Below, piece by piece: positions 1 to 64,000 of a stretch of 64,000 nt of DNA. The notes under the pieces are model-generated. The model had not been told where the DNA came from. It did not search any database and saw only the letters and a list, made by a program, of their open reading frames with translations. Position 1 is the first letter of the stretch. Each line of letters begins with the position of its first letter. Source of the stretch: a virus; IMG/VR virus record IMGVR_UViG_3300034112_000721, positions 1 to 64,000 of that record; one strand, 5' to 3'. The translations under genes were made by a program, and so were the position numbers.

Positions 1-257
1 TAATTGCACCAGACAGTGAGAATACTATGATACCTGAGAACATAATGAATAGCATTAGTTCTAAGTATCAAAAAGTATGTGTGTTGTTTGATAATGATGA
101 GGCTGGTATAAAAGCTGCTGAGAAGTATAAATCAAAATATGGTTTTGAGTATGTAGTGTTAGAACTTGAGAAGGATTTATCAGATTCTATTAAAACACAT
201 GGTGTAGATAAAGTAAGAGATAATCTTTTGCCATTATTAAAACAAACATTATTATGA
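1..257 (+). CDS. DnaG-type DNA primase, C-terminal part (5' truncated by window edge)
   Basis: The reading frame is open from position 3 to the TGA at 257 and runs off the left edge, so this is the C-terminal part of a longer gene. The remaining ~84 residues look like the second half of a TOPRIM domain. A short APDSEN segment is followed by hydrophobic strands and then by an FDNDEAG motif (DND at 90-98), the metal-binding DxD element of DnaG-type primases. A primase would make RNA primers for phage DNA replication. The first in-frame ATG (27) is internal to the TOPRIM fold and not a plausible start. The stop overlaps the next gene's ATG by 4 bases (ATGA), so the two are probably translationally coupled. 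A primase-helicase fusion upstream cannot be excluded. Confidence 0.8.
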   Translation, partial: IAPDSENTMIPENIMNSISSKYQKVCVLFDNDEAGIKAAEKYKSKYGFEYVVLELEKDLSDSIKTHGVDKVRDNLLPLLKQTLL

Positions 258-679
258 GTTGGATATATCAAGGTAAAGAGTTTGATGACAAACAAATTCC
301 AGATGGAGCAGTAGGCTTTGTTTATATAATGTCTGCTATTATAGATGGAAAATCAGTTTTATATGTAGGTAAGAAAAACTTCTTTGCTAATGTCAAAAGA
401 CCTCTTGGCAAAAAAGCTCTGGCTATGTCTACAGATAAAAGATTAAAAAAGTACAAAAGAGAACTGAAACCTGACTTTATGAATTATTACAGTAGTAATA
501 AGATTCTTAAAGATGCTCACAAATCAGGAGTACCTATCAAAAGAGAAATTCTTAGGATATGTTATTCTCAGATGGAGCTTACTTATCAGGAGACTAAACA
601 TCAGTTTATCTATGAAGTACTTGAAAAACAAGAATTCCTAAATGGTAATATTTTAGGTAGGTTTTACAAATTCAAATAA
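254..679 (+). CDS. GIY-YIG nuclease (SegE-like)
   Basis: A 141-residue protein with a GIY-YIG-like signature. The block GFVYIM lies at residues 21-26 (the GIY equivalent) and LYVGKK at 36-41 (the YIG equivalent), separated by a short strand pair as in the family. Lys/Arg-rich helices follow. The layout, with a leading W-x-Y-x-G-K segment, matches what I recall of the SegE-type phage GIY-YIG group. Such enzymes cut DNA, either as free-standing homing endonucleases or in DNA processing and recombination. No intron or inserted target is visible nearby, so a housekeeping role is as likely as homing. The ATG overlaps the primase stop by 4 bases. The fold is fairly secure; the role is inferred. Confidence 0.72.
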   Translation: MSWIYQGKEFDDKQIPDGAVGFVYIMSAIIDGKSVLYVGKKNFFANVKRPLGKKALAMSTDKRLKKYKRELKPDFMNYYSSNKILKDAHKSGVPIKREILRICYSQMELTYQETKHQFIYEVLEKQEFLNGNILGRFYKFK

Positions 680-681
680 TT

Positions 682-1077
682 ATGACAGAACAAGAATTAA
701 TGCAAACCTTGATCCAGTTAGCGGATCTGGGGGTTACTGGTATTAGAATAAGTTATGAAGGTGGAGGAGATAGTGGTTGTATAGAAGATATGATGTATAC
801 AGATAAAGAGGGTGTTTCACTTATTGAAGTTCAAAATTTATCTTGGGATTCTAAGAATCTAAGAAACTTAAGTAATGAACTTGCAAACAATATAGAAAAC
901 TTTACTACAGATACAATTCTTGATACCATAGAAGATTGGTGGAATAATGAGGGTGGTAGTGGTACATTATCTATACTAGTTCCTTCCGGAGAATATAATG
1001 TAGAAAACAACATTAGAAGAGTTGAGTATGATGAGTTTTTTCATGAAGGTAATTTATTTAGAAAAACAGAAGACTAA
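682..1077 (+). CDS. DUF6878-like small acidic protein
   Basis: A 131-residue acidic protein. An N-terminal helix is followed by a GVTGIRISYEGGGDSG segment, and a WWNNEGGSG motif lies at about residues 87-95. This spacing, a GxGDSGxIE block followed by a W-N-x-x-G-G-x-G block, resembles DUF6878, a small family of unknown function in phages and mobile elements. No catalytic motif is obvious. It starts 2 bases after the preceding stop, and its TAA shares one base with the next ATG (TAATG), so it is read as part of the same operon. The family call comes from motif memory only. Function unknown. Confidence 0.6.
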   Translation: MTEQELMQTLIQLADLGVTGIRISYEGGGDSGCIEDMMYTDKEGVSLIEVQNLSWDSKNLRNLSNELANNIENFTTDTILDTIEDWWNNEGGSGTLSILVPSGEYNVENNIRRVEYDEFFHEGNLFRKTED

Positions 1078-1418
1078 TGTCACATCCTTGGCAACATGCA
1101 AAATCCTCTGCTAGAAAGTGGGGAGGTTTTCCAATTGATTACATAGAGATTCATAACTGGTTTGATGAAACTAAAGCTTGGATAGGACATAGTAAACATA
1201 GAATGTTCAGACACCACAGTGAAGGAATATTTGAATGTGAGAAAAAGTTTGGACCAAGTTTTGAAAATTCAGAAGGTAAAACTGTATACACAAGATATGT
1301 TGGAGAGCAACATGTAAAGGAAGATTGCAATGGTTATATTCCAAGTGCTAAAGAGTGGGTGGATAATATAAACACACCTACAGAATGGATGATAAAAACT
1401 TTAAAAATTGAAGACTGA
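1077..1418 (+). CDS. DUF6915-like protein
   Basis: A 113-residue protein whose sequence closely follows the pattern I remember for DUF6915. It begins with HPW..A.SSARKWGG, followed by an I..WFDE.KAW block, then HSKHRMFRHHSEGIF with clustered His and Arg, a GP motif, and a WV or YVGEQHV.ED segment near residue 80. The many conserved His, Asp and Glu residues suggest metal or nucleic-acid binding, but no activity is known to me. It is encoded directly after the DUF6878-like gene with a one-base TAATG overlap and before another unknown with the same arrangement. The DUF label is likely; the function is unknown. Confidence 0.65.
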   Translation: MSHPWQHAKSSARKWGGFPIDYIEIHNWFDETKAWIGHSKHRMFRHHSEGIFECEKKFGPSFENSEGKTVYTRYVGEQHVKEDCNGYIPSAKEWVDNINTPTEWMIKTLKIED

Positions 1419-1843
1419 TGATTTTAACAAAAGAAGAAGTAAAGAATCTGATTGGAATGTTAAGATCTCCCGACAAGGATAATAGACTTGTAGCTTTTAA
1501 GATAATAGAAGATTTAGATCTTAAAAAGCATGTTGGGGAGATAATGGTAATGTATAAATATGGTGAGTATAATTTAGAAAGTTGGGAAGCTGACTGTAAA
1601 CCTGCTTATGAGTTTATAGTAAAGAGAATTGAGAACTTTAATGGAGATTGGGAAAGTAAACTTAGCTCTGGAGAAGTACTTTCACTAATGACAGCAAATA
1701 AATCTAGTAAGCAATCAATAGAATTATTCTTAGAATATTTTATTAGAGACATGACTAGGATGTTAGATGCTATGGGGTATCCTACAGACAAGTTTGAGTT
1801 AGACATAAAACTAAAAGAAGATGGACAAACAAAGAAGTCTTAG
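1418..1843 (+). CDS. Hypothetical helical protein
   Basis: A 141-residue, charged, mostly helical protein that I do not recognise. The first ~60 residues (LTKEEVKNLIGMLRSPDKDN, then a helix) have the look of a single HEAT/ARM-like repeat, but this is only an impression. The rest is rich in Lys, Glu and Ser with no catalytic motif. The start overlaps the previous TGA (GATGATT region). The gene ends with TAG at 1841-1843, so TAG is a functional stop here. It overlaps the following metallopeptidase-VWA gene by 23 bases, consistent with co-translation. Confidence 0.6.
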   Translation: MILTKEEVKNLIGMLRSPDKDNRLVAFKIIEDLDLKKHVGEIMVMYKYGEYNLESWEADCKPAYEFIVKRIENFNGDWESKLSSGEVLSLMTANKSSKQSIELFLEYFIRDMTRMLDAMGYPTDKFELDIKLKEDGQTKKS

Positions 1844-2999
1844 TAAGATTAGTAAGGAGCTAATGTTGAAAGAGCCCTATTATGGGTTCTTTCTCATTAT
1901 GCTCAATAAAGTATGGAGAAAAGATCTTCCTACTGCAGGTGTGAGTAAGAATGGTATCAACTTTCAGTTGGCCATTAATGAGGATTTTTGGACAAGCCTG
2001 AGTGAGATGCATCAAATGGGATTACTAAAGCATGAATTACTTCATATTGCTTTTGGTCATCTTACAAGCTTTAAGTCTTTTAAGAATAAAAGACTAGCAA
2101 ATGTGGCAATGGACATGGAGATCAATCAGTTTATAGATAAGGATTGGTTACCAGAGGGAGGAATAGATATAAATAACTATGAAGATCTAAATCTTGAAAG
2201 AAAAGCTGGTTGTAGATATTACTATGATAAGCTGAATCAGTTTCAAGATGAGAAGGATAAGAATGGTACATGTGGTAATGATGAGATGGATGAGTTACTT
2301 GACCAAGTAGCAAATGGAGAGGTGCCTGACCATAGTACATGGGAGGAGTTTGAAGATCTTAGTGAGGCTGAGCAGAAGCTAATAGAGAAACAGTTACAAA
2401 AAGTTTTAGCTGATGCTAAAGAACAGACTATCAAGAAGCGCGGAAATATTCCAGGTGAGATAGAAGGAGTAATTGTTGTTGAGGAAATAGTTCCACCTAA
2501 GTTTGATTGGCGGGGATATATTAGAAGATTTACTGGAGTGAGCACAAAAGTATTTACAAAGAAAATCCGCAGAAAAGAAAACAGAAGATATGAAGAGAAT
2601 CCAGGTCTGAAGATTAAGATGAGACAGCATATGTTGTTGGCTATTGATACTTCAGGTTCTGTAAGTGATTCTGAGCTACAAGAGTTTATGGGTGAGATTC
2701 ACCATATTTACAAAACAGGTGTAGATGTAACTATAATGCAGTGTGATACTAGCATTAGGTCTATTGAGCCCTATAAAGGTAAGAATGAAATAAATGTAGC
2801 AGGAAGAGGAGGAACAGAGTTTGATCCTGTCTTGGATTATTATAATGCTAATCAAAAGAAATATACTAGCCTGGTGTATTTTACTGATGGTGAGTGTTGT
2901 ACATCTGTAGTACCAAAAGGTAATGTCCTTTGGGTATTGTCAGAAAGATCACATATGAATGAAGATTTACCAGGTAGAGTAATTAAATTAGAATTATAA
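1821..2999 (+). CDS. Metallopeptidase-VWA fusion protein (DUF2201-type)
   Basis: A 392-residue protein with two parts. The N-terminal ~150 residues resemble the putative metallopeptidase domain of DUF2201, with a zinc motif H71-E72-L-L-H75 followed by G-H80 (HExxHxxxxH). A charged linker follows. The C-terminal half is a VWA-like domain with an intact MIDAS motif, D276-x-S278-x-S280, and a later DG segment. VWA proteins of this class pair with MoxR-type AAA+ ATPases, and such an ATPase lies 5 bases downstream. The pair probably acts as a chaperone or remodelling machine for an unidentified phage or host complex. The start at 1821 keeps a conserved-looking helix (ISKELMLKEP); ATG 1863 is possible but would remove it. 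Confidence 0.8.
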   Translation: MDKQRSLSKISKELMLKEPYYGFFLIMLNKVWRKDLPTAGVSKNGINFQLAINEDFWTSLSEMHQMGLLKHELLHIAFGHLTSFKSFKNKRLANVAMDMEINQFIDKDWLPEGGIDINNYEDLNLERKAGCRYYYDKLNQFQDEKDKNGTCGNDEMDELLDQVANGEVPDHSTWEEFEDLSEAEQKLIEKQLQKVLADAKEQTIKKRGNIPGEIEGVIVVEEIVPPKFDWRGYIRRFTGVSTKVFTKKIRRKENRRYEENPGLKIKMRQHMLLAIDTSGSVSDSELQEFMGEIHHIYKTGVDVTIMQCDTSIRSIEPYKGKNEINVAGRGGTEFDPVLDYYNANQKKYTSLVYFTDGECCTSVVPKGNVLWVLSERSHMNEDLPGRVIKLEL

Positions 3000-3004
3000 A
3001 AATT

Positions 3005-4174
3005 ATGAATACAGTACAGTTAAACGTAGAAGAGTTAAAAGGATTTATCCGTCATATGGTTAAGAATAACCAGCATATTCAAGCTGAAGGTAAAGTACCT
3101 GTAGCAATTAACATAGAAGGTGATGCCGGTCTTGGTAAGACTTCTGCTATTATGCAGTTGGGTAAGGAGCTTGGTATGGATGTAGTAAAACTTAATCTAT
3201 CACAGATAGAAGAACTAGGTGACCTTGTTGGTTTTCCTGTTAAAGAATTTTTAGTAAAGAATCAGGAAGGTAAACAAAGATGGATAACTGAAGCTCAGAT
3301 ACAAGGAGCTCTTAAAGCGGGATATACTGTTGCTGATAAGAGAATGGCTCATGCTGCTCCTGAGTGGATTCAAGGTAAAGGTGAGGGTGGTTTCTTAGTA
3401 TTGGATGATTATACTCGTGCAGACCATAGATTTATGCAAGCTACTATGGAGATTTTAGATAGACAAGAATATGTTTCTTGGAAGCTACCTAAGAACTGGC
3501 ATGTTATCTTGACTACTAATCCAGACAATGGTGATTATAATGTTACTAGCTTGGATGTTGCTCAGAAGACTAGATTTATTTCTGTAGAGATGAAATATGA
3601 TTCTAATGTGTGGGCTAAGTGGGCTGAGACTGCAGGGATAGATGGTAGATGTATTAACTTTATGTTGATGAATCCAGAGCTTGTAACTCAAAGAGTTAAT
3701 CCAAGATCTATTACCACATTCTTTAATGCTATTAGTTCTATTGCTAAGTTTGAAGATGAACTACCTCTTATTCAGATGATTGGTGAGGGCTCTGTTGGAG
3801 CAGACTTTAGTTCTATGTTTACTATGTTTATCAATAATAAACTAGATAAGTTAATCTCTCCTGAAGATATCTTGACTAAGGATAAGGATTATGTAATGGG
3901 AGCTCTAACAAATGCAGTTGGTAAGGATGATAACTTTAGAGCAGATATCTCTAGTATTATTGCAACACGGGTAATTAACTATTCACTTGTTCAAGCTGAT
4001 AAAGGTACAATTAGTCCGGCAATAATTGACAGATTAGCAATTCTAACTACTGAATGTGATGCATTTACAAATGACCTTAGATATTATATGGTCAAAGAGA
4101 TAGTAAACGGAAACAAAGTTAAGTTTGCTAAGCTCATGCAGAATACTAATGTGGTGAAGATGGCTATCCAATAA
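3005..4174 (+). CDS. MoxR-like AAA+ ATPase
   Basis: A 389-residue AAA+ ATPase. The Walker A motif GDAGLGKT is at residues 39-46. The Walker B element ends in D134-D135 (LVLDDYTRAD), and a sensor-1-like TTNPDNGD segment follows about 35 residues later. The C-terminal ~200 residues are helical and fit a lid plus a family-specific extension. MoxR-type ATPases couple ATP hydrolysis to remodelling of protein complexes through a VWA partner, and the upstream gene encodes exactly such a VWA protein (gap 5 bases). The substrate is unknown. The two genes probably form one functional unit in the early operon. A pair of hairpins follows the gene (4178-4262). Confidence 0.82.
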   Translation: MNTVQLNVEELKGFIRHMVKNNQHIQAEGKVPVAINIEGDAGLGKTSAIMQLGKELGMDVVKLNLSQIEELGDLVGFPVKEFLVKNQEGKQRWITEAQIQGALKAGYTVADKRMAHAAPEWIQGKGEGGFLVLDDYTRADHRFMQATMEILDRQEYVSWKLPKNWHVILTTNPDNGDYNVTSLDVAQKTRFISVEMKYDSNVWAKWAETAGIDGRCINFMLMNPELVTQRVNPRSITTFFNAISSIAKFEDELPLIQMIGEGSVGADFSSMFTMFINNKLDKLISPEDILTKDKDYVMGALTNAVGKDDNFRADISSIIATRVINYSLVQADKGTISPAIIDRLAILTTECDAFTNDLRYYMVKEIVNGNKVKFAKLMQNTNVVKMAIQ

Positions 4175-4177
4175 AAC

Positions 4178-4262
4178 AAAGGTGGGCAATCACCCCCTTT
4201 AAACAAACATTAATCTGATTAAAAACTAAGATAGGGGAAGGTAATACTTCCCCTAATCTTTA
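4178..4262 (+). terminator. Two tandem hairpins, possible terminator or 5' leader structure
   Basis: Two inverted repeats lie back to back between the AAA+ gene and the next gene. The first (4178-4200) pairs AAAGG-t-GGG with CCCCCTTT around a 6-base loop. The second (about 4229-4259) pairs AGGGGAAG with CTTCCCCT around the loop GTAATA, with flanking AGAT/ATCT pairs. Neither is followed by a long T-tract (only TTTATAAATT after the second). The second hairpin ends about 14 bases before the ATG at 4274. They could be a weak terminator, an attenuator or an RNA-processing site. Confidence 0.55.
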
Positions 4263-4273
4263 TAAATTAAACT

Positions 4274-5506
4274 ATGGAAAAATTTGTTCATATTGATTTG
4301 ACCAATGGGTCAGAGTATAATAACATACGTGGTTTTAATGTAGATATTATAGAAGGTCTTGAAGATTCAGTTTCTACATTTGTAAATTCAAAGGGATATG
4401 TTCCTACAAAGGGAGACACAATATATCTATTGCCGGGAGTTAATATCCCAAGAATGAAACTAAAAGACCTTGCACTAAATCTTGGTATCAGAGTAGTAAG
4501 AGATCCAGCTAAAGCTACTGTTGTATTCAGTGGTAAGAGTAGTGTGGGCAAACTTACTACATCTACATGGTATTATTTTGCTGATGCAAATACTATTCTT
4601 GAAAATGTAAAGAAACTTTGTAAAGATAATTATTACATTGACAAATTAGAAGTAGCAATATCAAACACAGGTGCTACAAGAGTTTGTTCAGGTTGGTCAG
4701 ACATGAGAAATACTCTGTGTAATGGGGATATGAGCATCTATGAAAGTCAATATATTTATGGTATTGAACCAGAGTATCAGGAAACATATGATGCTATTCA
4801 GGGTAAACCAATTTATTGTGAGTCAGAGTTGCTTACCAATATCAATGGTGATGATTCTACAATAATAGACTATGATGTATACCAGCAGCTAAAAAGTATG
4901 TTTGAAAGCTCTGATAATGACAATCACATCCTGGCTATGGAAATTATGGCTAACTCTCATTATGAGAACAGTGTGCTGTACTTACTGATGCTTATAAGTG
5001 ATTTTAGTGGTGTAATATCTAATACACATACTAAAAACCATGTGAACTTCAAGTCTATGCTTGCTTATTTTAATTGGGTTCCAAGACAAGTTAGTCATAT
5101 GAATGCTGATGATATAATCAAGATAATAGATGAAAAAGGTCTGTTAACTCTAGATATGATTAAGATATTGTATAAAGAGTATGCCAATGATATTCATAGA
5201 ATGATTTCATATGATGAGGTCTTTGAAATCAAGGAAGTTACTATTAAACAGGGCTATCTTGACAAACTTAATTTAACATCTCTTAACTTAATTGATCCTG
5301 AAGAACTTGAGGTCACAGATCCGGTAGATGAAATAGTTACTGATGAACTTATAGAAGCTGCAATAACTAATATTAAGAGAGATGAACTTAAGTCAGAGTT
5401 AATAGCTATTGAAGAAGAATTAAGTGCAGACCAGGGGACCCCTGAAGAAGAATCAAATAACAATCAAATAGAAAAAACAAATGGAGATGACTTTGAATGG
5501 TTCTGA
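4274..5506 (+). CDS. Hypothetical protein, 410 aa
   Basis: A 410-residue protein with no family I can name. The N-terminal ~120 residues look alpha/beta: a strand-rich segment with LLPGVNIPRMK, then a helix and VVRDPAKATVVFSGKSS. The middle is helical, and the last ~80 residues are strongly acidic (many Glu/Asp pairs), resembling a disordered tail. The VFSGKSSVGKL segment is not a P-loop because the residue after GK is Leu. The position between the AAA+ gene and a PD-(D/E)XK nuclease, and the 26-base overlap with the nuclease gene, suggest a replication or recombination accessory role, for example partner of the nuclease. That is inference only. Confidence 0.6.
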   Translation: MEKFVHIDLTNGSEYNNIRGFNVDIIEGLEDSVSTFVNSKGYVPTKGDTIYLLPGVNIPRMKLKDLALNLGIRVVRDPAKATVVFSGKSSVGKLTTSTWYYFADANTILENVKKLCKDNYYIDKLEVAISNTGATRVCSGWSDMRNTLCNGDMSIYESQYIYGIEPEYQETYDAIQGKPIYCESELLTNINGDDSTIIDYDVYQQLKSMFESSDNDNHILAMEIMANSHYENSVLYLLMLISDFSGVISNTHTKNHVNFKSMLAYFNWVPRQVSHMNADDIIKIIDEKGLLTLDMIKILYKEYANDIHRMISYDEVFEIKEVTIKQGYLDKLNLTSLNLIDPEELEVTDPVDEIVTDELIEAAITNIKRDELKSELIAIEEELSADQGTPEEESNNNQIEKTNGDDFEWF

Positions 5507-6524
5507 GGAACTAGAAAAATTCTATAAAGAAAAGTTTTACTTTAGCTACTCTAGCATTAGTAAACTTCTTTATTCTCCGGTAGCATTCTATAATCATTAT
5601 GTGCTCAACAACAGAGAAGATAGTGTTGGCCCTCACCTGGTAGCAGGTAGGGTCATACACTGTCTCTTGTTTGAAGAGGATAAGTATGATGATTATTTTA
5701 CAAGCATGCCGGGAAAACTACCAACAGATAGTCAGAAGAAAATTATTGATAATATTTTCAAGACACACTTGACAATAGAAAATAATTCTCTATCTTTGGA
5801 GGACTACTCACAAGATATACTTACAGAGCTACTCACAGCTAATCTCTATCAAAATCTTACTGATGATAAAAAAGATAAGTCTATAACAGGAGATTCAAAA
5901 AGACTTGATAAGATACTCACAGAGGAAAACAAACAATACTTTAATTTTCTTAAAGAAGCCCGTGAAAAAACGGTAGTAGACCAACCTACTCTAGATGGCT
6001 GTAGAGCAAGTGTTGAAGTACTTAAGTCTAATAAAGACATAAGACAATTACTACAATTTGATAGGGCTAAAACAGATGATCACATAGAGGTGTATAGTGA
6101 GTTGCAGGTGCAGGTTGACGTGGATTATCTACCATATGGTTTTAAGGGTATAATAGATAATCTTGTGATAGATAGACAATCTAAAACAATATTTATCAAT
6201 GACCTTAAGACTACAGGTAAATCTTTACTAGAGTTTCCTGAGTCCGTGCAATATTATAAATATTGGATTCAAGCAATTGTATATGAGAAGCTTGTGTTTC
6301 ATAAGTTTCTAAAAGATTTACCAGATCTGGCAGAGTGGAAGTTGTACTTTACATTTATTGTAATAGATAAATACAACCAAGCTTATCCATTTCAAGTCTC
6401 AGCAGAGACAATGGCTATATGGCAGCAGGACTTTGATGACATAACTGATATGATTAAATATCATTATGAGAACAAGGACTACACACTACCATATGATTTA
6501 GTTTTTGGTAATGTAAAATTGTAA
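5481..6524 (+). CDS. PD-(D/E)XK superfamily nuclease
   Basis: A 347-residue protein with RecB/Cas4/RecE-like exonuclease features. An N-terminal FSYSSISKLLYSPVAFY helix is followed by an AGRVIHCLLFEED helix, as in this superfamily. The catalytic core reads GIIDNLVI (D226) then a second strand with D241-L-K243-T, the D...D-x-K metal-binding pattern. A helix with YKYWIQAIVYE, matching the usual Q-x-x-x-Y motif, follows. Such enzymes degrade or resect DNA ends and often serve phage recombination. The start overlaps the 410-aa gene by 26 bases; the next gene begins 5 bases after its stop. The nuclease fold is well supported; the exact substrate is not. Confidence 0.8.
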   Translation: MEMTLNGSEELEKFYKEKFYFSYSSISKLLYSPVAFYNHYVLNNREDSVGPHLVAGRVIHCLLFEEDKYDDYFTSMPGKLPTDSQKKIIDNIFKTHLTIENNSLSLEDYSQDILTELLTANLYQNLTDDKKDKSITGDSKRLDKILTEENKQYFNFLKEAREKTVVDQPTLDGCRASVEVLKSNKDIRQLLQFDRAKTDDHIEVYSELQVQVDVDYLPYGFKGIIDNLVIDRQSKTIFINDLKTTGKSLLEFPESVQYYKYWIQAIVYEKLVFHKFLKDLPDLAEWKLYFTFIVIDKYNQAYPFQVSAETMAIWQQDFDDITDMIKYHYENKDYTLPYDLVFGNVKL

Positions 6525-6529
6525 GCTTT

Positions 6530-7093
6530 ATGGTAATAAATACACTTTATGTAAAATATTTTCAGAAGTCCAAGATATTTTTGTATCCGCTCTTGGGCAT
6601 TAAAAGAGGTAGTAGTGTTGTTCCAGTTGAAACATTTATCAGCTGGGGTGAGAAATATACTCCCGAGGATGCAAAGCTTATTTGTTTATATGATATAAGA
6701 GAGGACGCAGAGTATAGAAACTTTGAAAAAACAATCTTATTAAAGCATAATAGGCTACATGATTATATAGTTTATGAAAATCAAAGTGTATTTGTATTTG
6801 ATTTCCAGGATTTTAAGGAAGATTGGAATTATTTTGTAAATGGTAAGTACAGCAAACTAAAGGATAGTACAAAGGAAAGAATTCTTGGATTCTTTGAGAG
6901 GTATAGCGGCAATTATATTTATATATATAGTTATCTTTATCCTAATAAATGGTTTGAGAGATATGCTGAAATATTAAATGTGGATGTAAATCTGTTAAAA
7001 GAGGTGGGGGAACTTTGTAATATCCCTGATTTAGAGAAAGAATGTTTAGAAATAAAAGTTGCAGACTTGGAAAATATAAATATTCTAACTTAA
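6530..7093 (+). CDS. Hypothetical protein, 187 aa
   Basis: A 187-residue protein rich in aromatic residues (many Tyr, Phe and Trp) and of roughly balanced charge. I see no catalytic motif, signal peptide or membrane segment. Secondary structure looks mixed, with strands in the first 60 residues and helices later. It follows the nuclease gene by 5 bases and precedes a 118-aa unknown by 24 bases, all within the early replication block. I do not recognise it. Confidence 0.55.
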   Translation: MVINTLYVKYFQKSKIFLYPLLGIKRGSSVVPVETFISWGEKYTPEDAKLICLYDIREDAEYRNFEKTILLKHNRLHDYIVYENQSVFVFDFQDFKEDWNYFVNGKYSKLKDSTKERILGFFERYSGNYIYIYSYLYPNKWFERYAEILNVDVNLLKEVGELCNIPDLEKECLEIKVADLENINILT

Positions 7094-7117
7094 TTTGTAA
7101 AACTTAAATAACCAACA

Positions 7118-7474
7118 ATGAGTGAAAAATCAATGATGCTGGTACAGTCAAGCTGGCAAGAAAGTCAAACATTTAGATTAATTCCTATTAGTGAATCATG
7201 TCCCTATGTAGAATGTATATATGATCCGGGAACAAAAGTTTTTGTTATTATTTCAAAAACTACAAAAGTTACTTTGCACATGCTCCCTAAGTTAGATGAG
7301 TATGGTCAAGTAATTACTGGAACAAAAGGCACTAAACAAGAAAGACATAAGATTGAAGTCTTTCAAGAGTTCTATATTGAGGATGCAGTAGCAATAAAAG
7401 ATCTAATTCATATGTTTGCAGTTAATGCAGATACATTTGAATATGCATCTTTTATGACTGAATCTAAGAAATAA
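7118..7474 (+). CDS. Hypothetical protein, 118 aa
   Basis: A 118-residue protein, mostly predicted strands in the first 70 residues (FRLIPISESCPYVECIYDP, then VFVIISKTTKVTLHML). A helical C-terminus ends in an FAVNADTFEYASF segment. The layout suggests a small beta-rich binding domain, but I cannot name a family. It sits immediately before the DNA polymerase gene, separated from it by a 76-base gap holding a hairpin, so a replication accessory role is plausible but not shown. Confidence 0.55.
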   Translation: MSEKSMMLVQSSWQESQTFRLIPISESCPYVECIYDPGTKVFVIISKTTKVTLHMLPKLDEYGQVITGTKGTKQERHKIEVFQEFYIEDAVAIKDLIHMFAVNADTFEYASFMTESKK

Positions 7475-7484
7475 GTAATTTAGG

Positions 7485-7517
7485 TCACTATGGGGTGGCT
7501 TAGGTTGCCCCATGTGA
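7485..7517 (+). terminator. Intercistronic hairpin upstream of the DNA polymerase
   Basis: An inverted repeat pairs TCAC-t-ATGGGG (7485-7495) with CCCCATGTGA (7508-7517), with one bulged T and an inner loop around GGCTTAGGTT. No T-tract follows (ATATTATACGGGG), so it is not a clean intrinsic terminator. It lies 33 bases before the polymerase ATG and may protect or process the mRNA, attenuate it, or act in the polymerase leader. Confidence 0.5.
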
Positions 7518-7550
7518 TATTATACGGGGAAACAGCTTAACTGAATTAAC

Positions 7551-9449
7551 ATGAGACAACACTATGTAATGGACTATGAAACTCTCTCCAACTGCTTTAT
7601 TGGAGTATTTGAGGGAGTAAAATCTGAAGATCAAGAAATCTTTATTATCCATGAGTCTAAGAATGATATTCTAGAACTAGTAACATTTCTAGAAAGAAAC
7701 ATTGCTTATGATGAGTGGCATGTAAGTTTCAATGGTCTTGGGTTTGATAGCCAAATCACTGAGCACATTTTAAGAAATAAAGAACAACTATTAGAGCAAC
7801 CTGGCGGTAAAATTGCCAAGTTCATCTATAGAAAATCCCAGGACATTATAAACAGGAGTAACAATGGTGAGTTTCAGGAGTATTCTCCTAGAGACCTCAG
7901 CATTAGGCAGCTTGATGTTTATAAACTAAACCATTGGGATAACAATGCTAAGAGATCTAGTCTAAAGTGGATACAGTATACCATGGACTGGCATAACATT
8001 ATTGATATGCCTATTCATCATACTACTGAAGTTACAGCAGAACAAATACCTGAGATAATCAGATATTGTATTAATGATGTTCAGTCCACTAAGAAGATTA
8101 TGCATCTCTGTAAGGATCAAATAGACTTGCGTAGAACTTTGACAGATGAGTATGGAATAGATTTATATTCTGCATCTGAGCCAAGGATATCCAAAGAATT
8201 ATTCTTATTGTTTCTTAGTAAGCAGACTGGTATCAAGAAGTATGAGCTCCGCCAGATGAGAACTAACAGACTAAAAATTACTGTTAAAGATATCATACTA
8301 CCTTATATAGAATTTAAAACAGCTACCTTTCAGAATCTTCTGAAAAAGTTCCAGGATGTAGTTATATATCCCGGGGAAACAAAAGGTGGATTTAAATATT
8401 CTGTAAGGTATAAAGGTGTACAGACAGATTTTGGTTTGGGTGGTGTCCATGGTGCACGTTCTACTAAAGTATATGAGTCTAATGAGGAGATGATAATAAT
8501 GACGTCTGACGTTACTAGTTTTTATCCTAATCTTGCTATTAGAAATAAATGGGCACCTGCTCATTTACCAGAAGAAGAATTCTGCAATCTGTATGAGTGG
8601 TTCTTTGAGGAAAGAAAAAAGATTCCAAAGAAAGATCCTAGGAACTATGTGTATAAGATTATCTTAAATTCAACTTATGGGCTCAGTAATGATGAGAATA
8701 GTTTCTTGTATGACCCAGAGTTTACTATGAGAATTACCATTAATGGTCAGCTTAGTCTTACTATGTTGTATGAGATGATCTGTGAGGAAATACCAAATGC
8801 TGTTCCACTAATGCAGAATACAGATGGTTTGGAGACTATGATCCCTAGACACTATGTAGATAAGTATATGGAGATTTGTGAAAGATGGGAAAAGATTACC
8901 AATCTACAACTAGAGCACGACAAGTATTCTAAGATTATTTTGGGTGATGTAAATAATTACATTGCTATAACAGAAGATGGTAAGTCTAAGTGCAAGGGCC
9001 GTTTTGAGTTTGCTAATCTAGCAATGCACAAGAACAAAAGTTTCCTGGTTATTCCTAAAGCTATCCATGCATATTTTGTGGATGGAATTAAACCCGAGGA
9101 TTATATTAAATCTAACACAGATATATTTGATTTCTGTGGGGGTGTGAAGATTAAAGGAGACTGGAGCTTTTATCAACACAAGATTGTTGATGGTGAATAT
9201 TTAGTTGAAAAACTGCAGCACACTATCAGGTATTTTATTTCTACCAAAGGAACCAAAGTTATTAAAAAGAATAACACCGATGGTAGAGAGATACAGATAG
9301 AAGCAGGTAAGTGGATGCAATCTTTAATGATTGATTATGTAGAAAAACCATTTACTGAATATGATATTAACTATGATTATTATTTGGACAAGATCAATAA
9401 AGAGATAAGAGATCTTGAGCCTATTGTAACACAACTTAGTTTATTTTAA
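7551..9449 (+). CDS. Family B DNA polymerase with 3'-5' exonuclease
   Basis: A 632-residue replicative DNA polymerase, compact for family B. The N-terminal exonuclease domain shows Exo I D8-x-E10, Exo II N61-x-x-x-F-D66 and Exo III Y172-x-x-x-D176. The polymerase domain shows motif A with D320 (DVTSFYPN), motif B with K369...N373-S-x-Y376-G377, and motif C N-T-D425-G. Motif C has Asn where the canonical DTD has its first Asp, while the key D425 is kept, a variant I recall from other phage polymerases. It should copy the phage genome together with the primase at the window start. The gene begins with its own ATG after a hairpin-containing leader. The next gene starts 2 bases after its stop. 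Confidence 0.92.
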   Translation: MRQHYVMDYETLSNCFIGVFEGVKSEDQEIFIIHESKNDILELVTFLERNIAYDEWHVSFNGLGFDSQITEHILRNKEQLLEQPGGKIAKFIYRKSQDIINRSNNGEFQEYSPRDLSIRQLDVYKLNHWDNNAKRSSLKWIQYTMDWHNIIDMPIHHTTEVTAEQIPEIIRYCINDVQSTKKIMHLCKDQIDLRRTLTDEYGIDLYSASEPRISKELFLLFLSKQTGIKKYELRQMRTNRLKITVKDIILPYIEFKTATFQNLLKKFQDVVIYPGETKGGFKYSVRYKGVQTDFGLGGVHGARSTKVYESNEEMIIMTSDVTSFYPNLAIRNKWAPAHLPEEEFCNLYEWFFEERKKIPKKDPRNYVYKIILNSTYGLSNDENSFLYDPEFTMRITINGQLSLTMLYEMICEEIPNAVPLMQNTDGLETMIPRHYVDKYMEICERWEKITNLQLEHDKYSKIILGDVNNYIAITEDGKSKCKGRFEFANLAMHKNKSFLVIPKAIHAYFVDGIKPEDYIKSNTDIFDFCGGVKIKGDWSFYQHKIVDGEYLVEKLQHTIRYFISTKGTKVIKKNNTDGREIQIEAGKWMQSLMIDYVEKPFTEYDINYDYYLDKINKEIRDLEPIVTQLSLF

Positions 9450-9451
9450 TT

Positions 9452-10648
9452 ATGCCAAAGAAAATTGCTGAATGTACAAAGGCGCACTTAGTTAGTGTGC
9501 CTCTACCAAATCATGGTGCTACTTATACTGTAATTAGTCACCAATCTGTTATGGATTATGTATATACTGAGCTTGCTGCTGCAGGTTTCAGTGTTGTTCA
9601 TGAAGAGTATAGATGTACTGCTGATGGACAAATTGCTCATGGGATTTATAAGTTAAACTTTAATAACGATCCTGAGCTGTCAATGATGTTTGCTTGGACA
9701 AACAGCTATAACAAACAAGTAAGATTTAAGTGTGGTGTTGGTGGTTATATTAACTTGACCGGAACAACTATGGTTTGTGGAGATATGGGAAGCTGGGCCA
9801 GAAAACATACTGGAACAGCTGATGAAGAGACAATTAAAACCATACAAGATCAAATAGCTAATGCACATATGTATTATAACCAACTTTGTGCAGACAAAGA
9901 GTCTATGAAGGGTATCACACTGAACAAGAGAAAGCAAGCTCAATTATTGGGTATCTTGTTTGCAGAGTATCAGATTCTTACTACAGAGCAAGCTAGTATT
10001 GTAAGACAACAAATGGACAGACCTAGTCATGTCTATGTAGATAGTAACAGCTTGTGGGCATTCTACAACTTTGTAACTATTGCTCTACAGCATTCACATC
10101 CTAAGACTTGGATGGAAGATCAACGTGTCTTGCATTATTTTATTTCAACTGTTAATAACTTTCAACAGTGCAACACATCTGCACAGATAGTTGCACCTAT
10201 TCCAACAGATATTACAGCTGAGACACCTGTAGTTAATCCTAATCAGGTAGACCTGGAAGATTTAATTGCTATTGCAGAAGCAGAACAAGCTATGTCAGAA
10301 ACAATAGTAACTTATACTGATCCGGTTGGAAATACTTTTGAAGCTCCTGTAGTTAATGAGAGTGACCCAGAAGATGAAGAGGAAGATCTAAATGATTGGG
10401 TAAATCTTCCAGTAGAAGAATTAGCTAAGCCAGAAGATTTTCCTGGATATGAGCCTGCAGATGACCAAGAATATACTTGTGAGAATGCATCTTATATGAG
10501 TTTAGAAGTATCTCCAGAAGATAGAGAACAAGCAGAATTAGATGTTATTAAGTTTGATGAGAAAGATGCATCAGAAGATGCAAATTTAGATGACTTAATA
10601 TTTAATATTGAAGATGAAGATGAGGATGACTCATCAGATTTCTTCTAA
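9452..10648 (+). CDS. DUF932-like protein with long acidic tail
   Basis: A 398-residue protein. The first ~255 residues resemble DUF932 phage/plasmid proteins: an early helix (ISHQSVMDYVYTELAAAGF), a strand with FAWTNSYNKQVRFKCGVGG, a CGDMGSW segment and a helical part with LWAFYNFVTIALQ. DUF932 proteins are common in phages and plasmids, and their role is unclear. The last ~145 residues are extremely acidic, ending in a run of Asp/Glu followed by DFF. An acidic tail ending in aromatic residues recalls single-stranded DNA-binding proteins, which use such tails to recruit replication partners. That parallel is inference. The gene is 2 bases downstream of the polymerase and ends just before a strong terminator. 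Confidence 0.6.
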   Translation: MPKKIAECTKAHLVSVPLPNHGATYTVISHQSVMDYVYTELAAAGFSVVHEEYRCTADGQIAHGIYKLNFNNDPELSMMFAWTNSYNKQVRFKCGVGGYINLTGTTMVCGDMGSWARKHTGTADEETIKTIQDQIANAHMYYNQLCADKESMKGITLNKRKQAQLLGILFAEYQILTTEQASIVRQQMDRPSHVYVDSNSLWAFYNFVTIALQHSHPKTWMEDQRVLHYFISTVNNFQQCNTSAQIVAPIPTDITAETPVVNPNQVDLEDLIAIAEAEQAMSETIVTYTDPVGNTFEAPVVNESDPEDEEEDLNDWVNLPVEELAKPEDFPGYEPADDQEYTCENASYMSLEVSPEDREQAELDVIKFDEKDASEDANLDDLIFNIEDEDEDDSSDFF

Positions 10649-10685
10649 GAGCCTATAGTAAATAGGGTTAATAATCACAAGTAAG

Positions 10686-10720
10686 ATGGGGATGGCTTCG
10701 GCTGTCCCCATTTTTTTTTT
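10686..10720 (+). terminator. Rho-independent terminator
   Basis: A GC-rich stem, ATGGGGATGGC with GCTGTCCCCAT, capped by a TTCG tetraloop, is followed by an unbroken run of ten T. This is a textbook intrinsic terminator for the polymerase/DUF932-like transcription unit. The T-run ends 11 bases before the ATG of the MazG-like gene, leaving no space for a promoter between them, so that gene depends on readthrough or on a promoter upstream of the hairpin. Confidence 0.9.
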
Positions 10721-10731
10721 AAATTTACAGT

Positions 10732-11142
10732 ATGAAAGAACAATTAAAAGCAGTGGCTGAGTTCCACAAAGCATTTGGCCAGAAAGATGGTAAGTGGCCA
10801 AGACCATTAGAAAGAAATGATTATAATCTTAGACATGCCCTAATGGAAGAAGAGAACAATGAGTACCTAGAGGCTTGTGAGAAAAACTCTCTTGTAGAAA
10901 TAGCTGATGCTTTAGGGGATCAGTTGTATATCTTATGTGGTACTATTCTAAGACATGGTATGCAAGATGTAATTATAGATGTATTCAATGAAATACAAGC
11001 TAGTAATATGAGTAAGTTGGGTCCTGACGGTAAGCCAATTATTAGAGAAGATGGAAAAATATTAAAAGGGCCTGAGTATTTTAAGCCAGATCTTAGTAAA
11101 TTTATAAACCAACAATATGAAGAAAAAAGTAATGAAGATTAA
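10732..11142 (+). CDS. MazG-like nucleotide pyrophosphohydrolase
   Basis: A 136-residue all-alpha protein with the MazG/PRA-PH metal-binding pattern. A helix with E40-E41-x-x-E44 is followed after about 12 residues by E56-x-x-D59 and GDQLYIL. Proteins of this family split (d)NTPs or phosphoribosyl-ATP to monophosphates. Phage versions may clean nucleotide pools, alter dNTP supply or counter stress signalling. The later K.GPDGKPIIREDG.ILKGPEYF segment is typical of phage members of this family in my recollection. It is preceded within 11 bases by a strong terminator and overlaps a small downstream gene by 11-26 bases. Confidence 0.82.
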   Translation: MKEQLKAVAEFHKAFGQKDGKWPRPLERNDYNLRHALMEEENNEYLEACEKNSLVEIADALGDQLYILCGTILRHGMQDVIIDVFNEIQASNMSKLGPDGKPIIREDGKILKGPEYFKPDLSKFINQQYEEKSNED

Positions 11143-11311
11143 CTTTAATAATGAAGATCTATATATTAGATTTGTTTCAAGTGATCAAAAGTATGTTCTT
11201 GTTAGTAAGAAGAAAGAAATTCCAGAACTAGTATTTAAGATTGATATTTGTGATCTTGTAGATGTAGATTTAGATAAACTTAAAAAGTTTAATAAGAAAG
11301 GGAAGAAATAA
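11117..11311 (+). CDS. Small hypothetical protein (last early gene)
   Basis: A lysine-rich protein of 64 residues from ATG 11117, or 59 from ATG 11132. The second start lies after an A-rich stretch (AGAAAAAAGTA), the usual kind of leader in Bacteroidota, and overlaps the MazG-like stop by only 11 bases. I favour it slightly. The protein alternates strands and ends in a poly-Lys helix (KKFNKKGKK), suggesting nucleic-acid binding, but nothing specific can be assigned. Its last codons form one arm of the bidirectional terminator at 11297-11325. Confidence 0.5.
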   Translation: MKKKVMKINFNNEDLYIRFVSSDQKYVLVSKKKEIPELVFKIDICDLVDVDLDKLKKFNKKGKK

Positions 11312-11325
11312 TCTTCCCTTTTTTT
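11297..11325. terminator. Bidirectional terminator between convergent gene blocks
   Basis: A perfect 10-bp stem pairs AAAGGGAAGA (11297-11306) with TCTTCCCTTT (11312-11321) around the loop AATAA. On the + strand it runs into TTTT. On the - strand the same stem is followed by a T-rich stretch (TTCTTATT), so it can stop transcription from both sides. It overlaps the stop codon of the last + strand gene and ends at the stop of the last - strand gene, marking the boundary between early and virion modules. Confidence 0.88.
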
Positions 11326-14300
11326 ATCTAAAGAAACTTGATTCAAATGCTTTTACAGCCTGATCAGGATTGAGTGTGTTACCCGTTACACCCATTAATT
11401 TTAAGAAATAAGCCCAAGTTTTGCTATCACCTTTTTCCCAGGGACCAGTTTTTCTTTTATAATAATTTGCTTCATCATCAAAAACACCAACAACAAATTG
11501 TTTTATAAAACTAATAAACCTATCAATACTATTTGTTGCTGCTGACGGAGATTTAACAATCCTCCACAAGTCAGGCCAGCCAACTACAGGCAAATAAGCT
11601 GCAGTCTCACTTCTCATTCTCAAGGCTTGATATAACATATAATTATAACCCATAGATTTTTTAAGATCATCATCATCTCCTGCCATAGCATGTAATGCTG
11701 CAACAAGTGCATATAGTGCAAGTACAAAACTTACTTCATAAAGAGTTCTTTTGATCTGTGCTTTTTCAAATGAAGTATATCCACTCCAGTTTTTAATGAC
11801 ATTAAATTTAAAATCTCTGAGATCTCTAATAAATGTTTTCCAAAAAGTCACATAGTAACCCTCTGTTGGTGAACCAAGTTCAACATCCATACCTGCTCTC
11901 TTAAACCTTTTTTTGTATGACGGAATAAGATATTTTCTATACATTAATGCAAGTCTGCCTAGAGTGTATCTTTGAGCTACTGACTGATCAAAACTATTAT
12001 AAACACCATGCATTCTTTTGTTTAATGCATGCAATCTATTTTGTAAATCTAGCTTTTGTTTTTTAGTGTAACTTGTTTTATTATAGACATCTTCCATACC
12101 ATACTTTTTGTATGCCTGATATAATGTCATTTCTTTACCTGTTGCATTATCAGTTACCTTCTCTCTATCCATTAGCGCAAACATCATAGCTGTTTGAATT
12201 TCATATTCCCCAGCATGCATGTTTACAAACAGAGTATTAGTTCTGAAAAGCTTATTTGCTAATGAACCAGTTATTGTTTGACCATACATATCTTTAAACT
12301 CTCCTTGTAAAGGATCAAACTCTTCTATTATTTGTCCTTCTAGAGTTACTGCAACACCTTTTCCAAAGTCCTTAAGAAAATTACCTCCAATTAAATATAA
12401 ATTTGCTGCAGCTTTACCTTTTGCATAATTTTTAAAATCTATGAATTCTGCAGAAGCAGCCTCAAGAATAACTTGAATATTTGCTTGTAAGTTATTTGCT
12501 ACACCCTTCATAAGATCAGCAGCCAGAGTTGTTAATGCTGAGTAAGACATGATTGTATCAGAGATTTTTGAAATATTATATCCAAATAAAGTTTCTTTCT
12601 TTCTCATCTCACCATACACAATCATATCTATAAAAGCATCTAGATGTAACTCAGAATATGGTGTACCATTTAAATTTATATAGCTTTCATAACCAAGTTT
12701 TTTTGCGACACTATCTAATATAGGTTTTCCTTCAGATGTTGTAGCTCTTATTTTTCTACCACCTATTATACTTTTAAGTAACTTAGTCTCTGAGTGAATA
12801 CCATTAAGTGCCTCAAAATTATTTACAGACTGACTAAATAATAAAACAGATCTTAATAAGTTAAGACTTGTTTCAGATGCGTCCATTGGTTCAATGTATC
12901 TAATTGGTATAAGTTTAACAGCACCCTCTCCAGAAAGTGTTGATGTCATAAACTCATAGTCATTTGCAGTAAATTGAAAAGCCTCTTTAAATTCTGTCTT
13001 ACCAGCTTTAATAATATTATCAATCATCCTCTCACCTTTTGTCTTTAAAACTGAAGGCAAGAAGTATCCTATCCTAGAAAACTCTGGTATTTTATCCTGC
13101 TGGCTAAAATATACATCAGTTAAAGCTTTGTGGTACTTACCTTTTGCGTTTTTGGGAACACCATTTTCATCATACAATGCAGACCATTTTCTAGATATAT
13201 ACTTATTAGATGGAGTTGATAGTTCTCTCATATATACTAAAGAACCATCAAGTTTTTCATATACAACAGATTTTACCCATTTATTATATTCATCTTCTGT
13301 AATTATCTTTCTCTTAAGCTGATTCTTCTTATAAGCAACTATTTCTTTTCTTTCTTCCTCTGAAATAGGTTGAGTATTTTCACTGTACCAATCTCTTTCA
13401 GCTGCAAGATATGCGGCCATGTCTTCACTCCCTCTTTGGGGTCTTTTACCAAGTTTTTTATAAAACTCTATTCTATCATTCTCAAACTTAACAATATCAT
13501 ATTTCTGAACAAATGCTGCTCTATCCATGAATATAACATTTCCACTTTCATCTTTCTTTACATTTCCATCTGCATCTCTAAGTGGAACTCTTAGTATTTC
13601 ATATAAACCCTCATTAAATTTTTTAGGATTATCTCTTGAACCAGGAGCAACCCTTTGATACTCATTAAATGCTTTTTGCAGTTCTCTTTGTATCTTAATA
13701 TCTTTCATTCTAGCATCTTCAAGCTCTGTCTTAACAGCTCTAGCAAATAAAGCTATTACACTGTCATTAGAACTTATAAGTGGAGTAAAGAGATAATCAA
13801 TCAATGATTCATCTCTTACTGCTTCTTTAAGAAATTTAATAAGATTAGCTTTATCTAGAGTAAAATTTTGCCACTCATTAATTTGATCCTGTAACTCTTT
13901 AGTTCTTTTAGCAATAAACTCAGGTTTATTTTTTGGATTATTCTTTACATCTTCTATTCTCTGCTTATATTTTTCAATTTGCTCAGAGATTTTTTCTTCT
14001 ATTGATGCAGGAGCATAATCTAAAAGAAAGTCTGCCATTAACTCAATACCCTGATTATTTACTTGTGATTTAATTCTATTTCTAGTATTTATTGCAAATG
14101 TCAATTTATCCTGGGCAGTTAATTGATCAGATGACTTTTTCATTATTTCCTCTACAGAACCTGAAAAATAATTATCTATATCTGATGCATCTATATCATC
14201 TAATATATTATAGTTATTTGCATATTCTAGTAATGCAACAAGTGAATCTATAGCTTCTTTTCTATTTATTCTATTATTCTGAATTCTTTTTAATACTTTA

Positions 14301-14695
14301 CCCATTAATTCATAGGCTTGATTTGCCTGATTATATGCGTACTCAACAAATGCATTTATAGATTCTAGATTCTCTAGTTCTGACATATTTTTTTGAAGCT
14401 TTTTAAGCTCATCAATTTTTTCAGACTTTAGAGTTGTTTCTGTTCTTTGCAGTATCTCAATTTTATTTTGAAGATATATTCTTAGTCTTTGTACTAAGTC
14501 TGAGAATGAGTCTGTTTTTTCTTCTGGCTCAAACTCTTCTTGTGCCATTTCTATATCATCAGTTTGTGGCTCTGATCCACCATCACCTTCTTGGTCATAC
14601 TCTGTTGTCCAGATTCTCATGGCCTCTTCTTCATTGCCATTAGCTCTGTTCATTGCATCTTTCCACTCTTTGCTATTTTTATTAGGACACGACAT
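11324..14695 (-). CDS. Large virion-associated protein, 1123 aa (last gene of the polymerase cluster)
   Basis: A protein of 1123 residues from ATG 14695. This ATG overlaps the stop of the giant polymerase gene as TAATG, the same coupling seen elsewhere in this block, and is preferable to the in-frame GTG at 14701. It opens with CPNKNSKEWKDAM, then an acidic linker, then a long helical region with probable coiled coils (residues ~75-300). The C-terminal third contains a hydrophobic helix (YEVSFVLALYALVAALHAM), which may be membrane-seeking or a buried core helix. No catalytic motif is recognised. As the last gene after the virion RNA polymerase, it is likely a virion cargo or injected protein. 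That is inference from context. Confidence 0.7.
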   Translation of the reverse strand: MSCPNKNSKEWKDAMNRANGNEEEAMRIWTTEYDQEGDGGSEPQTDDIEMAQEEFEPEEKTDSFSDLVQRLRIYLQNKIEILQRTETTLKSEKIDELKKLQKNMSELENLESINAFVEYAYNQANQAYELMGKVLKRIQNNRINRKEAIDSLVALLEYANNYNILDDIDASDIDNYFSGSVEEIMKKSSDQLTAQDKLTFAINTRNRIKSQVNNQGIELMADFLLDYAPASIEEKISEQIEKYKQRIEDVKNNPKNKPEFIAKRTKELQDQINEWQNFTLDKANLIKFLKEAVRDESLIDYLFTPLISSNDSVIALFARAVKTELEDARMKDIKIQRELQKAFNEYQRVAPGSRDNPKKFNEGLYEILRVPLRDADGNVKKDESGNVIFMDRAAFVQKYDIVKFENDRIEFYKKLGKRPQRGSEDMAAYLAAERDWYSENTQPISEEERKEIVAYKKNQLKRKIITEDEYNKWVKSVVYEKLDGSLVYMRELSTPSNKYISRKWSALYDENGVPKNAKGKYHKALTDVYFSQQDKIPEFSRIGYFLPSVLKTKGERMIDNIIKAGKTEFKEAFQFTANDYEFMTSTLSGEGAVKLIPIRYIEPMDASETSLNLLRSVLLFSQSVNNFEALNGIHSETKLLKSIIGGRKIRATTSEGKPILDSVAKKLGYESYINLNGTPYSELHLDAFIDMIVYGEMRKKETLFGYNISKISDTIMSYSALTTLAADLMKGVANNLQANIQVILEAASAEFIDFKNYAKGKAAANLYLIGGNFLKDFGKGVAVTLEGQIIEEFDPLQGEFKDMYGQTITGSLANKLFRTNTLFVNMHAGEYEIQTAMMFALMDREKVTDNATGKEMTLYQAYKKYGMEDVYNKTSYTKKQKLDLQNRLHALNKRMHGVYNSFDQSVAQRYTLGRLALMYRKYLIPSYKKRFKRAGMDVELGSPTEGYYVTFWKTFIRDLRDFKFNVIKNWSGYTSFEKAQIKRTLYEVSFVLALYALVAALHAMAGDDDDLKKSMGYNYMLYQALRMRSETAAYLPVVGWPDLWRIVKSPSAATNSIDRFISFIKQFVVGVFDDEANYYKRKTGPWEKGDSKTWAYFLKLMGVTGNTLNPDQAVKAFESSFFR

Positions 14696-17600
14696 TAGCA
14701 CAAATTTTTATTAATTATAATTCTAAGTTCATTTAGTTCCTCTTCACTATTTACATTCTCTGCACGATCTATTATATCATTTACATCTATACCTTTATTG
14801 GCTAGTACTAGATCTATTCTGTATTCTTTGATTTGACTGTTCAAAGTATTAATGAATTTTGTAATACTATCTTTTCCAACAGGTGTTTGTGGTAATATAT
14901 CAGAAACAATATTTCCAGTTGTAAGATCTATGTTACGAAGATATATACTACCTGTGTCAATATCAACTAGATTGTATAAATTATTCTCAGATAGAACATA
15001 TTTGTTAGTGCCTTCACTACTTTCATAGATGAATTCTTTTGGATAAACTCCATTTGTTCTTGCTAGTTCTTCATTGAATAGTCCTATGACAGGGTTATTT
15101 TCCGGGCTTAATCTCTGTTGTACAGTGGTCATTTGCTGGATCTTTCCTGCAGGTGTAATTCCAAAGACATACCTTGTAGCATCACCCTTTATAAAGTTCT
15201 GCATGAACCTATTGTTGTTTGTGTAGTCACTCCAGTTTTTAAATCCTTCTGCTTTAGCAAAGCTGTCCTTACTTCTTACAAAAGATTTGTTTGTCTTTTC
15301 GTTTGTGATTACTACCGAATTACCAACTACCCGTGCAATACCATAATATTTTATTTTTACTTGTTGTGTATCACCAGCAAGATATGTATCATCTGCAATA
15401 AGTTCTGTTCTAGTAGTAATTACTTTACTACCATCTAGTACTTTAGCGATGTTTGTATTTGATAGTGGTAACTGAGCTGTTGTTTTAGAAGCTACTGTTC
15501 CAGGTTCTTGTATTGTTTCAGCTTTTGTTTCTATTTGAATAGTAGGTTGAGTAGACAATATAGACTCTAATAATTTAAATTGTTCTTCTGATAATATATT
15601 TTTTAAATAATATCCAGCTTTTGGTGTTGCCATATAAAGTTCAGTAAGAACAGGTATAATCTCATCTTTATTACCTTTAGCTAATTCTCTTTTTAGATAA
15701 TTTCCACTATCTATACCGTAATATTCATTCTCATCTCTAGCAACTTCATCAAAAGCTTTTATTATTAACTCTACTTGCTTATCTGATAGATCAATGCCAG
15801 GATTATCAAAACTGTGAGCAGCTTCGTGTATTAATAAAGATTCTAATTTAAAATCTCTATATTTTTCGTCATTAAAAAATATTACATTAGTATTAGCAGG
15901 TAATCCTTTATACTCTAAAAAAGCATCTATATATTTTCTATACTTTGGATTTATTTGAAATCCATGTAAAATTGATTCTGGATTAAAAGGATTTTGACCT
16001 GAAGCTTTTCTTATTGATCTATAAAATTCTGAAAGATTATCAATATACTCCTTGGATCCCTCAACTCCACCTTTTCTATTATATATAGTATCTTGTAATA
16101 CCATATCATAAACTACAGAACCAAAAGAAGCAATAGCAGAAATATTTGCTTTATTAAATAGATCTTTATTTCTATCTATTATTCCTAAAATTGGTGTAGA
16201 GTTACCATATTTATCTAACAAAACTTTAATTTCTCCTACTGGTTGTACTGTAGGTTGAGTAGATATGGGTTCTGAAAATTTAAAGTCATAAGTAGAAGTT
16301 GTGTTTTCTAAAAATTCCCCTACTTTCAAGGGATTTTTTTGAATTGATTTTATTACTTTTCCATTTTCTATTATAACATTTATCACAGTACCGCCATCAT
16401 AACCTTTAATATTTAGAGTGACATTATAACCATTTTCTGTTTTTTCTATTTTTCTTATAGTACCTGTATTGGTTACTGTCTTATATTTTAATTTAGATGT
16501 CCGTGTAATGATGTCCCCTACTTTATTTAGTAATTGATTTTCAGACAGTCCAGGTGCTTGAGTAGGTTTAATGACTTCAAATTCTATTGCTGCAGCACCG
16601 TCTTTAAATCTATCTATTACATTTACATCTTCCGCTCTCCAACCTTCTTTATTCCAAGTTCCTTTAAATCCAGGTGTTCCTTTAGGATGAATAGCAGTTA
16701 CTCTAGCTAAAATATTTTTAGTTGTACCATCTGCTGATTTACCAAAGTGTTTGATTATATCTCCAACTTTAACAGCATACTTAGACATTTCACTTTCACT
16801 TCTTGTAGTTCTGGTTCTAAACCCAGCCTCTATCATATCTATAGAATGTGGATTTGCCCCAAGTGCTTTAATTACTTCAGAATTTGCAGTAACTGTAGAA
16901 CCAAAGGATTCTATTCCAGATACTTTGTTTTGTGGTATATCAGCTACAGTAGCTTGGGTAGGTTGTTGAAACTCTTCATCTTCAAAAGTTATTTCTGTTT
17001 CTTCTGCAGGCAATACTTTTGGTATATACTGAGAATACTCAGTATCTGTTACTGTAAAATCTATAAACCTTCTATTATTTGGATCTGTTATTTTATCTAA
17101 TACAAAATCATATGTTTTATTATTGTCATAGTTGTTCTTAAATAAATCTCCCGCAGCTTTCATTATCTTTAGATAATCATCCTGTGGAAGAACATTATCA
17201 AAACCATTAAGTGTTTTACCTACACCATGCTGATAAATCATTAATAGTGGGAACAACTTGAATATTCTACTGAGTCTCTCATTCTCTTCAGGACTTGTTT
17301 CAGTATTTTTTACTTTCTGAATCTTTGCATTGCCCAGTTGTTTTAATTCTGAAGCATAAAGAGTTGCTGTGTTACCATCTATTACATCTCTGTTAGTTAG
17401 AGTAAGAATGCTTTTATTTGCACCAGCTTCTACATATTTTCTTATCTGATCTATTATAGAGAATTGTCTTGACAATGTTGATCTGTGTTTGTCAATAGTT
17501 CTCATTACTAGGTCACTATAAGAATACTTCCCGGGATTTATAATTACACCAGGATTAAATGTATTAATTAAAGCAAACTGATTTAACTCATCACCTCTAA

Positions 17601-20600
17601 GACCTTTCTGAAATAGATTTTCTCTTTCAAGTACATATCTAATGTAACTTTCCTCTGTAGGAAATAGATCATTTTCATTTGAAGGAAATGCTTCTAAACC
17701 TTGTCTTTCTGTATAGCTTTCCGCACTTGTACTTGTATCCAAATATCTTTTATTAGTATAGTCCTCTCTTATTCTATTTTGATTAATTAAGAAAACACCA
17801 TCTTTTATAGTTACATCTGTGTCAATAGAATTATCTATTTTAACTTCTTGTTGTCTATACTTGTTTGGTATCATTACAAACTTACCATCCTCAAATACTG
17901 TATTAGACAAATAGTTTTGAAATACAAATGTTTTTAAACCTGATTTAAAATCTCTATTGAATCTAGTAAGACCTTCTTGTGTTGCTTTATATTTTTTTGA
18001 GTCAACTATTTTTTCAAGTTTGCTATTACCTTCATAGCCACCCATGGCATCCAACAAGAATCTATTTACTTTAGGTCCATTGATTAAATCCATCATTGGC
18101 ATAAAGATTTTCTCAATAATATCCTTATCACCAAATGATGCAATAATACTTTCTTCTAAAACACCCTTTGCAGTTTCTAAGTCAATCTTAGAGTTATCAA
18201 ATGCTAAATCAACATCTAACTCTCTTTTAATTGCTTCCTGTGGAGTCCTAAGATTTCTAACATCTGGTTTAGATAGATTCTTTAATGCATTTATACCCCT
18301 TAACTGGTTTTCTATTTCTACATAGTGAGCTAACATTGCAAGAGATTTTGTCAATTGTTCTGGAGATAGCTCACCCTTTTTCTGAATCATCTCAAACATA
18401 CTATTCTTGTCAAAACTTCCACGTCTTAAGACACCAGGTATATTTGATAAGAATGATGATACAGCATATACATTTTTATTTGAGGGTATGAAGTTTCTAT
18501 AAATTACTTGTGCTACTCCTTCTGCTTTAACTAAATTAAGATTTGGAGCTAATGTTGGTAATTGATTTATAAAATTACCTTTTGTAATTTTTTCAGAAAC
18601 TTTTTCTGGTGCATCTGTAACAGGATTCTTTCTAAAATATTCTATAGTAAGTTCAGTACTATCAGAAAGTGATTTAATTCTGTCTAATATAAATCTCTCT
18701 TTATATTTATCAAATACTTGTTTTGCAGATTCATATTTAAGAGCAGGAGCTAGTTCTGGTGCTACACCAGAAGCTCTTCCAAAAACTCCACCTTTGAGTC
18801 TTTGATTTTCTGTATACTCTCTAATTAATGGATTAGATATAAAATAAACTGCATCTTCAGGACTAACCCCAGCTTCAGTGAGATATAAAAACACAGGAAG
18901 TGCTTGAACATTACCCTGAATATAGAATATCCAAGGATTGGTTTCAACATCCACAGTACCATTTAAAGCTTGTGAAAATATCTCAGCTATTTTATAAATA
19001 TTATCATTAGTGTAAATATTTGACAAAGAGATATGTCCATCTATTTCATTATGTGGCAAAAATAATCTTACATCAAATACTGCCTTACTTTTCTTACTCT
19101 CTACATACCTTCCATATTTCTTTTTATATTCTGCCGGTTTATATTTCTTAGGCATCTTAGCCCCTATAGAAGTATATAATGGATTTAATGCATTTTGATT
19201 TGCTACAATACCAAGTCCCCGCTTACCTTCCAAGTTTTGAGCATGCTTTTCTACATTTGTTAAAGGCTCAAATATTGATGTTGGAGATGCATACTTAGTA
19301 CCCTTTTTAGAAACATTTGGTTTCTCATCATTTACTTTAGCATACTTATCTCTTGTACTTACAAGATCTTGTAATTTAATTGCAATGTCTTCTAGGATTG
19401 ATGTGTCATTAGGAGTTACTAGTGAGGCATAGTTTTCTTCTATCTCTAATATACTTTTGATAGTTTCAATAAACTCATTCTCTGCTGCTTTCTTTTGCGT
19501 ACTAATAACATCCTTTGGATTTTTTTCCTGGTTCTCTAATGCACTTACTTCTTTAAAGAAATTTTGATTAGAGATACTTGATCTAACATAACTACCATCT
19601 TTATTTATATTTGGAAAGAATGTAGTTAACTTATCAACGTCAAAGTCAGATCCTGATTTTGCAACTATTTCTGTTGGTGGAATAATCATGTTTACTGCAG
19701 AAGGATCTAAGAATTCATAGACTTCCATAAATTCCATAGAGTTTAGACCTTGTACTGGTATTCTTACTGCAGTTAATGTAACAGACTTTCTATTGTCAGC
19801 AATATCTAACCAAGCATCTTCCTTAATCATTGCATTTAACCTATCAATAGTCTTGATTGGTTGACCATCTAAATGTTGAAGATTTAATAAATTAAAGAAA
19901 TCACCTTGTAATGTAATGGCAACTTTCATTGATAATGTCTTACCATCTTTACCTTTAGTATAGAAAGGTAAACCATTAGTTCCCAAATATTTCTTGCGTG
20001 CAGCTTCAAGTTCCTCTTTAGACAAGTTTGCAAACTTGTTTCCCTGAGTAACATCCCAGGTTCCATTCCACATACTATTTGCTACCTGTACAAGTGCATC
20101 ACCGTTTACTTTTTGCCTAACAAGTCTTTTCTCAATAAGAGACATTACTATATTCTCTATAGTTTCTGTATCTAAGAAATATGATAGATCATACTGCAAT
20201 GTTCCATCAGAATTAGTTTTGAGTTGATCTATTAAATGTTGAGGATAGTCTTTGGCTTTTAAGTTAGTTTGAATTAGTTTTAAAAATTTAGAAGGGTTAC
20301 CAATATAAGTTCCAGATTCATCTTTTCTGTATCCTATTTCATTCTCTAATTCTTTTCTTACTAATTCATTATAGAAATTAACTAGTGATTCATATTTATT
20401 ACCAAGTTCTTTTGCTTTATCAGATACATACTGACCATTTTCCTTTAATCCTTCTAATATTAATTTTCTTAACTGTGTTGAGAATATTACTTTACCCTTA
20501 GATTTAGATGGTACAGATGTTGCTTCTTTAATAAATGCTGCATTTATTCTGTTATTTGTAAAAGTCACACTTTCTTTTAGTGCTTTTCCTCCATCTTCAA

Positions 20601-23600
20601 ATACTTGATCAGGTTTTCCATTAGATGTTACTCCAGATATTTTAGAACCAGATGCAAATGTTACATACTGAATGTTTTGTTCTAACATCTTTTTGTGTAA
20701 TTCTTCCAACTGTGTTCCTTTAACAGCAGATGGAATTAATGGCATTAATGCAAACTTATGCATTGCTTGTACTGGCAGTATTGTATCTTCTACCCAACCA
20801 AAGTTTTGTAACTTAAGAACCGGGAAACCTTCTATATAATCTGTTAATGGTATTTCTTCTTTATTAATGATTCTTTGATAAAGTTTCTCCTGTGAAGTTG
20901 ACCACTTGTTCATTAACTTTTTGATTGCTCTATAAGAATCAATAGTTATATAACCTTGTCCATCACCTTCTTTTATGTCAGATTTACTATATTTTTTAAC
21001 TGCTCTTTCTACAGCAAGTTCTATTTCTCTATCTGATAGTTTAGAGTTTCTACGTTTAAAATCTGCAATTAAACCTTTTTTAATTTCAGACATAAAAATA
21101 CTATCCCTACTTATATCTTCTATGATAGCTGTATTAATATACCCATCATACTTAAACTTATCATATGCCTCTCCAAGAGATTTTGCATATGTATTTGAAT
21201 TAAATCCACCTTCAGAACTATTGCTTATAAATAGTTGAGCATAAATATCAGTTCTAATTCTTGGACCGTTTGAAATTAATCCAGAAAGTCTTTTGAATGC
21301 TGCATCTTTAGAATGATCAAGTTGAGCTATATCTCCTGTAAAAAACAATATACTTGTTTCTACATTATGTATCCAGGAATTATAAAAGAAAGCTTTTGCT
21401 AAAACTTGTTTTCTTTGCTCATCTGAAAGTTCAATATTACCAAATCTATTTATCAGCTTAAAGTCAATGAACTCAGTTTTCTTAATCTCATCTAATAACT
21501 CTACTGATTTTTTATCAAAGTAATTTGCTATTTCATTTACAATCTTATTGTATAAATCAGGATCTGTTTTTAAATAATCAAGAAGATCTGTGCTAGGGCT
21601 ATTTACTTTTTCTAGTATTTCTTTTTTAGTTCCCGAATTTAAAATACCATCAAAATAATTATATACTTCACCAGATAGCTGACCACTATCATTTACAGGT
21701 TGATTATAACCAACATAATTTTTAGCTTCAGGATTTGATTTAAATACATTAATTCTATTTGTTTCTGAAGCTAAATAAGGTAATATTATTTCTTCTATAA
21801 TTTCTCTTTCTGTTCCTGTTTGTGGTATGAAAGAATTAATATCAGCATATAAAAATGGTTCAGACTTCTGACCTATTGCTTGTCTAGATACAAATCCTCC
21901 TTCAAATAACCATCCCCAAGCAGAAGATTTAGAACCTGGTCTCATAATTTCTTGATGACCAGCTTTTAACATTGTATGAAACTCTTGTAATAACTTACCT
22001 TGTTGGCTTAGTGATGTTGTGTTTTGTCCACCATCAGTAGCTTCATTATTTGTTTCTTGTGTTCCAGACTGTTGGAAATATTTAATTGATCTATTGCTCT
22101 TTTTATTATCATTTGCATCAAATAAATTTCTTAATACAAATGAGCTTTTAGCCATTGGATTTTTTCTTGGATCAAGAAATCTTAAAACACTACCTTCTCT
22201 GTACATATCAGTCTTTTTCTCAACTGTATTAAGAGCATCTATCAATACTGTAAATGTGTTATCAGTAGTGTGTTCATTTATTCTATTTCTCTCAGCATTA
22301 GTAGAACTAAAAGAAGTAGTTGCTGATCCATATCTTACTTGAAGTTCAGCAATTCTTTCTATCTGTGTCTTTTGCTTAGAGCCATTTTTAAAAACTCTTG
22401 AGTCAGCTTCACCAATAAGATTTTTATCAATACCATTGATTAATACTCCTATAGGATTTAATTTTAAATCACGTAATAAATTATCTTGTGCTTCAGTTCT
22501 TTTTTCTAAACTATCTGTAAATTGAGCAGCTTTTAAAGTATCATAGATGTATGGTAAACCATATACCCTTGATAGTTTATTTGCATTAGTAATTTCAGAG
22601 TTTATTCTTTCATTGTTATCTAGTGTGATACCTAATACTTTTAAAAACTCACTTGCTTTTCTAACATCAAAATTTCTATTTGAGTCAGCAAAGTCACTAA
22701 CTATTTTCTTTAGATTTAGATATACATTATTATTATTATCTGTAAATACATACTTACTTTCCTTGTTAGACTTGTAATCATATTGGAATTGTTTTATAAC
22801 TGTTTTTACATCTAATGAGCCTGGAGTAACTTCAGTACTTATGCCACCCTCAGTTTTAAATAAGGACAGCTGCATGTAAGGAACTCTTGGTAAACTAAAT
22901 ACAGACCAGAATGAAGTTATGTTGTCAAACTCATAACTATTATTTTTTGAATCCGGTTTTGGTAATTTAAATTCTACAAGCTGTTTAAGTTCAGGAAATC
23001 TGTTAGATGCCTCAACAATTTTATTATATATGACCTCTGGATCTTTAGTACTCTCAGTTATTCTTACTAGATTATTCCAAACTTTTTTAAAGTCTACTAG
23101 TTTTTTAAATCCAAGATTGTCTTTTTCAGTCACATAATTATCACCTTGTTTTGTTACTTTATGTAAGCTCCTAAGAATATAAATTACATCCTTACCACCC
23201 AACTCAAAGAGTGATTCTTTACCAATGTCTTTACCTATTTTTTCAGATTTAGTAACATCTGTAGTTGCATCATCTTCTACAAGATCTATAGTGCTAGAAA
23301 TAATTTCAAAGCTACTGTTTTTTTCATGGTACTTAATTACTGAATCCCAGTTCTTAACTGCCGTTTGTAATACTCTTAAGTTATCTAGGAGCTTTCCTTG
23401 CAATCTACCTATATTAGCTACTGATTCTGCAGTAACTAATGGATTTAATTCAAATGAAGTAAATGTATCCTCTCCTGCAGCTACATAACTATCGTATTGT
23501 TCCTTACCTTCACTTATATCATTTACAACAATAATTGTAGCATTACCTTTAGTAGAATCTTTTATAGACTTATGTGTGTAAAAATCACCTACAATTTCTA

Positions 23601-26600
23601 CTTGGTCTTTATATAATTCTCCTTTAACTCTTTGATCTCCTTCAGTTGCAAGATCTAAGTTATTATAATCTTCTATCTGTGTTGCTAGAAAAATATATTT
23701 ATGGTCTCCATTTTTTGACCTAATAATTGCAGAAGCATTATCTTCTAAATCCTTTATTGTACTAAATGAAGTAAATGGTTTTTCTGGTGCTATCTTAAGT
23801 CTTGATTTTATTTCATCAATTTTTTCTATAAACTTAAGTCTAGCAATTTGATAAGCTACTTTTCTATTATTTAAATCAGTAATAATCTTTGTAGTACCAG
23901 CTTTATTATCCTTTCCACTTGATTTCTCTCTTTGATACTGCTCATCTATTATATCAGAGATAACAGAGTCTATTGACTCTACTACATCATTTGTATCTTT
24001 CTGATTTAATGCAATTTCATTTTTATTCTCTGTCTGTGTAATTCCCCTATTAAGAATATCAAACATTACATTATCAATACTAGGTGTGTAGATGTTTAAT
24101 AACTCGGGATTATTACTTGCAAGATACAAGTTTTTAAAAAGCTCACCTGCTACTCCTTCTGACTCAACATCATACTGTTGTAAGTTATCAGATATACTTG
24201 TTGTTTTACCAAACAACTTTCTTAAGAAGTTAAGTATTCTTCTAAATAAAGAATTTCTTTTAGGAGAACTTGGCTTTGTTTTTTGATTTAGTGCATATGA
24301 TCTAAAATCTTCTGCAAGAATTTCTTCTAATTGCAAGAAAGAATAATTCTTATACTTTGGATTACTCTTTCTTAGTTCTTCATACAAAGCTATTTTTTCT
24401 TCTCTAGTTAAAAACAACTGAGAGAAGGCATGCCAAGCTTCATGATAAGCATCAACTACTGAACCTCCTGTAGCTTCATTAATTTGTATTGCACCCAGTG
24501 CTCCAGTATATTGTCCAGCAATTAATGTTGATCCAGCCGTAACAAATCTTGCATAAGCATCAGAGTTTACTATATTAATCATCTGTAACTCACCAAGATA
24601 TTTCTTTAGTGGTGATTTATCATACCAACTGATAGCATTACTAATTTGTTCAGCTGTTACTCCTTCTGGTAAGCTTGTTTTTCTATCTAATTTAAACTGA
24701 TTAAAAAGATTAGATATTTCAGAATCATCTGATGGATTTCTAACATTCTTAGGATTTAAAGCTTCTGATTGTTGTGTATCTGATTCTTCTTCTGAAACAG
24801 TCTTTGGTGCTTCTGTAACCTCATCTAATTCTTCTATTTCTTCTTGTTCTGCAACATATTCTTCTTGCATTGGAACAGCTGGTCTAGAAGTTTCTTTACC
24901 AAAATCTGTTTCTTGAAGATTTCCATATTTTATTATATTATTTCCTTCTATTTTAATTGCAGAAATATTATTTGGATATCCAAAGCCATTTTCTATTTCA
25001 ATAGGATCTATAATAAGTTCTAATGTTTCACCTATCTGAGGCTGATTTAGAGACTTCATTAGCTTGTGCTCTCCTTGTTGACCTTCAATTTCTACAGTTA
25101 TATATGTAGAAAATGTCCCTGTCTTAGGATCACCCTCTGTAGTATATTCTTTTACAGTAGCTAATACTTTTTGATCTGGTGAGTTTTTTATTACCTCAAC
25201 TAAGTTATCCTTAAACTTTCTTATTTCAGATCTATCATCTTTTTCTACAGTTTCTTTTGCTTCATTTACTTGATCTACAAAAGTATCATCAAGAGTAAAA
25301 TTAATACTAGAATTATATAATGGAATTATTTTACCATCTTTTACTTTTATTCTTGCATTTTGTTCTTGTAAAAAATCTGAATAGCTTCTCAATACAAATT
25401 GACCATCTTGATAATCTAAATATTCCTCACCAACTAATCTTGGTCTATACACAATTTTAGAACTAAAAGGCTCTCCATTTTTACCGGTGGCACCTTTCAT
25501 AAAAATATCATAGATATCTTTTTCAGCAGTACTAGATTTAAGGTCTATAGTTTTTGGTTCCTTATTTTGTGCTGCTTTACTTGCATCTGCTTTTGCTTCA
25601 TTTAATGTAAATGGTGCATATGAAAAAATAAGTTCTCCATCTACAAGATTTAAATTATGTCTTTGGAAGCTTGCTGGAATAGAAATTTTTTGATCAGTAA
25701 AAAACTGATGATAAAATCTAATCTTTTGTTCATTTGATATATTGGGGTTTGTTAATACAGCGGCAACCTTTCTTGCTGTATCTTCATTTATATTTGCTCT
25801 ATCTACCTCATATATCTCATTATTAATTGTTACATATGACCCACCACTAGGAATGTTTTCAAACTTAATGGGTGTTACATTTAAACTATTAATAATTGCT
25901 TTTCTTTGCTCTTCAGTAAAGTAGCTTGATAGATTGTTAATCTTTATATTGTTAAGTATTTTAAAACTAAATACTCCGCGTGTTGCTCCAGTAATAGTTA
26001 ACAGTTTTGTTTTCTTAGTACTAATTAACTCTTGTCTAAAGTCATAAAGTTTTTTAAACTCTTCTTGTTGTTGTTTTTCAACTTCTTTAACATACTCTGC
26101 AAAAGACATTCCTTTTGCATTTTCTAAATTTTCTTTAGACCCATATAACAAAGAAATTTCATCATTTACAATATCCTCTGGAGAAATTATCTGATCTTCT
26201 ATACCATAAATATCAGTAACTCTATACTTACCATTCTCTAGCCTTACATCTCTTAGCATCTGATAGACTATTCTACCACCCTCATCTTTTGTACTTACTC
26301 TTCCATCTTTTGTAAAATAAACAAAGGCTCCAGATGCATCAGATAGAACTAAAGCAAATTGTTCTGAAACTGGTGTTACTTTACTTTCACCACCTTGATT
26401 AATTATTGCATTTTGTTTTGCTATTATTGCATTTGAATAATTTGTTCTATCATTTGATGAAAGTCTATCTAAAGGAATAACTTTTAGTTTTAAATTTACT
26501 CCATCAATACTTGCATTATCTAATAAGTCTATATCAGCTGTATTAATACTTAATCTTGACACAGTATTAATAGCAGTTATTTTATCAGAATCTGTTACTT

Positions 26601-27126
26601 CAAATTCTTCAATTTTAGTTTTTGGATCCTTAGCTAAAAACTGTTCATCAGTTCCAGAGTTTACATTTCTAGATTTTAATCTCTTATCAGTTGGACTAGT
26701 TAACTCTTGTACTGGTTTTGATTCAGTATATTGATCTACCGGTTTATTAGCATTATCTTCAGCAATTAGAGCTAATTGTTTAGGGGATAATGTTTTTTCA
26801 AAGTATCCATAGACCATTTGAATTCCACTATCTTGATTTCTAAATGCCCTAGATAATGGTAGTATATTTATCTCATTACCAGTATTATCTTTTGAAAGCT
26901 CTATGTCTTTCCTAGTTGCTACCAGATTTATTATATATGGTACTTGTTGCATATATTGAATAGCACTATCAACACCTTGTCTACTTTTAAGGTTACTGTA
27001 TAATCTATTCATAAAATCATTAATGTCAAATGACTCACCTTTAGCTTGTGAGTTTAACATTGCTTTACTTATAACTCTTGTAAGAGCTTCAATATGTTCT
27101 GATCCTAATGCACAAGTAATAGCCAT
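14695..27126 (-). CDS. Giant virion RNA polymerase (crAss-like, DxDxD active site) with extra domains
   Basis: A 4143-residue protein. The polymerase core is placed around residues 2100-2600. A region with HKFALMPLIPSAVKGT and ASGSK (about 2120-2165) is followed by R2455-I-P and then D2494-F-D2496-V-D2498 (19633-19647). This layout mirrors the RxP...DFDGD double-psi beta-barrel of cellular RNA polymerase beta' and the DxDxD motif of YonO/crAss-like virion polymerases. Other segments include an HEAWH motif (H895-E896...H899) and a second HExxH (H3767-E3768...H3771). Two ASCH-like segments lie near 3420-3500 and 3885-3990, each with a TTR motif. Family knowledge suggests it is packaged, injected and transcribes early genes. 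It ends in a short tail resembling that of the neighbouring 2870-aa protein. Confidence 0.85.
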   Translation of the reverse strand: MAITCALGSEHIEALTRVISKAMLNSQAKGESFDINDFMNRLYSNLKSRQGVDSAIQYMQQVPYIINLVATRKDIELSKDNTGNEINILPLSRAFRNQDSGIQMVYGYFEKTLSPKQLALIAEDNANKPVDQYTESKPVQELTSPTDKRLKSRNVNSGTDEQFLAKDPKTKIEEFEVTDSDKITAINTVSRLSINTADIDLLDNASIDGVNLKLKVIPLDRLSSNDRTNYSNAIIAKQNAIINQGGESKVTPVSEQFALVLSDASGAFVYFTKDGRVSTKDEGGRIVYQMLRDVRLENGKYRVTDIYGIEDQIISPEDIVNDEISLLYGSKENLENAKGMSFAEYVKEVEKQQQEEFKKLYDFRQELISTKKTKLLTITGATRGVFSFKILNNIKINNLSSYFTEEQRKAIINSLNVTPIKFENIPSGGSYVTINNEIYEVDRANINEDTARKVAAVLTNPNISNEQKIRFYHQFFTDQKISIPASFQRHNLNLVDGELIFSYAPFTLNEAKADASKAAQNKEPKTIDLKSSTAEKDIYDIFMKGATGKNGEPFSSKIVYRPRLVGEEYLDYQDGQFVLRSYSDFLQEQNARIKVKDGKIIPLYNSSINFTLDDTFVDQVNEAKETVEKDDRSEIRKFKDNLVEVIKNSPDQKVLATVKEYTTEGDPKTGTFSTYITVEIEGQQGEHKLMKSLNQPQIGETLELIIDPIEIENGFGYPNNISAIKIEGNNIIKYGNLQETDFGKETSRPAVPMQEEYVAEQEEIEELDEVTEAPKTVSEEESDTQQSEALNPKNVRNPSDDSEISNLFNQFKLDRKTSLPEGVTAEQISNAISWYDKSPLKKYLGELQMINIVNSDAYARFVTAGSTLIAGQYTGALGAIQINEATGGSVVDAYHEAWHAFSQLFLTREEKIALYEELRKSNPKYKNYSFLQLEEILAEDFRSYALNQKTKPSSPKRNSLFRRILNFLRKLFGKTTSISDNLQQYDVESEGVAGELFKNLYLASNNPELLNIYTPSIDNVMFDILNRGITQTENKNEIALNQKDTNDVVESIDSVISDIIDEQYQREKSSGKDNKAGTTKIITDLNNRKVAYQIARLKFIEKIDEIKSRLKIAPEKPFTSFSTIKDLEDNASAIIRSKNGDHKYIFLATQIEDYNNLDLATEGDQRVKGELYKDQVEIVGDFYTHKSIKDSTKGNATIIVVNDISEGKEQYDSYVAAGEDTFTSFELNPLVTAESVANIGRLQGKLLDNLRVLQTAVKNWDSVIKYHEKNSSFEIISSTIDLVEDDATTDVTKSEKIGKDIGKESLFELGGKDVIYILRSLHKVTKQGDNYVTEKDNLGFKKLVDFKKVWNNLVRITESTKDPEVIYNKIVEASNRFPELKQLVEFKLPKPDSKNNSYEFDNITSFWSVFSLPRVPYMQLSLFKTEGGISTEVTPGSLDVKTVIKQFQYDYKSNKESKYVFTDNNNNVYLNLKKIVSDFADSNRNFDVRKASEFLKVLGITLDNNERINSEITNANKLSRVYGLPYIYDTLKAAQFTDSLEKRTEAQDNLLRDLKLNPIGVLINGIDKNLIGEADSRVFKNGSKQKTQIERIAELQVRYGSATTSFSSTNAERNRINEHTTDNTFTVLIDALNTVEKKTDMYREGSVLRFLDPRKNPMAKSSFVLRNLFDANDNKKSNRSIKYFQQSGTQETNNEATDGGQNTTSLSQQGKLLQEFHTMLKAGHQEIMRPGSKSSAWGWLFEGGFVSRQAIGQKSEPFLYADINSFIPQTGTEREIIEEIILPYLASETNRINVFKSNPEAKNYVGYNQPVNDSGQLSGEVYNYFDGILNSGTKKEILEKVNSPSTDLLDYLKTDPDLYNKIVNEIANYFDKKSVELLDEIKKTEFIDFKLINRFGNIELSDEQRKQVLAKAFFYNSWIHNVETSILFFTGDIAQLDHSKDAAFKRLSGLISNGPRIRTDIYAQLFISNSSEGGFNSNTYAKSLGEAYDKFKYDGYINTAIIEDISRDSIFMSEIKKGLIADFKRRNSKLSDREIELAVERAVKKYSKSDIKEGDGQGYITIDSYRAIKKLMNKWSTSQEKLYQRIINKEEIPLTDYIEGFPVLKLQNFGWVEDTILPVQAMHKFALMPLIPSAVKGTQLEELHKKMLEQNIQYVTFASGSKISGVTSNGKPDQVFEDGGKALKESVTFTNNRINAAFIKEATSVPSKSKGKVIFSTQLRKLILEGLKENGQYVSDKAKELGNKYESLVNFYNELVRKELENEIGYRKDESGTYIGNPSKFLKLIQTNLKAKDYPQHLIDQLKTNSDGTLQYDLSYFLDTETIENIVMSLIEKRLVRQKVNGDALVQVANSMWNGTWDVTQGNKFANLSKEELEAARKKYLGTNGLPFYTKGKDGKTLSMKVAITLQGDFFNLLNLQHLDGQPIKTIDRLNAMIKEDAWLDIADNRKSVTLTAVRIPVQGLNSMEFMEVYEFLDPSAVNMIIPPTEIVAKSGSDFDVDKLTTFFPNINKDGSYVRSSISNQNFFKEVSALENQEKNPKDVISTQKKAAENEFIETIKSILEIEENYASLVTPNDTSILEDIAIKLQDLVSTRDKYAKVNDEKPNVSKKGTKYASPTSIFEPLTNVEKHAQNLEGKRGLGIVANQNALNPLYTSIGAKMPKKYKPAEYKKKYGRYVESKKSKAVFDVRLFLPHNEIDGHISLSNIYTNDNIYKIAEIFSQALNGTVDVETNPWIFYIQGNVQALPVFLYLTEAGVSPEDAVYFISNPLIREYTENQRLKGGVFGRASGVAPELAPALKYESAKQVFDKYKERFILDRIKSLSDSTELTIEYFRKNPVTDAPEKVSEKITKGNFINQLPTLAPNLNLVKAEGVAQVIYRNFIPSNKNVYAVSSFLSNIPGVLRRGSFDKNSMFEMIQKKGELSPEQLTKSLAMLAHYVEIENQLRGINALKNLSKPDVRNLRTPQEAIKRELDVDLAFDNSKIDLETAKGVLEESIIASFGDKDIIEKIFMPMMDLINGPKVNRFLLDAMGGYEGNSKLEKIVDSKKYKATQEGLTRFNRDFKSGLKTFVFQNYLSNTVFEDGKFVMIPNKYRQQEVKIDNSIDTDVTIKDGVFLINQNRIREDYTNKRYLDTSTSAESYTERQGLEAFPSNENDLFPTEESYIRYVLERENLFQKGLRGDELNQFALINTFNPGVIINPGKYSYSDLVMRTIDKHRSTLSRQFSIIDQIRKYVEAGANKSILTLTNRDVIDGNTATLYASELKQLGNAKIQKVKNTETSPEENERLSRIFKLFPLLMIYQHGVGKTLNGFDNVLPQDDYLKIMKAAGDLFKNNYDNNKTYDFVLDKITDPNNRRFIDFTVTDTEYSQYIPKVLPAEETEITFEDEEFQQPTQATVADIPQNKVSGIESFGSTVTANSEVIKALGANPHSIDMIEAGFRTRTTRSESEMSKYAVKVGDIIKHFGKSADGTTKNILARVTAIHPKGTPGFKGTWNKEGWRAEDVNVIDRFKDGAAAIEFEVIKPTQAPGLSENQLLNKVGDIITRTSKLKYKTVTNTGTIRKIEKTENGYNVTLNIKGYDGGTVINVIIENGKVIKSIQKNPLKVGEFLENTTSTYDFKFSEPISTQPTVQPVGEIKVLLDKYGNSTPILGIIDRNKDLFNKANISAIASFGSVVYDMVLQDTIYNRKGGVEGSKEYIDNLSEFYRSIRKASGQNPFNPESILHGFQINPKYRKYIDAFLEYKGLPANTNVIFFNDEKYRDFKLESLLIHEAAHSFDNPGIDLSDKQVELIIKAFDEVARDENEYYGIDSGNYLKRELAKGNKDEIIPVLTELYMATPKAGYYLKNILSEEQFKLLESILSTQPTIQIETKAETIQEPGTVASKTTAQLPLSNTNIAKVLDGSKVITTRTELIADDTYLAGDTQQVKIKYYGIARVVGNSVVITNEKTNKSFVRSKDSFAKAEGFKNWSDYTNNNRFMQNFIKGDATRYVFGITPAGKIQQMTTVQQRLSPENNPVIGLFNEELARTNGVYPKEFIYESSEGTNKYVLSENNLYNLVDIDTGSIYLRNIDLTTGNIVSDILPQTPVGKDSITKFINTLNSQIKEYRIDLVLANKGIDVNDIIDRAENVNSEEELNELRIIINKNLC
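19633..19647 (-). other. Predicted RNA polymerase active-site codons (DFDVD)
   Basis: These 15 bases encode residues 2494-2498, D-F-D-V-D, preceded by KSGS. In two-barrel RNA polymerases three Asp residues in this pattern hold the catalytic magnesium. The Arg-x-Pro upstream is 39 residues away, against 35 from memory of E. coli beta'. The central Gly of the cellular DFDGD is replaced by Val; the three Asp are all present. Confidence 0.8.
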
Positions 27127-27127
27127 T

Positions 27128-30100
27128 TTAACAAATCTTTTTATTGTATAATTCTTCTTCTAGTGTATCTAAGTCTTTATCTTTTACTGCATCAATGATA
27201 TTATCAATATCTGCATTAGTTAAACTATCTGCTGCTGTAATGCTCTCAATAATTTTTGATTTAGCTTCTGGAGTAATTTCAATTTTCTCTACAGCAGACT
27301 TAGATTTTGCTTCCTCTTGTGTCATGATTTTACCGTTTAGATTATCAAATTTAACACTTTTTTTCTCATTAGAATTAGCAACTTCAAAAGTAATATTATC
27401 ACCTTCCATACTTGTTATTGTAATGAGTGAGCCAGCAGGAATATCATCTATTGGTTGTATAGTTACATACTGTGTCTCTTGTATGTCATTCATCTGATCT
27501 TTTATCTCAGATTTAAACTCTTCTGTTAAGGATTTGATTCTGCTTTTTGCAGCATCATTTATAACTTTTACTTCATAAGCTGTTAGATCCGAAACATCTT
27601 TTAACATCTCTTTGATTTCATCTACAGTAGACTTATTTATTCTCGAAATAATGTCAGCACCTTTCTCACTAATAACACTTTCCTTAACAGGTCTTTCTGC
27701 TAAACTTAGTATCTCTCCTAGTGAGATCTCTGATACAACATCACCTTTAGATTTATCTATAGTTTCATCAAGTTTGTTTTTATTTGTAGAGCTTGTATTC
27801 TTAGTATTAGTAGGTTTTGGTCCATTAGAATTCTTATCAGATAATTTATTTGCAATTGATTCTTTTGATACCTCATTAAGAATATCATTTAAGTATCTAA
27901 CCTCTTTGTTATAGCTCTTTAAACTCTCTTGTAATGAGTTAATTCTTTCTATTTCTAGCTCTTTAACTTTAGGAGTTAGTTCTGCTACATCCATAGTAGC
28001 TGAAAGTCTTGATCTCAGATTCTTAAACTGTTTTACAATAGAATTAAAATCTTCTAGTGTTGCATTCTCTAAGTTATCTACTGCTTCTTCTAATCTTTCA
28101 ACTTCTTCTTTAGAAAGTGGTTTATAATTAGCATCCGGTATTAATTGTAATTGCTGTCCTACCTGAGAGTCTAATTTTTTAATGCCATCAATATACTCTT
28201 TTAAAAGTTTTTTAGTTCTAAGTATTGTATCATTAATTGTCTTAATAGATCTATTTAAAGAATTTATTTTCTTTTTTATTTCTGCTATTTTTATTTTAAT
28301 GTCAGACCTACTAAACAATGCTAAGTCTTCTGTATCTAAAATATTTTGATAATAGTCTATTTGATCATTAAGATCCTTTACCTGTGCAGTAAGTATTTCT
28401 TTTTCTTTTCTAAGATCCTCTAATCTTCCTACTACACCTGCAATTACAACAAACTCTCTTCTAAACTGATCTCTAACATCTTGATTTTTAATAGATGTTT
28501 TTCCGCGACCTTTTCTAAATTTAGATTTAAGATACTGACCAGTTACTTGATCTAATGCAGTAATAGAGTTTATTATATCTGTAAGTTCATCTGCAGTCAA
28601 CTCAATAGATGCATTACCGATAGTATCTAAATAGTTAAGGATGTCATTGATCTTTTTTAAATCTGTATCTAATTTTTGTTGTCTACTTCTTAGAGTTTGT
28701 ATTTTATCTAGGATTGCAATTTTATTTTCTTTTGCTAACCTTCTTTGTTGTGCTGCTATATCTTCTACTTCTTGTTCAATTGTTGCTTGTTCTTCATCTA
28801 CTACTTCTTCAATAACAGGTTCTCCAGATGCTGTTCTCATTGGAATAATGTCATTGATTTTTATTTGAAGAGTTTCTCCATCTACAGTTGTTTGATTAGG
28901 ATCTACTGGAGCTACAATCTTACCAGGAACTAATATTGGACTAGCAGATTCAATTGTTTCTATTCTTCCTGTAGCTGAATCAGTTGATATCTGTAATGGT
29001 AATAAAACAGTTTTTGGATTAATACCAGTCATGTTATATAACATATTCTTAGCTGCTACAAGCTCAAGTCCATAACTTTCTTTTTTAGAGACATCACTTG
29101 TTTCATCATCATATTCTTCCCACTTATTTACATCACCCATTTTTACAAGGACAATAGTTGTATTACCCTCTCTATCTACTAGTAAGAAATTAATTTCTCC
29201 TGCAACACCTGCTGGAATATCAAATACTGTAAGCTTGGCTGGAATAATAACTATGTCACCTAAATTAGCTTTCTCTTTTAGTTCGGCCAATATAGATTTA
29301 CTACCAAATAAACTATCAAAAGCTTGTTGACTTAATAATGTAGGGTCATTTTTAACCTCTTTATCTGCTAAGAAATTTTTAATCTGATCTGTAACGTAAG
29401 TTTCAGTTTCTGCTTTTTGTTCAAACACTCTTTCATTTACTAATGATAAAACATCATTAAGTGAAATTCTTCTTTGTACTTTTTCTTCGGCTGAAACAGC
29501 TCCTTTAGATTTATCATAAAGTTCTTTACTATCCCAAATAGTTTTAGTAGCTGTATCAAAATATTGACCTAGTTGAAGTTCTTTTCCCCAAGTATCTTTT
29601 GTTCTTTGTATTTCTTGATCAATTGCTTTTAATGCATCTTTACTATAACTCTTCTTAGAACTTTCTAGAGTACTAAGTTTATCCTCAAGAGTTTGTGGTT
29701 TATACCATAAAAGATCTTGTTGTTTAAACTTATTTGCAATTTCTATAGACTTTCTTTGAGCTTGTTCTGCAGTAAGATTACTGCCTAATACAATACGTAC
29801 TCCTTTAACACCACCAAAGTTTGTATCTGATTCTTTAAGTTCATTAGCTATTTTTTTATTTTCTTCAGATAAACTATCATATGCAATTTCAATATAATCT
29901 TGTCCACCAGCTTTTCCTTGTATAGATTCTATCCAAGAACCTGTAGTTTGAATATTTTTATCCCAGAAAATTTCTGAAGCTGGAACTAATGGTCCTGCTA
30001 CAACATCTGCTATATCTTCTTTTTTAGAAATAGGTACATTAAAAGTTCGAAAACCTGTTTTAGGTCCTTCAGTACTAACTTGACTTGTAGGTTTACCTTC

Positions 30101-33100
30101 TAAAGCAGCTAGTTCTGCATCATATTTAGCATTGATTTTATCAGCATTTGGAATTAATGGAACAGATATTGTATCAAAGATGTTATCTCCATCTATAATC
30201 CATTCTTGAGCATCTTTTTCTTTATTACCTGTAAGCTCTCTTGCATTAAGAGATTCTGTTTTATTAACTATATATAAAGTAGGATTATTTTTTCCATATC
30301 TTAATGCATATGTAAGAGATGTTATAGGAGTAGCTGAAAAACTAAAGTTTCCTTTAGGAATTCTAACACCCATAGATTCTGCCACTCTACGCATGTCTAC
30401 ATTGGAATATTCACCAGTTTGAAAAAACTGTTTATCAAATTTATCAAACTTAGGACCCCCATGAAATAATACATTATCTGTCTTCCAACCCTTATCTTTT
30501 ATTGCTTTATCAATTTGATCTTTTAAAGCATTTTTATTATTATCAAAAGCTTTATTTAACTCCTCTTGTCTTCTTCTTTCTATATCAGCTTTCTTAGCTT
30601 CTATGTCTTCAGTTGTTGTAGTTGGTTCTAAAGAACTTTGTGCTGAATCATATTTAGAAGTAATTTCTTTACCAAGTTTTTCTACATTACTTCTTAATGT
30701 TTTCCTAGCATCAGCATTGTTTATTGCAGGAGTATATGACAACTTAGAATTAATATAATCCTCTACTTTATCTGCTAAAGTTGATAAAGGTTTTGAAGTT
30801 GCATTTGGATCTCCATCATTTGTAAATGCAGACGGATCTGTTCCATAAAAGTTATTTAATTCTTCAGATATTGACTTTACTATATCTGCTGTTTCTTTGC
30901 CCCAATATCTTTCATAATAAGTCTCCATATCAGACTTATCTGTTTTATTTAACCAGCCATCTTTTCCAATACCAAAAAATGGATACCAACCTGGAACTAA
31001 GCCTTTACCTGCTTGTCCTGTTGTTAAATAAAAAGGTACAATAGTTCCATTTATATTTACAAGAACTTTGGCTCTATCTGTAGATGTAACTACATTCCAA
31101 TAATTACCATCTATAGTGAAACCTTCTAATTTAAAGTTAGGATTTGAAAATATTATTTCTTCAATATTATTTAATCCTTTTCTACCTTTAGTACTAGTAA
31201 CAGGAGCTTCTGTAGTTTCACCTGTTAGTGCTTTAAGTTTTTCTGATAACTCATTATAAGTATCTTCTGTAAAACCAGGAAGATTTGCTTTCTTAAGTTC
31301 AGATATAAAATCATCAACAGAATTATTCTTTGCTAATGTATTATTATATATCTGAGCTATTTGATCTCTTTGTTTTTCTTGATACTTCTCACTTATTACC
31401 CTTTCAATTTCTTTATTGACTTTCTCAAGTTTGTTACCATTAACAGTATATTGATTTGTTGTTTCATCAAATGTAATATCACCTTGCTGATCAATTACTT
31501 TAGAAACCTCTTTAATTACTTTTGATCTCTTTGGAGATTCTTTAAAGTTTAATTTATAATTTAAATACTTATTGGCAAGAGCAAGATTAAATTCTAGTAT
31601 TGCAAGATTTTCTCTTTCTTGATCTGTAAGATCTGTTTTGTCTTTTAGTTTCTTAATATCCGTTTCTATTTTCTTTATGTTAGCTTTAATATCCTTTATG
31701 TCAAGATTTTTAAAGTCCTGATCCTTACCTCTTACTTGCATAACAGGCGGCTCTACCTCATCTAATTGTTGAGCAGTTAACTTCTCTTTCATTTTGTTAT
31801 TATACTGCTCAATAACTTTTTCTGCTCTTGGATTATTTTGAATAAAATTATCTAACTCAGATAATAGTTTTTCATCAGATACTTCACTTAATTCATCAGC
31901 AAGACCTTCTGTATCTTCTACATATTGATTAAATGCATTCTCAAGTTGCTTTCTCAATGCTTCATCCATTAACTCAAACTTTGTATTTTTTGTAAATGGA
32001 ATAAATGTAGAAGCTTGTGTTAGTTTCTCAGATTGAGCTCTTGCCGTTAATTCTTGAATTGCATTTATTTTTTTCTCAGTAAATTCAGAATTTATTTTAT
32101 CTATAGCAGCTTTATCTGCAACTAATTCTAATGTATATTTCTTTCCAACTTCAAAACCTTGCTTAACATTATTCTTATTGACTAGTTCACCTGTTGGACC
32201 ATTATATCTTAAACCTTCTTTTGATTTGTACAAAATAAGTTCTCTTACTCTTAATCCTGATTTATATTTTACCTCCGCGTATTGTCCAACATTCATCTGA
32301 AGATCTACATCATTAATTGTTGCTTTTGTCCCCTTTGGTATATTAATAGGTCCTTTTTCTACACGTTCTTCTGTTTTAGCTAAAGCATCTAATGCAGCTT
32401 TTCTTTCAGCTTCCAATCTTGCCAAAGTAAGATTTAAAGCAGTATTATCTGCAGATCTCCCCTTTGGATTTAACTTTCTTACAGCAGCAGCTCTTTCAAA
32501 GAATATAGCATAATTGTCATATTCTGGATGACCTTCTTTAATAACTACCTTTCTTGTGTCATCATAAAATTCAGTAGGTATAGTTGCTGTTCTTAAAAAT
32601 TCTGCAGCTTCATCTTCACTAATATATACATTTCTATCTGCTAATTCATTTAGCAATGCGTTAAGCTCTATATTATCAAGTTGTTGATTAACTATATTAG
32701 AGAAGTAGTCTCTTCTATTATTGTAAAGATTACTCATCCAAAGATAATTTCTTTGGACATGATCCATAAAATCTCTTGGATTATTTAATACGTTTACATA
32801 GTTTGCAAGAATAGAAGATTCTTTACCCAACTTGTAATTATCTAATATCATTTCAAAAGCAGCCTCAGCCTCTTCTGATAAATAAATATCTCCTGTAGAA
32901 TTTGCAATAGCTTTTAAATACTCTTTGTATGCATTTTCCAAATTAGCTTCAACTTCTAATCTATTTTCATTAGTTCTTTCACCAACTCTATTTGCTCTAT
33001 TTATTTCTTTTCTGAGTTGAACTTCTGCTTCATCTATAGAAATGTTATTTTCATCAGCTATATTTTGTAGCTCACCTGATTCTTTAAACTTTTCTATGAT

Positions 33101-35740
33101 TTCATTTACTTGATTATTTTCAAATTTATCATAGTTTTTATATGCCTCTGATAATGCCTCAAGTGCTTTTAACTTATTTTGTTTCTTTCTAAGTTCTTCT
33201 GGTGATAATACATTTTTTTGAGCTTCTATTTCTTCTTTTAAAATATTACGCTCATTAAACATTCTACTTGGTTCTAATAATAACTGAATCTCAGAGTCAG
33301 TCATTTTAGATAATGGTTTAGATGATTTAATTTTAGTACTAATATCCTTCATTCTCTTTACAGCATCTTGATAAGAAGACCCCATAAAGATTGCATTCAT
33401 TTTTGCTACTTCCCAAGCCTGACTAAATAACTGTGCCTGTTTATATGCATCTGTTCCTTTTTCATACTGTGAAATATCTATAGGATTAACATATTTATCA
33501 TTTATTTTATCATAGTTAGTTTTGATTTCATTCATTCTTTGAACTATACCATCTATTCTTGATTGATATTTTAATCCCTCTCCTTTGGGAATATTTTGAA
33601 CAGCATCTTCAAATTCCTCTGGCGTTAAGTCTCTAAATGATTCAATTCTTTCTTTAAACATATCAAGTGTTCCAGATCTCAATGCTGTTACAACTTGTGA
33701 TACTAAAGCAAAATCTTTAGCATCTAATACATTTTTTCTTCCACCCTCCTGAATAATCTTTGTAAGTATTTCTTGATTACCAAGATTAAATAATTTAGAA
33801 TCAAAAAATTCTCCTGGATTCTCATTATATAATTTAGTAAGTGTTTCCGCAATACTCTCACCAAATGCATTCTTTTTATTTTTATAATCTGCATAGTGTT
33901 CTGGTCTAAACATTCTGTTATAACCATTAGATGCCCAGTTTGGAAGATTATTAATTGGACTAGCAAAAGCACCCATTATAAATCCAGTAGCAAATGTTTC
34001 AAATCCTTGTTTTGTAAATGGATTTTGATTTGCCCATGCATCTTTAAAGTAAGATGCTTTACTTCTACTTGCATCTGCAATAGCACCTTTAGAATATAAA
34101 TGAGCTTTAACAGCATCTGAGTTAAAAGTATTTACATAATAATTACCTAGAGCTTCAGATATTGTTTCCTGAAAGTTTTCTTGTAAACCTTCTCCAATAT
34201 TTGCTTTAAAATATTTTCCTAAACCAACAACAGATTTTGCAGAAAGATTTTTAAAACCAGCTTTAAAACCATCCTCTCTAAGTCTTTTTATACTTCCCCT
34301 TATACCATTTTCTACATATGTAAACTCACCCTTTGCAAGTTTTTTACCTTCTTCTTTTATTGTTTTAAAAACTACCTTACCTCTTTCAAGATTTAAAATC
34401 TCTTTAGTTCTTGCACCCAAAATACTTGCTGTTCCCTTTCCACCTGCAATACTTGGAAATACAAGTTTGTTAGATAAATAAATAACTCCTGTATTCCAAC
34501 CTAAATTCTCTAGACCAGCTTTTTCAGATTGTACCATCATATCATACATCTGTTTGTTAGATGGAGCCTGCCCAGTATTTTTGTAATGCAAATTATATAA
34601 ATCATAGTAGACTTTATTTTGTTGCATACCACCTTCTAGTTTAGCTTCAGTAACAGCAGCATTTATAAATTTCATGTCTCTATAAAAGCCGCCAGCAGTC
34701 TTTGAAAGTTTTGCAAGAGATGTTAAATTACCAAAGGCTTGAGCCTTTCTAATATCATTCATTGCATCAAATGTATTACCCAATGGATTTATAAATTTTC
34801 CAATTGGTGTATTTACCGCTTTCCAAAAGTTTCTTGCTGTTTGACTTGATTCTAATGTTTTTACTGCCGTGCCAAAAGCTTTATCTAAGTTTCCAAATAG
34901 TTTTCCAACTTTAGCAATCTTTGCAACTGCAGAAGCATCAGCAGTAGCCTCAAGAGCACCTGCTGCAGGTATACCAGCTCCAGTAGCCACTAATCCAGCT
35001 TCTAGTGCTTTTGTTGCTGCTTGTTCAGCTATTGTTTCAATAATAATACCGGCTGATAATCCAAAAGAGTTAAGAGCATTGTTTATAAATCCAAATGCTC
35101 CTCCCTTAGTTGACATACCTATATTAGAATACTTTTCAAAGTCTTCTGCATTATTTAAATCAATAGAAGTAAAATCTCCCTGAAGCATATCAAGAGTTCC
35201 TTGTGCACCAGATTTTATTCCTAACCAAAGACCCGGTAACAATGAATGATTTACCATTCTTGTAAAATCATTCCACTTAGTGGTTCTTTCATTATATATT
35301 GCTTCATTATCTCTAAATGGTGAGAAGCCTACCTCATCCATTTTTTTAGACCCATATGCCGCATATCTTTTATAATAGTTATTACCATCTGGTCCTGCGT
35401 TATATCCAAATATTCTTGAATACTCATTTTTGTCCTGATTGGTTTGAAATATGGATCTCATATAAGAATCTGCAGCTTGAGCAGATTCTTCAAAAGACAC
35501 ATTCTTTTTTGGACCTGGTGGATTTGGAGGGTTACCTACAACATTATCTCTAATACTTCTTTGTGGATTTGTTAATGATCCATAATTAGGAATTACATTA
35601 GTTAACTTAACTTGATCTATATCTAATCTTTTAAACCCATAAGGATCTAAGTTAAGTGGATTAGTAACATCCATATTAAACTTACCAATAGATGGACCTA
35701 GTGGTGCAAGAGGGTCAAAGTTTGTATTATCTTGAGCCAT
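27128..35740 (-). CDS. Giant virion cargo protein, 2870 aa, with ART-like and degenerate nuclease-like segments
   Basis: The N-terminal ~170 residues (with an SKKMDEVGFSPFRDNEA segment) recall a conserved crAss-like protein encoded beside the virion polymerase. A hydrophobic, Ala/Gly-rich region follows (~215-260). Around residues 1755-1865 is an ADP-ribosyltransferase-like segment: LFHGG (H1760), then FSATPITSLTYALRYG. Around 2165-2260 is a PD-(D/E)XK-like segment in which the expected Asp is Asn (N2184, GEINF) and the D-x-K strand reads LVKM (K2200), so it is probably inactive. Long coiled coils fill ~2300-2650. It overlaps the 1012-aa gene by 14 bases and precedes the polymerase by one base. 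Likely packaged with the polymerase; domain calls are by eye. Confidence 0.75.
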   Translation of the reverse strand: MAQDNTNFDPLAPLGPSIGKFNMDVTNPLNLDPYGFKRLDIDQVKLTNVIPNYGSLTNPQRSIRDNVVGNPPNPPGPKKNVSFEESAQAADSYMRSIFQTNQDKNEYSRIFGYNAGPDGNNYYKRYAAYGSKKMDEVGFSPFRDNEAIYNERTTKWNDFTRMVNHSLLPGLWLGIKSGAQGTLDMLQGDFTSIDLNNAEDFEKYSNIGMSTKGGAFGFINNALNSFGLSAGIIIETIAEQAATKALEAGLVATGAGIPAAGALEATADASAVAKIAKVGKLFGNLDKAFGTAVKTLESSQTARNFWKAVNTPIGKFINPLGNTFDAMNDIRKAQAFGNLTSLAKLSKTAGGFYRDMKFINAAVTEAKLEGGMQQNKVYYDLYNLHYKNTGQAPSNKQMYDMMVQSEKAGLENLGWNTGVIYLSNKLVFPSIAGGKGTASILGARTKEILNLERGKVVFKTIKEEGKKLAKGEFTYVENGIRGSIKRLREDGFKAGFKNLSAKSVVGLGKYFKANIGEGLQENFQETISEALGNYYVNTFNSDAVKAHLYSKGAIADASRSKASYFKDAWANQNPFTKQGFETFATGFIMGAFASPINNLPNWASNGYNRMFRPEHYADYKNKKNAFGESIAETLTKLYNENPGEFFDSKLFNLGNQEILTKIIQEGGRKNVLDAKDFALVSQVVTALRSGTLDMFKERIESFRDLTPEEFEDAVQNIPKGEGLKYQSRIDGIVQRMNEIKTNYDKINDKYVNPIDISQYEKGTDAYKQAQLFSQAWEVAKMNAIFMGSSYQDAVKRMKDISTKIKSSKPLSKMTDSEIQLLLEPSRMFNERNILKEEIEAQKNVLSPEELRKKQNKLKALEALSEAYKNYDKFENNQVNEIIEKFKESGELQNIADENNISIDEAEVQLRKEINRANRVGERTNENRLEVEANLENAYKEYLKAIANSTGDIYLSEEAEAAFEMILDNYKLGKESSILANYVNVLNNPRDFMDHVQRNYLWMSNLYNNRRDYFSNIVNQQLDNIELNALLNELADRNVYISEDEAAEFLRTATIPTEFYDDTRKVVIKEGHPEYDNYAIFFERAAAVRKLNPKGRSADNTALNLTLARLEAERKAALDALAKTEERVEKGPINIPKGTKATINDVDLQMNVGQYAEVKYKSGLRVRELILYKSKEGLRYNGPTGELVNKNNVKQGFEVGKKYTLELVADKAAIDKINSEFTEKKINAIQELTARAQSEKLTQASTFIPFTKNTKFELMDEALRKQLENAFNQYVEDTEGLADELSEVSDEKLLSELDNFIQNNPRAEKVIEQYNNKMKEKLTAQQLDEVEPPVMQVRGKDQDFKNLDIKDIKANIKKIETDIKKLKDKTDLTDQERENLAILEFNLALANKYLNYKLNFKESPKRSKVIKEVSKVIDQQGDITFDETTNQYTVNGNKLEKVNKEIERVISEKYQEKQRDQIAQIYNNTLAKNNSVDDFISELKKANLPGFTEDTYNELSEKLKALTGETTEAPVTSTKGRKGLNNIEEIIFSNPNFKLEGFTIDGNYWNVVTSTDRAKVLVNINGTIVPFYLTTGQAGKGLVPGWYPFFGIGKDGWLNKTDKSDMETYYERYWGKETADIVKSISEELNNFYGTDPSAFTNDGDPNATSKPLSTLADKVEDYINSKLSYTPAINNADARKTLRSNVEKLGKEITSKYDSAQSSLEPTTTTEDIEAKKADIERRRQEELNKAFDNNKNALKDQIDKAIKDKGWKTDNVLFHGGPKFDKFDKQFFQTGEYSNVDMRRVAESMGVRIPKGNFSFSATPITSLTYALRYGKNNPTLYIVNKTESLNARELTGNKEKDAQEWIIDGDNIFDTISVPLIPNADKINAKYDAELAALEGKPTSQVSTEGPKTGFRTFNVPISKKEDIADVVAGPLVPASEIFWDKNIQTTGSWIESIQGKAGGQDYIEIAYDSLSEENKKIANELKESDTNFGGVKGVRIVLGSNLTAEQAQRKSIEIANKFKQQDLLWYKPQTLEDKLSTLESSKKSYSKDALKAIDQEIQRTKDTWGKELQLGQYFDTATKTIWDSKELYDKSKGAVSAEEKVQRRISLNDVLSLVNERVFEQKAETETYVTDQIKNFLADKEVKNDPTLLSQQAFDSLFGSKSILAELKEKANLGDIVIIPAKLTVFDIPAGVAGEINFLLVDREGNTTIVLVKMGDVNKWEEYDDETSDVSKKESYGLELVAAKNMLYNMTGINPKTVLLPLQISTDSATGRIETIESASPILVPGKIVAPVDPNQTTVDGETLQIKINDIIPMRTASGEPVIEEVVDEEQATIEQEVEDIAAQQRRLAKENKIAILDKIQTLRSRQQKLDTDLKKINDILNYLDTIGNASIELTADELTDIINSITALDQVTGQYLKSKFRKGRGKTSIKNQDVRDQFRREFVVIAGVVGRLEDLRKEKEILTAQVKDLNDQIDYYQNILDTEDLALFSRSDIKIKIAEIKKKINSLNRSIKTINDTILRTKKLLKEYIDGIKKLDSQVGQQLQLIPDANYKPLSKEEVERLEEAVDNLENATLEDFNSIVKQFKNLRSRLSATMDVAELTPKVKELEIERINSLQESLKSYNKEVRYLNDILNEVSKESIANKLSDKNSNGPKPTNTKNTSSTNKNKLDETIDKSKGDVVSEISLGEILSLAERPVKESVISEKGADIISRINKSTVDEIKEMLKDVSDLTAYEVKVINDAAKSRIKSLTEEFKSEIKDQMNDIQETQYVTIQPIDDIPAGSLITITSMEGDNITFEVANSNEKKSVKFDNLNGKIMTQEEAKSKSAVEKIEITPEAKSKIIESITAADSLTNADIDNIIDAVKDKDLDTLEEELYNKKIC

Positions 35741-38700
35741 ACTGCATTGTTTGTTCGTTCATTTTTTTTATTGCTGGCCAACCTTGTTGCAAGGCTTGAA
35801 ATCTTATATTAGTCAAATTATTTCCAGCTGTAATAGTATTATCATTAGTTGTTGCAATTCTAAAGTCTCCAATTGTAGGATCCCAAACAGGATACTTTGT
35901 TGTTATACTATAATCTCCCATACCTAAAGGATTTTTTTGAATCTCAAATTGATATCTACCATCCAATGGATCAGTATAAGTGTATGTTTGATTAGGACTA
36001 TTATCTACTCTTAATGCTAAAGGATCTTTAAAATTTTCTTGATATAAAGGATTTTGTAAATAATCACTATTTGCAATTATACTTATTCCATTTTTTAAAG
36101 CATCTTCATATTCAGTTTTATTTAATAGATTATTATTATCATCAGCATTTGTTGATTTGAATTTTTTCAAAAACTCTGCAGATGGTTTTATAATAATTGC
36201 ACCAAGATTTGCATTACCACCAGCAACTACAGCAGACGATAATTTAAACATATCTGTTTTACTAGATGGTCTTGACATTTCCCTTTGTATCTCATTTATT
36301 ATAGCTTTATATTTGCTTCCACCAACTGCATTCTCATAATCAGCTTCACTACGGCCTGTAACAGATATTCTAGCCTGTCCCATAAAATCTGAAAAATCCA
36401 ATTTATTTACATCACTCATTACACCATTCCAATAATATCTTCCTTTACTACTGTAAGGGTTTACCATGATTGATCTAATACCCATTGCTGCCATACCAGT
36501 ACCTGGGTCAGTGGTTTTTTCATAACCAACCGGAGGAGTTTTTATTAATCTTGAATCACTCCAAACCTCTTTGTCTGCAGTAGATACAAGATTCTCATAT
36601 AACGCTTTTAAATTTTCTTCTGCACTTGGTCCTTCAAGGAATGAATTAATTATTCCTGCAACTCCACCAGTAAATGCACCAAATACAGCACCAGGAGCGG
36701 CACCTACTCCAAAAAAAGCAGATCCAGCTGCTGCTCCTCCCGCAGCTCCTGCTGCTGCCCATGTTCCTGTACTAAGTGCTGCATCACCAAGAGCCTCCAA
36801 AAAACTTCTTTGGTCTCCAATTTCTATACCGGTTCTTTTAACATTTGCTGCAAAAGTTTCTGCAGACACTTGGTTACCATTATCATCATATAATAATTGA
36901 GTAATGGCTTTATCTGCAATACCTCTTCTTGCAAGTTCTGTTTCAGTTACATTTGCATAATCTTTTTTCCATTTAGTATTAGCTTTTACATAATCAATAT
37001 AATCTGTAAATTCTAAATTACTTTCTTGTAAAGCTGTCATGTTATTTTTAATAACAGAAAGATTACCATTGTTTTTTAAGAATGTATTAAAATTGGAATT
37101 AATCTTTTCTAAACCATCTGCTCCTGTTAAACTTGCAAAACCAGCTAGATTACCTTTATGTTTTTTAAGAAAATCTGAAAGAGATTCAACTGGTGCATTT
37201 GGTGTACTGAGTATTTGACCAGCTTGTTTCTCTGTCATCTGACCACTCTTTATTAATTGCTGAAGTGTATTTGTAACATTATTTATATATGGAGTAAAAT
37301 ACTGGTTAGCTTTATTTCTAAACATTTTATTAGAAAGCTCATATTGATTTGTTTCATCAGTAGAAACCTCTGAATCACTTTCTAAAAATGTAAAATCTTG
37401 ATCTTCAAATGGTACATACTCACCCTTTTCATTAAACATTCCTCTACCAAGTTTAACATTCTCTTTATCCACCATCATCTTCCTCTCAGCAGCTACTTTA
37501 ATACTTAGTATTTCTAAATCATTTTTATGTCTTTCAGCAATCTCACTTAAATTATACTGATGTTTATCAGCCATAATTGCATATGGATTTGCATCCATAT
37601 CCACTTTAGAATTTCTATAAGCGTATATATGTGCTGCTTGGTTTAAATCTCTAGCAAGTAATGAAGCAGAAACACCATTATCAACCATATATCTTAGTGT
37701 CTCAATATCCTCATATGGATTTTTAAAACCAGTTGAAGTAGTTGCAGTACTTGACTGACCACTATTCATTTTATCTAACTGCTTCTTTGATTGAGATAAT
37801 ACCTCATCATTAATAGATTTGTTTTCTATATAAGCATCTAATTGTTGCTGAAGCTGTGGATCTTTATTACCATTATCAATTTGCTTTTGAAGATCTTTGA
37901 TCTTATTATCATATGCTACAGAAGATTCATTTAACTGCTTATATCTTGACTCACTTGATCTCTTAAGAGTATTAAAGTTTTTCTCAAGATAATCCATCTC
38001 TGCAGCATTCCTATCTCCATTAAATTCACCCGCCCTGCTATATGCATAATCTTTTCTATTTACATATGCTTGCGTGCTATATATAGCTTGTACCTGTGGA
38101 TCATTACCCAGATTTGCTTCAAATAAATGTTGTAATGGTTCTTCAAGAATTTGACCATTGGTTCTTTTAATAACCCATCTTCCATCCTGACTCATCTCAA
38201 CACTTTCTATATTTCCAAATTCCTTTGCAAGTTCAAGTGCTTTATCTTGAACATTTACATAAGGTGTATATAGTACATTTTGAAAATTAAGTGCTTTTTC
38301 TGCACTAGCATCTTTAAATTCTCCCCTTCTATATTCAAGTTCTTTTAAACCGGTATCCCAAAACATTGCTCTATCTTTTTCATTTGCAGAGCCCTGGAAA
38401 CCTTGTGCTTTAAGAACTTGCATATTAAAGTTCTTAGTCCAAGCCATATCTTTCATTAAACCTTTATCTTCATAGAATGGCTTAAATACTTGTGTTGCTT
38501 GACTTACATTCTGCTGTAATGAAAGATCTAATCCCGCTAATCTACCTACATTAAAGTTAATTTGATCTACTAAATAATCTTTCTTCTGAATATTATCATC
38601 TCTTGTAAGATCTGCATAAAAATATTGACCATATACTCTATTTAGTGATTTCCAGTTACTATCATACTGATTCTGTTTATTTTGTATTAGATTAGAATAC

Positions 38701-38765
38701 AGATTAAGATCAGGTTGATAGGGCTGAAGTTGTGGTATAAAAGTGGCTGATGTAAAAGTTGCCAT
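35727..38765 (-). CDS. Virion cargo/ejection-type protein, 1012 aa
   Basis: The N-terminus (FIPQLQPYQPDLNLYSNLIQ, then YDSNWKSLNRVYG, LTRDDN and DLSLQQNV) matches a pattern I associate with crAss-like cargo proteins. The middle is helical, with coiled-coil stretches around residues 255-340. Around residues 655-705 lies an Ala/Gly-rich hydrophobic stretch (WAAAGAAGGAAAGSAFFGVG and onward), like the glycine-zipper segments of phage ejection proteins that insert into membranes. No enzyme motif is seen. It is the first gene after an AT-rich promoter-like gap and runs into the 2870-aa gene with a 14-base overlap. Role as an injected or pore-forming cargo is inferred. Confidence 0.72.
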   Translation of the reverse strand: MATFTSATFIPQLQPYQPDLNLYSNLIQNKQNQYDSNWKSLNRVYGQYFYADLTRDDNIQKKDYLVDQINFNVGRLAGLDLSLQQNVSQATQVFKPFYEDKGLMKDMAWTKNFNMQVLKAQGFQGSANEKDRAMFWDTGLKELEYRRGEFKDASAEKALNFQNVLYTPYVNVQDKALELAKEFGNIESVEMSQDGRWVIKRTNGQILEEPLQHLFEANLGNDPQVQAIYSTQAYVNRKDYAYSRAGEFNGDRNAAEMDYLEKNFNTLKRSSESRYKQLNESSVAYDNKIKDLQKQIDNGNKDPQLQQQLDAYIENKSINDEVLSQSKKQLDKMNSGQSSTATTSTGFKNPYEDIETLRYMVDNGVSASLLARDLNQAAHIYAYRNSKVDMDANPYAIMADKHQYNLSEIAERHKNDLEILSIKVAAERKMMVDKENVKLGRGMFNEKGEYVPFEDQDFTFLESDSEVSTDETNQYELSNKMFRNKANQYFTPYINNVTNTLQQLIKSGQMTEKQAGQILSTPNAPVESLSDFLKKHKGNLAGFASLTGADGLEKINSNFNTFLKNNGNLSVIKNNMTALQESNLEFTDYIDYVKANTKWKKDYANVTETELARRGIADKAITQLLYDDNGNQVSAETFAANVKRTGIEIGDQRSFLEALGDAALSTGTWAAAGAAGGAAAGSAFFGVGAAPGAVFGAFTGGVAGIINSFLEGPSAEENLKALYENLVSTADKEVWSDSRLIKTPPVGYEKTTDPGTGMAAMGIRSIMVNPYSSKGRYYWNGVMSDVNKLDFSDFMGQARISVTGRSEADYENAVGGSKYKAIINEIQREMSRPSSKTDMFKLSSAVVAGGNANLGAIIIKPSAEFLKKFKSTNADDNNNLLNKTEYEDALKNGISIIANSDYLQNPLYQENFKDPLALRVDNSPNQTYTYTDPLDGRYQFEIQKNPLGMGDYSITTKYPVWDPTIGDFRIATTNDNTITAGNNLTNIRFQALQQGWPAIKKMNEQTMQYGSR

Positions 38766-38827
38766 AGTTTTTTCTTTCTATAGTATAAATATATTAAAAT
38801 ATTTTAAGTTTAATAAACCTTAAAAGT
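38766..38827 (-). promoter_or_regulatory. AT-rich intergenic region with recurrent promoter-like motif
   Basis: On the - strand this gap reads AGGTTTATTAAACTT, then TATTTTAATATATTTATA and TATAG before the start of the 1012-aa gene. The same elements in the same order (AGGTTTAyTAA, TTTTTArTATATT, TATAG) occur in the gap at 45660-45718 and partly at 58399-58440. The motif ends about 22 bases before the ATG. It is probably a promoter; a translation-leader role is the alternative. Confidence 0.5.
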
Positions 38828-41359
38828 TTATTCATAGTAATAAAAAGGATAAACTGTGTCTCCATAAACCATCCCACCTACCTGATATACAGGTCCTCCA
38901 TATCTACTATATCTAGTTTTATATACTAATTCTTGCATATCATCTGGAAGACCACTTGCTTTTAATTGCATTGCATATTCTAAAGCATCTTCAGGTTTTT
39001 CAGGCTCTAATGGTTTACCCTGCTTAAAGATTTGCACTCCAGTTACAGGATCAATTGCATATTGCTCACTTTGAATATTGTATATATCAGCAGCATTTTT
39101 AATACCCTGATTCATCATTGCTGTTTTTAATGCATCTTTTGCATTTAATTCACCTCTATAGAAGTTTTCAGCAGCTCCAACTTTATCAATATACTGATTA
39201 AAAATATTTGCTCTATTTGCAGCTTCACTCATATCAGCTTGATAATTTAATTGTCTTTCCTGATTTTCTATACCAGTATTACCAGCCTGTGTTTGAAGTA
39301 TAGGATTTTGTATTGCACTAATAAGATCACCTTCTAATGAAGCAGCTATAGCTTGTTTTGCTGTAGATGGTGTTGCTGTTTTCCCTATTAAATCTAAATT
39401 TTTGGCAGCTGCCGCTTGTGCTGCTTGAACAGGGGCAAGCCACTCTTGTTTCTGCAAACTTATTTCAGGTGCTCTAGGAACCATTGCTGTAGGGTACTCA
39501 ATTCCAGTTCTTGTTCTCATTGCAGTGGCAAGATTTAACTTATCTTGAGTTGTCCATTCTGGCCAGTATGTTCCTCCCGGAGCCTGTACATCTGGAAACT
39601 GAACTTGTGGTTTTTGTTCCTGTTCACACTCACACTTACCATCTTTTAATGGAACTTCTTTTTCCACACCAGTTATAGGATCAGGACAAAAACATTTCTT
39701 TATTGTAGTTGGTGGAGCAAATTTAACTCTCTGTCCTAATGTAGTATTTGTATTAAATTGATCAATACCTGATACCTGTCCTTTTTTTCCTGCTATTTCT
39801 TCATCACCAACACCAACTTGGAACTGACCATATGGTTTATATTTTTCAGTTCCTAATAAATTTCTATATGCAATATATGCCGCTTGACCTTTAAAGCCAC
39901 TAGAAAAATCTAAATCACCAAGTCCATCAGGATTTTTTTGTATTAATTTATTTGCTGCAGCATTAGTACCAGTACTTCCTGATACATTTTGTTCTGTTTT
40001 AGAAGCATCTAAACCAAAAGCTTCTAGCCTTGCATTTCTTTCTTCTTGCGCTAGTAATTGATCTACAACAGATTTTTTATCAAGCTTTCTTAATTCCGGT
40101 GCATAACCGGTATATAGTTTTTCTCTTTGACTCTTAGTATAGTTTTCTTTATTTTCTATATCTTTTTGATATTGTGCATACAAGTCATTTTGAAAATCAA
40201 CATTTTCTTCTATTGCTCTTTTAGTATTTATAAAATCAATGTATGCTTGTTTCTTACCATTCCATTTTTTCTTAATTACCTCTAAGTCTTCTTTTGTTAA
40301 ATCTGCTTCAGTAATTTGTCCTCCTCCTTCAAATGTATTTAACTTACTTGTACTTCCACCATTTTGCATAATCAATGGCATATTAGTACCACCAATTATA
40401 ATGCCTTCTCTGGCCATAAATGGACCGCTTCCTAGCATTCTTTCTCTTCTTCCTAAATAGTTATTAGGATTACCTCCACCAAGAGAAATTCCATATTGTG
40501 CAAATGGCATTTCATAACCACCAACCGTCATACCATACATAGCCATAGGTGCTTCTTGCATTTGTTCTGGAGACATTTGTTGTGCACTCATCATCTGTTC
40601 TTCCATAGATGGTTGTGCAATTGGTTCTCCAGATGGCATTTGCTGTGGCATTGGTTGCTCTTCCATTTGTTCTTCTACCATTTCTTCTTGTGGCATACCT
40701 TCTTGCGGCATCATTTGTTCTTCTTCACTGATACCTTCTGGCATTAAATCTTCTTCTGTAATTCCATTAGCTTCCATGTATGGCTTAGCAATAACAGGTA
40801 TACCTTGAGGAAAACCTTTTTTAGATTCTTGTGCAAGTGCTAATGCACCAAGTTTCATGACATAATTTTTAATCATCATTTCTGCAGTTTTCTTTTCCAT
40901 TTTATTGGAGTCAGGATCTTGCAAAAGTTTTCTATATTTATTTATGTCATAAGTCTTAGATAATTCTGCTGGCGTATATCCACCTTTTTTAGGTGTTTTA
41001 CCAAACATCTTTAAGATTTCAGGATCAGTTATTTTCATTGACTGTGTGTCACTAAAAATAAATGTGTCATCTGGTAAGTTCATAGGTACTCCACCAGATG
41101 AATGTCTTGGACCTTTTATATTATAGAATGATGGAAATGTAGAACCATCTATATCTCCCACTAATGTTTCTCCACCCTCTGCTTCTATGTTAGCTTCTTC
41201 TCTAGGAACAGCTCCCATAGAATTTCTAACTCTTAAGCTTGGTTTACCAATGTATGCATTATAATCTGCACCACCAAAAGCAGGTACATCATTAGCTAAA
41301 GAACCTTGAATTTGATATCCAGTTCTTGCTCTAGGAAGTTTTTTTAGTTTTTTATCCAT
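38828..41359 (-). CDS. Virion cargo-type protein, 843 aa
   Basis: The N-terminal half carries a distinctive block recalled from crAss-like and other Bacteroidota phage proteins: EAEGGETLVGDIDG, then GPRHSSGGVPMNLPDDTFIF, TDPEILKMFGK and KKGGYTPAELSKTYDINKY. Residues ~200-275 are a low-complexity Met/Gln/Glu/Pro-rich stretch. Around residues 552-580 there is a Cys cluster (CFCPDPITG ... CEC) that could bind a metal. The C-terminal ~200 residues are helical and end in GG-containing segments (SRYGGPVYQVGGMVYG). No enzyme motif is visible. It follows the 1432-aa gene by one base and is transcribed with it. Probably a packaged protein; its activity is unknown. Confidence 0.72.
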   Translation of the reverse strand: MDKKLKKLPRARTGYQIQGSLANDVPAFGGADYNAYIGKPSLRVRNSMGAVPREEANIEAEGGETLVGDIDGSTFPSFYNIKGPRHSSGGVPMNLPDDTFIFSDTQSMKITDPEILKMFGKTPKKGGYTPAELSKTYDINKYRKLLQDPDSNKMEKKTAEMMIKNYVMKLGALALAQESKKGFPQGIPVIAKPYMEANGITEEDLMPEGISEEEQMMPQEGMPQEEMVEEQMEEQPMPQQMPSGEPIAQPSMEEQMMSAQQMSPEQMQEAPMAMYGMTVGGYEMPFAQYGISLGGGNPNNYLGRRERMLGSGPFMAREGIIIGGTNMPLIMQNGGSTSKLNTFEGGGQITEADLTKEDLEVIKKKWNGKKQAYIDFINTKRAIEENVDFQNDLYAQYQKDIENKENYTKSQREKLYTGYAPELRKLDKKSVVDQLLAQEERNARLEAFGLDASKTEQNVSGSTGTNAAANKLIQKNPDGLGDLDFSSGFKGQAAYIAYRNLLGTEKYKPYGQFQVGVGDEEIAGKKGQVSGIDQFNTNTTLGQRVKFAPPTTIKKCFCPDPITGVEKEVPLKDGKCECEQEQKPQVQFPDVQAPGGTYWPEWTTQDKLNLATAMRTRTGIEYPTAMVPRAPEISLQKQEWLAPVQAAQAAAAKNLDLIGKTATPSTAKQAIAASLEGDLISAIQNPILQTQAGNTGIENQERQLNYQADMSEAANRANIFNQYIDKVGAAENFYRGELNAKDALKTAMMNQGIKNAADIYNIQSEQYAIDPVTGVQIFKQGKPLEPEKPEDALEYAMQLKASGLPDDMQELVYKTRYSRYGGPVYQVGGMVYGDTVYPFYYYE

Positions 41360-41360
41360 C

Positions 41361-44300
41361 TTATTTTTTATTTAAACCAGCTAGTTTTATTAAATTTTGA
41401 AAGTCACTAATATCTATTTTGTGACCACCAGTTGGTGCTTTGGTTTTTTTATTCTTAATAGATCCACCTTTTTTACCTATTACACCTTCAAATCCTTGTT
41501 GATAAACATCTCTACCTGTTCTAGGATCATATCCTCCAGGATTATAATCTTGATAGGCTTTTAATTTTTCACCTCTTGCTATTTCAGTCATTTGAGGAAT
41601 ATATTTATTTACTCTATCATTTCTATAATCTCTAATATCAGCAAGAGTAGCTCCGGCATCCATCAATCCCCTTGAAATATTATCATAGTTAATGGTACCA
41701 GTTCTATTTTCTTTTAATTTTAATTGAGCTTGTGTTGGTAGTTGTTCCATTGTACGCGGACCTTGACCTGCATACATTGGATCATAACATGGACTATTAG
41801 GATCTTTTACTTCATCTTCTGTACAAGGACCTATTTTACCTTGACCAATACCACCTGGTTGCACTATGCTATTTGTAGGATATGATACTGGAGAAAAATT
41901 TATTCCTAGATCAGCCCTTACAAGACCACCATTAGCACGGCTCTGAGCAAAAGGATTTTTCTTTTCTATTTGTCTTGCTTTTTCTGCATATGTAGACATT
42001 ATGTTTTCATAAATTCTTCTTTCCGCAGCATTTTTTGGCTGACCTGAACCTATATATCTTTTTATCTGTTTATTTCTATCATCGTAAAGACTACTTAAAG
42101 CCTTATCATAAAGTTTTCTTGCCTCATCTTCTGAATAATTTTTTGAATAATCAATTTTTGGATTAAATCTATTCTTTAAATTATATATATCACGAGACCA
42201 GTATGCAGATATAGGATCAAATCTTTCTGAAGCAGGATTATATCTTGGCCCAAAGTTATTTGTTGGTTGTTGATTTCTTCTTACTCCTGCTCTTGCTCCT
42301 GCTCTTACTCCTGTTCCTGTTTGATTTTTAATAATCTGTTTTTGAACTTCAGGTGTTTGTTGAGCAAACCAATCTCTTCCTTCCATTGTATTTAAAATAG
42401 AATTTGGATTATTAATTGCTATGTCACTTGAAGAACTACTAGTTAATGGATCTACACCAAATTTATATTCTGTAGGTTGTTCATAATCTGGATTAAATGG
42501 TATCATGCTTCCATCATATGGATTAGAAGAGAAGCTTGAATTATAAAAGTCTTCATCAGCTACAGGATTGCTACCTGGTTGTTGCATGAAAACATCTCCT
42601 TGATTAAATGATCCATAATTTGGAATACCAGAGCCTGAAGTAAATTGGTTATCCGTAAATCTCTGTAAATCAGAGTTTGGTTGTTGAAAGTAATTTTGTG
42701 CTGGCTGAATATTATTAACAACAGGGTTTCCTGCAGTAACTGATGCATTTTCAGTTTCAGGAATTTCTTGTTCTGATTGTGGTTCTTCAGTTTGTGGAAC
42801 TGATGCAGGTTGATTATTTACAGCTGGAGTATTTTGCTGTGGAGTAACCATTTCTTCCTCATCATAATATTCAGGAGAATCTATATTGATAGGCTCTCCT
42901 GCAGCATTAATTACAGTAAGATTTCCTTTTGTTGCTGTAGTAGGATTATTATAAATATCTGCAGTTCTTTGTGGTGTAATATTGTTTGCTGCAGCAGCTC
43001 TTTGTTGTGCTTGAATTGCGGATGTGCTTGTAGGTGCTCCTACTGTAGGCATAGAAGTTCCAGCACCTGGAGTTGTATTTAATACACTTGTAGGAGCTAT
43101 GTTTACAGGTGTTCCAGGTGTACCAGTAACTAGATCAGCACCTTGAGTACGGGTCATACTTGAAACAGGTGTATAAGGACTTTCTACTTTAAGACTTGAT
43201 GTTGGAGTAGTTGGTTGTTGTGTATATGGTCTATCATCTTCTAAAGGTTTTCCAAATCTAATTCTTTGGATAAGATCATTAGCTCCAAGTCTTAAACCTG
43301 AAAGACCCATCCCTTTATATTTATATCCTCTAGTATCTTGTTGACCAGTTGTTCCTGCAGCTGTACCAGATAGCGCAGGTAAACCTGCAGCTATTTGTCC
43401 TGGAGTAGCATAATCTATAGTTGTAATTCTATCTTTATTAAAACCTAAGTTTCTTTCAAACCAATTACCATCTTGTTTTCTTTCTTTACTATATTTTATA
43501 CCGGTAGGAAGCATTCCAGCTTTGGTAATTGCTGCAGCTGTTGCTGCATATTGCAATGGATCACCTACTGGTGAAAATGTAGAAGCCCCTCTAGTAAATG
43601 GTCTATATAGATTAGCAGCAGTTTGAAACATTCCTCTTCCACCAAAAGATCCTGCATATGGATTACCACCAAATTGAGGATACCCCCACACTGGTTGCCA
43701 AGGTCCAGCAGAACCAAAACCACCAGGATAGTATTGTTGTTGTTGTGTTTGAGTTTGTGTATTATATTTCTTTTGTGTAGCTTCTTCTATTTTCTTTCTT
43801 TCTTCTGCTATTGCTTTATCATACTCTTCTTTAGTAGTAATAGGTTTAAAAGTATTAGATTTATCTACTTCACTGTTACCAGTTCCTTGAAACTTGTATA
43901 AACCACCATCTCTAAAATATGAATCTGTTACATCTTTAGAGTTTGTATAATCTAAGTCAGATTGATTTACTGGTGGTTGCAATATATCTGATAAGAATAC
44001 ATTATCTACTTCTGTACCATATACAAATTTTGTTAGATCAGGTCTATTAGGATCTACAAAACCACCTTGTTGAAACCAAGGAGCTATTCCAGGATTTATA
44101 AATGTAGCTCCTATTTTTAAATAATCCCAAAAATCCAGTCCACCATCTGAACTACTAACTGGTTTAGGAGCTGGTTTAGGAGCGGGTTTTGGTGCCGGTG
44201 TAATACCTGACATATTAACTTTACCAGTACTTGAAGTAACTGGTGCAGGTGGTGTCTTTAATGGAATACCCAATCCTTTTTTTGTTTGGGCAGGCTTTAC

Positions 44301-45659
44301 AGAAGTTTTAGTAGTAGATGGAGCATTTGATTTGTTAGCTGCTTTTGCTGCAGCTTCTGATCCCGTAGCTTTTGCTACTTCTTCTGTAGACTTATTATTT
44401 ACCCCTTGTGCTACTGTTTCAGTAACAAGTCTTCCTGGTGTTACTACTCTAGTGTTTTGATTAACACCATACATTCCAGGAAAAGACATTGATGGAAACA
44501 TGGACATTAACATGAGTGGATTAAACTGTATGTCAGCATTTCTTAAACCACCAAGTAATCCAAAATTATATTTTGCAGAAGTTACTCCTGGAGGAGTAAA
44601 TGGCACACCAAACATTTTTCTATTTGCTCTTGCCATTCTACCACCACCAAATAAACCTGGTCTCCGATTCATATACATATTTCTATACATTTGTTCAGCT
44701 TGTTGTCTATAGAAATTTTCTTGCGCCTGGTTTCTAATAGCTCCAACAAAATTATTATTAGTAATTGTTGGTACAGGTTGTGTAGGATTTGTTTCAGTGC
44801 CTTTTACATTAGCTGTATTTGCATCTTTTGTTTCAGTTCCAGCAGCTGGTGTTTGTTGTCCATCTTGAGCTTTTTTAAGTTGTCTGACCATCTTATTTAC
44901 AAATGATCTTTTATTAGGTATGTTTCCACCAATTGCATATTGATTAGCCATATTGTAATCATCTAAATCTAGTACATCATTAAAATTATCAACTGCACCA
45001 CCTATTTGTTTATATGACCAATTACCTCTAACCTCATTAATATCCATATAATTATCTTGCTCTTCTGGTAATTCTTCTTCCTGATCATCTGCTTCTGCTA
45101 CTTCTTCATCATCTTTAATAGCATTAAATTCTAAATCATTTATTAAATTAGAACCACCAATATTAGAATTATCTTCTCCTGCTAATTCAGCATAATAACT
45201 TGCAGAATTATTATCTGTCTCTTTTTGCTCTGGAGCTTCAGTAATTGTTTCTTCTGTTATTTCAAGTCTTTCATTTTGTTGATCTCTTGCTTCCTTTCCA
45301 AACTGAGAAAATATTCCTTCCACTAATTGATTTACATTGGGAAGTATATTTGCAAGTTGCGGATAAGCTTCCTGATATGGCTCATACTTAGCATATATGG
45401 CTTCTTTTACATCATCACTTCCACCACCTCTAGAAATCATTTCTATAATATCTTTAACTATGATATCTTCAAAATTAACTTGTTGCTGTTGTTGTGGTTG
45501 TGGTTGCATACCTTGCATCTGTTGCATAATACCTGCAGTTACAGGAGTAACTCCAGACTCTGCACCCATCTCTGCTTGTCTTAACCACTTAGCGGTTTTA
45601 TTTATATAGCCTCCTTTACCATAAGGATCTTTATAAACTATTACTTTTCTTTTTGCCAT
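41361..45659 (-). CDS. Large low-complexity virion protein, 1432 aa
   Basis: A 1432-residue protein with many disordered-looking segments: Gln/Pro-rich near the N-terminus (MQPQPQQQQQ), long Asn/Gln/Thr stretches, KPAPKPAPKP around residue 500, and an Ala/Arg/Gly repeat (GVRAGARAGVRR) near 1120. Short 'xGG-hydrophobic' motifs recur (KGGYI, QQGGF, RDGGLY, NGGLV, KGGSI), as in the two neighbouring cargo proteins. A Cys pair occurs near the C-terminus (GPCTEDEVKDPNSPCYDP). No enzymatic domain is seen. It begins after an AT-rich promoter-like gap and is followed by the 843-aa gene with a one-base gap. A packaged, extensible cargo or scaffold role is a guess from composition and position. Confidence 0.65.
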   Translation of the reverse strand: MAKRKVIVYKDPYGKGGYINKTAKWLRQAEMGAESGVTPVTAGIMQQMQGMQPQPQQQQQVNFEDIIVKDIIEMISRGGGSDDVKEAIYAKYEPYQEAYPQLANILPNVNQLVEGIFSQFGKEARDQQNERLEITEETITEAPEQKETDNNSASYYAELAGEDNSNIGGSNLINDLEFNAIKDDEEVAEADDQEEELPEEQDNYMDINEVRGNWSYKQIGGAVDNFNDVLDLDDYNMANQYAIGGNIPNKRSFVNKMVRQLKKAQDGQQTPAAGTETKDANTANVKGTETNPTQPVPTITNNNFVGAIRNQAQENFYRQQAEQMYRNMYMNRRPGLFGGGRMARANRKMFGVPFTPPGVTSAKYNFGLLGGLRNADIQFNPLMLMSMFPSMSFPGMYGVNQNTRVVTPGRLVTETVAQGVNNKSTEEVAKATGSEAAAKAANKSNAPSTTKTSVKPAQTKKGLGIPLKTPPAPVTSSTGKVNMSGITPAPKPAPKPAPKPVSSSDGGLDFWDYLKIGATFINPGIAPWFQQGGFVDPNRPDLTKFVYGTEVDNVFLSDILQPPVNQSDLDYTNSKDVTDSYFRDGGLYKFQGTGNSEVDKSNTFKPITTKEEYDKAIAEERKKIEEATQKKYNTQTQTQQQQYYPGGFGSAGPWQPVWGYPQFGGNPYAGSFGGRGMFQTAANLYRPFTRGASTFSPVGDPLQYAATAAAITKAGMLPTGIKYSKERKQDGNWFERNLGFNKDRITTIDYATPGQIAAGLPALSGTAAGTTGQQDTRGYKYKGMGLSGLRLGANDLIQRIRFGKPLEDDRPYTQQPTTPTSSLKVESPYTPVSSMTRTQGADLVTGTPGTPVNIAPTSVLNTTPGAGTSMPTVGAPTSTSAIQAQQRAAAANNITPQRTADIYNNPTTATKGNLTVINAAGEPINIDSPEYYDEEEMVTPQQNTPAVNNQPASVPQTEEPQSEQEIPETENASVTAGNPVVNNIQPAQNYFQQPNSDLQRFTDNQFTSGSGIPNYGSFNQGDVFMQQPGSNPVADEDFYNSSFSSNPYDGSMIPFNPDYEQPTEYKFGVDPLTSSSSSDIAINNPNSILNTMEGRDWFAQQTPEVQKQIIKNQTGTGVRAGARAGVRRNQQPTNNFGPRYNPASERFDPISAYWSRDIYNLKNRFNPKIDYSKNYSEDEARKLYDKALSSLYDDRNKQIKRYIGSGQPKNAAERRIYENIMSTYAEKARQIEKKNPFAQSRANGGLVRADLGINFSPVSYPTNSIVQPGGIGQGKIGPCTEDEVKDPNSPCYDPMYAGQGPRTMEQLPTQAQLKLKENRTGTINYDNISRGLMDAGATLADIRDYRNDRVNKYIPQMTEIARGEKLKAYQDYNPGGYDPRTGRDVYQQGFEGVIGKKGGSIKNKKTKAPTGGHKIDISDFQNLIKLAGLNKK

Positions 45660-45718
45660 TATACACTATATATTACTAAATATACTAAAAATAAATTTAA
45701 TTAGTAAACCTATTAAGT
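45660..45718 (-). promoter_or_regulatory. AT-rich intergenic region with recurrent promoter-like motif
   Basis: On the - strand the gap reads AGGTTTACTAATTAAATT, TATTTTTAGTATATTTAG and ATATATAG before the 1432-aa gene. It is the best match to the motif in the gaps at 38766-38827 and 58399-58440. The core TTTTTAGTATATT ends about 22 bases before the ATG. Confidence 0.5.
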
Positions 45719-45775
45719 TTAATCTATTTCTTCTACTATCCAGCCACCTTTTCTATACTGATTTATTTCTTTATC
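45719..45775 (-). repeat. Repeated linker motif, copy 3 (C-terminus)
   Basis: Encodes LSDKEINQYRKGGWIVEEID, the last residues of the 1645-aa protein. It matches the first half of copies 1 and 2 and stops where they continue with the PSLT segment. Confidence 0.75.
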
Positions 45776-48700
45776 AGAAAGATCCATTATCATACCCCCA
45801 TCTTGAAACATTCTTGTGTTACCACCAAATCTTTTTTGCTGCATTGCTGCAGCATAAATGTTATTTATATTTTGAAGACTTGGTTCAATTATCTTAGTAA
45901 AAGTTTTTAGTTGTTCAATTCTTGGATCTACTTGTTCTTCTTCTTTTCTTGGTTGCCAATCATCATTTTGCATGTCTTTGATGATTGTTGTTTTTACAAC
46001 TGTTTTTTCACCAGGTGTTCTTGTTGTACTTGATTCAAACCCAGGTATTGATTGATTTGAAGATCCTACAAGTGGTCTACCAGAAAACTTAGATATTCTG
46101 CGCTTAACATCTCCTACTGTATAGTAACCTTTTTTATCTGCATCAAAAGTTTTATTTTGATTATATAAGGCATCTTGATTTATTCCAAATACTTTAATAC
46201 CGCTTCCACTAGCACCTAATACAAAATCATCTGGTTTTCCAACTGCAGCTGGAAGAAATGTATACATATATAAATCACCAATGTCTTTTGCTTTACCCAC
46301 TACTGGTTTATAAAATTTTTCTACATAATCCAATTGTTCAATAGCAGACATATTTTTTAAAGCTTCAATACTTGTACCTAAACCTTTTGCAGTATTTGGC
46401 ATAAACTGAATTAAGCCTGTTGCATTTGTATAAGGATTAACAGCAGCTGGATTTAACCCAGATTCATGATTCATAATACCAATTAAATCTTCTAGTGATA
46501 CTCCAAGATTATTAGCTACTTGTTGTGCTTTTGCTTGGAAGGCAGGATCCAATCCACTCATCTGCATACCAGTTCTTGCCTTTGTTAAACTTGGTGTAGA
46601 AAAATCTTCTACTATATATCCTTGTTTTACAAGTTTATCAATTTCTTTTTCTGTAAGTTCAGATACTATACCATTATCATTTGTTTCAATTAAACCACCA
46701 GATTTATAGTTTGCTCCATCATTAGTACCATAAGCAGCAGCTCCTACTCCAAGTCCTGTTGGTATAATATATGGTAACATGGATTTATATATATTAGGAT
46801 TAGTCATATCCAAAAGTATATTTCCTACTGCTGATTTCATCCTGTTTGAAAAAGGAACTACCATTTCAAAAGCATTTTCATTTATATTAGGATAAAACTC
46901 ATCACCTATTACAATATCTTTATCTAAGTATTGTTTAACTCCTCTATTTTTCATTTTTTCAGAAATATTTCTATGAAAATTTCGAAGTTGAGGATCTGCC
47001 AAATGTGCTCTAGCTGACTTTGGTATAGATGGATCTATAAAACTACTAGCATATAATGGTGATTTTGCGTTTACATATAAATTATATTGATTAACACCAT
47101 AGTCTTTTGAATACTCTAACGGAGTTACGTAAGTTCCTACTCCTTTATCTCCCTTATCTGTTGTGGAACCAAAATGCTCTTCTTTAAATTCCACAAATTT
47201 ATTTGGAGAACCATGCTTTACTGGTAAAACATTACCTTTTGAGTCTCTTAAAATAATAGGAAAAGCTTTTTTAAAATTACTACTTTGTTGAATTACAAAT
47301 TGTTCAGGAGTTCCTTGAAAAGGTGTACCATCAGCATTTTTCATCCATGTACCAGCTTCTTTATTAGCCTTTTCTATATCATTTAATTCTTGAATAACAT
47401 TAGGATTATTATCAAAGTCTTCTTTATATTTAACCCAGTTTCTCCAATCTATTTCTGATTGAAATTTAGAATTAGGAGAACCTGGTAGTTGTTTAGGAAC
47501 ATCTATTTTTTTATATCCCTTTAACCAGTGTTGTTTATAAATAGTAGCTTCATTTGTTGGAATAAATTTTTCTGGATTTGTATAGACAATATCACCCAAA
47601 TCTTTGCCAGATCCAAAATAAGTATTTAACGGAGTAAATCTTGAATCTTTTGCCGCATTAGAAACTTCTGTCATATAAGGACCTGGATACCCTCTATCCC
47701 AAACATGACCAAAATACTTTCTAGTATCAGATGGAACACCCATTGTATAATAAGTTTCAGGATGTACTATTTTAATATCACTACCTTGAGAACTTGGTCT
47801 AAAATATCCACTTTCTAAAGCATCCTTTAAACCAGCTTCATCTCCAATCATTCTATAAGCGGCTTCAGGATTAGGTTTAAATGCCCAAGGGTTATATTTA
47901 TAAGTATTTTTTAAAGGTGTTTTGGTAGTAATAAACTCTCCTAAATTTGAAATAGCCTTCGGTGCTGCACCAAACATATTAATAACTCCAGGAGACCCTA
48001 AAATACCCAATGCATCTAAACCAACATTTCCTACTGCATCTAATATGTTAGAAGTAGTAGGATTATTATATGCTTTTTCTAAACTCTTTCTAGACTCAGA
48101 ATCAGAATCTGCAAGATTAGCTGCACTTTGTGAACCAAAAATTAAACTTGCAATATTAAATGGAGTTACTGTACCTGCAGTAGCTGTTGTTATTCCTTCT
48201 CCAAGTGGTAGAGCTGTATTTAATGCTGGCCAAATAACATTTTTAGCATATTTAGATCCAGATTTTAGAGCATTACCAACAAGACCTGCAGCACCACCAC
48301 TAGGTCCCATAAAGAACATTTCGGGATATACCATTTGTACAGGAGCATCTCCATAGTTATTCCAAGGACCATTACCAGTAACTTGTCTTCCATTATAATA
48401 ATAAGTTTTTGGTTTAACAGGATTATAAGTAGATTTGTATGCCCTTTCAATATCTGATTCTGCACCAAATATATTTTCATTTATCCAATCTCCAAAATCT
48501 TCTAAATAAGTTTGGTTTTTATTTTTATCTTCAATGTTCATAACCCATTGCTTATATTTAGCATCAGCATCAGGATCTTTTAATTCCATTTTATCTCCAT
48601 CTATGTAAATTATTTTGTTTTTTTCTTCATATGGATCTTTTTTTGATTTGAGATCAATTTCTTTTGCGTCTTGAACAAAATCACGTACAGCAAGATTTAC

Positions 48701-50656
48701 CTCTCCAGGTTTAGTTTTAGGTGCACTAGCTAATTTTTCAACTGCAGCAAGACTTTTTGGTTTTGCTGTTGCTCTAGCAGCACTAACATTACTAGAAGGT
48801 TTAGATTTATTTTCTGATTCAGAGATTGCCTTAGTAATATAATTAGCCATATTACCAAGACCACCAGCAGCACCACTAGCAATTAATCTTGAAAGCTCAG
48901 CAGCTTTTTCTTTTTCTTGAAGTTGTTTTATTGGATTACCTCCTTTATCCATTCTAGTTAATGAAGGTATAGAAATGTCTTCTATTATATATCCACCTTT
49001 TCTGTATTCTTCTATTTGATTATCATCAAGTTCAAGTTCAATATAACTAGGTGCTCCAATCATATTTCTTAAAAAACTCTGTGCATCAGAATCTGCAATT
49101 GAAGGATTTTCAGTTGCTATATTTCTACCATAAACATTTGTAATTGGCCTATAACCAATTTTTCTATCTTCATCTACAGCATGCTGAAATGTTTCATGTG
49201 CAGGTGATTTTAAATATTCTCCTGTATTTTGATTAATACTATATGCATGATAATAACCATCACTCTCTTTGGGTTGATCATAATTAAATTTTTCTGGTCT
49301 TCCCTCAGAATCCCAATAACCCCTTATATCATATGTAGCATCATCTGTTTGAAGATTTTCAGGAAGTGTAGCATAAAATTTTTGAAATTCTATTTCTTCT
49401 TCTGGTGACAGTTTAGTAATACCACCATTTTGTTTCCTTATAAGATTACCTATAGAATGTCCATAGCTTGCTTCTGGTAATTCTACACCATCTTTAAATA
49501 TTTGTCCTGCACTTCCTAATTTATTAATAACAGATTGTTTATTATCTATATGTCTATTTATTCCCAGTTCTTTTATTTTAGCTATCTTAGCTTTATCTGA
49601 TCCTGTTGCAAATATTCTATCTTCAGATATTCCCGCAGCTCTTGCTCTTTCTATCATATCTGGTGTTACTTCAGCTCTAGCAGATATTATATATTTTTCA
49701 TTAGGCATGGATTGAGCCATTTGTAAACCTCTATCTGTGCTAAGTGTATCATCAAAGTCAAATGAAATTATTTCACCTCCTATTTTTTTATATTTTAACT
49801 TTTTAAGATTTTCTAAAATGCTTTCTATTCTTTGTTCTTCTTGTCTCGCCTCTCCTTCTATTGTAGATGGATTCATATACATTCTTTCCTGTGCTAAATT
49901 TAGTATTTTCTCTTCTGGCATATCAGGATTTTCTTGCATAATTTGATCAAAAGCTTGATCAAATTCAACACCTCTTCTATCATAATAAGCACCTATTGCT
50001 TCATCTGATGCAACATATGGATTAGGCCTAAGACCTACTGAACCGTATGTACTCATTTTACCATCCATATTTTGTTTATCATGAAAAAGTTCATGCGCCA
50101 ACCACCAAGGATTATTTATATTTTCTATTGGACTATTTGGATTATATGTTATAGTTCTAAATGCAGAATTATAACCTAATTGATGTTCAGGATTATTAGG
50201 ATCATAATTTTTTATTGGAACATATGTTATACCACCATCTTGAAAATATGGAGAATTAGGATCAAAGATTTTATTCTTTACAGATTTTGATTTTTTAAAT
50301 AACGGGTTTTTTGTAAATAATATATTCCTAGCCATTAAGCTTTTGGAATATTTTTTAGGATACTTTTTACTACCACCTTTCTTAGCTTGTGGTATTTCAT
50401 AAACCATGTCTCCTTCAAACTGATACTCATTACCTGGAGTCATGTATTGTGCATTACCTAAATTATCTATACCCAATAAGTCATCTTCTACTCCTTTCAT
50501 GGTTATCTTTCCAGTAGGTGTAGGTACTGCAGTAGGAAGACCTGGGTAATCCCATTGCCCTCTTTCAGAAACAATAAATCCTTGAGTAAATCTTTTTAAC
50601 TCATTTGGACCACCGGGTAAACCAGCTTTTTCATATTTCTTAAAAGACTTCTTCAT
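45719..50656 (-). CDS. Multi-enzyme virion protein: HExxH, HAD, ART-like and lytic transglycosylase modules
   Basis: A 1645-residue protein built from several enzyme-like parts. H188-E189-L-F-H192 is a zinc-peptidase-type motif. Residues ~295-395 look like a HAD hydrolase: D300-F-D302-D303-T, then IISARAE, a Lys-rich helix and a DNK. A segment near 930-1050 and one near 1140-1290 (KHGSPNKF with H1148, then GVGTYVTP and LYVNAKSPLY) resemble ADP-ribosyltransferase-like domains of phage polyvalent proteins. Residues ~1380-1540 fit an SLT/GH23 lytic transglycosylase, with E1398 (NHESGLNP) as catalytic Glu, then ATGLIQFMP. A repeated linker (KGGYIIED, KQGYIVED, KGGWIVEE) follows each section. The transglycosylase would open peptidoglycan during injection. 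Starts as TAATG on the muzzle gene. Confidence 0.8.
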   Translation of the reverse strand: MKKSFKKYEKAGLPGGPNELKRFTQGFIVSERGQWDYPGLPTAVPTPTGKITMKGVEDDLLGIDNLGNAQYMTPGNEYQFEGDMVYEIPQAKKGGSKKYPKKYSKSLMARNILFTKNPLFKKSKSVKNKIFDPNSPYFQDGGITYVPIKNYDPNNPEHQLGYNSAFRTITYNPNSPIENINNPWWLAHELFHDKQNMDGKMSTYGSVGLRPNPYVASDEAIGAYYDRRGVEFDQAFDQIMQENPDMPEEKILNLAQERMYMNPSTIEGEARQEEQRIESILENLKKLKYKKIGGEIISFDFDDTLSTDRGLQMAQSMPNEKYIISARAEVTPDMIERARAAGISEDRIFATGSDKAKIAKIKELGINRHIDNKQSVINKLGSAGQIFKDGVELPEASYGHSIGNLIRKQNGGITKLSPEEEIEFQKFYATLPENLQTDDATYDIRGYWDSEGRPEKFNYDQPKESDGYYHAYSINQNTGEYLKSPAHETFQHAVDEDRKIGYRPITNVYGRNIATENPSIADSDAQSFLRNMIGAPSYIELELDDNQIEEYRKGGYIIEDISIPSLTRMDKGGNPIKQLQEKEKAAELSRLIASGAAGGLGNMANYITKAISESENKSKPSSNVSAARATAKPKSLAAVEKLASAPKTKPGEVNLAVRDFVQDAKEIDLKSKKDPYEEKNKIIYIDGDKMELKDPDADAKYKQWVMNIEDKNKNQTYLEDFGDWINENIFGAESDIERAYKSTYNPVKPKTYYYNGRQVTGNGPWNNYGDAPVQMVYPEMFFMGPSGGAAGLVGNALKSGSKYAKNVIWPALNTALPLGEGITTATAGTVTPFNIASLIFGSQSAANLADSDSESRKSLEKAYNNPTTSNILDAVGNVGLDALGILGSPGVINMFGAAPKAISNLGEFITTKTPLKNTYKYNPWAFKPNPEAAYRMIGDEAGLKDALESGYFRPSSQGSDIKIVHPETYYTMGVPSDTRKYFGHVWDRGYPGPYMTEVSNAAKDSRFTPLNTYFGSGKDLGDIVYTNPEKFIPTNEATIYKQHWLKGYKKIDVPKQLPGSPNSKFQSEIDWRNWVKYKEDFDNNPNVIQELNDIEKANKEAGTWMKNADGTPFQGTPEQFVIQQSSNFKKAFPIILRDSKGNVLPVKHGSPNKFVEFKEEHFGSTTDKGDKGVGTYVTPLEYSKDYGVNQYNLYVNAKSPLYASSFIDPSIPKSARAHLADPQLRNFHRNISEKMKNRGVKQYLDKDIVIGDEFYPNINENAFEMVVPFSNRMKSAVGNILLDMTNPNIYKSMLPYIIPTGLGVGAAAYGTNDGANYKSGGLIETNDNGIVSELTEKEIDKLVKQGYIVEDFSTPSLTKARTGMQMSGLDPAFQAKAQQVANNLGVSLEDLIGIMNHESGLNPAAVNPYTNATGLIQFMPNTAKGLGTSIEALKNMSAIEQLDYVEKFYKPVVGKAKDIGDLYMYTFLPAAVGKPDDFVLGASGSGIKVFGINQDALYNQNKTFDADKKGYYTVGDVKRRISKFSGRPLVGSSNQSIPGFESSTTRTPGEKTVVKTTIIKDMQNDDWQPRKEEEQVDPRIEQLKTFTKIIEPSLQNINNIYAAAMQQKRFGGNTRMFQDGGMIMDLSDKEINQYRKGGWIVEEID
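46565..46660 (-). repeat. Repeated linker motif, copy 2
   Basis: Encodes LTEKEIDKLVKQGYIVEDFS followed by TPSLTKARTGM. It lies exactly between the ART-like segment and the lytic transglycosylase domain of the 1645-aa protein and shares the PSLT extension with copy 1. Confidence 0.75.
48945..49040 (-). repeat. Repeated linker motif, copy 1
   Basis: Encodes DDNQIEEYRKGGYIIEDISI followed by PSLTRMDKGG. It ends the peptidase/HAD section of the 1645-aa protein. Copies 2 and 3 share the pattern (E/Q)I-x-x-(Y/L)-x-K-x-G-(Y/W)-I-(I/V)-E-(D/E). Confidence 0.75.
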
Positions 50657-53600
50657 TATCTTATTGACATTTCATTTTTACTATTTACAACTTTTAATAT
50701 AAAGTTGATATCTCTTTCTTGTTCTGTAGCAAGTTTAGATAAAAATAAATAATTTAAGTAATGTCTAAACTTCTTTCTTTGAGTATCTAACTTAGCATAA
50801 TTTAAGTTTGCATTATTCAAAGTTTTAATATAACCATTTGGTTCTGTATTCCAAATAAATTGTTCAGAATAATTACCAAGAAGTTGTGTAGTTCCAGGAA
50901 CAAGAGGTCCTGTTGGAGGGTAATCTGACCCAATTGGAAATTCTCCTCTATCTTTTGTAATATCCCAATACTGATTAAACCTATACTTATTTTCTTCTTT
51001 TGAAAATAATATATCAAATGAAGATAAGTTGGATTGATTTAATTTAGGATATTGTAATGAAAGAGTAATATTATTTTTTGGGAATATGTTTAAATTAAGA
51101 TATCCAGATACTTGCTCTGTGTTAGATATAACTGCTTGACTAAAGTTTGCATCAAGAACATGAAACTGATCTACACAGTTAAATTGTGAATATCTATAAC
51201 ACTCTAAGGTATATTCTATTGATCTTACAATACTTGGAGCAGATCCTGTATTTATTGGATACTCTATTTCAAAAGGATATTGTGTACCATAAAAATTACA
51301 GAAGTCATCACATACATCATTATGTCTCCAGATTGTATTACCTTTTACAGTAAACAATGTTTCTTTAGATGAAAATACAAGATCTGGATGCCAATCATGA
51401 TAACTAATAAATACTTGTAATTTAGGGTCATAACTTACAGTCCATGATGCATCAACAAAAACATTTGGGTGCCCTAATGGATAATTTACTCCAAGATAAT
51501 TAAACTTATTTGTTTCTGGATTATAAGATACTTTACCTATATCCTTTCTTAACTGATAATCTTTCTTAGTAAAGTATAGTATAGATGATCTTGTATCATA
51601 TCCTGCTTGAACACCAATACCAGCTACTGGATTATCTTGATGTGGATAATCTGGAAAATCTTCTGTTAGCTTATATGGTAAAAATAAAGAAAACCACCAC
51701 TTCAATCCATTTTGTGAAATTTCTTTTATACCCTCACCATATGCAAAAAGTTTACCCTGATTCATTGATGCATAATATAATCCAGCTGGTGAGTATATTA
51801 CAGATCTTATATTTTGAGATGAACCATATTCAAATGGTGCATCAGCATTTACTGCAGACTGTGGAGGATTACTAAATAAACCACCATCTCCAATAGTTAC
51901 TTTTTTACCAGATAAAGTCTGTAATGTATCTATACCTTGATAGAACAAAGGTCCTGTAGTTGGGAATGTAAAGATCATACCTGTCATACCAACAGGTTTT
52001 ACCGTAGTAATTTTATCATTAAACTGTACATAGTTTAATGGTAAATAGATCAACCAATTATTATCATAGGATTGATCATCTTGGTACAATGAGTATAACG
52101 CTCTATTTGGATAATATGTAAAACATAATTCTGCAACTTGAGGATCATAATTTGCACCTTGTGTTGATCCGGCAGAAAGATACTGTGTAAAAAACTTAGT
52201 AACACTTAATGAATAATCATAGTTATAAAAGTTACCCTTAGTAATTACTTCTGGATTCATATCAAACAGCTGTCTTAAATCTGTATATTGATATGGTATA
52301 TATGGTTGTTGTGATTGTAAAGTTCCTTGTGATCTAAAGTCTACAAGTACATTACTCTCTACAAAGAAATCTCTTACACCAGAATTAGCTAAATACATGT
52401 ATGAATCCTTAACAGATAAAAATCCTGGATAGTTTCCTTCCGTATCATTTTGTCTATCATAATTATCATTATCTAAATTATAATATCCTTTTGGCATTGG
52501 ACCAGTACCAAATGTTGGCTGAGGAGTTAGTAAAGATATTATATCTGCAATTGTTGTTGCAATATTACCACCAGCAGCAATTGGATTTTCATCTTTACTG
52601 TATGGTGCAGTATTCATCCAATACCTTGCTGTAGGTATATTATTATATAATGCATAGTTCCATATAGTTCCATCAGGTAAATTATATAACCAGTTGTAAA
52701 AGAAAAGCATTGTGTTCTTTTCTGTAAATCTGTTTATATAAGTATCTCCTCCAAATATAATTTCTGATGTTGGAAGAACTTTATGAAATACTTGTCCATT
52801 CAACGGGCAGTTGCCAGATGTTGGTTGAGAAATTATATTATTAGGATCAAATTTTTGTTCACACGTTGTTGCAACAACTTGTTTAATACTATCAATTCTA
52901 CCATATTGATTTTGTACATTATATTTTAATCCAACATAATGACTTGCTATATTTCCTAAAAATTGTTTAAATAATGATTCATTTTTAAAACTCATATCAA
53001 AGCTTGGAACATCAGTTGCTTTACCAAGATTAATTAATGAGTTATCTTCTTGAAAACCAATTTGCTGTGTTGATCCAACATATGTACCAACTAACTGCGG
53101 TCCTATTGTTGGAGCAATGGTAGGTGATGTGTATGTTGTATTTGGAGCAGAAGTTCTAATAAAGACTGTCTTAGGTCTAGAAAGATTATTTATTGTAAAT
53201 CTTTGAAAATTACCAAATCCATTTAAATAATCTGGAACCTCTTGATTTCTATCACTAAGATAGAACCCGTTTTCAATTTTAAATCTTTTTAAGAAATTAG
53301 TATTAGGTGCAACAAATCTTGCATAGAATCCATGTGCTAATGATTGTAAAGCATATTGTCTAAATGGTAAAAATGCTTGAATAATTCTTAGTGTTGTATT
53401 GAACCCCTCAGTAAAATAATATGGTAACTGCACACCAATATTTATTGCGCTTGTTGCAAAAACACCAAGCCCTAAATTATTTAAAACAGTTGCTGTATTA
53501 TAATCTGTTATAAGTGTTGTTGGTGGATATAGTCCAATATTTGCATATGATTGTGCCGTTGTTTCAAAAATCTCTTCAAGCGTTAAAGATGCCGGATTAC

Positions 53601-56109
53601 CAGGTCCAGTAATTGCACCAGAAATTTGTTGAGAGGCACTATTAAAATAGTTATTAAGTTGTGTATAAAAGTTAAATGCATTACTTGCAGCAGCATTTAC
53701 TGTAAATGAATCAAGATCTCCTGGTGGTGGATTTGGTGGTGTTAAGTTATTACCATTACCACCTGCAATATTCCAATAATCATATTTTTGATAAGGGACT
53801 TGAAAATCTGGAAGAGCTGGTGATGATATCTGTTTCTTACCCAATAAGTTTAATAAAGCATTTCCAAGACCAGCTATAATTGCAATATAAACCGCAGCAT
53901 TACTCATCAACTGATTTTCAGGATGCTTATCTGGTATTACAAAAGAATGTACTGAGTTACCTTCTAAACTTCCATAGATTTTTAATTCAGTTTGGTTTAT
54001 AAAAGGATTTCTAAAGCTAGTATCTGGAGATGTAAATGTAAGAAGGTTTTTTGGTATACCTTGATTTACAAATGTTTCATTTCCATCTTTATCTATAGTG
54101 GTTGTTTTAATAAAAGGATCATTATAATAATAATCATGATCTCCAATATTTGCAGTATTATCTAATGGTATTGAACAGTTAAATGGATAGTTTGCATATA
54201 GTCCTGTTCTATTACCTTTTGATTGCCCCTGTATAGGATAAGTCCTAAAGTTATTAATCATCCCTTTAGCAACTATACTAAGATTACCTTCTCTTGAACC
54301 TCTTAGTATTTCATATCCAACTATATTAGGAATATCATTACCGTCATTATCTTTTGGGTAGATTATATTATTAAACTCTACACCCATTATTCTAATAAAC
54401 TTTTTACCATCAGAAGCATTAGCATTTTCTACTCTAAAGTGATATGTATCAGGTGTTAATGCATTATCTGGAAACTTGTGATGTCTAATAGGTTTACCAC
54501 AAAGATCATATCTTGGATCTTTAGTAGCTGTCCAACACTGTGAACTTGAATTCCATATGTTAGGTTGGTTATCAGGATATATTTCTGTAGATTGCCAGTA
54601 TCCCATTTTACCTTTAGCTAATACAACTCCTCCATCAGGTAATACTGGATAGTTAGGAAAGTATGTATCTGTCTGCCAAGCTGTATTTACAGTTTCAAAT
54701 AATAATGTGTTATCTACAAAACTATTCTTATCTGTATATGTATCAGCATCTTTTGTATTTGCAGGAACATTATCTGGATTTGGTGTTGGATAGTTTTCTT
54801 CTGGTCTTCCAGGAATGTGATAAGATGCAGATTTATCTCCAGTATTGTATACCCATCTTATAAAGAAAGCATATACCTCATCTCTAAGATAACCTACTTT
54901 AGATCCTCCAGTAATATAATAGTCTTCAGGATATTCAACTGACACCCATTTAGTATTTATCAAATTAGCAAGTGGCTGATAATTAAAATCAAATTTAGAT
55001 GTGGGAGCAATTCTAAGTAAGTACTGTCCAACATTAACTATCTGATCTGATTTCTCATATACTGGATTTAATAATGGTATAGCTGATGTTGGTATAGTTA
55101 TTAATGTCTGTGGTATATCATCTAATAAGATTGATGTTTCAGAAGTAGAATAATAACCAATCTGTTTTGCTTGAACATTTTCATTAATTGATCTAACTAT
55201 TACTAATTCAAACTGCTCAAAGTTTTCAGTGTCTAAATCTAATGTTAATAGTAATGATCCTTGTGAAACATCATTAGGATTATATACTGGTTGAAGATTA
55301 CTTGGAGAAAAATAATTAGTTACATTCTGACCCTTAATAGAATATGCTACAACGGCAAAGTAAGTTCCATTTTCTAATGTACCTGTACCAGGTGCAATTG
55401 AAAGTTGAACGCATGGTGTCTGTACTAATGATGCCAATCTTATTTTGTCACAATCTAAAAAGTTTAAATCTGTACATATTTTACAATCTCCAGGAGTACA
55501 TTTTTGTTCCCATGCAGTAATTGGCCATAATACAGTTCCACTTGATGAAATATATCTATTATAATTTATACCTGCTGTAGCTTGATTAGAGCCACCCCAT
55601 TGAAAAGATGAATCTGGCCATGTCTTTGGATCACCAATATTTAAATATCTATCAGGATTTAAACCATCTGCCCAATACACTTCCCACTTACAATCTCCCT
55701 TTTGTCTAGAAGCTCCGGTAATTAAATTATATGGACTAAAATTTAAACATGGTGCAGAAACAATTGGTCTATACAAACAATGTTCTTCTTCATATAAACC
55801 AATTTCAGAATTAACAGGTTTACCATTTACAGTAGCAACAGTAAATATAATCCACTTATCCGCATATAAATGTATAATACCAATAATAGCTTTATCACCC
55901 TGCATGGTCTCTCCACTTGTTCCGCAGAGATAGTTTGAGTCCTCATTAGATAAAGTACCTAGGTTACCCTCATCAGTATTATTGACCATGTTTCTTGCAT
56001 GTGTCCATAGTCCAGATGTTACAAATGATGGGTCTGTATCTTTATTTAGACCTTTAGAGAAACTATTTGTAATATTCTGAGTAGTATTTTGAAGACCTTT
56101 TTTAGCCAT
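50656..56109 (-). CDS. Tail muzzle-type protein (crAss-like), 1817 aa
   Basis: A 1817-residue, mostly beta-rich structural protein. Its N-terminus (SFSKGLNKDTDPSFVTSGLW, then a RNMVNN segment, GNLGTLSNEDSNYLC and IIGIIHLYADKWIIFT) follows the pattern I recall from the crAss-like muzzle or 'stabilization' protein, which forms the distal tail opening and is compared with P22 gp10-type tail proteins. Many Tyr, Asn, Pro and Gly residues and several Cys are present. The middle includes an Ala/Asn-rich helical region (~780-830). It lies directly after three neck/ring-type genes and starts as TAATG on the 348-aa gene, as expected for head-to-tail gene order. The structural assignment is fairly confident; the exact homologue is not checked. 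Confidence 0.78.
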   Translation of the reverse strand: MAKKGLQNTTQNITNSFSKGLNKDTDPSFVTSGLWTHARNMVNNTDEGNLGTLSNEDSNYLCGTSGETMQGDKAIIGIIHLYADKWIIFTVATVNGKPVNSEIGLYEEEHCLYRPIVSAPCLNFSPYNLITGASRQKGDCKWEVYWADGLNPDRYLNIGDPKTWPDSSFQWGGSNQATAGINYNRYISSSGTVLWPITAWEQKCTPGDCKICTDLNFLDCDKIRLASLVQTPCVQLSIAPGTGTLENGTYFAVVAYSIKGQNVTNYFSPSNLQPVYNPNDVSQGSLLLTLDLDTENFEQFELVIVRSINENVQAKQIGYYSTSETSILLDDIPQTLITIPTSAIPLLNPVYEKSDQIVNVGQYLLRIAPTSKFDFNYQPLANLINTKWVSVEYPEDYYITGGSKVGYLRDEVYAFFIRWVYNTGDKSASYHIPGRPEENYPTPNPDNVPANTKDADTYTDKNSFVDNTLLFETVNTAWQTDTYFPNYPVLPDGGVVLAKGKMGYWQSTEIYPDNQPNIWNSSSQCWTATKDPRYDLCGKPIRHHKFPDNALTPDTYHFRVENANASDGKKFIRIMGVEFNNIIYPKDNDGNDIPNIVGYEILRGSREGNLSIVAKGMINNFRTYPIQGQSKGNRTGLYANYPFNCSIPLDNTANIGDHDYYYNDPFIKTTTIDKDGNETFVNQGIPKNLLTFTSPDTSFRNPFINQTELKIYGSLEGNSVHSFVIPDKHPENQLMSNAAVYIAIIAGLGNALLNLLGKKQISSPALPDFQVPYQKYDYWNIAGGNGNNLTPPNPPPGDLDSFTVNAAASNAFNFYTQLNNYFNSASQQISGAITGPGNPASLTLEEIFETTAQSYANIGLYPPTTLITDYNTATVLNNLGLGVFATSAINIGVQLPYYFTEGFNTTLRIIQAFLPFRQYALQSLAHGFYARFVAPNTNFLKRFKIENGFYLSDRNQEVPDYLNGFGNFQRFTINNLSRPKTVFIRTSAPNTTYTSPTIAPTIGPQLVGTYVGSTQQIGFQEDNSLINLGKATDVPSFDMSFKNESLFKQFLGNIASHYVGLKYNVQNQYGRIDSIKQVVATTCEQKFDPNNIISQPTSGNCPLNGQVFHKVLPTSEIIFGGDTYINRFTEKNTMLFFYNWLYNLPDGTIWNYALYNNIPTARYWMNTAPYSKDENPIAAGGNIATTIADIISLLTPQPTFGTGPMPKGYYNLDNDNYDRQNDTEGNYPGFLSVKDSYMYLANSGVRDFFVESNVLVDFRSQGTLQSQQPYIPYQYTDLRQLFDMNPEVITKGNFYNYDYSLSVTKFFTQYLSAGSTQGANYDPQVAELCFTYYPNRALYSLYQDDQSYDNNWLIYLPLNYVQFNDKITTVKPVGMTGMIFTFPTTGPLFYQGIDTLQTLSGKKVTIGDGGLFSNPPQSAVNADAPFEYGSSQNIRSVIYSPAGLYYASMNQGKLFAYGEGIKEISQNGLKWWFSLFLPYKLTEDFPDYPHQDNPVAGIGVQAGYDTRSSILYFTKKDYQLRKDIGKVSYNPETNKFNYLGVNYPLGHPNVFVDASWTVSYDPKLQVFISYHDWHPDLVFSSKETLFTVKGNTIWRHNDVCDDFCNFYGTQYPFEIEYPINTGSAPSIVRSIEYTLECYRYSQFNCVDQFHVLDANFSQAVISNTEQVSGYLNLNIFPKNNITLSLQYPKLNQSNLSSFDILFSKEENKYRFNQYWDITKDRGEFPIGSDYPPTGPLVPGTTQLLGNYSEQFIWNTEPNGYIKTLNNANLNYAKLDTQRKKFRHYLNYLFLSKLATEQERDINFILKVVNSKNEMSIR

Positions 56110-57155
56110 TATATTATTCTATTGCCGGTTAAGTTTCTATAATATGCTGCATTAGGAGAATAACTTTCAAACATATAGTAATACTTACCATACATTGATT
56201 TTCTATTTGTCCACCACATCTTTTCAAGTTCCTTGAAGTTTGGTGTATTAACAACACTTAATGCTTGATTTCTAGCTGCTCTTAATCTTTGTTCAATTAA
56301 CTGCATTCTTTGTGCTACATCCTCACCATTAATATATAGGTTTTCAAGTATTCTAGATTTTAAAGCATATTCATAATATTCATTTATTAGATCATGATCT
56401 GGGACCATTAAGTATCCTTGATCATTTACCATTTCACCTTGATAATTTAAATATACCTTACCAGTTTCAAATGTTGTAAATAGAAAACCACCTTTTATCC
56501 AACCTTGGTTTGCTGTATTAAAATAAAGATTTGGACAGTCACATTCTATTTCTTGACTAGCCTTCATTCTTAATGGTAATAAATCTGTGTAAACTCTTGT
56601 AGCTCCAGAATTATTCATTACTTGAACTAGTTCCCACTTTTCCCCTTTACAATTCATAAAAACTCTAGGTGCAATACAAGTATCACCATAAGGATTGTTT
56701 GGGTCATACTCTGTAGGTATTGGATCTACTATAGGAAAATTAAGATCACATGCTGCAGTTTTGTTACATGGATTAGAATTACATGTTCTGCAGTTAACTG
56801 TTGGTGGTGCACACACATCTGTAGTAGATGGAGTTTCTTGGTATCTTACTTCTTGTATATTAGTTCCTGCAGACATTGGACCATATCCAACTTGTTGAAC
56901 ATAGTTACCGCATACTAATGCAAAGTTAAATACATAAAAATCATCTGGTAGTTTTACCTTACCATGACATACATCTAGAATAACTTCTTTAGTTTGATTT
57001 ACCCTTAGACCAAGATCATAATTTAGTTTTTTAACCAGCTTAATTAATTGCTGAGGCTCTATCATGTTTTCTAGAGCAAAGGTGTTTAAATCAACTGTTA
57101 CATCTTCTAACAATTGATCAAAAGTTCTATATCTAAGAGTATAATTAAAATCCAT
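56109..57155 (-). CDS. Neck/tail ring-type structural protein, 348 aa
   Basis: A 348-residue protein. The first ~110 residues (RYRTFDQLLEDVTVDLNTFA, then IEPQQLIKLVKKLNYDLGLR, LPDDFYVFNFALVCG) recall a conserved crAss-like structural protein encoded between the small ring genes and the muzzle. A Cys-rich insertion follows (residues ~115-165, with CRTCNSNPC), then a beta-rich part and a helical C-terminus (ARNQALSVVNTPNFKELEKM). It is linked to both neighbours by one-base TAATG overlaps. Likely part of the portal-to-tail connector; the exact ring is not assigned. Confidence 0.7.
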   Translation of the reverse strand: MDFNYTLRYRTFDQLLEDVTVDLNTFALENMIEPQQLIKLVKKLNYDLGLRVNQTKEVILDVCHGKVKLPDDFYVFNFALVCGNYVQQVGYGPMSAGTNIQEVRYQETPSTTDVCAPPTVNCRTCNSNPCNKTAACDLNFPIVDPIPTEYDPNNPYGDTCIAPRVFMNCKGEKWELVQVMNNSGATRVYTDLLPLRMKASQEIECDCPNLYFNTANQGWIKGGFLFTTFETGKVYLNYQGEMVNDQGYLMVPDHDLINEYYEYALKSRILENLYINGEDVAQRMQLIEQRLRAARNQALSVVNTPNFKELEKMWWTNRKSMYGKYYYMFESYSPNAAYYRNLTGNRII

Positions 57156-57820
57156 TATCTAAGTATATTTTGACCATCATCAGGACCATCTGTTGGAACC
57201 TGCATAGTCATAGTTAATTCTTTAATTACAAACTGCTCTACTTCAGAAAATAAATACTCTGGAATAGTTAATAATTTATCTTGTGCTATCTCACACTGTT
57301 GAGCAGGATCACACGGATCAGTTACTCCTTGAAAGATAGCCTCCATTCTAATTGCTTCCCAATCTATATTGGGGCAGTATAAATATCCATTTAAATACCA
57401 AAAATATTTTCTTGTATTATATTTAAATGTAGTAGTCTTTGTCATTGAAACCCATGTACCCGGATCTGTTCTAAACATTTCTATACTACCATCTATTGAA
57501 GATACTGTACGTATAACAGGACCAAATGTTCCTTCTAATATAGTTGGTAGTTTATCTTTTGTTCTTTTAAAATAACATCCAGAATAAACACCAAGACATC
57601 CAGCTTCTACTTTATCTACATCTATAAGTTCAAGATATGGTAATACCTGAAATATAGAGCTAATCTTCATTAGCTTGAATTGATTATCCTCTCTCTTTAA
57701 AAGAGTCTGGCCATATTTAATTAGAGAGCTATAGATTACTCTATCAGTTAAAAAAGAATCTTCTTTAACTGCTTTTAAAGTATTTCTAACCCGTGATATT
57801 GCTTCACCTATAGTTGTCAT
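57155..57820 (-). CDS. Neck/ring-type structural protein, 221 aa
   Basis: A 221-residue protein with a pattern familiar from crAss-like structural clusters: AISRVRNTLKAVKEDSFLTD, then IYSSLIKYGQTLLKREDN, VDKVEAGCLGVYSGCYFKRT, IRTVSSIDGS and KYFWYLNGYLYCPNIDWEAI. The helical start and beta-rich middle fit an adaptor that binds the portal or another ring. The start overlaps the 193-aa gene by 4 bases, and the stop overlaps the 348-aa gene by one. I am confident it is a structural neck protein; which ring it forms is not known from sequence. Confidence 0.75.
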   Translation of the reverse strand: MTTIGEAISRVRNTLKAVKEDSFLTDRVIYSSLIKYGQTLLKREDNQFKLMKISSIFQVLPYLELIDVDKVEAGCLGVYSGCYFKRTKDKLPTILEGTFGPVIRTVSSIDGSIEMFRTDPGTWVSMTKTTTFKYNTRKYFWYLNGYLYCPNIDWEAIRMEAIFQGVTDPCDPAQQCEIAQDKLLTIPEYLFSEVEQFVIKELTMTMQVPTDGPDDGQNILR

Positions 57821-58398
57821 AGTTCAAATTCATTATATTGTTTTAAGTCCTCCTGTAGCTTTTTTTGCATAGAGTTGACTAAAAAATTTTTAGTATGGTT
57901 AAGTTTTATTTTTGCTGTTGGTTCAACTACAAGATACATATTCCAATTTTCTGGATAAGCTTTAGAAACCGCTCTTTTAAATTCTCTACATGCAGTAAAT
58001 CCCCAAAATTCTCTATTCTTCATTTTGTGTTTTAATGCATAACTTGTAAAAAATATTTTTGCTAGTTTACCATCTGTTTCCCAATTCTTATTTGTAACAG
58101 ATACTCCATACTTCTTTGACTTTGCAAAATCAGTATTTTGTTTTTTTGGACTTTGACATGTTCCAATAAATATCCAACCTATTTGTTCAGGTAGTTGAAC
58201 ACCATCCCTTGTATCAATAACTGTTTGATAAAAAGTATTATTAAAAGATTTTATAATCTTTCTTAAGTCTTTATCATCCATCTGTTTATACTTAGGATAT
58301 TTCTTTTTAAAACTTTCAAAGAACTTCTTGTTCATAATTGTATGTACTTCAGGTCTATACCTTGGTGCATTTAAGTCTGGACTTTTAAATTCCTTCAT
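57817..58398 (-). CDS. Conserved crAss-like structural-cluster protein, 193 aa
   Basis: A 193-residue basic protein. The segments KKYPKYKQMDDKDLRKIIKS, GVQLPEQIGWIFIGTC and KKYGVSVTNKNWETDGKLAK, and the WGFTACREFKRAVSKAYPEN part, match a conserved gene I associate with the crAss-like head/tail cluster. It is basic overall and may bind DNA or assemble at the neck. It is the first gene after the terminator/promoter pair at 58399-58479, so it should head the long transcription unit running toward the polymerase. Function unknown. Confidence 0.68.
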   Translation of the reverse strand: MKEFKSPDLNAPRYRPEVHTIMNKKFFESFKKKYPKYKQMDDKDLRKIIKSFNNTFYQTVIDTRDGVQLPEQIGWIFIGTCQSPKKQNTDFAKSKKYGVSVTNKNWETDGKLAKIFFTSYALKHKMKNREFWGFTACREFKRAVSKAYPENWNMYLVVEPTAKIKLNHTKNFLVNSMQKKLQEDLKQYNEFEL

Positions 58399-58440
58399 AC
58401 TATACTATTTAATATACTAAAAATAAATGACTTTAACAAA
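58399..58440 (-). promoter_or_regulatory. Promoter-like AT-rich motif ahead of the neck/muzzle operon
   Basis: On the - strand the region reads ATATTTGTTAAAGTC, then ATTTATTTTTAGTATATTAA and TAGTATAG directly before the ATG. The core TTTTTAGTATATT is identical to that at 45660-45718. It lies just downstream of a terminator, which fits a promoter that restarts transcription for the neck, muzzle and cargo genes. Confidence 0.55.
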
Positions 58441-58479
58441 TATAGCAATAAAAGCAAAACCCCCGCGAGTGCAGGGGTT
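58440..58479 (-). terminator. Rho-independent terminator (- strand)
   Basis: Read on the - strand, AACCCCTGC pairs with GCGGGGGTT (58458-58479) around the loop ACTC, giving a 9-bp GC-rich stem, followed by TTGCTTTTATTG. It closes the transcription unit of the fibre-like genes (621, 559 and 333 aa). The next gene has its own promoter-like motif just downstream. Confidence 0.82.
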
Positions 58480-58514
58480 CTACCAGTTGTTACAGAAACC
58501 AACAAACTGCAACT

Positions 58515-59516
58515 TTATATTTGTTCAACCATCATTTGAGCTTGTAATAACCAAGCTGCAGATGTTGCATCTTTTGTTTTAAATTTTAAACTAACTGTTT
58601 CACCAGCATTTAAAGTAATATAATAAAAGAAAGAAACATTAAATGGTAACTGACCATTTAAGAATCTAAACTCAACTGTATTACCTGCAGTAGTTAAAAC
58701 TTGATCAGGTGCAATAGAAGATCTATTTACAATATCTCCAACATTTGCACCATCCATTAATGATCCTGATAATAACGGTCTTCCAAAATTTTGATAAACT
58801 GGTGTATCAATAAAACCAACAGTTTTTATAATTGCTCCATCAACCCAGTTTGCAATATTAGAACTATTTGCTGATGTTGGTAATGTAACTGTATCATATG
58901 ATACCCATACTTTATAATTCTTAGCTGCACCTCCAGGATTAGTATATGATAATGCAGAATAATTTACATTTGGAAAACTATATATACTTGGTGTTGCACC
59001 AGCATTAAGATTTACTGTTTGTACATTATCATCATAGAAAAATTCTTTTGCTGTCGCATTTACAGTATATGTAGTTGTGTTACCTACTGTAGATGAAGTA
59101 ATATTAATTCCTGTTCCTGATTCAAGTTGTACAACTGGCAATTGTGTTGGATCAAAACAAATTGTATATGTAGTTACTCCTGTTACTGGGTTAGTGACTG
59201 AAGTTATATCTAAATAATCATTTGTATTACATACCTCTACAACAGATCCTAAGTCTGGGCCAGTAATATACTCACAGAAAAAACTAATAATTGCATTAAT
59301 AGCATCTGCTAAATTTGTATTAGTATCAACAACAACTTGTTGTATACATTCAATTGGTAATCCACTATATACAACACATTCTGCATCAAATACCTCAGAA
59401 CATGCAATTGGATTAGGACATCCTGCTGGAGTAGGACATGGTGCAGGTGAAATTAATCCATTATCTGAACATCCACATTTTTTACATCCACAAGAAGTAC
59501 AAGTATTATGAGCCAT
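58515..59516 (-). CDS. Fibre/decoration-type structural protein, 333 aa
   Basis: A 333-residue protein starting with a dense Cys cluster (CTSCGCKKCGC) and a Pro/Cys-rich stretch. Residues ~35-80 contain an anchor-like motif (CVVYSGLPIECI ... FFCEY) also found at the start of the 559-aa neighbour. The remainder is beta-rich, with many Thr, Asn and Gly residues, and ends in a compact strand-rich domain like those of phage fibres and capsid decorations. The N-terminal Cys could bind zinc or form disulfides in the mature particle. It is the last gene before the terminator at 58458-58479. Structural role likely; position on the virion unknown. Confidence 0.65.
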   Translation of the reverse strand: MAHNTCTSCGCKKCGCSDNGLISPAPCPTPAGCPNPIACSEVFDAECVVYSGLPIECIQQVVVDTNTNLADAINAIISFFCEYITGPDLGSVVEVCNTNDYLDITSVTNPVTGVTTYTICFDPTQLPVVQLESGTGINITSSTVGNTTTYTVNATAKEFFYDDNVQTVNLNAGATPSIYSFPNVNYSALSYTNPGGAAKNYKVWVSYDTVTLPTSANSSNIANWVDGAIIKTVGFIDTPVYQNFGRPLLSGSLMDGANVGDIVNRSSIAPDQVLTTAGNTVEFRFLNGQLPFNVSFFYYITLNAGETVSLKFKTKDATSAAWLLQAQMMVEQI

Positions 59517-59527
59517 AGTTTAAATTA

Positions 59528-61207
59528 TTAAGGACAAACAATTGGTGTTGGTATATCTGTAGTACATGGATTAATATAAGCAATCAAACCATCAAGTTGA
59601 AAAATAAATCCTCCAAGATTTGTTTCATCATTTGCGTTACAGCTAAACTGATATCTTAGATTTGCATTATATTCCATGTTAAGAGGAATGGTTCCCGCAG
59701 CAGCATTACTGTTTACATTAGTATTTATATTATCAAACTTTGGAACATAATCTCCAAGACGAACATGTGAAATAATATAGTTTAAATGTGAAGTATCATA
59801 AGCAGCTGTTCCAGAAAAAATGTTTTGTTCTGCATTTTTAACTAATGCAAAGCTTAAAGTTTTATTACTTGAAATAGATAAGAATCCAACAGTTGTTAAA
59901 ATTGTACTTGTATCAGGAGCATTGTCAATCTGAGTTCTTCTATATCCTGTAGAAAATTCTTTAGTATAATTATCATCTAATAATTCTGCAACTCCCATTA
60001 CTGTAGATGGAATAACTACATTACCTTGATTAAATGTAATTAATCCAGAACCACTTGTAATAACAGACCCTGGTCCAACAGATGCAGGAGTAACAGTAGT
60101 TGATAAATAATAAGTATCAATTGGTGGAACATTTTGATATTGCCATAACAATGGTGCACCTGTTCCATCATCAATAGGTATCATTACTTGACCTTTAAAA
60201 TGCAATACATTACCAATTCTTCTTACTCTTGGTCTTAATGCATCTGTATCAGATCCAGTATAGAAACTAAAACCATCTAGGTCTACCCAACCTGTATCAA
60301 GAATCTTTGATGATACAGTATAAGCAGGTCCACCAGTTACTGTTGTAGCTATTGTGTTTGTAGTAGCTCCTGTAACTGTTACTGTTGTACCATTGTATAT
60401 ATCACATAATACAATCCATAAATTATTAATCACAGAAGCGATTGTACTTGCTGGTTGTATCCAAGTAGGATATTGTGCAGCATATGTAGCAGCAGGATTT
60501 ACTTTTGTAAAATCTGTACCCGCAATACACTGAGCAGTTACTGCACTTAGTAAAGATGCAGTTGATCCAGTTGCAGCATAGAATCCACACCAAACATCAT
60601 TTATAAACTCTTCTAGCACTACATCTATTCCATATGAGTTTCCAGAAATAAGTGAATTAATAGGACAGTTTATTGTAAATGATGGTAATGTAAATACAGG
60701 TGCAGGAGTTGTTTCTAGTGTAGTTACTCTAACATCTAGATCATTAATCTGTAAATTAATTGTGCTTATTTGTGTAATAAGATCACAAATTTTAGTACCC
60801 ATTGCCTGGGCATATTCTGCAACAGACATTACAGTTGTTGAACCTATAACAAAACATGGTGCTACAGTAACTAAAGTATCTGCTGTTGTTGTTCTTACAG
60901 TTGCGGATGGAGTTGCTACTGCAGTTGTTTGAGCAGTTTGCAGTGCACAAATCTTTTCAATTAAAAATTGAATTAATTCTTGAAAATTATTTGGTGCACA
61001 GCTTGAAAGATTAAAACAAGATAAATCATATCCATTAACATCTAGTAGGTCTAATACATTACAAAGCTCAGTTGCAAGCTTATGAATTACATTAGATACA
61101 GTGTCTCCAGTACATAATTTTATACAAGGAATATCTGGACCTTGCCATATCACACAGTTACTTGATATTGGACTACAAGGGCTATTATCTAAATTTAGAG
61201 GTTTCAT
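59528..61207 (-). CDS. Fibre-type structural protein, 559 aa
   Basis: A 559-residue protein with an N-terminal anchor-like region (SSNCVIWQGPDIPCIKLCTG, then IHKLATELC) related to that of the 333-aa neighbour. The pattern C-V-(I/V)-(W/Y)-x-G-x-x-I-x-C-I recurs in many Bacteroidota phage fibre proteins as I recall. A Thr/Ala-rich linker and a short heptad-like helix (ITQISTINLQINDLDVRVTT) suggest trimerisation. A long beta-rich C-terminal part could carry receptor binding. Twelve or more Cys are concentrated in the first 100 residues. It lies between the Cys-rich 621-aa gene and the 333-aa gene. A promoter-like TTAGTATATT occurs just before its start. Confidence 0.68.
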   Translation of the reverse strand: MKPLNLDNSPCSPISSNCVIWQGPDIPCIKLCTGDTVSNVIHKLATELCNVLDLLDVNGYDLSCFNLSSCAPNNFQELIQFLIEKICALQTAQTTAVATPSATVRTTTADTLVTVAPCFVIGSTTVMSVAEYAQAMGTKICDLITQISTINLQINDLDVRVTTLETTPAPVFTLPSFTINCPINSLISGNSYGIDVVLEEFINDVWCGFYAATGSTASLLSAVTAQCIAGTDFTKVNPAATYAAQYPTWIQPASTIASVINNLWIVLCDIYNGTTVTVTGATTNTIATTVTGGPAYTVSSKILDTGWVDLDGFSFYTGSDTDALRPRVRRIGNVLHFKGQVMIPIDDGTGAPLLWQYQNVPPIDTYYLSTTVTPASVGPGSVITSGSGLITFNQGNVVIPSTVMGVAELLDDNYTKEFSTGYRRTQIDNAPDTSTILTTVGFLSISSNKTLSFALVKNAEQNIFSGTAAYDTSHLNYIISHVRLGDYVPKFDNINTNVNSNAAAGTIPLNMEYNANLRYQFSCNANDETNLGGFIFQLDGLIAYINPCTTDIPTPIVCP

Positions 61208-61226
61208 ATCTATAATATACTAATTA
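61208..61226 (-). promoter_or_regulatory. Short motif TTAGTATATTATAG before the 559-aa gene
   Basis: In the 19-base gap between the 621- and 559-aa genes the - strand reads AATTAGTATATTATAGAT then ATG. The TTAGTATATT core equals that of the promoter-like gaps at 45.7 and 58.4 kb, but the upstream AGGTTTA element is missing. It may be an internal promoter or only a shared AT-rich leader. Confidence 0.35.
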
Positions 61227-63092
61227 TTATTGAGAATTACAAGTGGTTGTTGGTGTCCCACAATTACATGGAGCATAACCACAAGATGGAGTACTTGGGC
61301 AACATGGATTAATAGAAGTACATATATAATTTGGATCTCTCAAAGCATCCAAATCTATAAGTTCTTTTTTAATTAACCATTTATCTGTATCTTCTGGACA
61401 ACAGTCAGATATTCCATATCTTAAGTATAATACTTGTTTGTAATATACTTCTGCTGATTTGCAAGATATTTTCTCATATTTTTCAATGGTACATGCCGGT
61501 GTGTTATATCCTGGTTGAACACTTCTTCTTGGATAAATAACTGGTGGACAAGACCAAATATCTTGTTGTGTATCTTCTGTACAATCACCATAAGTTTCTA
61601 TGTAGTCTGTTTCAGGATAATAAACATCCCAAACTCTCATACAGAATTTTTCAGACTGCGCTCCTGCAGCAAGTGTAAATGTTTGTACTATTAAATTACA
61701 ATCAAAATAACTATATGTTTTAGATGTAGTACTATCATTTCTTACAGTAGTACAAACACAAGGATATGTTAATAAACACTCAGTGCAGTTTGTATATTCT
61801 ATTTCTGGAAATACTATACCGGCATTTGTAGGATCATTAGTTTGTTGTACAGTCCAACATGTTTCTGGACAATACTTTATTTTGATAACTGATCCTATAT
61901 ATTGACTTAGATCTGTATATGTTATAATTGGATCTTTAAATCCTGTACAGTCAAAAAGCTTGTAATACTCTCTTGCACATGCAATGCAATCTGTGTAAGC
62001 TGCAGTAACTGTAACTATTGTATCAGAGGGTATATCTTGTATCTCTTCTATATACCAACATCCTGGACAATCCCCTCTAAGAATTACTTGACCTACAAAA
62101 GGACTTAAGTCTGAACTTGTGTAAACTATTGTGTTTGGATCATCACAATTTGTGAGCTTATACTTACTTGGATTTTTACAAGTAGGACAATCATCATATG
62201 CTTGAACTACAACTACATCTATTGCACAATCACAATTTGCAGTTGAATTAACTATCCAACATGTATCTGGATAATTTTCAATTTTTACTATTTGGCCAAG
62301 TATTGCATATAATCCTAGTGATAGTTTATTAGTAACAATAGGATCTTGAATACCATCACAGTCTACTAGTTCATAACACTCATCTGGGCAATTACCATTT
62401 ACACATGGTCCTATATTCACAATATTAATTGGACTAGGAAATTCATTACCAATTACTGCAGGATATGTAGAGGAACATGATATTTGCTCAAGTGTTCCAG
62501 TAAGTGGTCCAGTATTTTGAACATTACCATCACAGTCTATATATAAACAATCCTTAGAATTTGCAATTATATTATAACAATTACATGGACATTCACAGTC
62601 TTCTACATACGATAATGTTTCTGTTGTTGAATTACAGAATAAACTTGCATTAGGTGATAAAGCTACCTGATAACATGTTGCTGGTAAATCTGTTCCTTGA
62701 AGTACTACTGACTGTCCAACATAGGCTGATAAATCTTGTGTGGTAGTAAATGGTGGTATTGAACCATCACATGAAACTAATAAATAACAAGGATCACATT
62801 CTGCACACTCTCCAAACAATACAGAACAATCTGTATATCCAGGACCAGTTGTTGACATCCAATTACTACCTATATTTGGATATGCAGATCCGTCTCCTAC
62901 AACTTGAGTAAATAAATAACACTGGCCAGATATTAAACCATAGTAATCTCCATGAATTCCTGATGCATCATAGACTAGTTGCTGTGGAAAAGTAAAACCA
63001 TAAATTGGTGAATTATTTGCAATTGGAGGTTGAAAATATAATATTTCACCTGTGCAACATGATTCAAGTCTATAATAGTAAGGAGCAGACAT
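61227..63092 (-). CDS. Cys-rich repeat structural protein, 621 aa
   Basis: A 621-residue protein with very frequent Cys and at least four degenerate ~65-residue repeats. Each runs Y-x-L-x-x-C-(D/T)-G..., then a DLSxYVGQ-like strand, then C-(W/Y)-x-(I/V), then a Y-x-(D/N)-C-x-x-C end. Clear copies start at about 62795 (CYLLVSCDG), 62385 (CYELVDCDG), 62165 (KYKLTNCDD) and 61965 (YYKLFDCTG); the N-terminus holds a divergent copy. The C-terminal part (YEKISCKSAEVYYKQVLYLR and onward) is distinct and ends in a Cys/Pro/Thr-rich tail. Such a chain suggests a modular appendage stabilised by metal or disulfides. The start overlaps the stop of a 52-aa CxxC protein as TAATG. Confidence 0.65.
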   Translation of the reverse strand: MSAPYYYRLESCCTGEILYFQPPIANNSPIYGFTFPQQLVYDASGIHGDYYGLISGQCYLFTQVVGDGSAYPNIGSNWMSTTGPGYTDCSVLFGECAECDPCYLLVSCDGSIPPFTTTQDLSAYVGQSVVLQGTDLPATCYQVALSPNASLFCNSTTETLSYVEDCECPCNCYNIIANSKDCLYIDCDGNVQNTGPLTGTLEQISCSSTYPAVIGNEFPSPINIVNIGPCVNGNCPDECYELVDCDGIQDPIVTNKLSLGLYAILGQIVKIENYPDTCWIVNSTANCDCAIDVVVVQAYDDCPTCKNPSKYKLTNCDDPNTIVYTSSDLSPFVGQVILRGDCPGCWYIEEIQDIPSDTIVTVTAAYTDCIACAREYYKLFDCTGFKDPIITYTDLSQYIGSVIKIKYCPETCWTVQQTNDPTNAGIVFPEIEYTNCTECLLTYPCVCTTVRNDSTTSKTYSYFDCNLIVQTFTLAAGAQSEKFCMRVWDVYYPETDYIETYGDCTEDTQQDIWSCPPVIYPRRSVQPGYNTPACTIEKYEKISCKSAEVYYKQVLYLRYGISDCCPEDTDKWLIKKELIDLDALRDPNYICTSINPCCPSTPSCGYAPCNCGTPTTTCNSQ

Positions 63093-63250
63093 TACTTAGT
63101 GTATTTTTGTAGATCTTGTTTATTTTTACCTAATTTAAGTTGTGCTTCATATTTTCCAATACAATTAGAACACACCTGTTGTCCGTTTGATGCTTTTCTT
63201 CTCTGACATCCACAAGACAATTTTGTTTTACAATTTGCACATACTGACAT
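63092..63250 (-). CDS. Small CxxC zinc-ribbon-like protein, 52 aa
   Basis: A 52-residue protein starting MSVCANCKTKLSCGCQRRKA and continuing with C-S-N-C and a Lys-rich helix. The C-x-x-C ... C-x-C ... C-x-x-C spacing is typical of a small zinc-binding fold. Its TAA shares one base with the 621-aa start (TAATG), which supports a real, coupled gene. It lies 20 bases after the 186-aa gene. An assembly or regulatory role within the fibre cluster is possible; nothing more specific can be said. Confidence 0.72.
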   Translation of the reverse strand: MSVCANCKTKLSCGCQRRKASNGQQVCSNCIGKYEAQLKLGKNKQDLQKYTK

Positions 63251-63270
63251 ATTATTGGTTTTTAGTTAGT

Positions 63271-63831
63271 TTAACAATTTGTACAAGACAATTTATTTAA
63301 AAGCTTTAAAGCATAGTTGTATAAAGCCATTCCTTTCTGTGGCTCATGACAAAACTCTACTTTAGATTTTGCAGCTTGAAGATACATAAATATTAATCTA
63401 AGCTCCTCTAGCTTCTGTTGTATTTTAAATGGTGGTTCACATGCTGCTACATCAACATCACAAAGTATTTTGTAATATTTATTTAGGGCATGTGTTACCC
63501 TTAAATGATTATATTCTACATAAACTGTTTCATTAGGTGAAACACTATATTTTATAATATAAATACCATCTGGTAAATTATAATATGAAGTTCCACAGTC
63601 TACAGTTTGTAGTTGTAAATCACAAGCAGTTATGGTAGCAGATCCTGTAGTATAAAAATTTGTAGCATCTATTTGATTAGAATATCCAAATCCTGGAACA
63701 GTAATGTTCAAGGTAGGACATACTACAGGTATTGCAGGATTTGCTGTTTGATACACACTTGTGTCAAGTAATTTAAGAACACATTCATTCATTACTTGAG
63801 GCACCTCTAAACTTAATACATGATTTGCCAT
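63271..63831 (-). CDS. Conserved Bacteroidota-phage structural-cluster protein, 186 aa
   Basis: A 186-residue protein beginning LSLEVPQVMNECVLKLLDTS, with PGFGYSN, a CDLQLQTVDC segment, then LPDGIYIIKYSVSPNETVYV, and a helical end (LQAAKSKVEFCHEPQKGMAL). The LPDGIYxIxYSVSPN block and the AAK-x-x-V-E-x-C-H end recall a family common in large Bacteroidota phages, of unknown function. A beta-sandwich head followed by helices is the likely fold. It starts 14 bases after a terminator hairpin. Role in head or tail assembly is inferred only from its neighbours. Confidence 0.62.
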   Translation of the reverse strand: MANHVLSLEVPQVMNECVLKLLDTSVYQTANPAIPVVCPTLNITVPGFGYSNQIDATNFYTTGSATITACDLQLQTVDCGTSYYNLPDGIYIIKYSVSPNETVYVEYNHLRVTHALNKYYKILCDVDVAACEPPFKIQQKLEELRLIFMYLQAAKSKVEFCHEPQKGMALYNYALKLLNKLSCTNC

Positions 63832-63844
63832 AACTATGTTTTAT

Positions 63845-63878
63845 AAAAAAGGGAGAGGAGTATAAACTCTCTCTCCCC
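63845..63878 (-). terminator. Rho-independent terminator (- strand)
   Basis: On the - strand GGGGAGAGAGAG pairs with CTCCTCTCCC (one bulged base) around the loop TTTATA, followed by TTTTTT. It follows the truncated gene at the right edge and ends 14 bases before the ATG of the 186-aa gene, so that gene needs readthrough or a promoter upstream of the hairpin. Confidence 0.82.
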
Positions 63879-63903
63879 TTATATATTTATTAACGTTTAA
63901 CTA

Positions 63904-64000
63904 TTAGATTCCACACTGAGCTGGAAGAGCTGGAAACTCAATAGCTGAGCATGTAGACTCACAACTAAATGTTTCAATCTCACAAACTCCACAGTTATTT
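63904..64000 (-). CDS. C-terminal fragment of a Cys-rich protein (5' truncated by window edge)
   Basis: The reading frame is open from the right edge to a TAA at 63904-63906 and encodes the last 31 or so residues of a protein, including NNCGVCEIETFSCESTCSAI and a Pro/Ala-rich end. Five or six Cys in 31 residues fit the Cys-rich fibre cluster next to it. Too little is present to name a family. Confidence 0.6.
   Translation of the reverse strand, partial: NNCGVCEIETFSCESTCSAIEFPALPAQCGI

Follow-up and report, generated by a model that had tools for sequence, protein, structure and literature searches.

Cysteine-capped ends of the virion RNA polymerase and the adjacent cargo proteins of a crassvirus suggest a disulfide-linked train

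How several proteins wider than the phage tail enter the cell in an ordered fashion is called unknown for the N4 virion RNA polymerase (vRNAP) in the available part of PMC12633501, and the available part of PMC10172136, where the crAss-like group is ranked first in abundance among human gut viruses, calls for further study of the same delivery question in crAss001. In the window (the whole stretch of DNA analyzed, bases 1-64000 of a 112,531-base IMG/VR virus record), a minus-strand ORF with an ATG start (14695-27126) encodes a protein of 4143 aa that contains only two cysteines, residues 5 and 4143. Among 80 proteins of this genome, Pfam searches identify families of crassvirus capsid and tail-ring proteins (Crass_capsid, E 9.8e-31; CrAss_Ring_1, E 5.9e-14; CrAss_Ring_2, E 2.8e-23), which places the virus, as judged from sequence, in Crassvirales.

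The earlier note on this DNA interpreted the 4143-aa protein as a single-chain virion RNA polymerase (RNAP) of the crAss-like type, with DFDVD at residues 2494-2498 and an R-x-P 39 residues upstream, and all these assignments are borne out. The DFDVD motif (19633-19647, minus strand) is the sole D-x-D-x-D in the protein, and the R-x-P is RIP, residues 2455-2457 (19756-19764, minus strand). Searches with the whole protein against Pfam, PHROGs and, using phmmer, PDB yield no significant match, but a profile of its relatives matches 6vr4_A (gp66 of phage phi14:2) in three stretches with an hmmsearch E of 5e-46, and tblastn detects homology between the core and gp66 with E 9e-18. The catalytic core, residues 1890-2810 (18697-21459, minus strand), corresponds to residues 840-1688 of 6vr4: an AlphaFold model of the core (pLDDT 83.7, pTM 0.79) identifies 6vr4_A in a Foldseek search with E 1.4e-30, and VIA-align superimposes the model on this part of 6vr4 with Z 22.3 over 743 residues (rmsd 4.2 A). 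Thus, the profile and AlphaFold comparison that the note had proposed gives a significant match and a gp66-like core fold; the available part of PMC7886860 describes gp66 as containing two double-psi barrels, and the model was compared with gp66 as a whole core.

The multiple alignment, expected to place conserved lysines and aspartates, does so for the latter: the three motif aspartates are invariant among 51 cores, and so is RIP. In a set of 74 aligned sequences that includes the one from the window, D-x-D-x-D is present in 73 (DFDID in 39, DFDVD in 26 and DYDVD in 8) and the remaining sequence is gapped there. Because these columns are conserved in the aligned relatives, DFDVD and RIP are not chance occurrences. 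By the same token, the Gly-to-Val change that had been considered notable is the family norm, with Ile or Val in 73 of the 74 sequences (one gapped); the respective residue is Ile in phi14:2 gp66 and Val in crAss001 gp50, and it was dropped as a novelty. On the strength of sequence and model comparisons, the ORF is predicted to encode an RNAP catalytic subunit of the phi14:2 gp66 type that is packaged in crassvirus virions; in phi14:2, the virion is reported to contain such an RNAP and the enzyme to be transcriptionally active (PMC7886860, available part).

Neither does the size of the protein, far greater than needed for catalysis, set it apart as the note had suggested: large vRNAPs are already known in this family, and the notion that the protein is too large for an RNAP was rejected given that PMC10136315 (available part) refers to vRNAP genes reaching ~6000 aa. 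G-x-K/R-x-x-T-x-R stretches spotted by eye in the C-terminal domains prompted the idea that these may be ASCH-like cargo; however, a Foldseek search with the C-terminal model gives no match at E <= 0.001, weak matches including 1t62 (E 0.10), which is ASCH-related, and the ASCH protein 5y6c (E 0.50), and comparison of the profile with solved structures gives none below E 0.29. The unusual feature of this protein is its cysteine-capped ends, which the earlier note missed.

The RNAP is the middle link in a series of three successive proteins, all encoded on the minus strand. The first link (27128-35740, 2870 aa) has a sole cysteine, its last residue (TGT, 27131-27133). The RNAP begins with Cys5 (TGT, 27112-27114) and ends with Cys4143 (TGC, 14698-14700), which an AlphaFold model of modest quality (pTM 0.48; pLDDT 66 for the last block) places directly after a C-terminal helix. 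The last link (11324-14695), which has 1123 aa if translated from the ATG at 14695 or 1125 aa if from the GTG at 14701, contains a sole cysteine at residue 3 (TGT, 14687-14689). Altogether, the 2870 + 4143 + 1123 = 8136 residues of this cargo contain four cysteines, each located at an end adjoining another protein of the series, namely, the C-end of the first link, both ends of the RNAP and the N-end of the last link. The gene order is that of gp67-gp66-gp65 of phi14:2. The last link is homologous to gp65 (E 1.1e-33) and to crAss001 gp49 (E 4e-61), and the first link is homologous to crAss001 gp47 (E 1.4e-10); given that homology between the first link and gp67 is not detectable (E 0.56), their equivalence is based on position.

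The rule of paired cysteines at junctions was suggested by the window, phi14:2 and cr108_1 and was stated before the neighboring proteins were examined. A junction cysteine was scored in residues 2-8 on the N side and in the last 10 residues on the C side. Across 79 loci, cysteines are present on both sides of 144 of the 146 junctions between successive proteins, and of 90 of 92 in 50 loci that remain after thinning by shared 5-mers. The two exceptions are an ORF called from an upstream Met with MKVTC.. inside (L083) and a frameshift, with MVNC.. in another frame (L024). Conversely, a cysteine is found at 0 of 60 free N-ends of first proteins and at 1 of 68 free C-ends of last proteins; the latter (L031) turns out to be a middle protein followed by a further ORF starting MLSCPIKTS.., so that the only cysteine among 128 free chain ends comes from a mis-cut chain. 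The 20 chains of named phages show the pair at 25/25 junctions and no cysteine at free N-ends (0/19) or free C-ends (0/20); crAss001, with its gp47 gene on the opposite strand from gp50 and gp49, is among them. A first-link gene is broken in one locus (L041; 1613 + 789 aa) with no cysteine pair at the break; the simplest account is that the frame was shifted recently or that the assembly contains an error. Single-sequence scans for further gut loci returned 2, 1 and 0 loci.

Internal cysteines number 28 in 528,010 residues (0.0053%), compared to 0.62% in 130 control ORFs taken without thinning by homology; in 12 named chains counted, the number of internal cysteines ranges from 0 to 15. Among the controls, cysteine occurs within residues 2-8 in 27/130 (including a recurrent ORF starting MCYTYLIKC) and within the last ten residues in 4/130, and 29 of the 54 control ORFs of at least 400 aa have no cysteine, many of these being other probable cargo. 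The junction counts and these controls rule out a chance origin of the terminal cysteines, and a nucleotide-level signal is disfavored because, of the six kinds of end for which codons were counted, five use both TGT and TGC. Avoidance alone could be invoked, with ejected proteins shunning cysteine and the terminal residues being harmless leftovers: N4 gp50, gp51 and gp52 and T7 gp15 and gp16 have none, the sole cysteine of T7 gp14 is residue 2, and N4-like vRNAPs lacking cysteine have been published (PMC3715699, PMC3915230, available parts). This explanation is strongly disfavored and, in our assessment, highly improbable, given that leftovers would not be expected at nearly all junction ends and at no free end across three families and Fpv3. 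That this is a regular crassvirus virion RNAP without any particular linkage, its terminal cysteines serving an unrelated need such as end stability or turnover, accords with the phi14:2- and crAss001-like core, motif and gene order, but leaves unexplained why the cysteines come in pairs and why they are absent from free and fused ends, and is considered quite unlikely.

The cysteines are inherited within clades, and therefore the counts make the cases look more independent than these are; truly independent evidence comes from a handful of fusions, an extra link and a moved boundary. The fusions were deduced from gene lengths and order, and that of p-crAssphage gp44 is also annotated as such. 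In ten chains (cr108_1, Fpv3 and eight from Suoliviridae), the first and second links are fused, and the N-end cysteine is missing but the pair with the third link is retained; the first cysteine occurs no earlier than residue 4286 in Fpv3 and residue 4026 in cr1_1. In four Intestiviridae with links 2 and 3 fused, the N-end pair is retained and the C-end cysteine is missing. Seven loci (L022, L024, L025, L026, L029, L031 and L074) encode an extra protein of 242-655 aa after the RNAP, with cysteines only at residue 3 and the last residue; in the six loci compared (all but L026), the C-terminal domain of this protein shows a match to the end of P0001, and the same domain resides inside the RNAP in L023, L028, L030 and L033. 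Such a new pair at an extra link is, again, not expected of leftovers. The window RNAP also contains a zincin-type motif, HEAWH, at residues 895-899 (24430-24444, minus strand), in a domain for which hhalign shows homology to the zincin located at the C-end of gp47 in crAss001 (E 5.3e-14). Because this domain belongs to gp47 in crAss001 but to the RNAP protein in the window, the protein boundary has shifted across it, and the cysteine pair is found at the boundary on either side, that is, it moved with the boundary.

Could the terminal cysteines be address tags, each attached by a disulfide or metal to a common partner (portal, C1/gp45 or capsid) for loading into the virion, rather than to one another? 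A terminal cysteine could work singly, and the gp45 cargo protein of crAss001 binds the portal (PMC10172136, available part). However, tags leave unexplained the cysteine-free chain ends (with cysteine at 0/60 and 1/68, the one being the mis-cut chain; 0/19 and 0/20 in named phages), as well as the absence of both members of a pair at fusions and the presence of both at the extra link; furthermore, the gp45-like proteins of these loci mostly lack cysteine, crAss001 gp45 having two, 390 and 398. Tagging thus appears unlikely. A train with another bond between successive ends, bound metal (Zn or Fe) or other thiol chemistry (thioether, ligation), is about equally unlikely: the evidence fixes the position of the cysteines and not the type of bond, but one cysteine per end would supply just two metal ligands for each junction, and no fixed ligand is seen at the one adjacent position that was tallied. 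The residue after the cysteine is Pro in 37 of 75 last links, and in 43 of 63 RNAPs it is Ala or Ser; 7-10 residues lie beyond some terminal cysteines (crAss001 gp50, cr128_1, L053/L072 and cr10_1). The adjacent residues vary, although not freely, and therefore some of the end sequence may be conserved for a different reason.

The best explanation, which we consider probable, is that the cargo is ejected as a train of proteins linked head to tail by disulfides, which passes through the tail under traction and comes apart when the bonds are reduced in the host. We infer that the bonds are disulfides, that these exist already in the virion, that every C-end is joined to the N-end of the following protein and that the linkage functions in ejection; pairing of one RNAP with another may be an alternative to the end-to-end arrangement. 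The terminal cysteines would join the proteins in the virion into one chain with a single N-to-C polarity; the N-end of the first link would be pulled through the narrow tail, and the RNAP and the third link would follow, partly unfolded. Internal cysteines would be shunned as these could cross-link the unfolded chain or become oxidized in the periplasm. The reducing cytoplasm would then cut the bonds, allowing the enzymes to refold and act separately. For crAss001, inter-protein disulfides among tail and portal-vertex proteins have been published, and N-to-C ejection with partial unfolding of the cargo was proposed for gp45 (PMC10172136, available part). As counter-points, assembly takes place in a reducing, often anaerobic host, and no thiol oxidase or thioredoxin family is found among the 25 of 27 matching Pfam families listed (E <= 1e-4; 80 of 111 smaller ORFs of this genome).

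With somewhat less assurance, although still as the likelier outcome, we propose that crassviruses in general inject a single covalent train (here 8136 residues, or ~0.9 MDa if each residue is taken as 110 Da) of separate proteins that are coupled by terminal disulfides, enter N-to-C and are uncoupled by the cytoplasm; such a train would evolve like a polyprotein with wandering cut points, each bridged by a cysteine pair. If so, reducible head-to-tail coupling would account for order, polarity and release together and would suggest a simple route for strings of separate proteins through narrow channels. The linkage can be examined in existing isolates, using virions of crAss001 and of phi14:2, a phage of a marine bacterium. 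For crAss001, the virion mass-spectrometry data comprise both a reduced and a non-reduced sample (PMC10172136, available part). The calculated masses of disulfide-linked tryptic pairs for crAss001 are M 1812.823 (2+ 907.419) for gp47 CNS with gp50 CITTNSTIEELAAK and M 1992.017 (2+ 997.016) for gp50 ICGANTLYEL with gp49 CAIIPQVR; for phi14:2, with the first Met kept, these are M 1286.494 for gp67 GEDSNTIC with gp66 MACK and M 971.388 for gp66 QECK with gp65 MSCK.

The family, the motif and the giant size are known; the cysteine pattern at the cargo ends appears to be new. Among the matching titles and abstract starts listed, terminal cysteines or linked cargo are not reported, although an earlier mention is possible, the phi14:2 structure paper and supplements being outside that scope. 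In the available texts, "cysteine" is absent from PMC10172136, where none of the places shown for the seven occurrences of "disulfide" concerns cargo; both words are absent from PMC7886860 and PMC12633501, and "disulfide" is absent from PMC10136315.

Among the closest known systems is phi14:2, which shares with the window the homologous core of gp66 (PDB 6vr4), the DxDxD motif and the gene order 067-066-065, and in which gp67, gp66 and gp65 are all annotated as virion proteins from mass spectrometry. Its cysteines are gp67 residue 1797 (the last one), gp66 residues 3 and 2179 of 2180, and gp65 residue 3, with no others in 5398 residues; unlike the window RNAP, gp66 is half the length (2180 aa), and no HExxH was found in it. 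In crAss001, the homologous links are gp47, gp50 and gp49, with cysteines at residue 2339 of 2341, residues 5, 1334 and 2404 of 2412, and residue 5, respectively; the differences are the zincin in gp47 rather than in the RNAP protein and the gp47 gene on the other strand. In p-crAssphage (Carjivirus communis), gp45 and gp44 carry cysteines at the sole junction (1956 of 1957 and 3), there being only one because, according to its annotation, the RNAP forms a fusion with another RNAP subunit; this phage also differs in having several internal cysteines. The N4 vRNAP represents another polymerase lineage. Like the window cargo, N4 gp50, along with gp51 and gp52, and T7 gp15 and gp16 are large ejected proteins without internal cysteines, but the ends of these proteins lack cysteine as well.

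The 4143-aa protein encoded on the minus strand (positions 14695-27126) was described in the earlier note as a crAss-like single-chain RNA polymerase (RNAP) with RIP and DFDVD motifs, and both the ORF with its motif spacing and the family assignment hold. The window covers positions 1-64,000 of a virus record of 112,531 bases, a genome that encodes capsid and tail-ring proteins of crassvirus type. Searched with the whole protein, Pfam, PHROGs and PDB yielded no significant match; a tblastn search of named phages with residues 1900-2800 identifies, among other matches, phi14:2 g066, "Catalytic RNA polymerase subunit" (E 9e-18), and a scan of viral contigs detects relatives in 79 loci, including a 100% identical protein in L005. 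A profile built from 51 cores hits the solved structure of the phi14:2 polymerase (6vr4_A) with E 5e-46. The AlphaFold model of residues 1890-2810 (mean pLDDT 83.7, pTM 0.79) retrieves the same structure as the top Foldseek match (E 1.4e-30) and as the first VIA-align match (Z 22.3, 743 residues, 4.2 A), followed by the RNAi polymerase QDE-1 (Z 15.4). The 74 aligned sequences contain DFDID (39), DFDVD (26), DYDVD (8) or a gap (1) at the motif, which reads DFDID in phi14:2 and DFDVD in crAss001, as in the window. Given these core profile and fold matches and the motif tally, this polymerase is a typical representative of a known family, and the valine, which the earlier note singled out as a notable change from glycine, is normal. 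The interest lies instead in the protein ends.

Conservation analysis reveals one odd invariant column, a cysteine at the extreme C-terminus of the RNAP. Cysteine accounts for only 0.056% of residues in the aligned relatives, and yet each of the 71 alignment members whose C-terminus is complete, the window's included, has one within its last five residues. The window's RNAP contains two cysteines, at residues 5 and 4143, the latter placed after a terminal helix by a model of modest confidence (pTM 0.48). The 2870-aa protein encoded upstream (link 1) has a single cysteine, its last residue, and the 1123-aa protein encoded downstream (link 3), counted from ATG, has a single one at residue 3, so that the pattern is link 1-C, C-RNAP-C, C-link 3. 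The same arrangement is seen in phi14:2, with cysteines only at 1797 of 1797 in gp67, at 3 and 2179 of 2180 in gp66, and at 3 in gp65; no homology is detectable between gp67 and the window's link 1.

The rule of a cysteine on both sides of each junction between successive proteins and none at the free ends, suggested by the window, phi14:2 and cr108_1, was noted together with its predictions before the neighbors were examined, with end cysteines counted if they fell within residues 2-8 or among the final ten. The pair is present at 144 of 146 junctions in the 79 loci; given relatedness, these junctions represent far fewer independent events. After thinning to 50 loci on the basis of shared 5-mers, 90 of 92 junctions carry it. 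Both exceptions are a gene-model matter: the L083 ORF had been started at an upstream Met, leaving MKVTC inside, and in L024 a frameshift places MVNC in another frame. The free N-terminus carries a cysteine in 0/60 first proteins and the free C-terminus in 1/68 last proteins; this one, in L031, is an extra protein from the middle of the chain, after which comes an ORF that begins MLSCPIKTS and is truncated by the end of the available sequence. Between the ends there are 28 cysteines in 528,010 residues. Control ORFs from the same loci (n=130) contain 0.62% cysteine, with 27/130 positive in residues 2-8 and 4/130 in the last ten. Exactly one cysteine is found in 52/60 complete first links and 63/68 complete last links, and exactly two in 52/61 complete RNAPs. 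Of the six kinds of end whose codons were tallied, five use both TGT and TGC, and the remaining one, the C-terminus of the extra link, has six TGT. The adjoining residue varies, although Cys is followed by Pro in 37/75 last links and by Ala or Ser in 43/63 RNAPs, and some terminal cysteines are followed by 7-10 further residues.

In 20 named chains from 20 genomes (19 Crassvirales and Flavobacterium phage Fpv3, not placed in that order by its record), the pair is present at 25/25 junctions, and cysteine at 0/19 free N-termini and 0/20 free C-termini, with 0 to 15 internal cysteines in the 12 chains counted. The set includes DAC15, p-crAssphage, five genomes with in-frame stops in chain genes, and crAss001, where gp50 and gp49 share one strand and the link 1 gene (gp47) lies on the other. 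Because its third gene is unannotated, cr10_1 was kept out of the count; its RNAP has a cysteine 11th from the end, just outside the counted range, and the ORF that follows has MKIICPN as a possible start. The break caused in cr108_1 by a group I intron (L085:13343-13661, NC_055878; Rfam RF00028, E 2.2e-20), which sits inside the DxDxD stretch of the RNAP gene (AKAGSD ending one ORF, LYDIDK starting the next), was not scored as a junction.

Judging from length and gene order, links 1 and 2 form one protein in cr108_1, Fpv3 and eight Suoliviridae; these fusions lack an N-terminal cysteine and retain the C-terminal pair with link 3. The first cysteine appears no earlier than residue 4286 in Fpv3 and 4026 in cr1_1, which leaves none at the former boundary. 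Links 2 and 3 are fused in four Intestiviridae (p-crAssphage, jaberico, cr3_1, cr271_1), with the C-terminal cysteine absent and the N-terminal pair retained. Thus, fusion and cysteine pair replace one another, as expected of a covalent link between consecutive ends, and the fusions also point to the likely partner of each end. In L022, L024, L025, L026, L029, L031 and L074 the RNAP is followed by an extra protein (242-655 aa) whose only cysteines are at residue 3 and the last residue; its C-terminal part (six compared, L026 not among them) matches the end of the window's RNAP (P0001, about residues 4009-4143), and the matching domain is part of the RNAP in L023, L028, L030 and L033. A first-link gene split by a frame change into 1613 and 789 aa (L041:2797-10001) has no cysteine pair at the break; it is intact in L048, with 94% and 86% identity to the two pieces.

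The boundary also moves. The zincin-type motif HEAWH at RNAP residue 895 (24430-24444), in which H895, E896 and H899, with the downstream E934 and E935, are among the columns conserved at 97% or more, marks a domain whose homologs are the zincin at the C-terminal end of crAss001 gp47 (hhalign E 5.3e-14) and the central part of the Suoliviridae fusions (E 5.6e-20). The link 1/2 boundary precedes the zincin in the window and follows it in crAss001, with a cysteine pair in each case. This zincin is perhaps a protease brought into the host together with the polymerase. A second such motif, HEAAH, is at residue 3767 (15814-15828). Few relatives align to residues 3401-3900, as if this region were exchangeable cargo; two G-x-K/R-x-x-T-x-R stretches (15409-15432 and 16801-16827) look ASCH/PUA-like by eye. 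A fold search with the last 264 residues of the RNAP gave no significant match. Downstream of the chain, a small ORF beginning MCYTYLIKC recurs (L013:26246-26875, L018:27090-27755, L038:27997-28704, L078:10565-11272), with a residue-2 cysteine that we take to be reminiscent of SRAP/HMCES proteins. The 1012-aa protein preceding link 1 (35727-38765) contains no cysteine, shows a weak endolysin-family match (phrog_10341, E 4e-4) and occupies the place of the crAss001 cargo proteins gp45/gp46.

The counts establish the junction rule itself, and from it we infer the bond, the pairing and the role of the terminal cysteines. The 25 Pfam families listed, out of 27, for 80 of the 111 smaller ORFs of the genome include no oxidase or thioredoxin family. 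This result weighs against the reading given below, as do the unpaired break in L041, the internal cysteines of some named chains, the residues that follow some terminal cysteines, the undetected homology between link 1 and gp67, and the relatedness of the loci. Thioredoxin-like genes are annotated near the transcription block in four gut crassviruses (L085, L089, L090, L098) and could bear on chain reduction. In the N4-like vRNAP, passages of two papers attribute the absence of cysteine to transit through the tail and periplasm (PMC3715699, PMC3915230). N4 gp50, gp51 and gp52 and T7 gp15 and gp16 lack cysteine, T7 gp14 has one, at residue 2, and N4 gp53 and gp54 and T7 gp13 have some. Crassviruses retain cysteines where proteins meet, against the pressure to lose them. 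Given this retention, and given that an account of crAss001 virions describes disulfides between tail proteins and proposes that gp45 exits N-terminus first (PMC10172136), we propose that the RNAP and its neighbor proteins form a disulfide-coupled train that would be freed by reduction.
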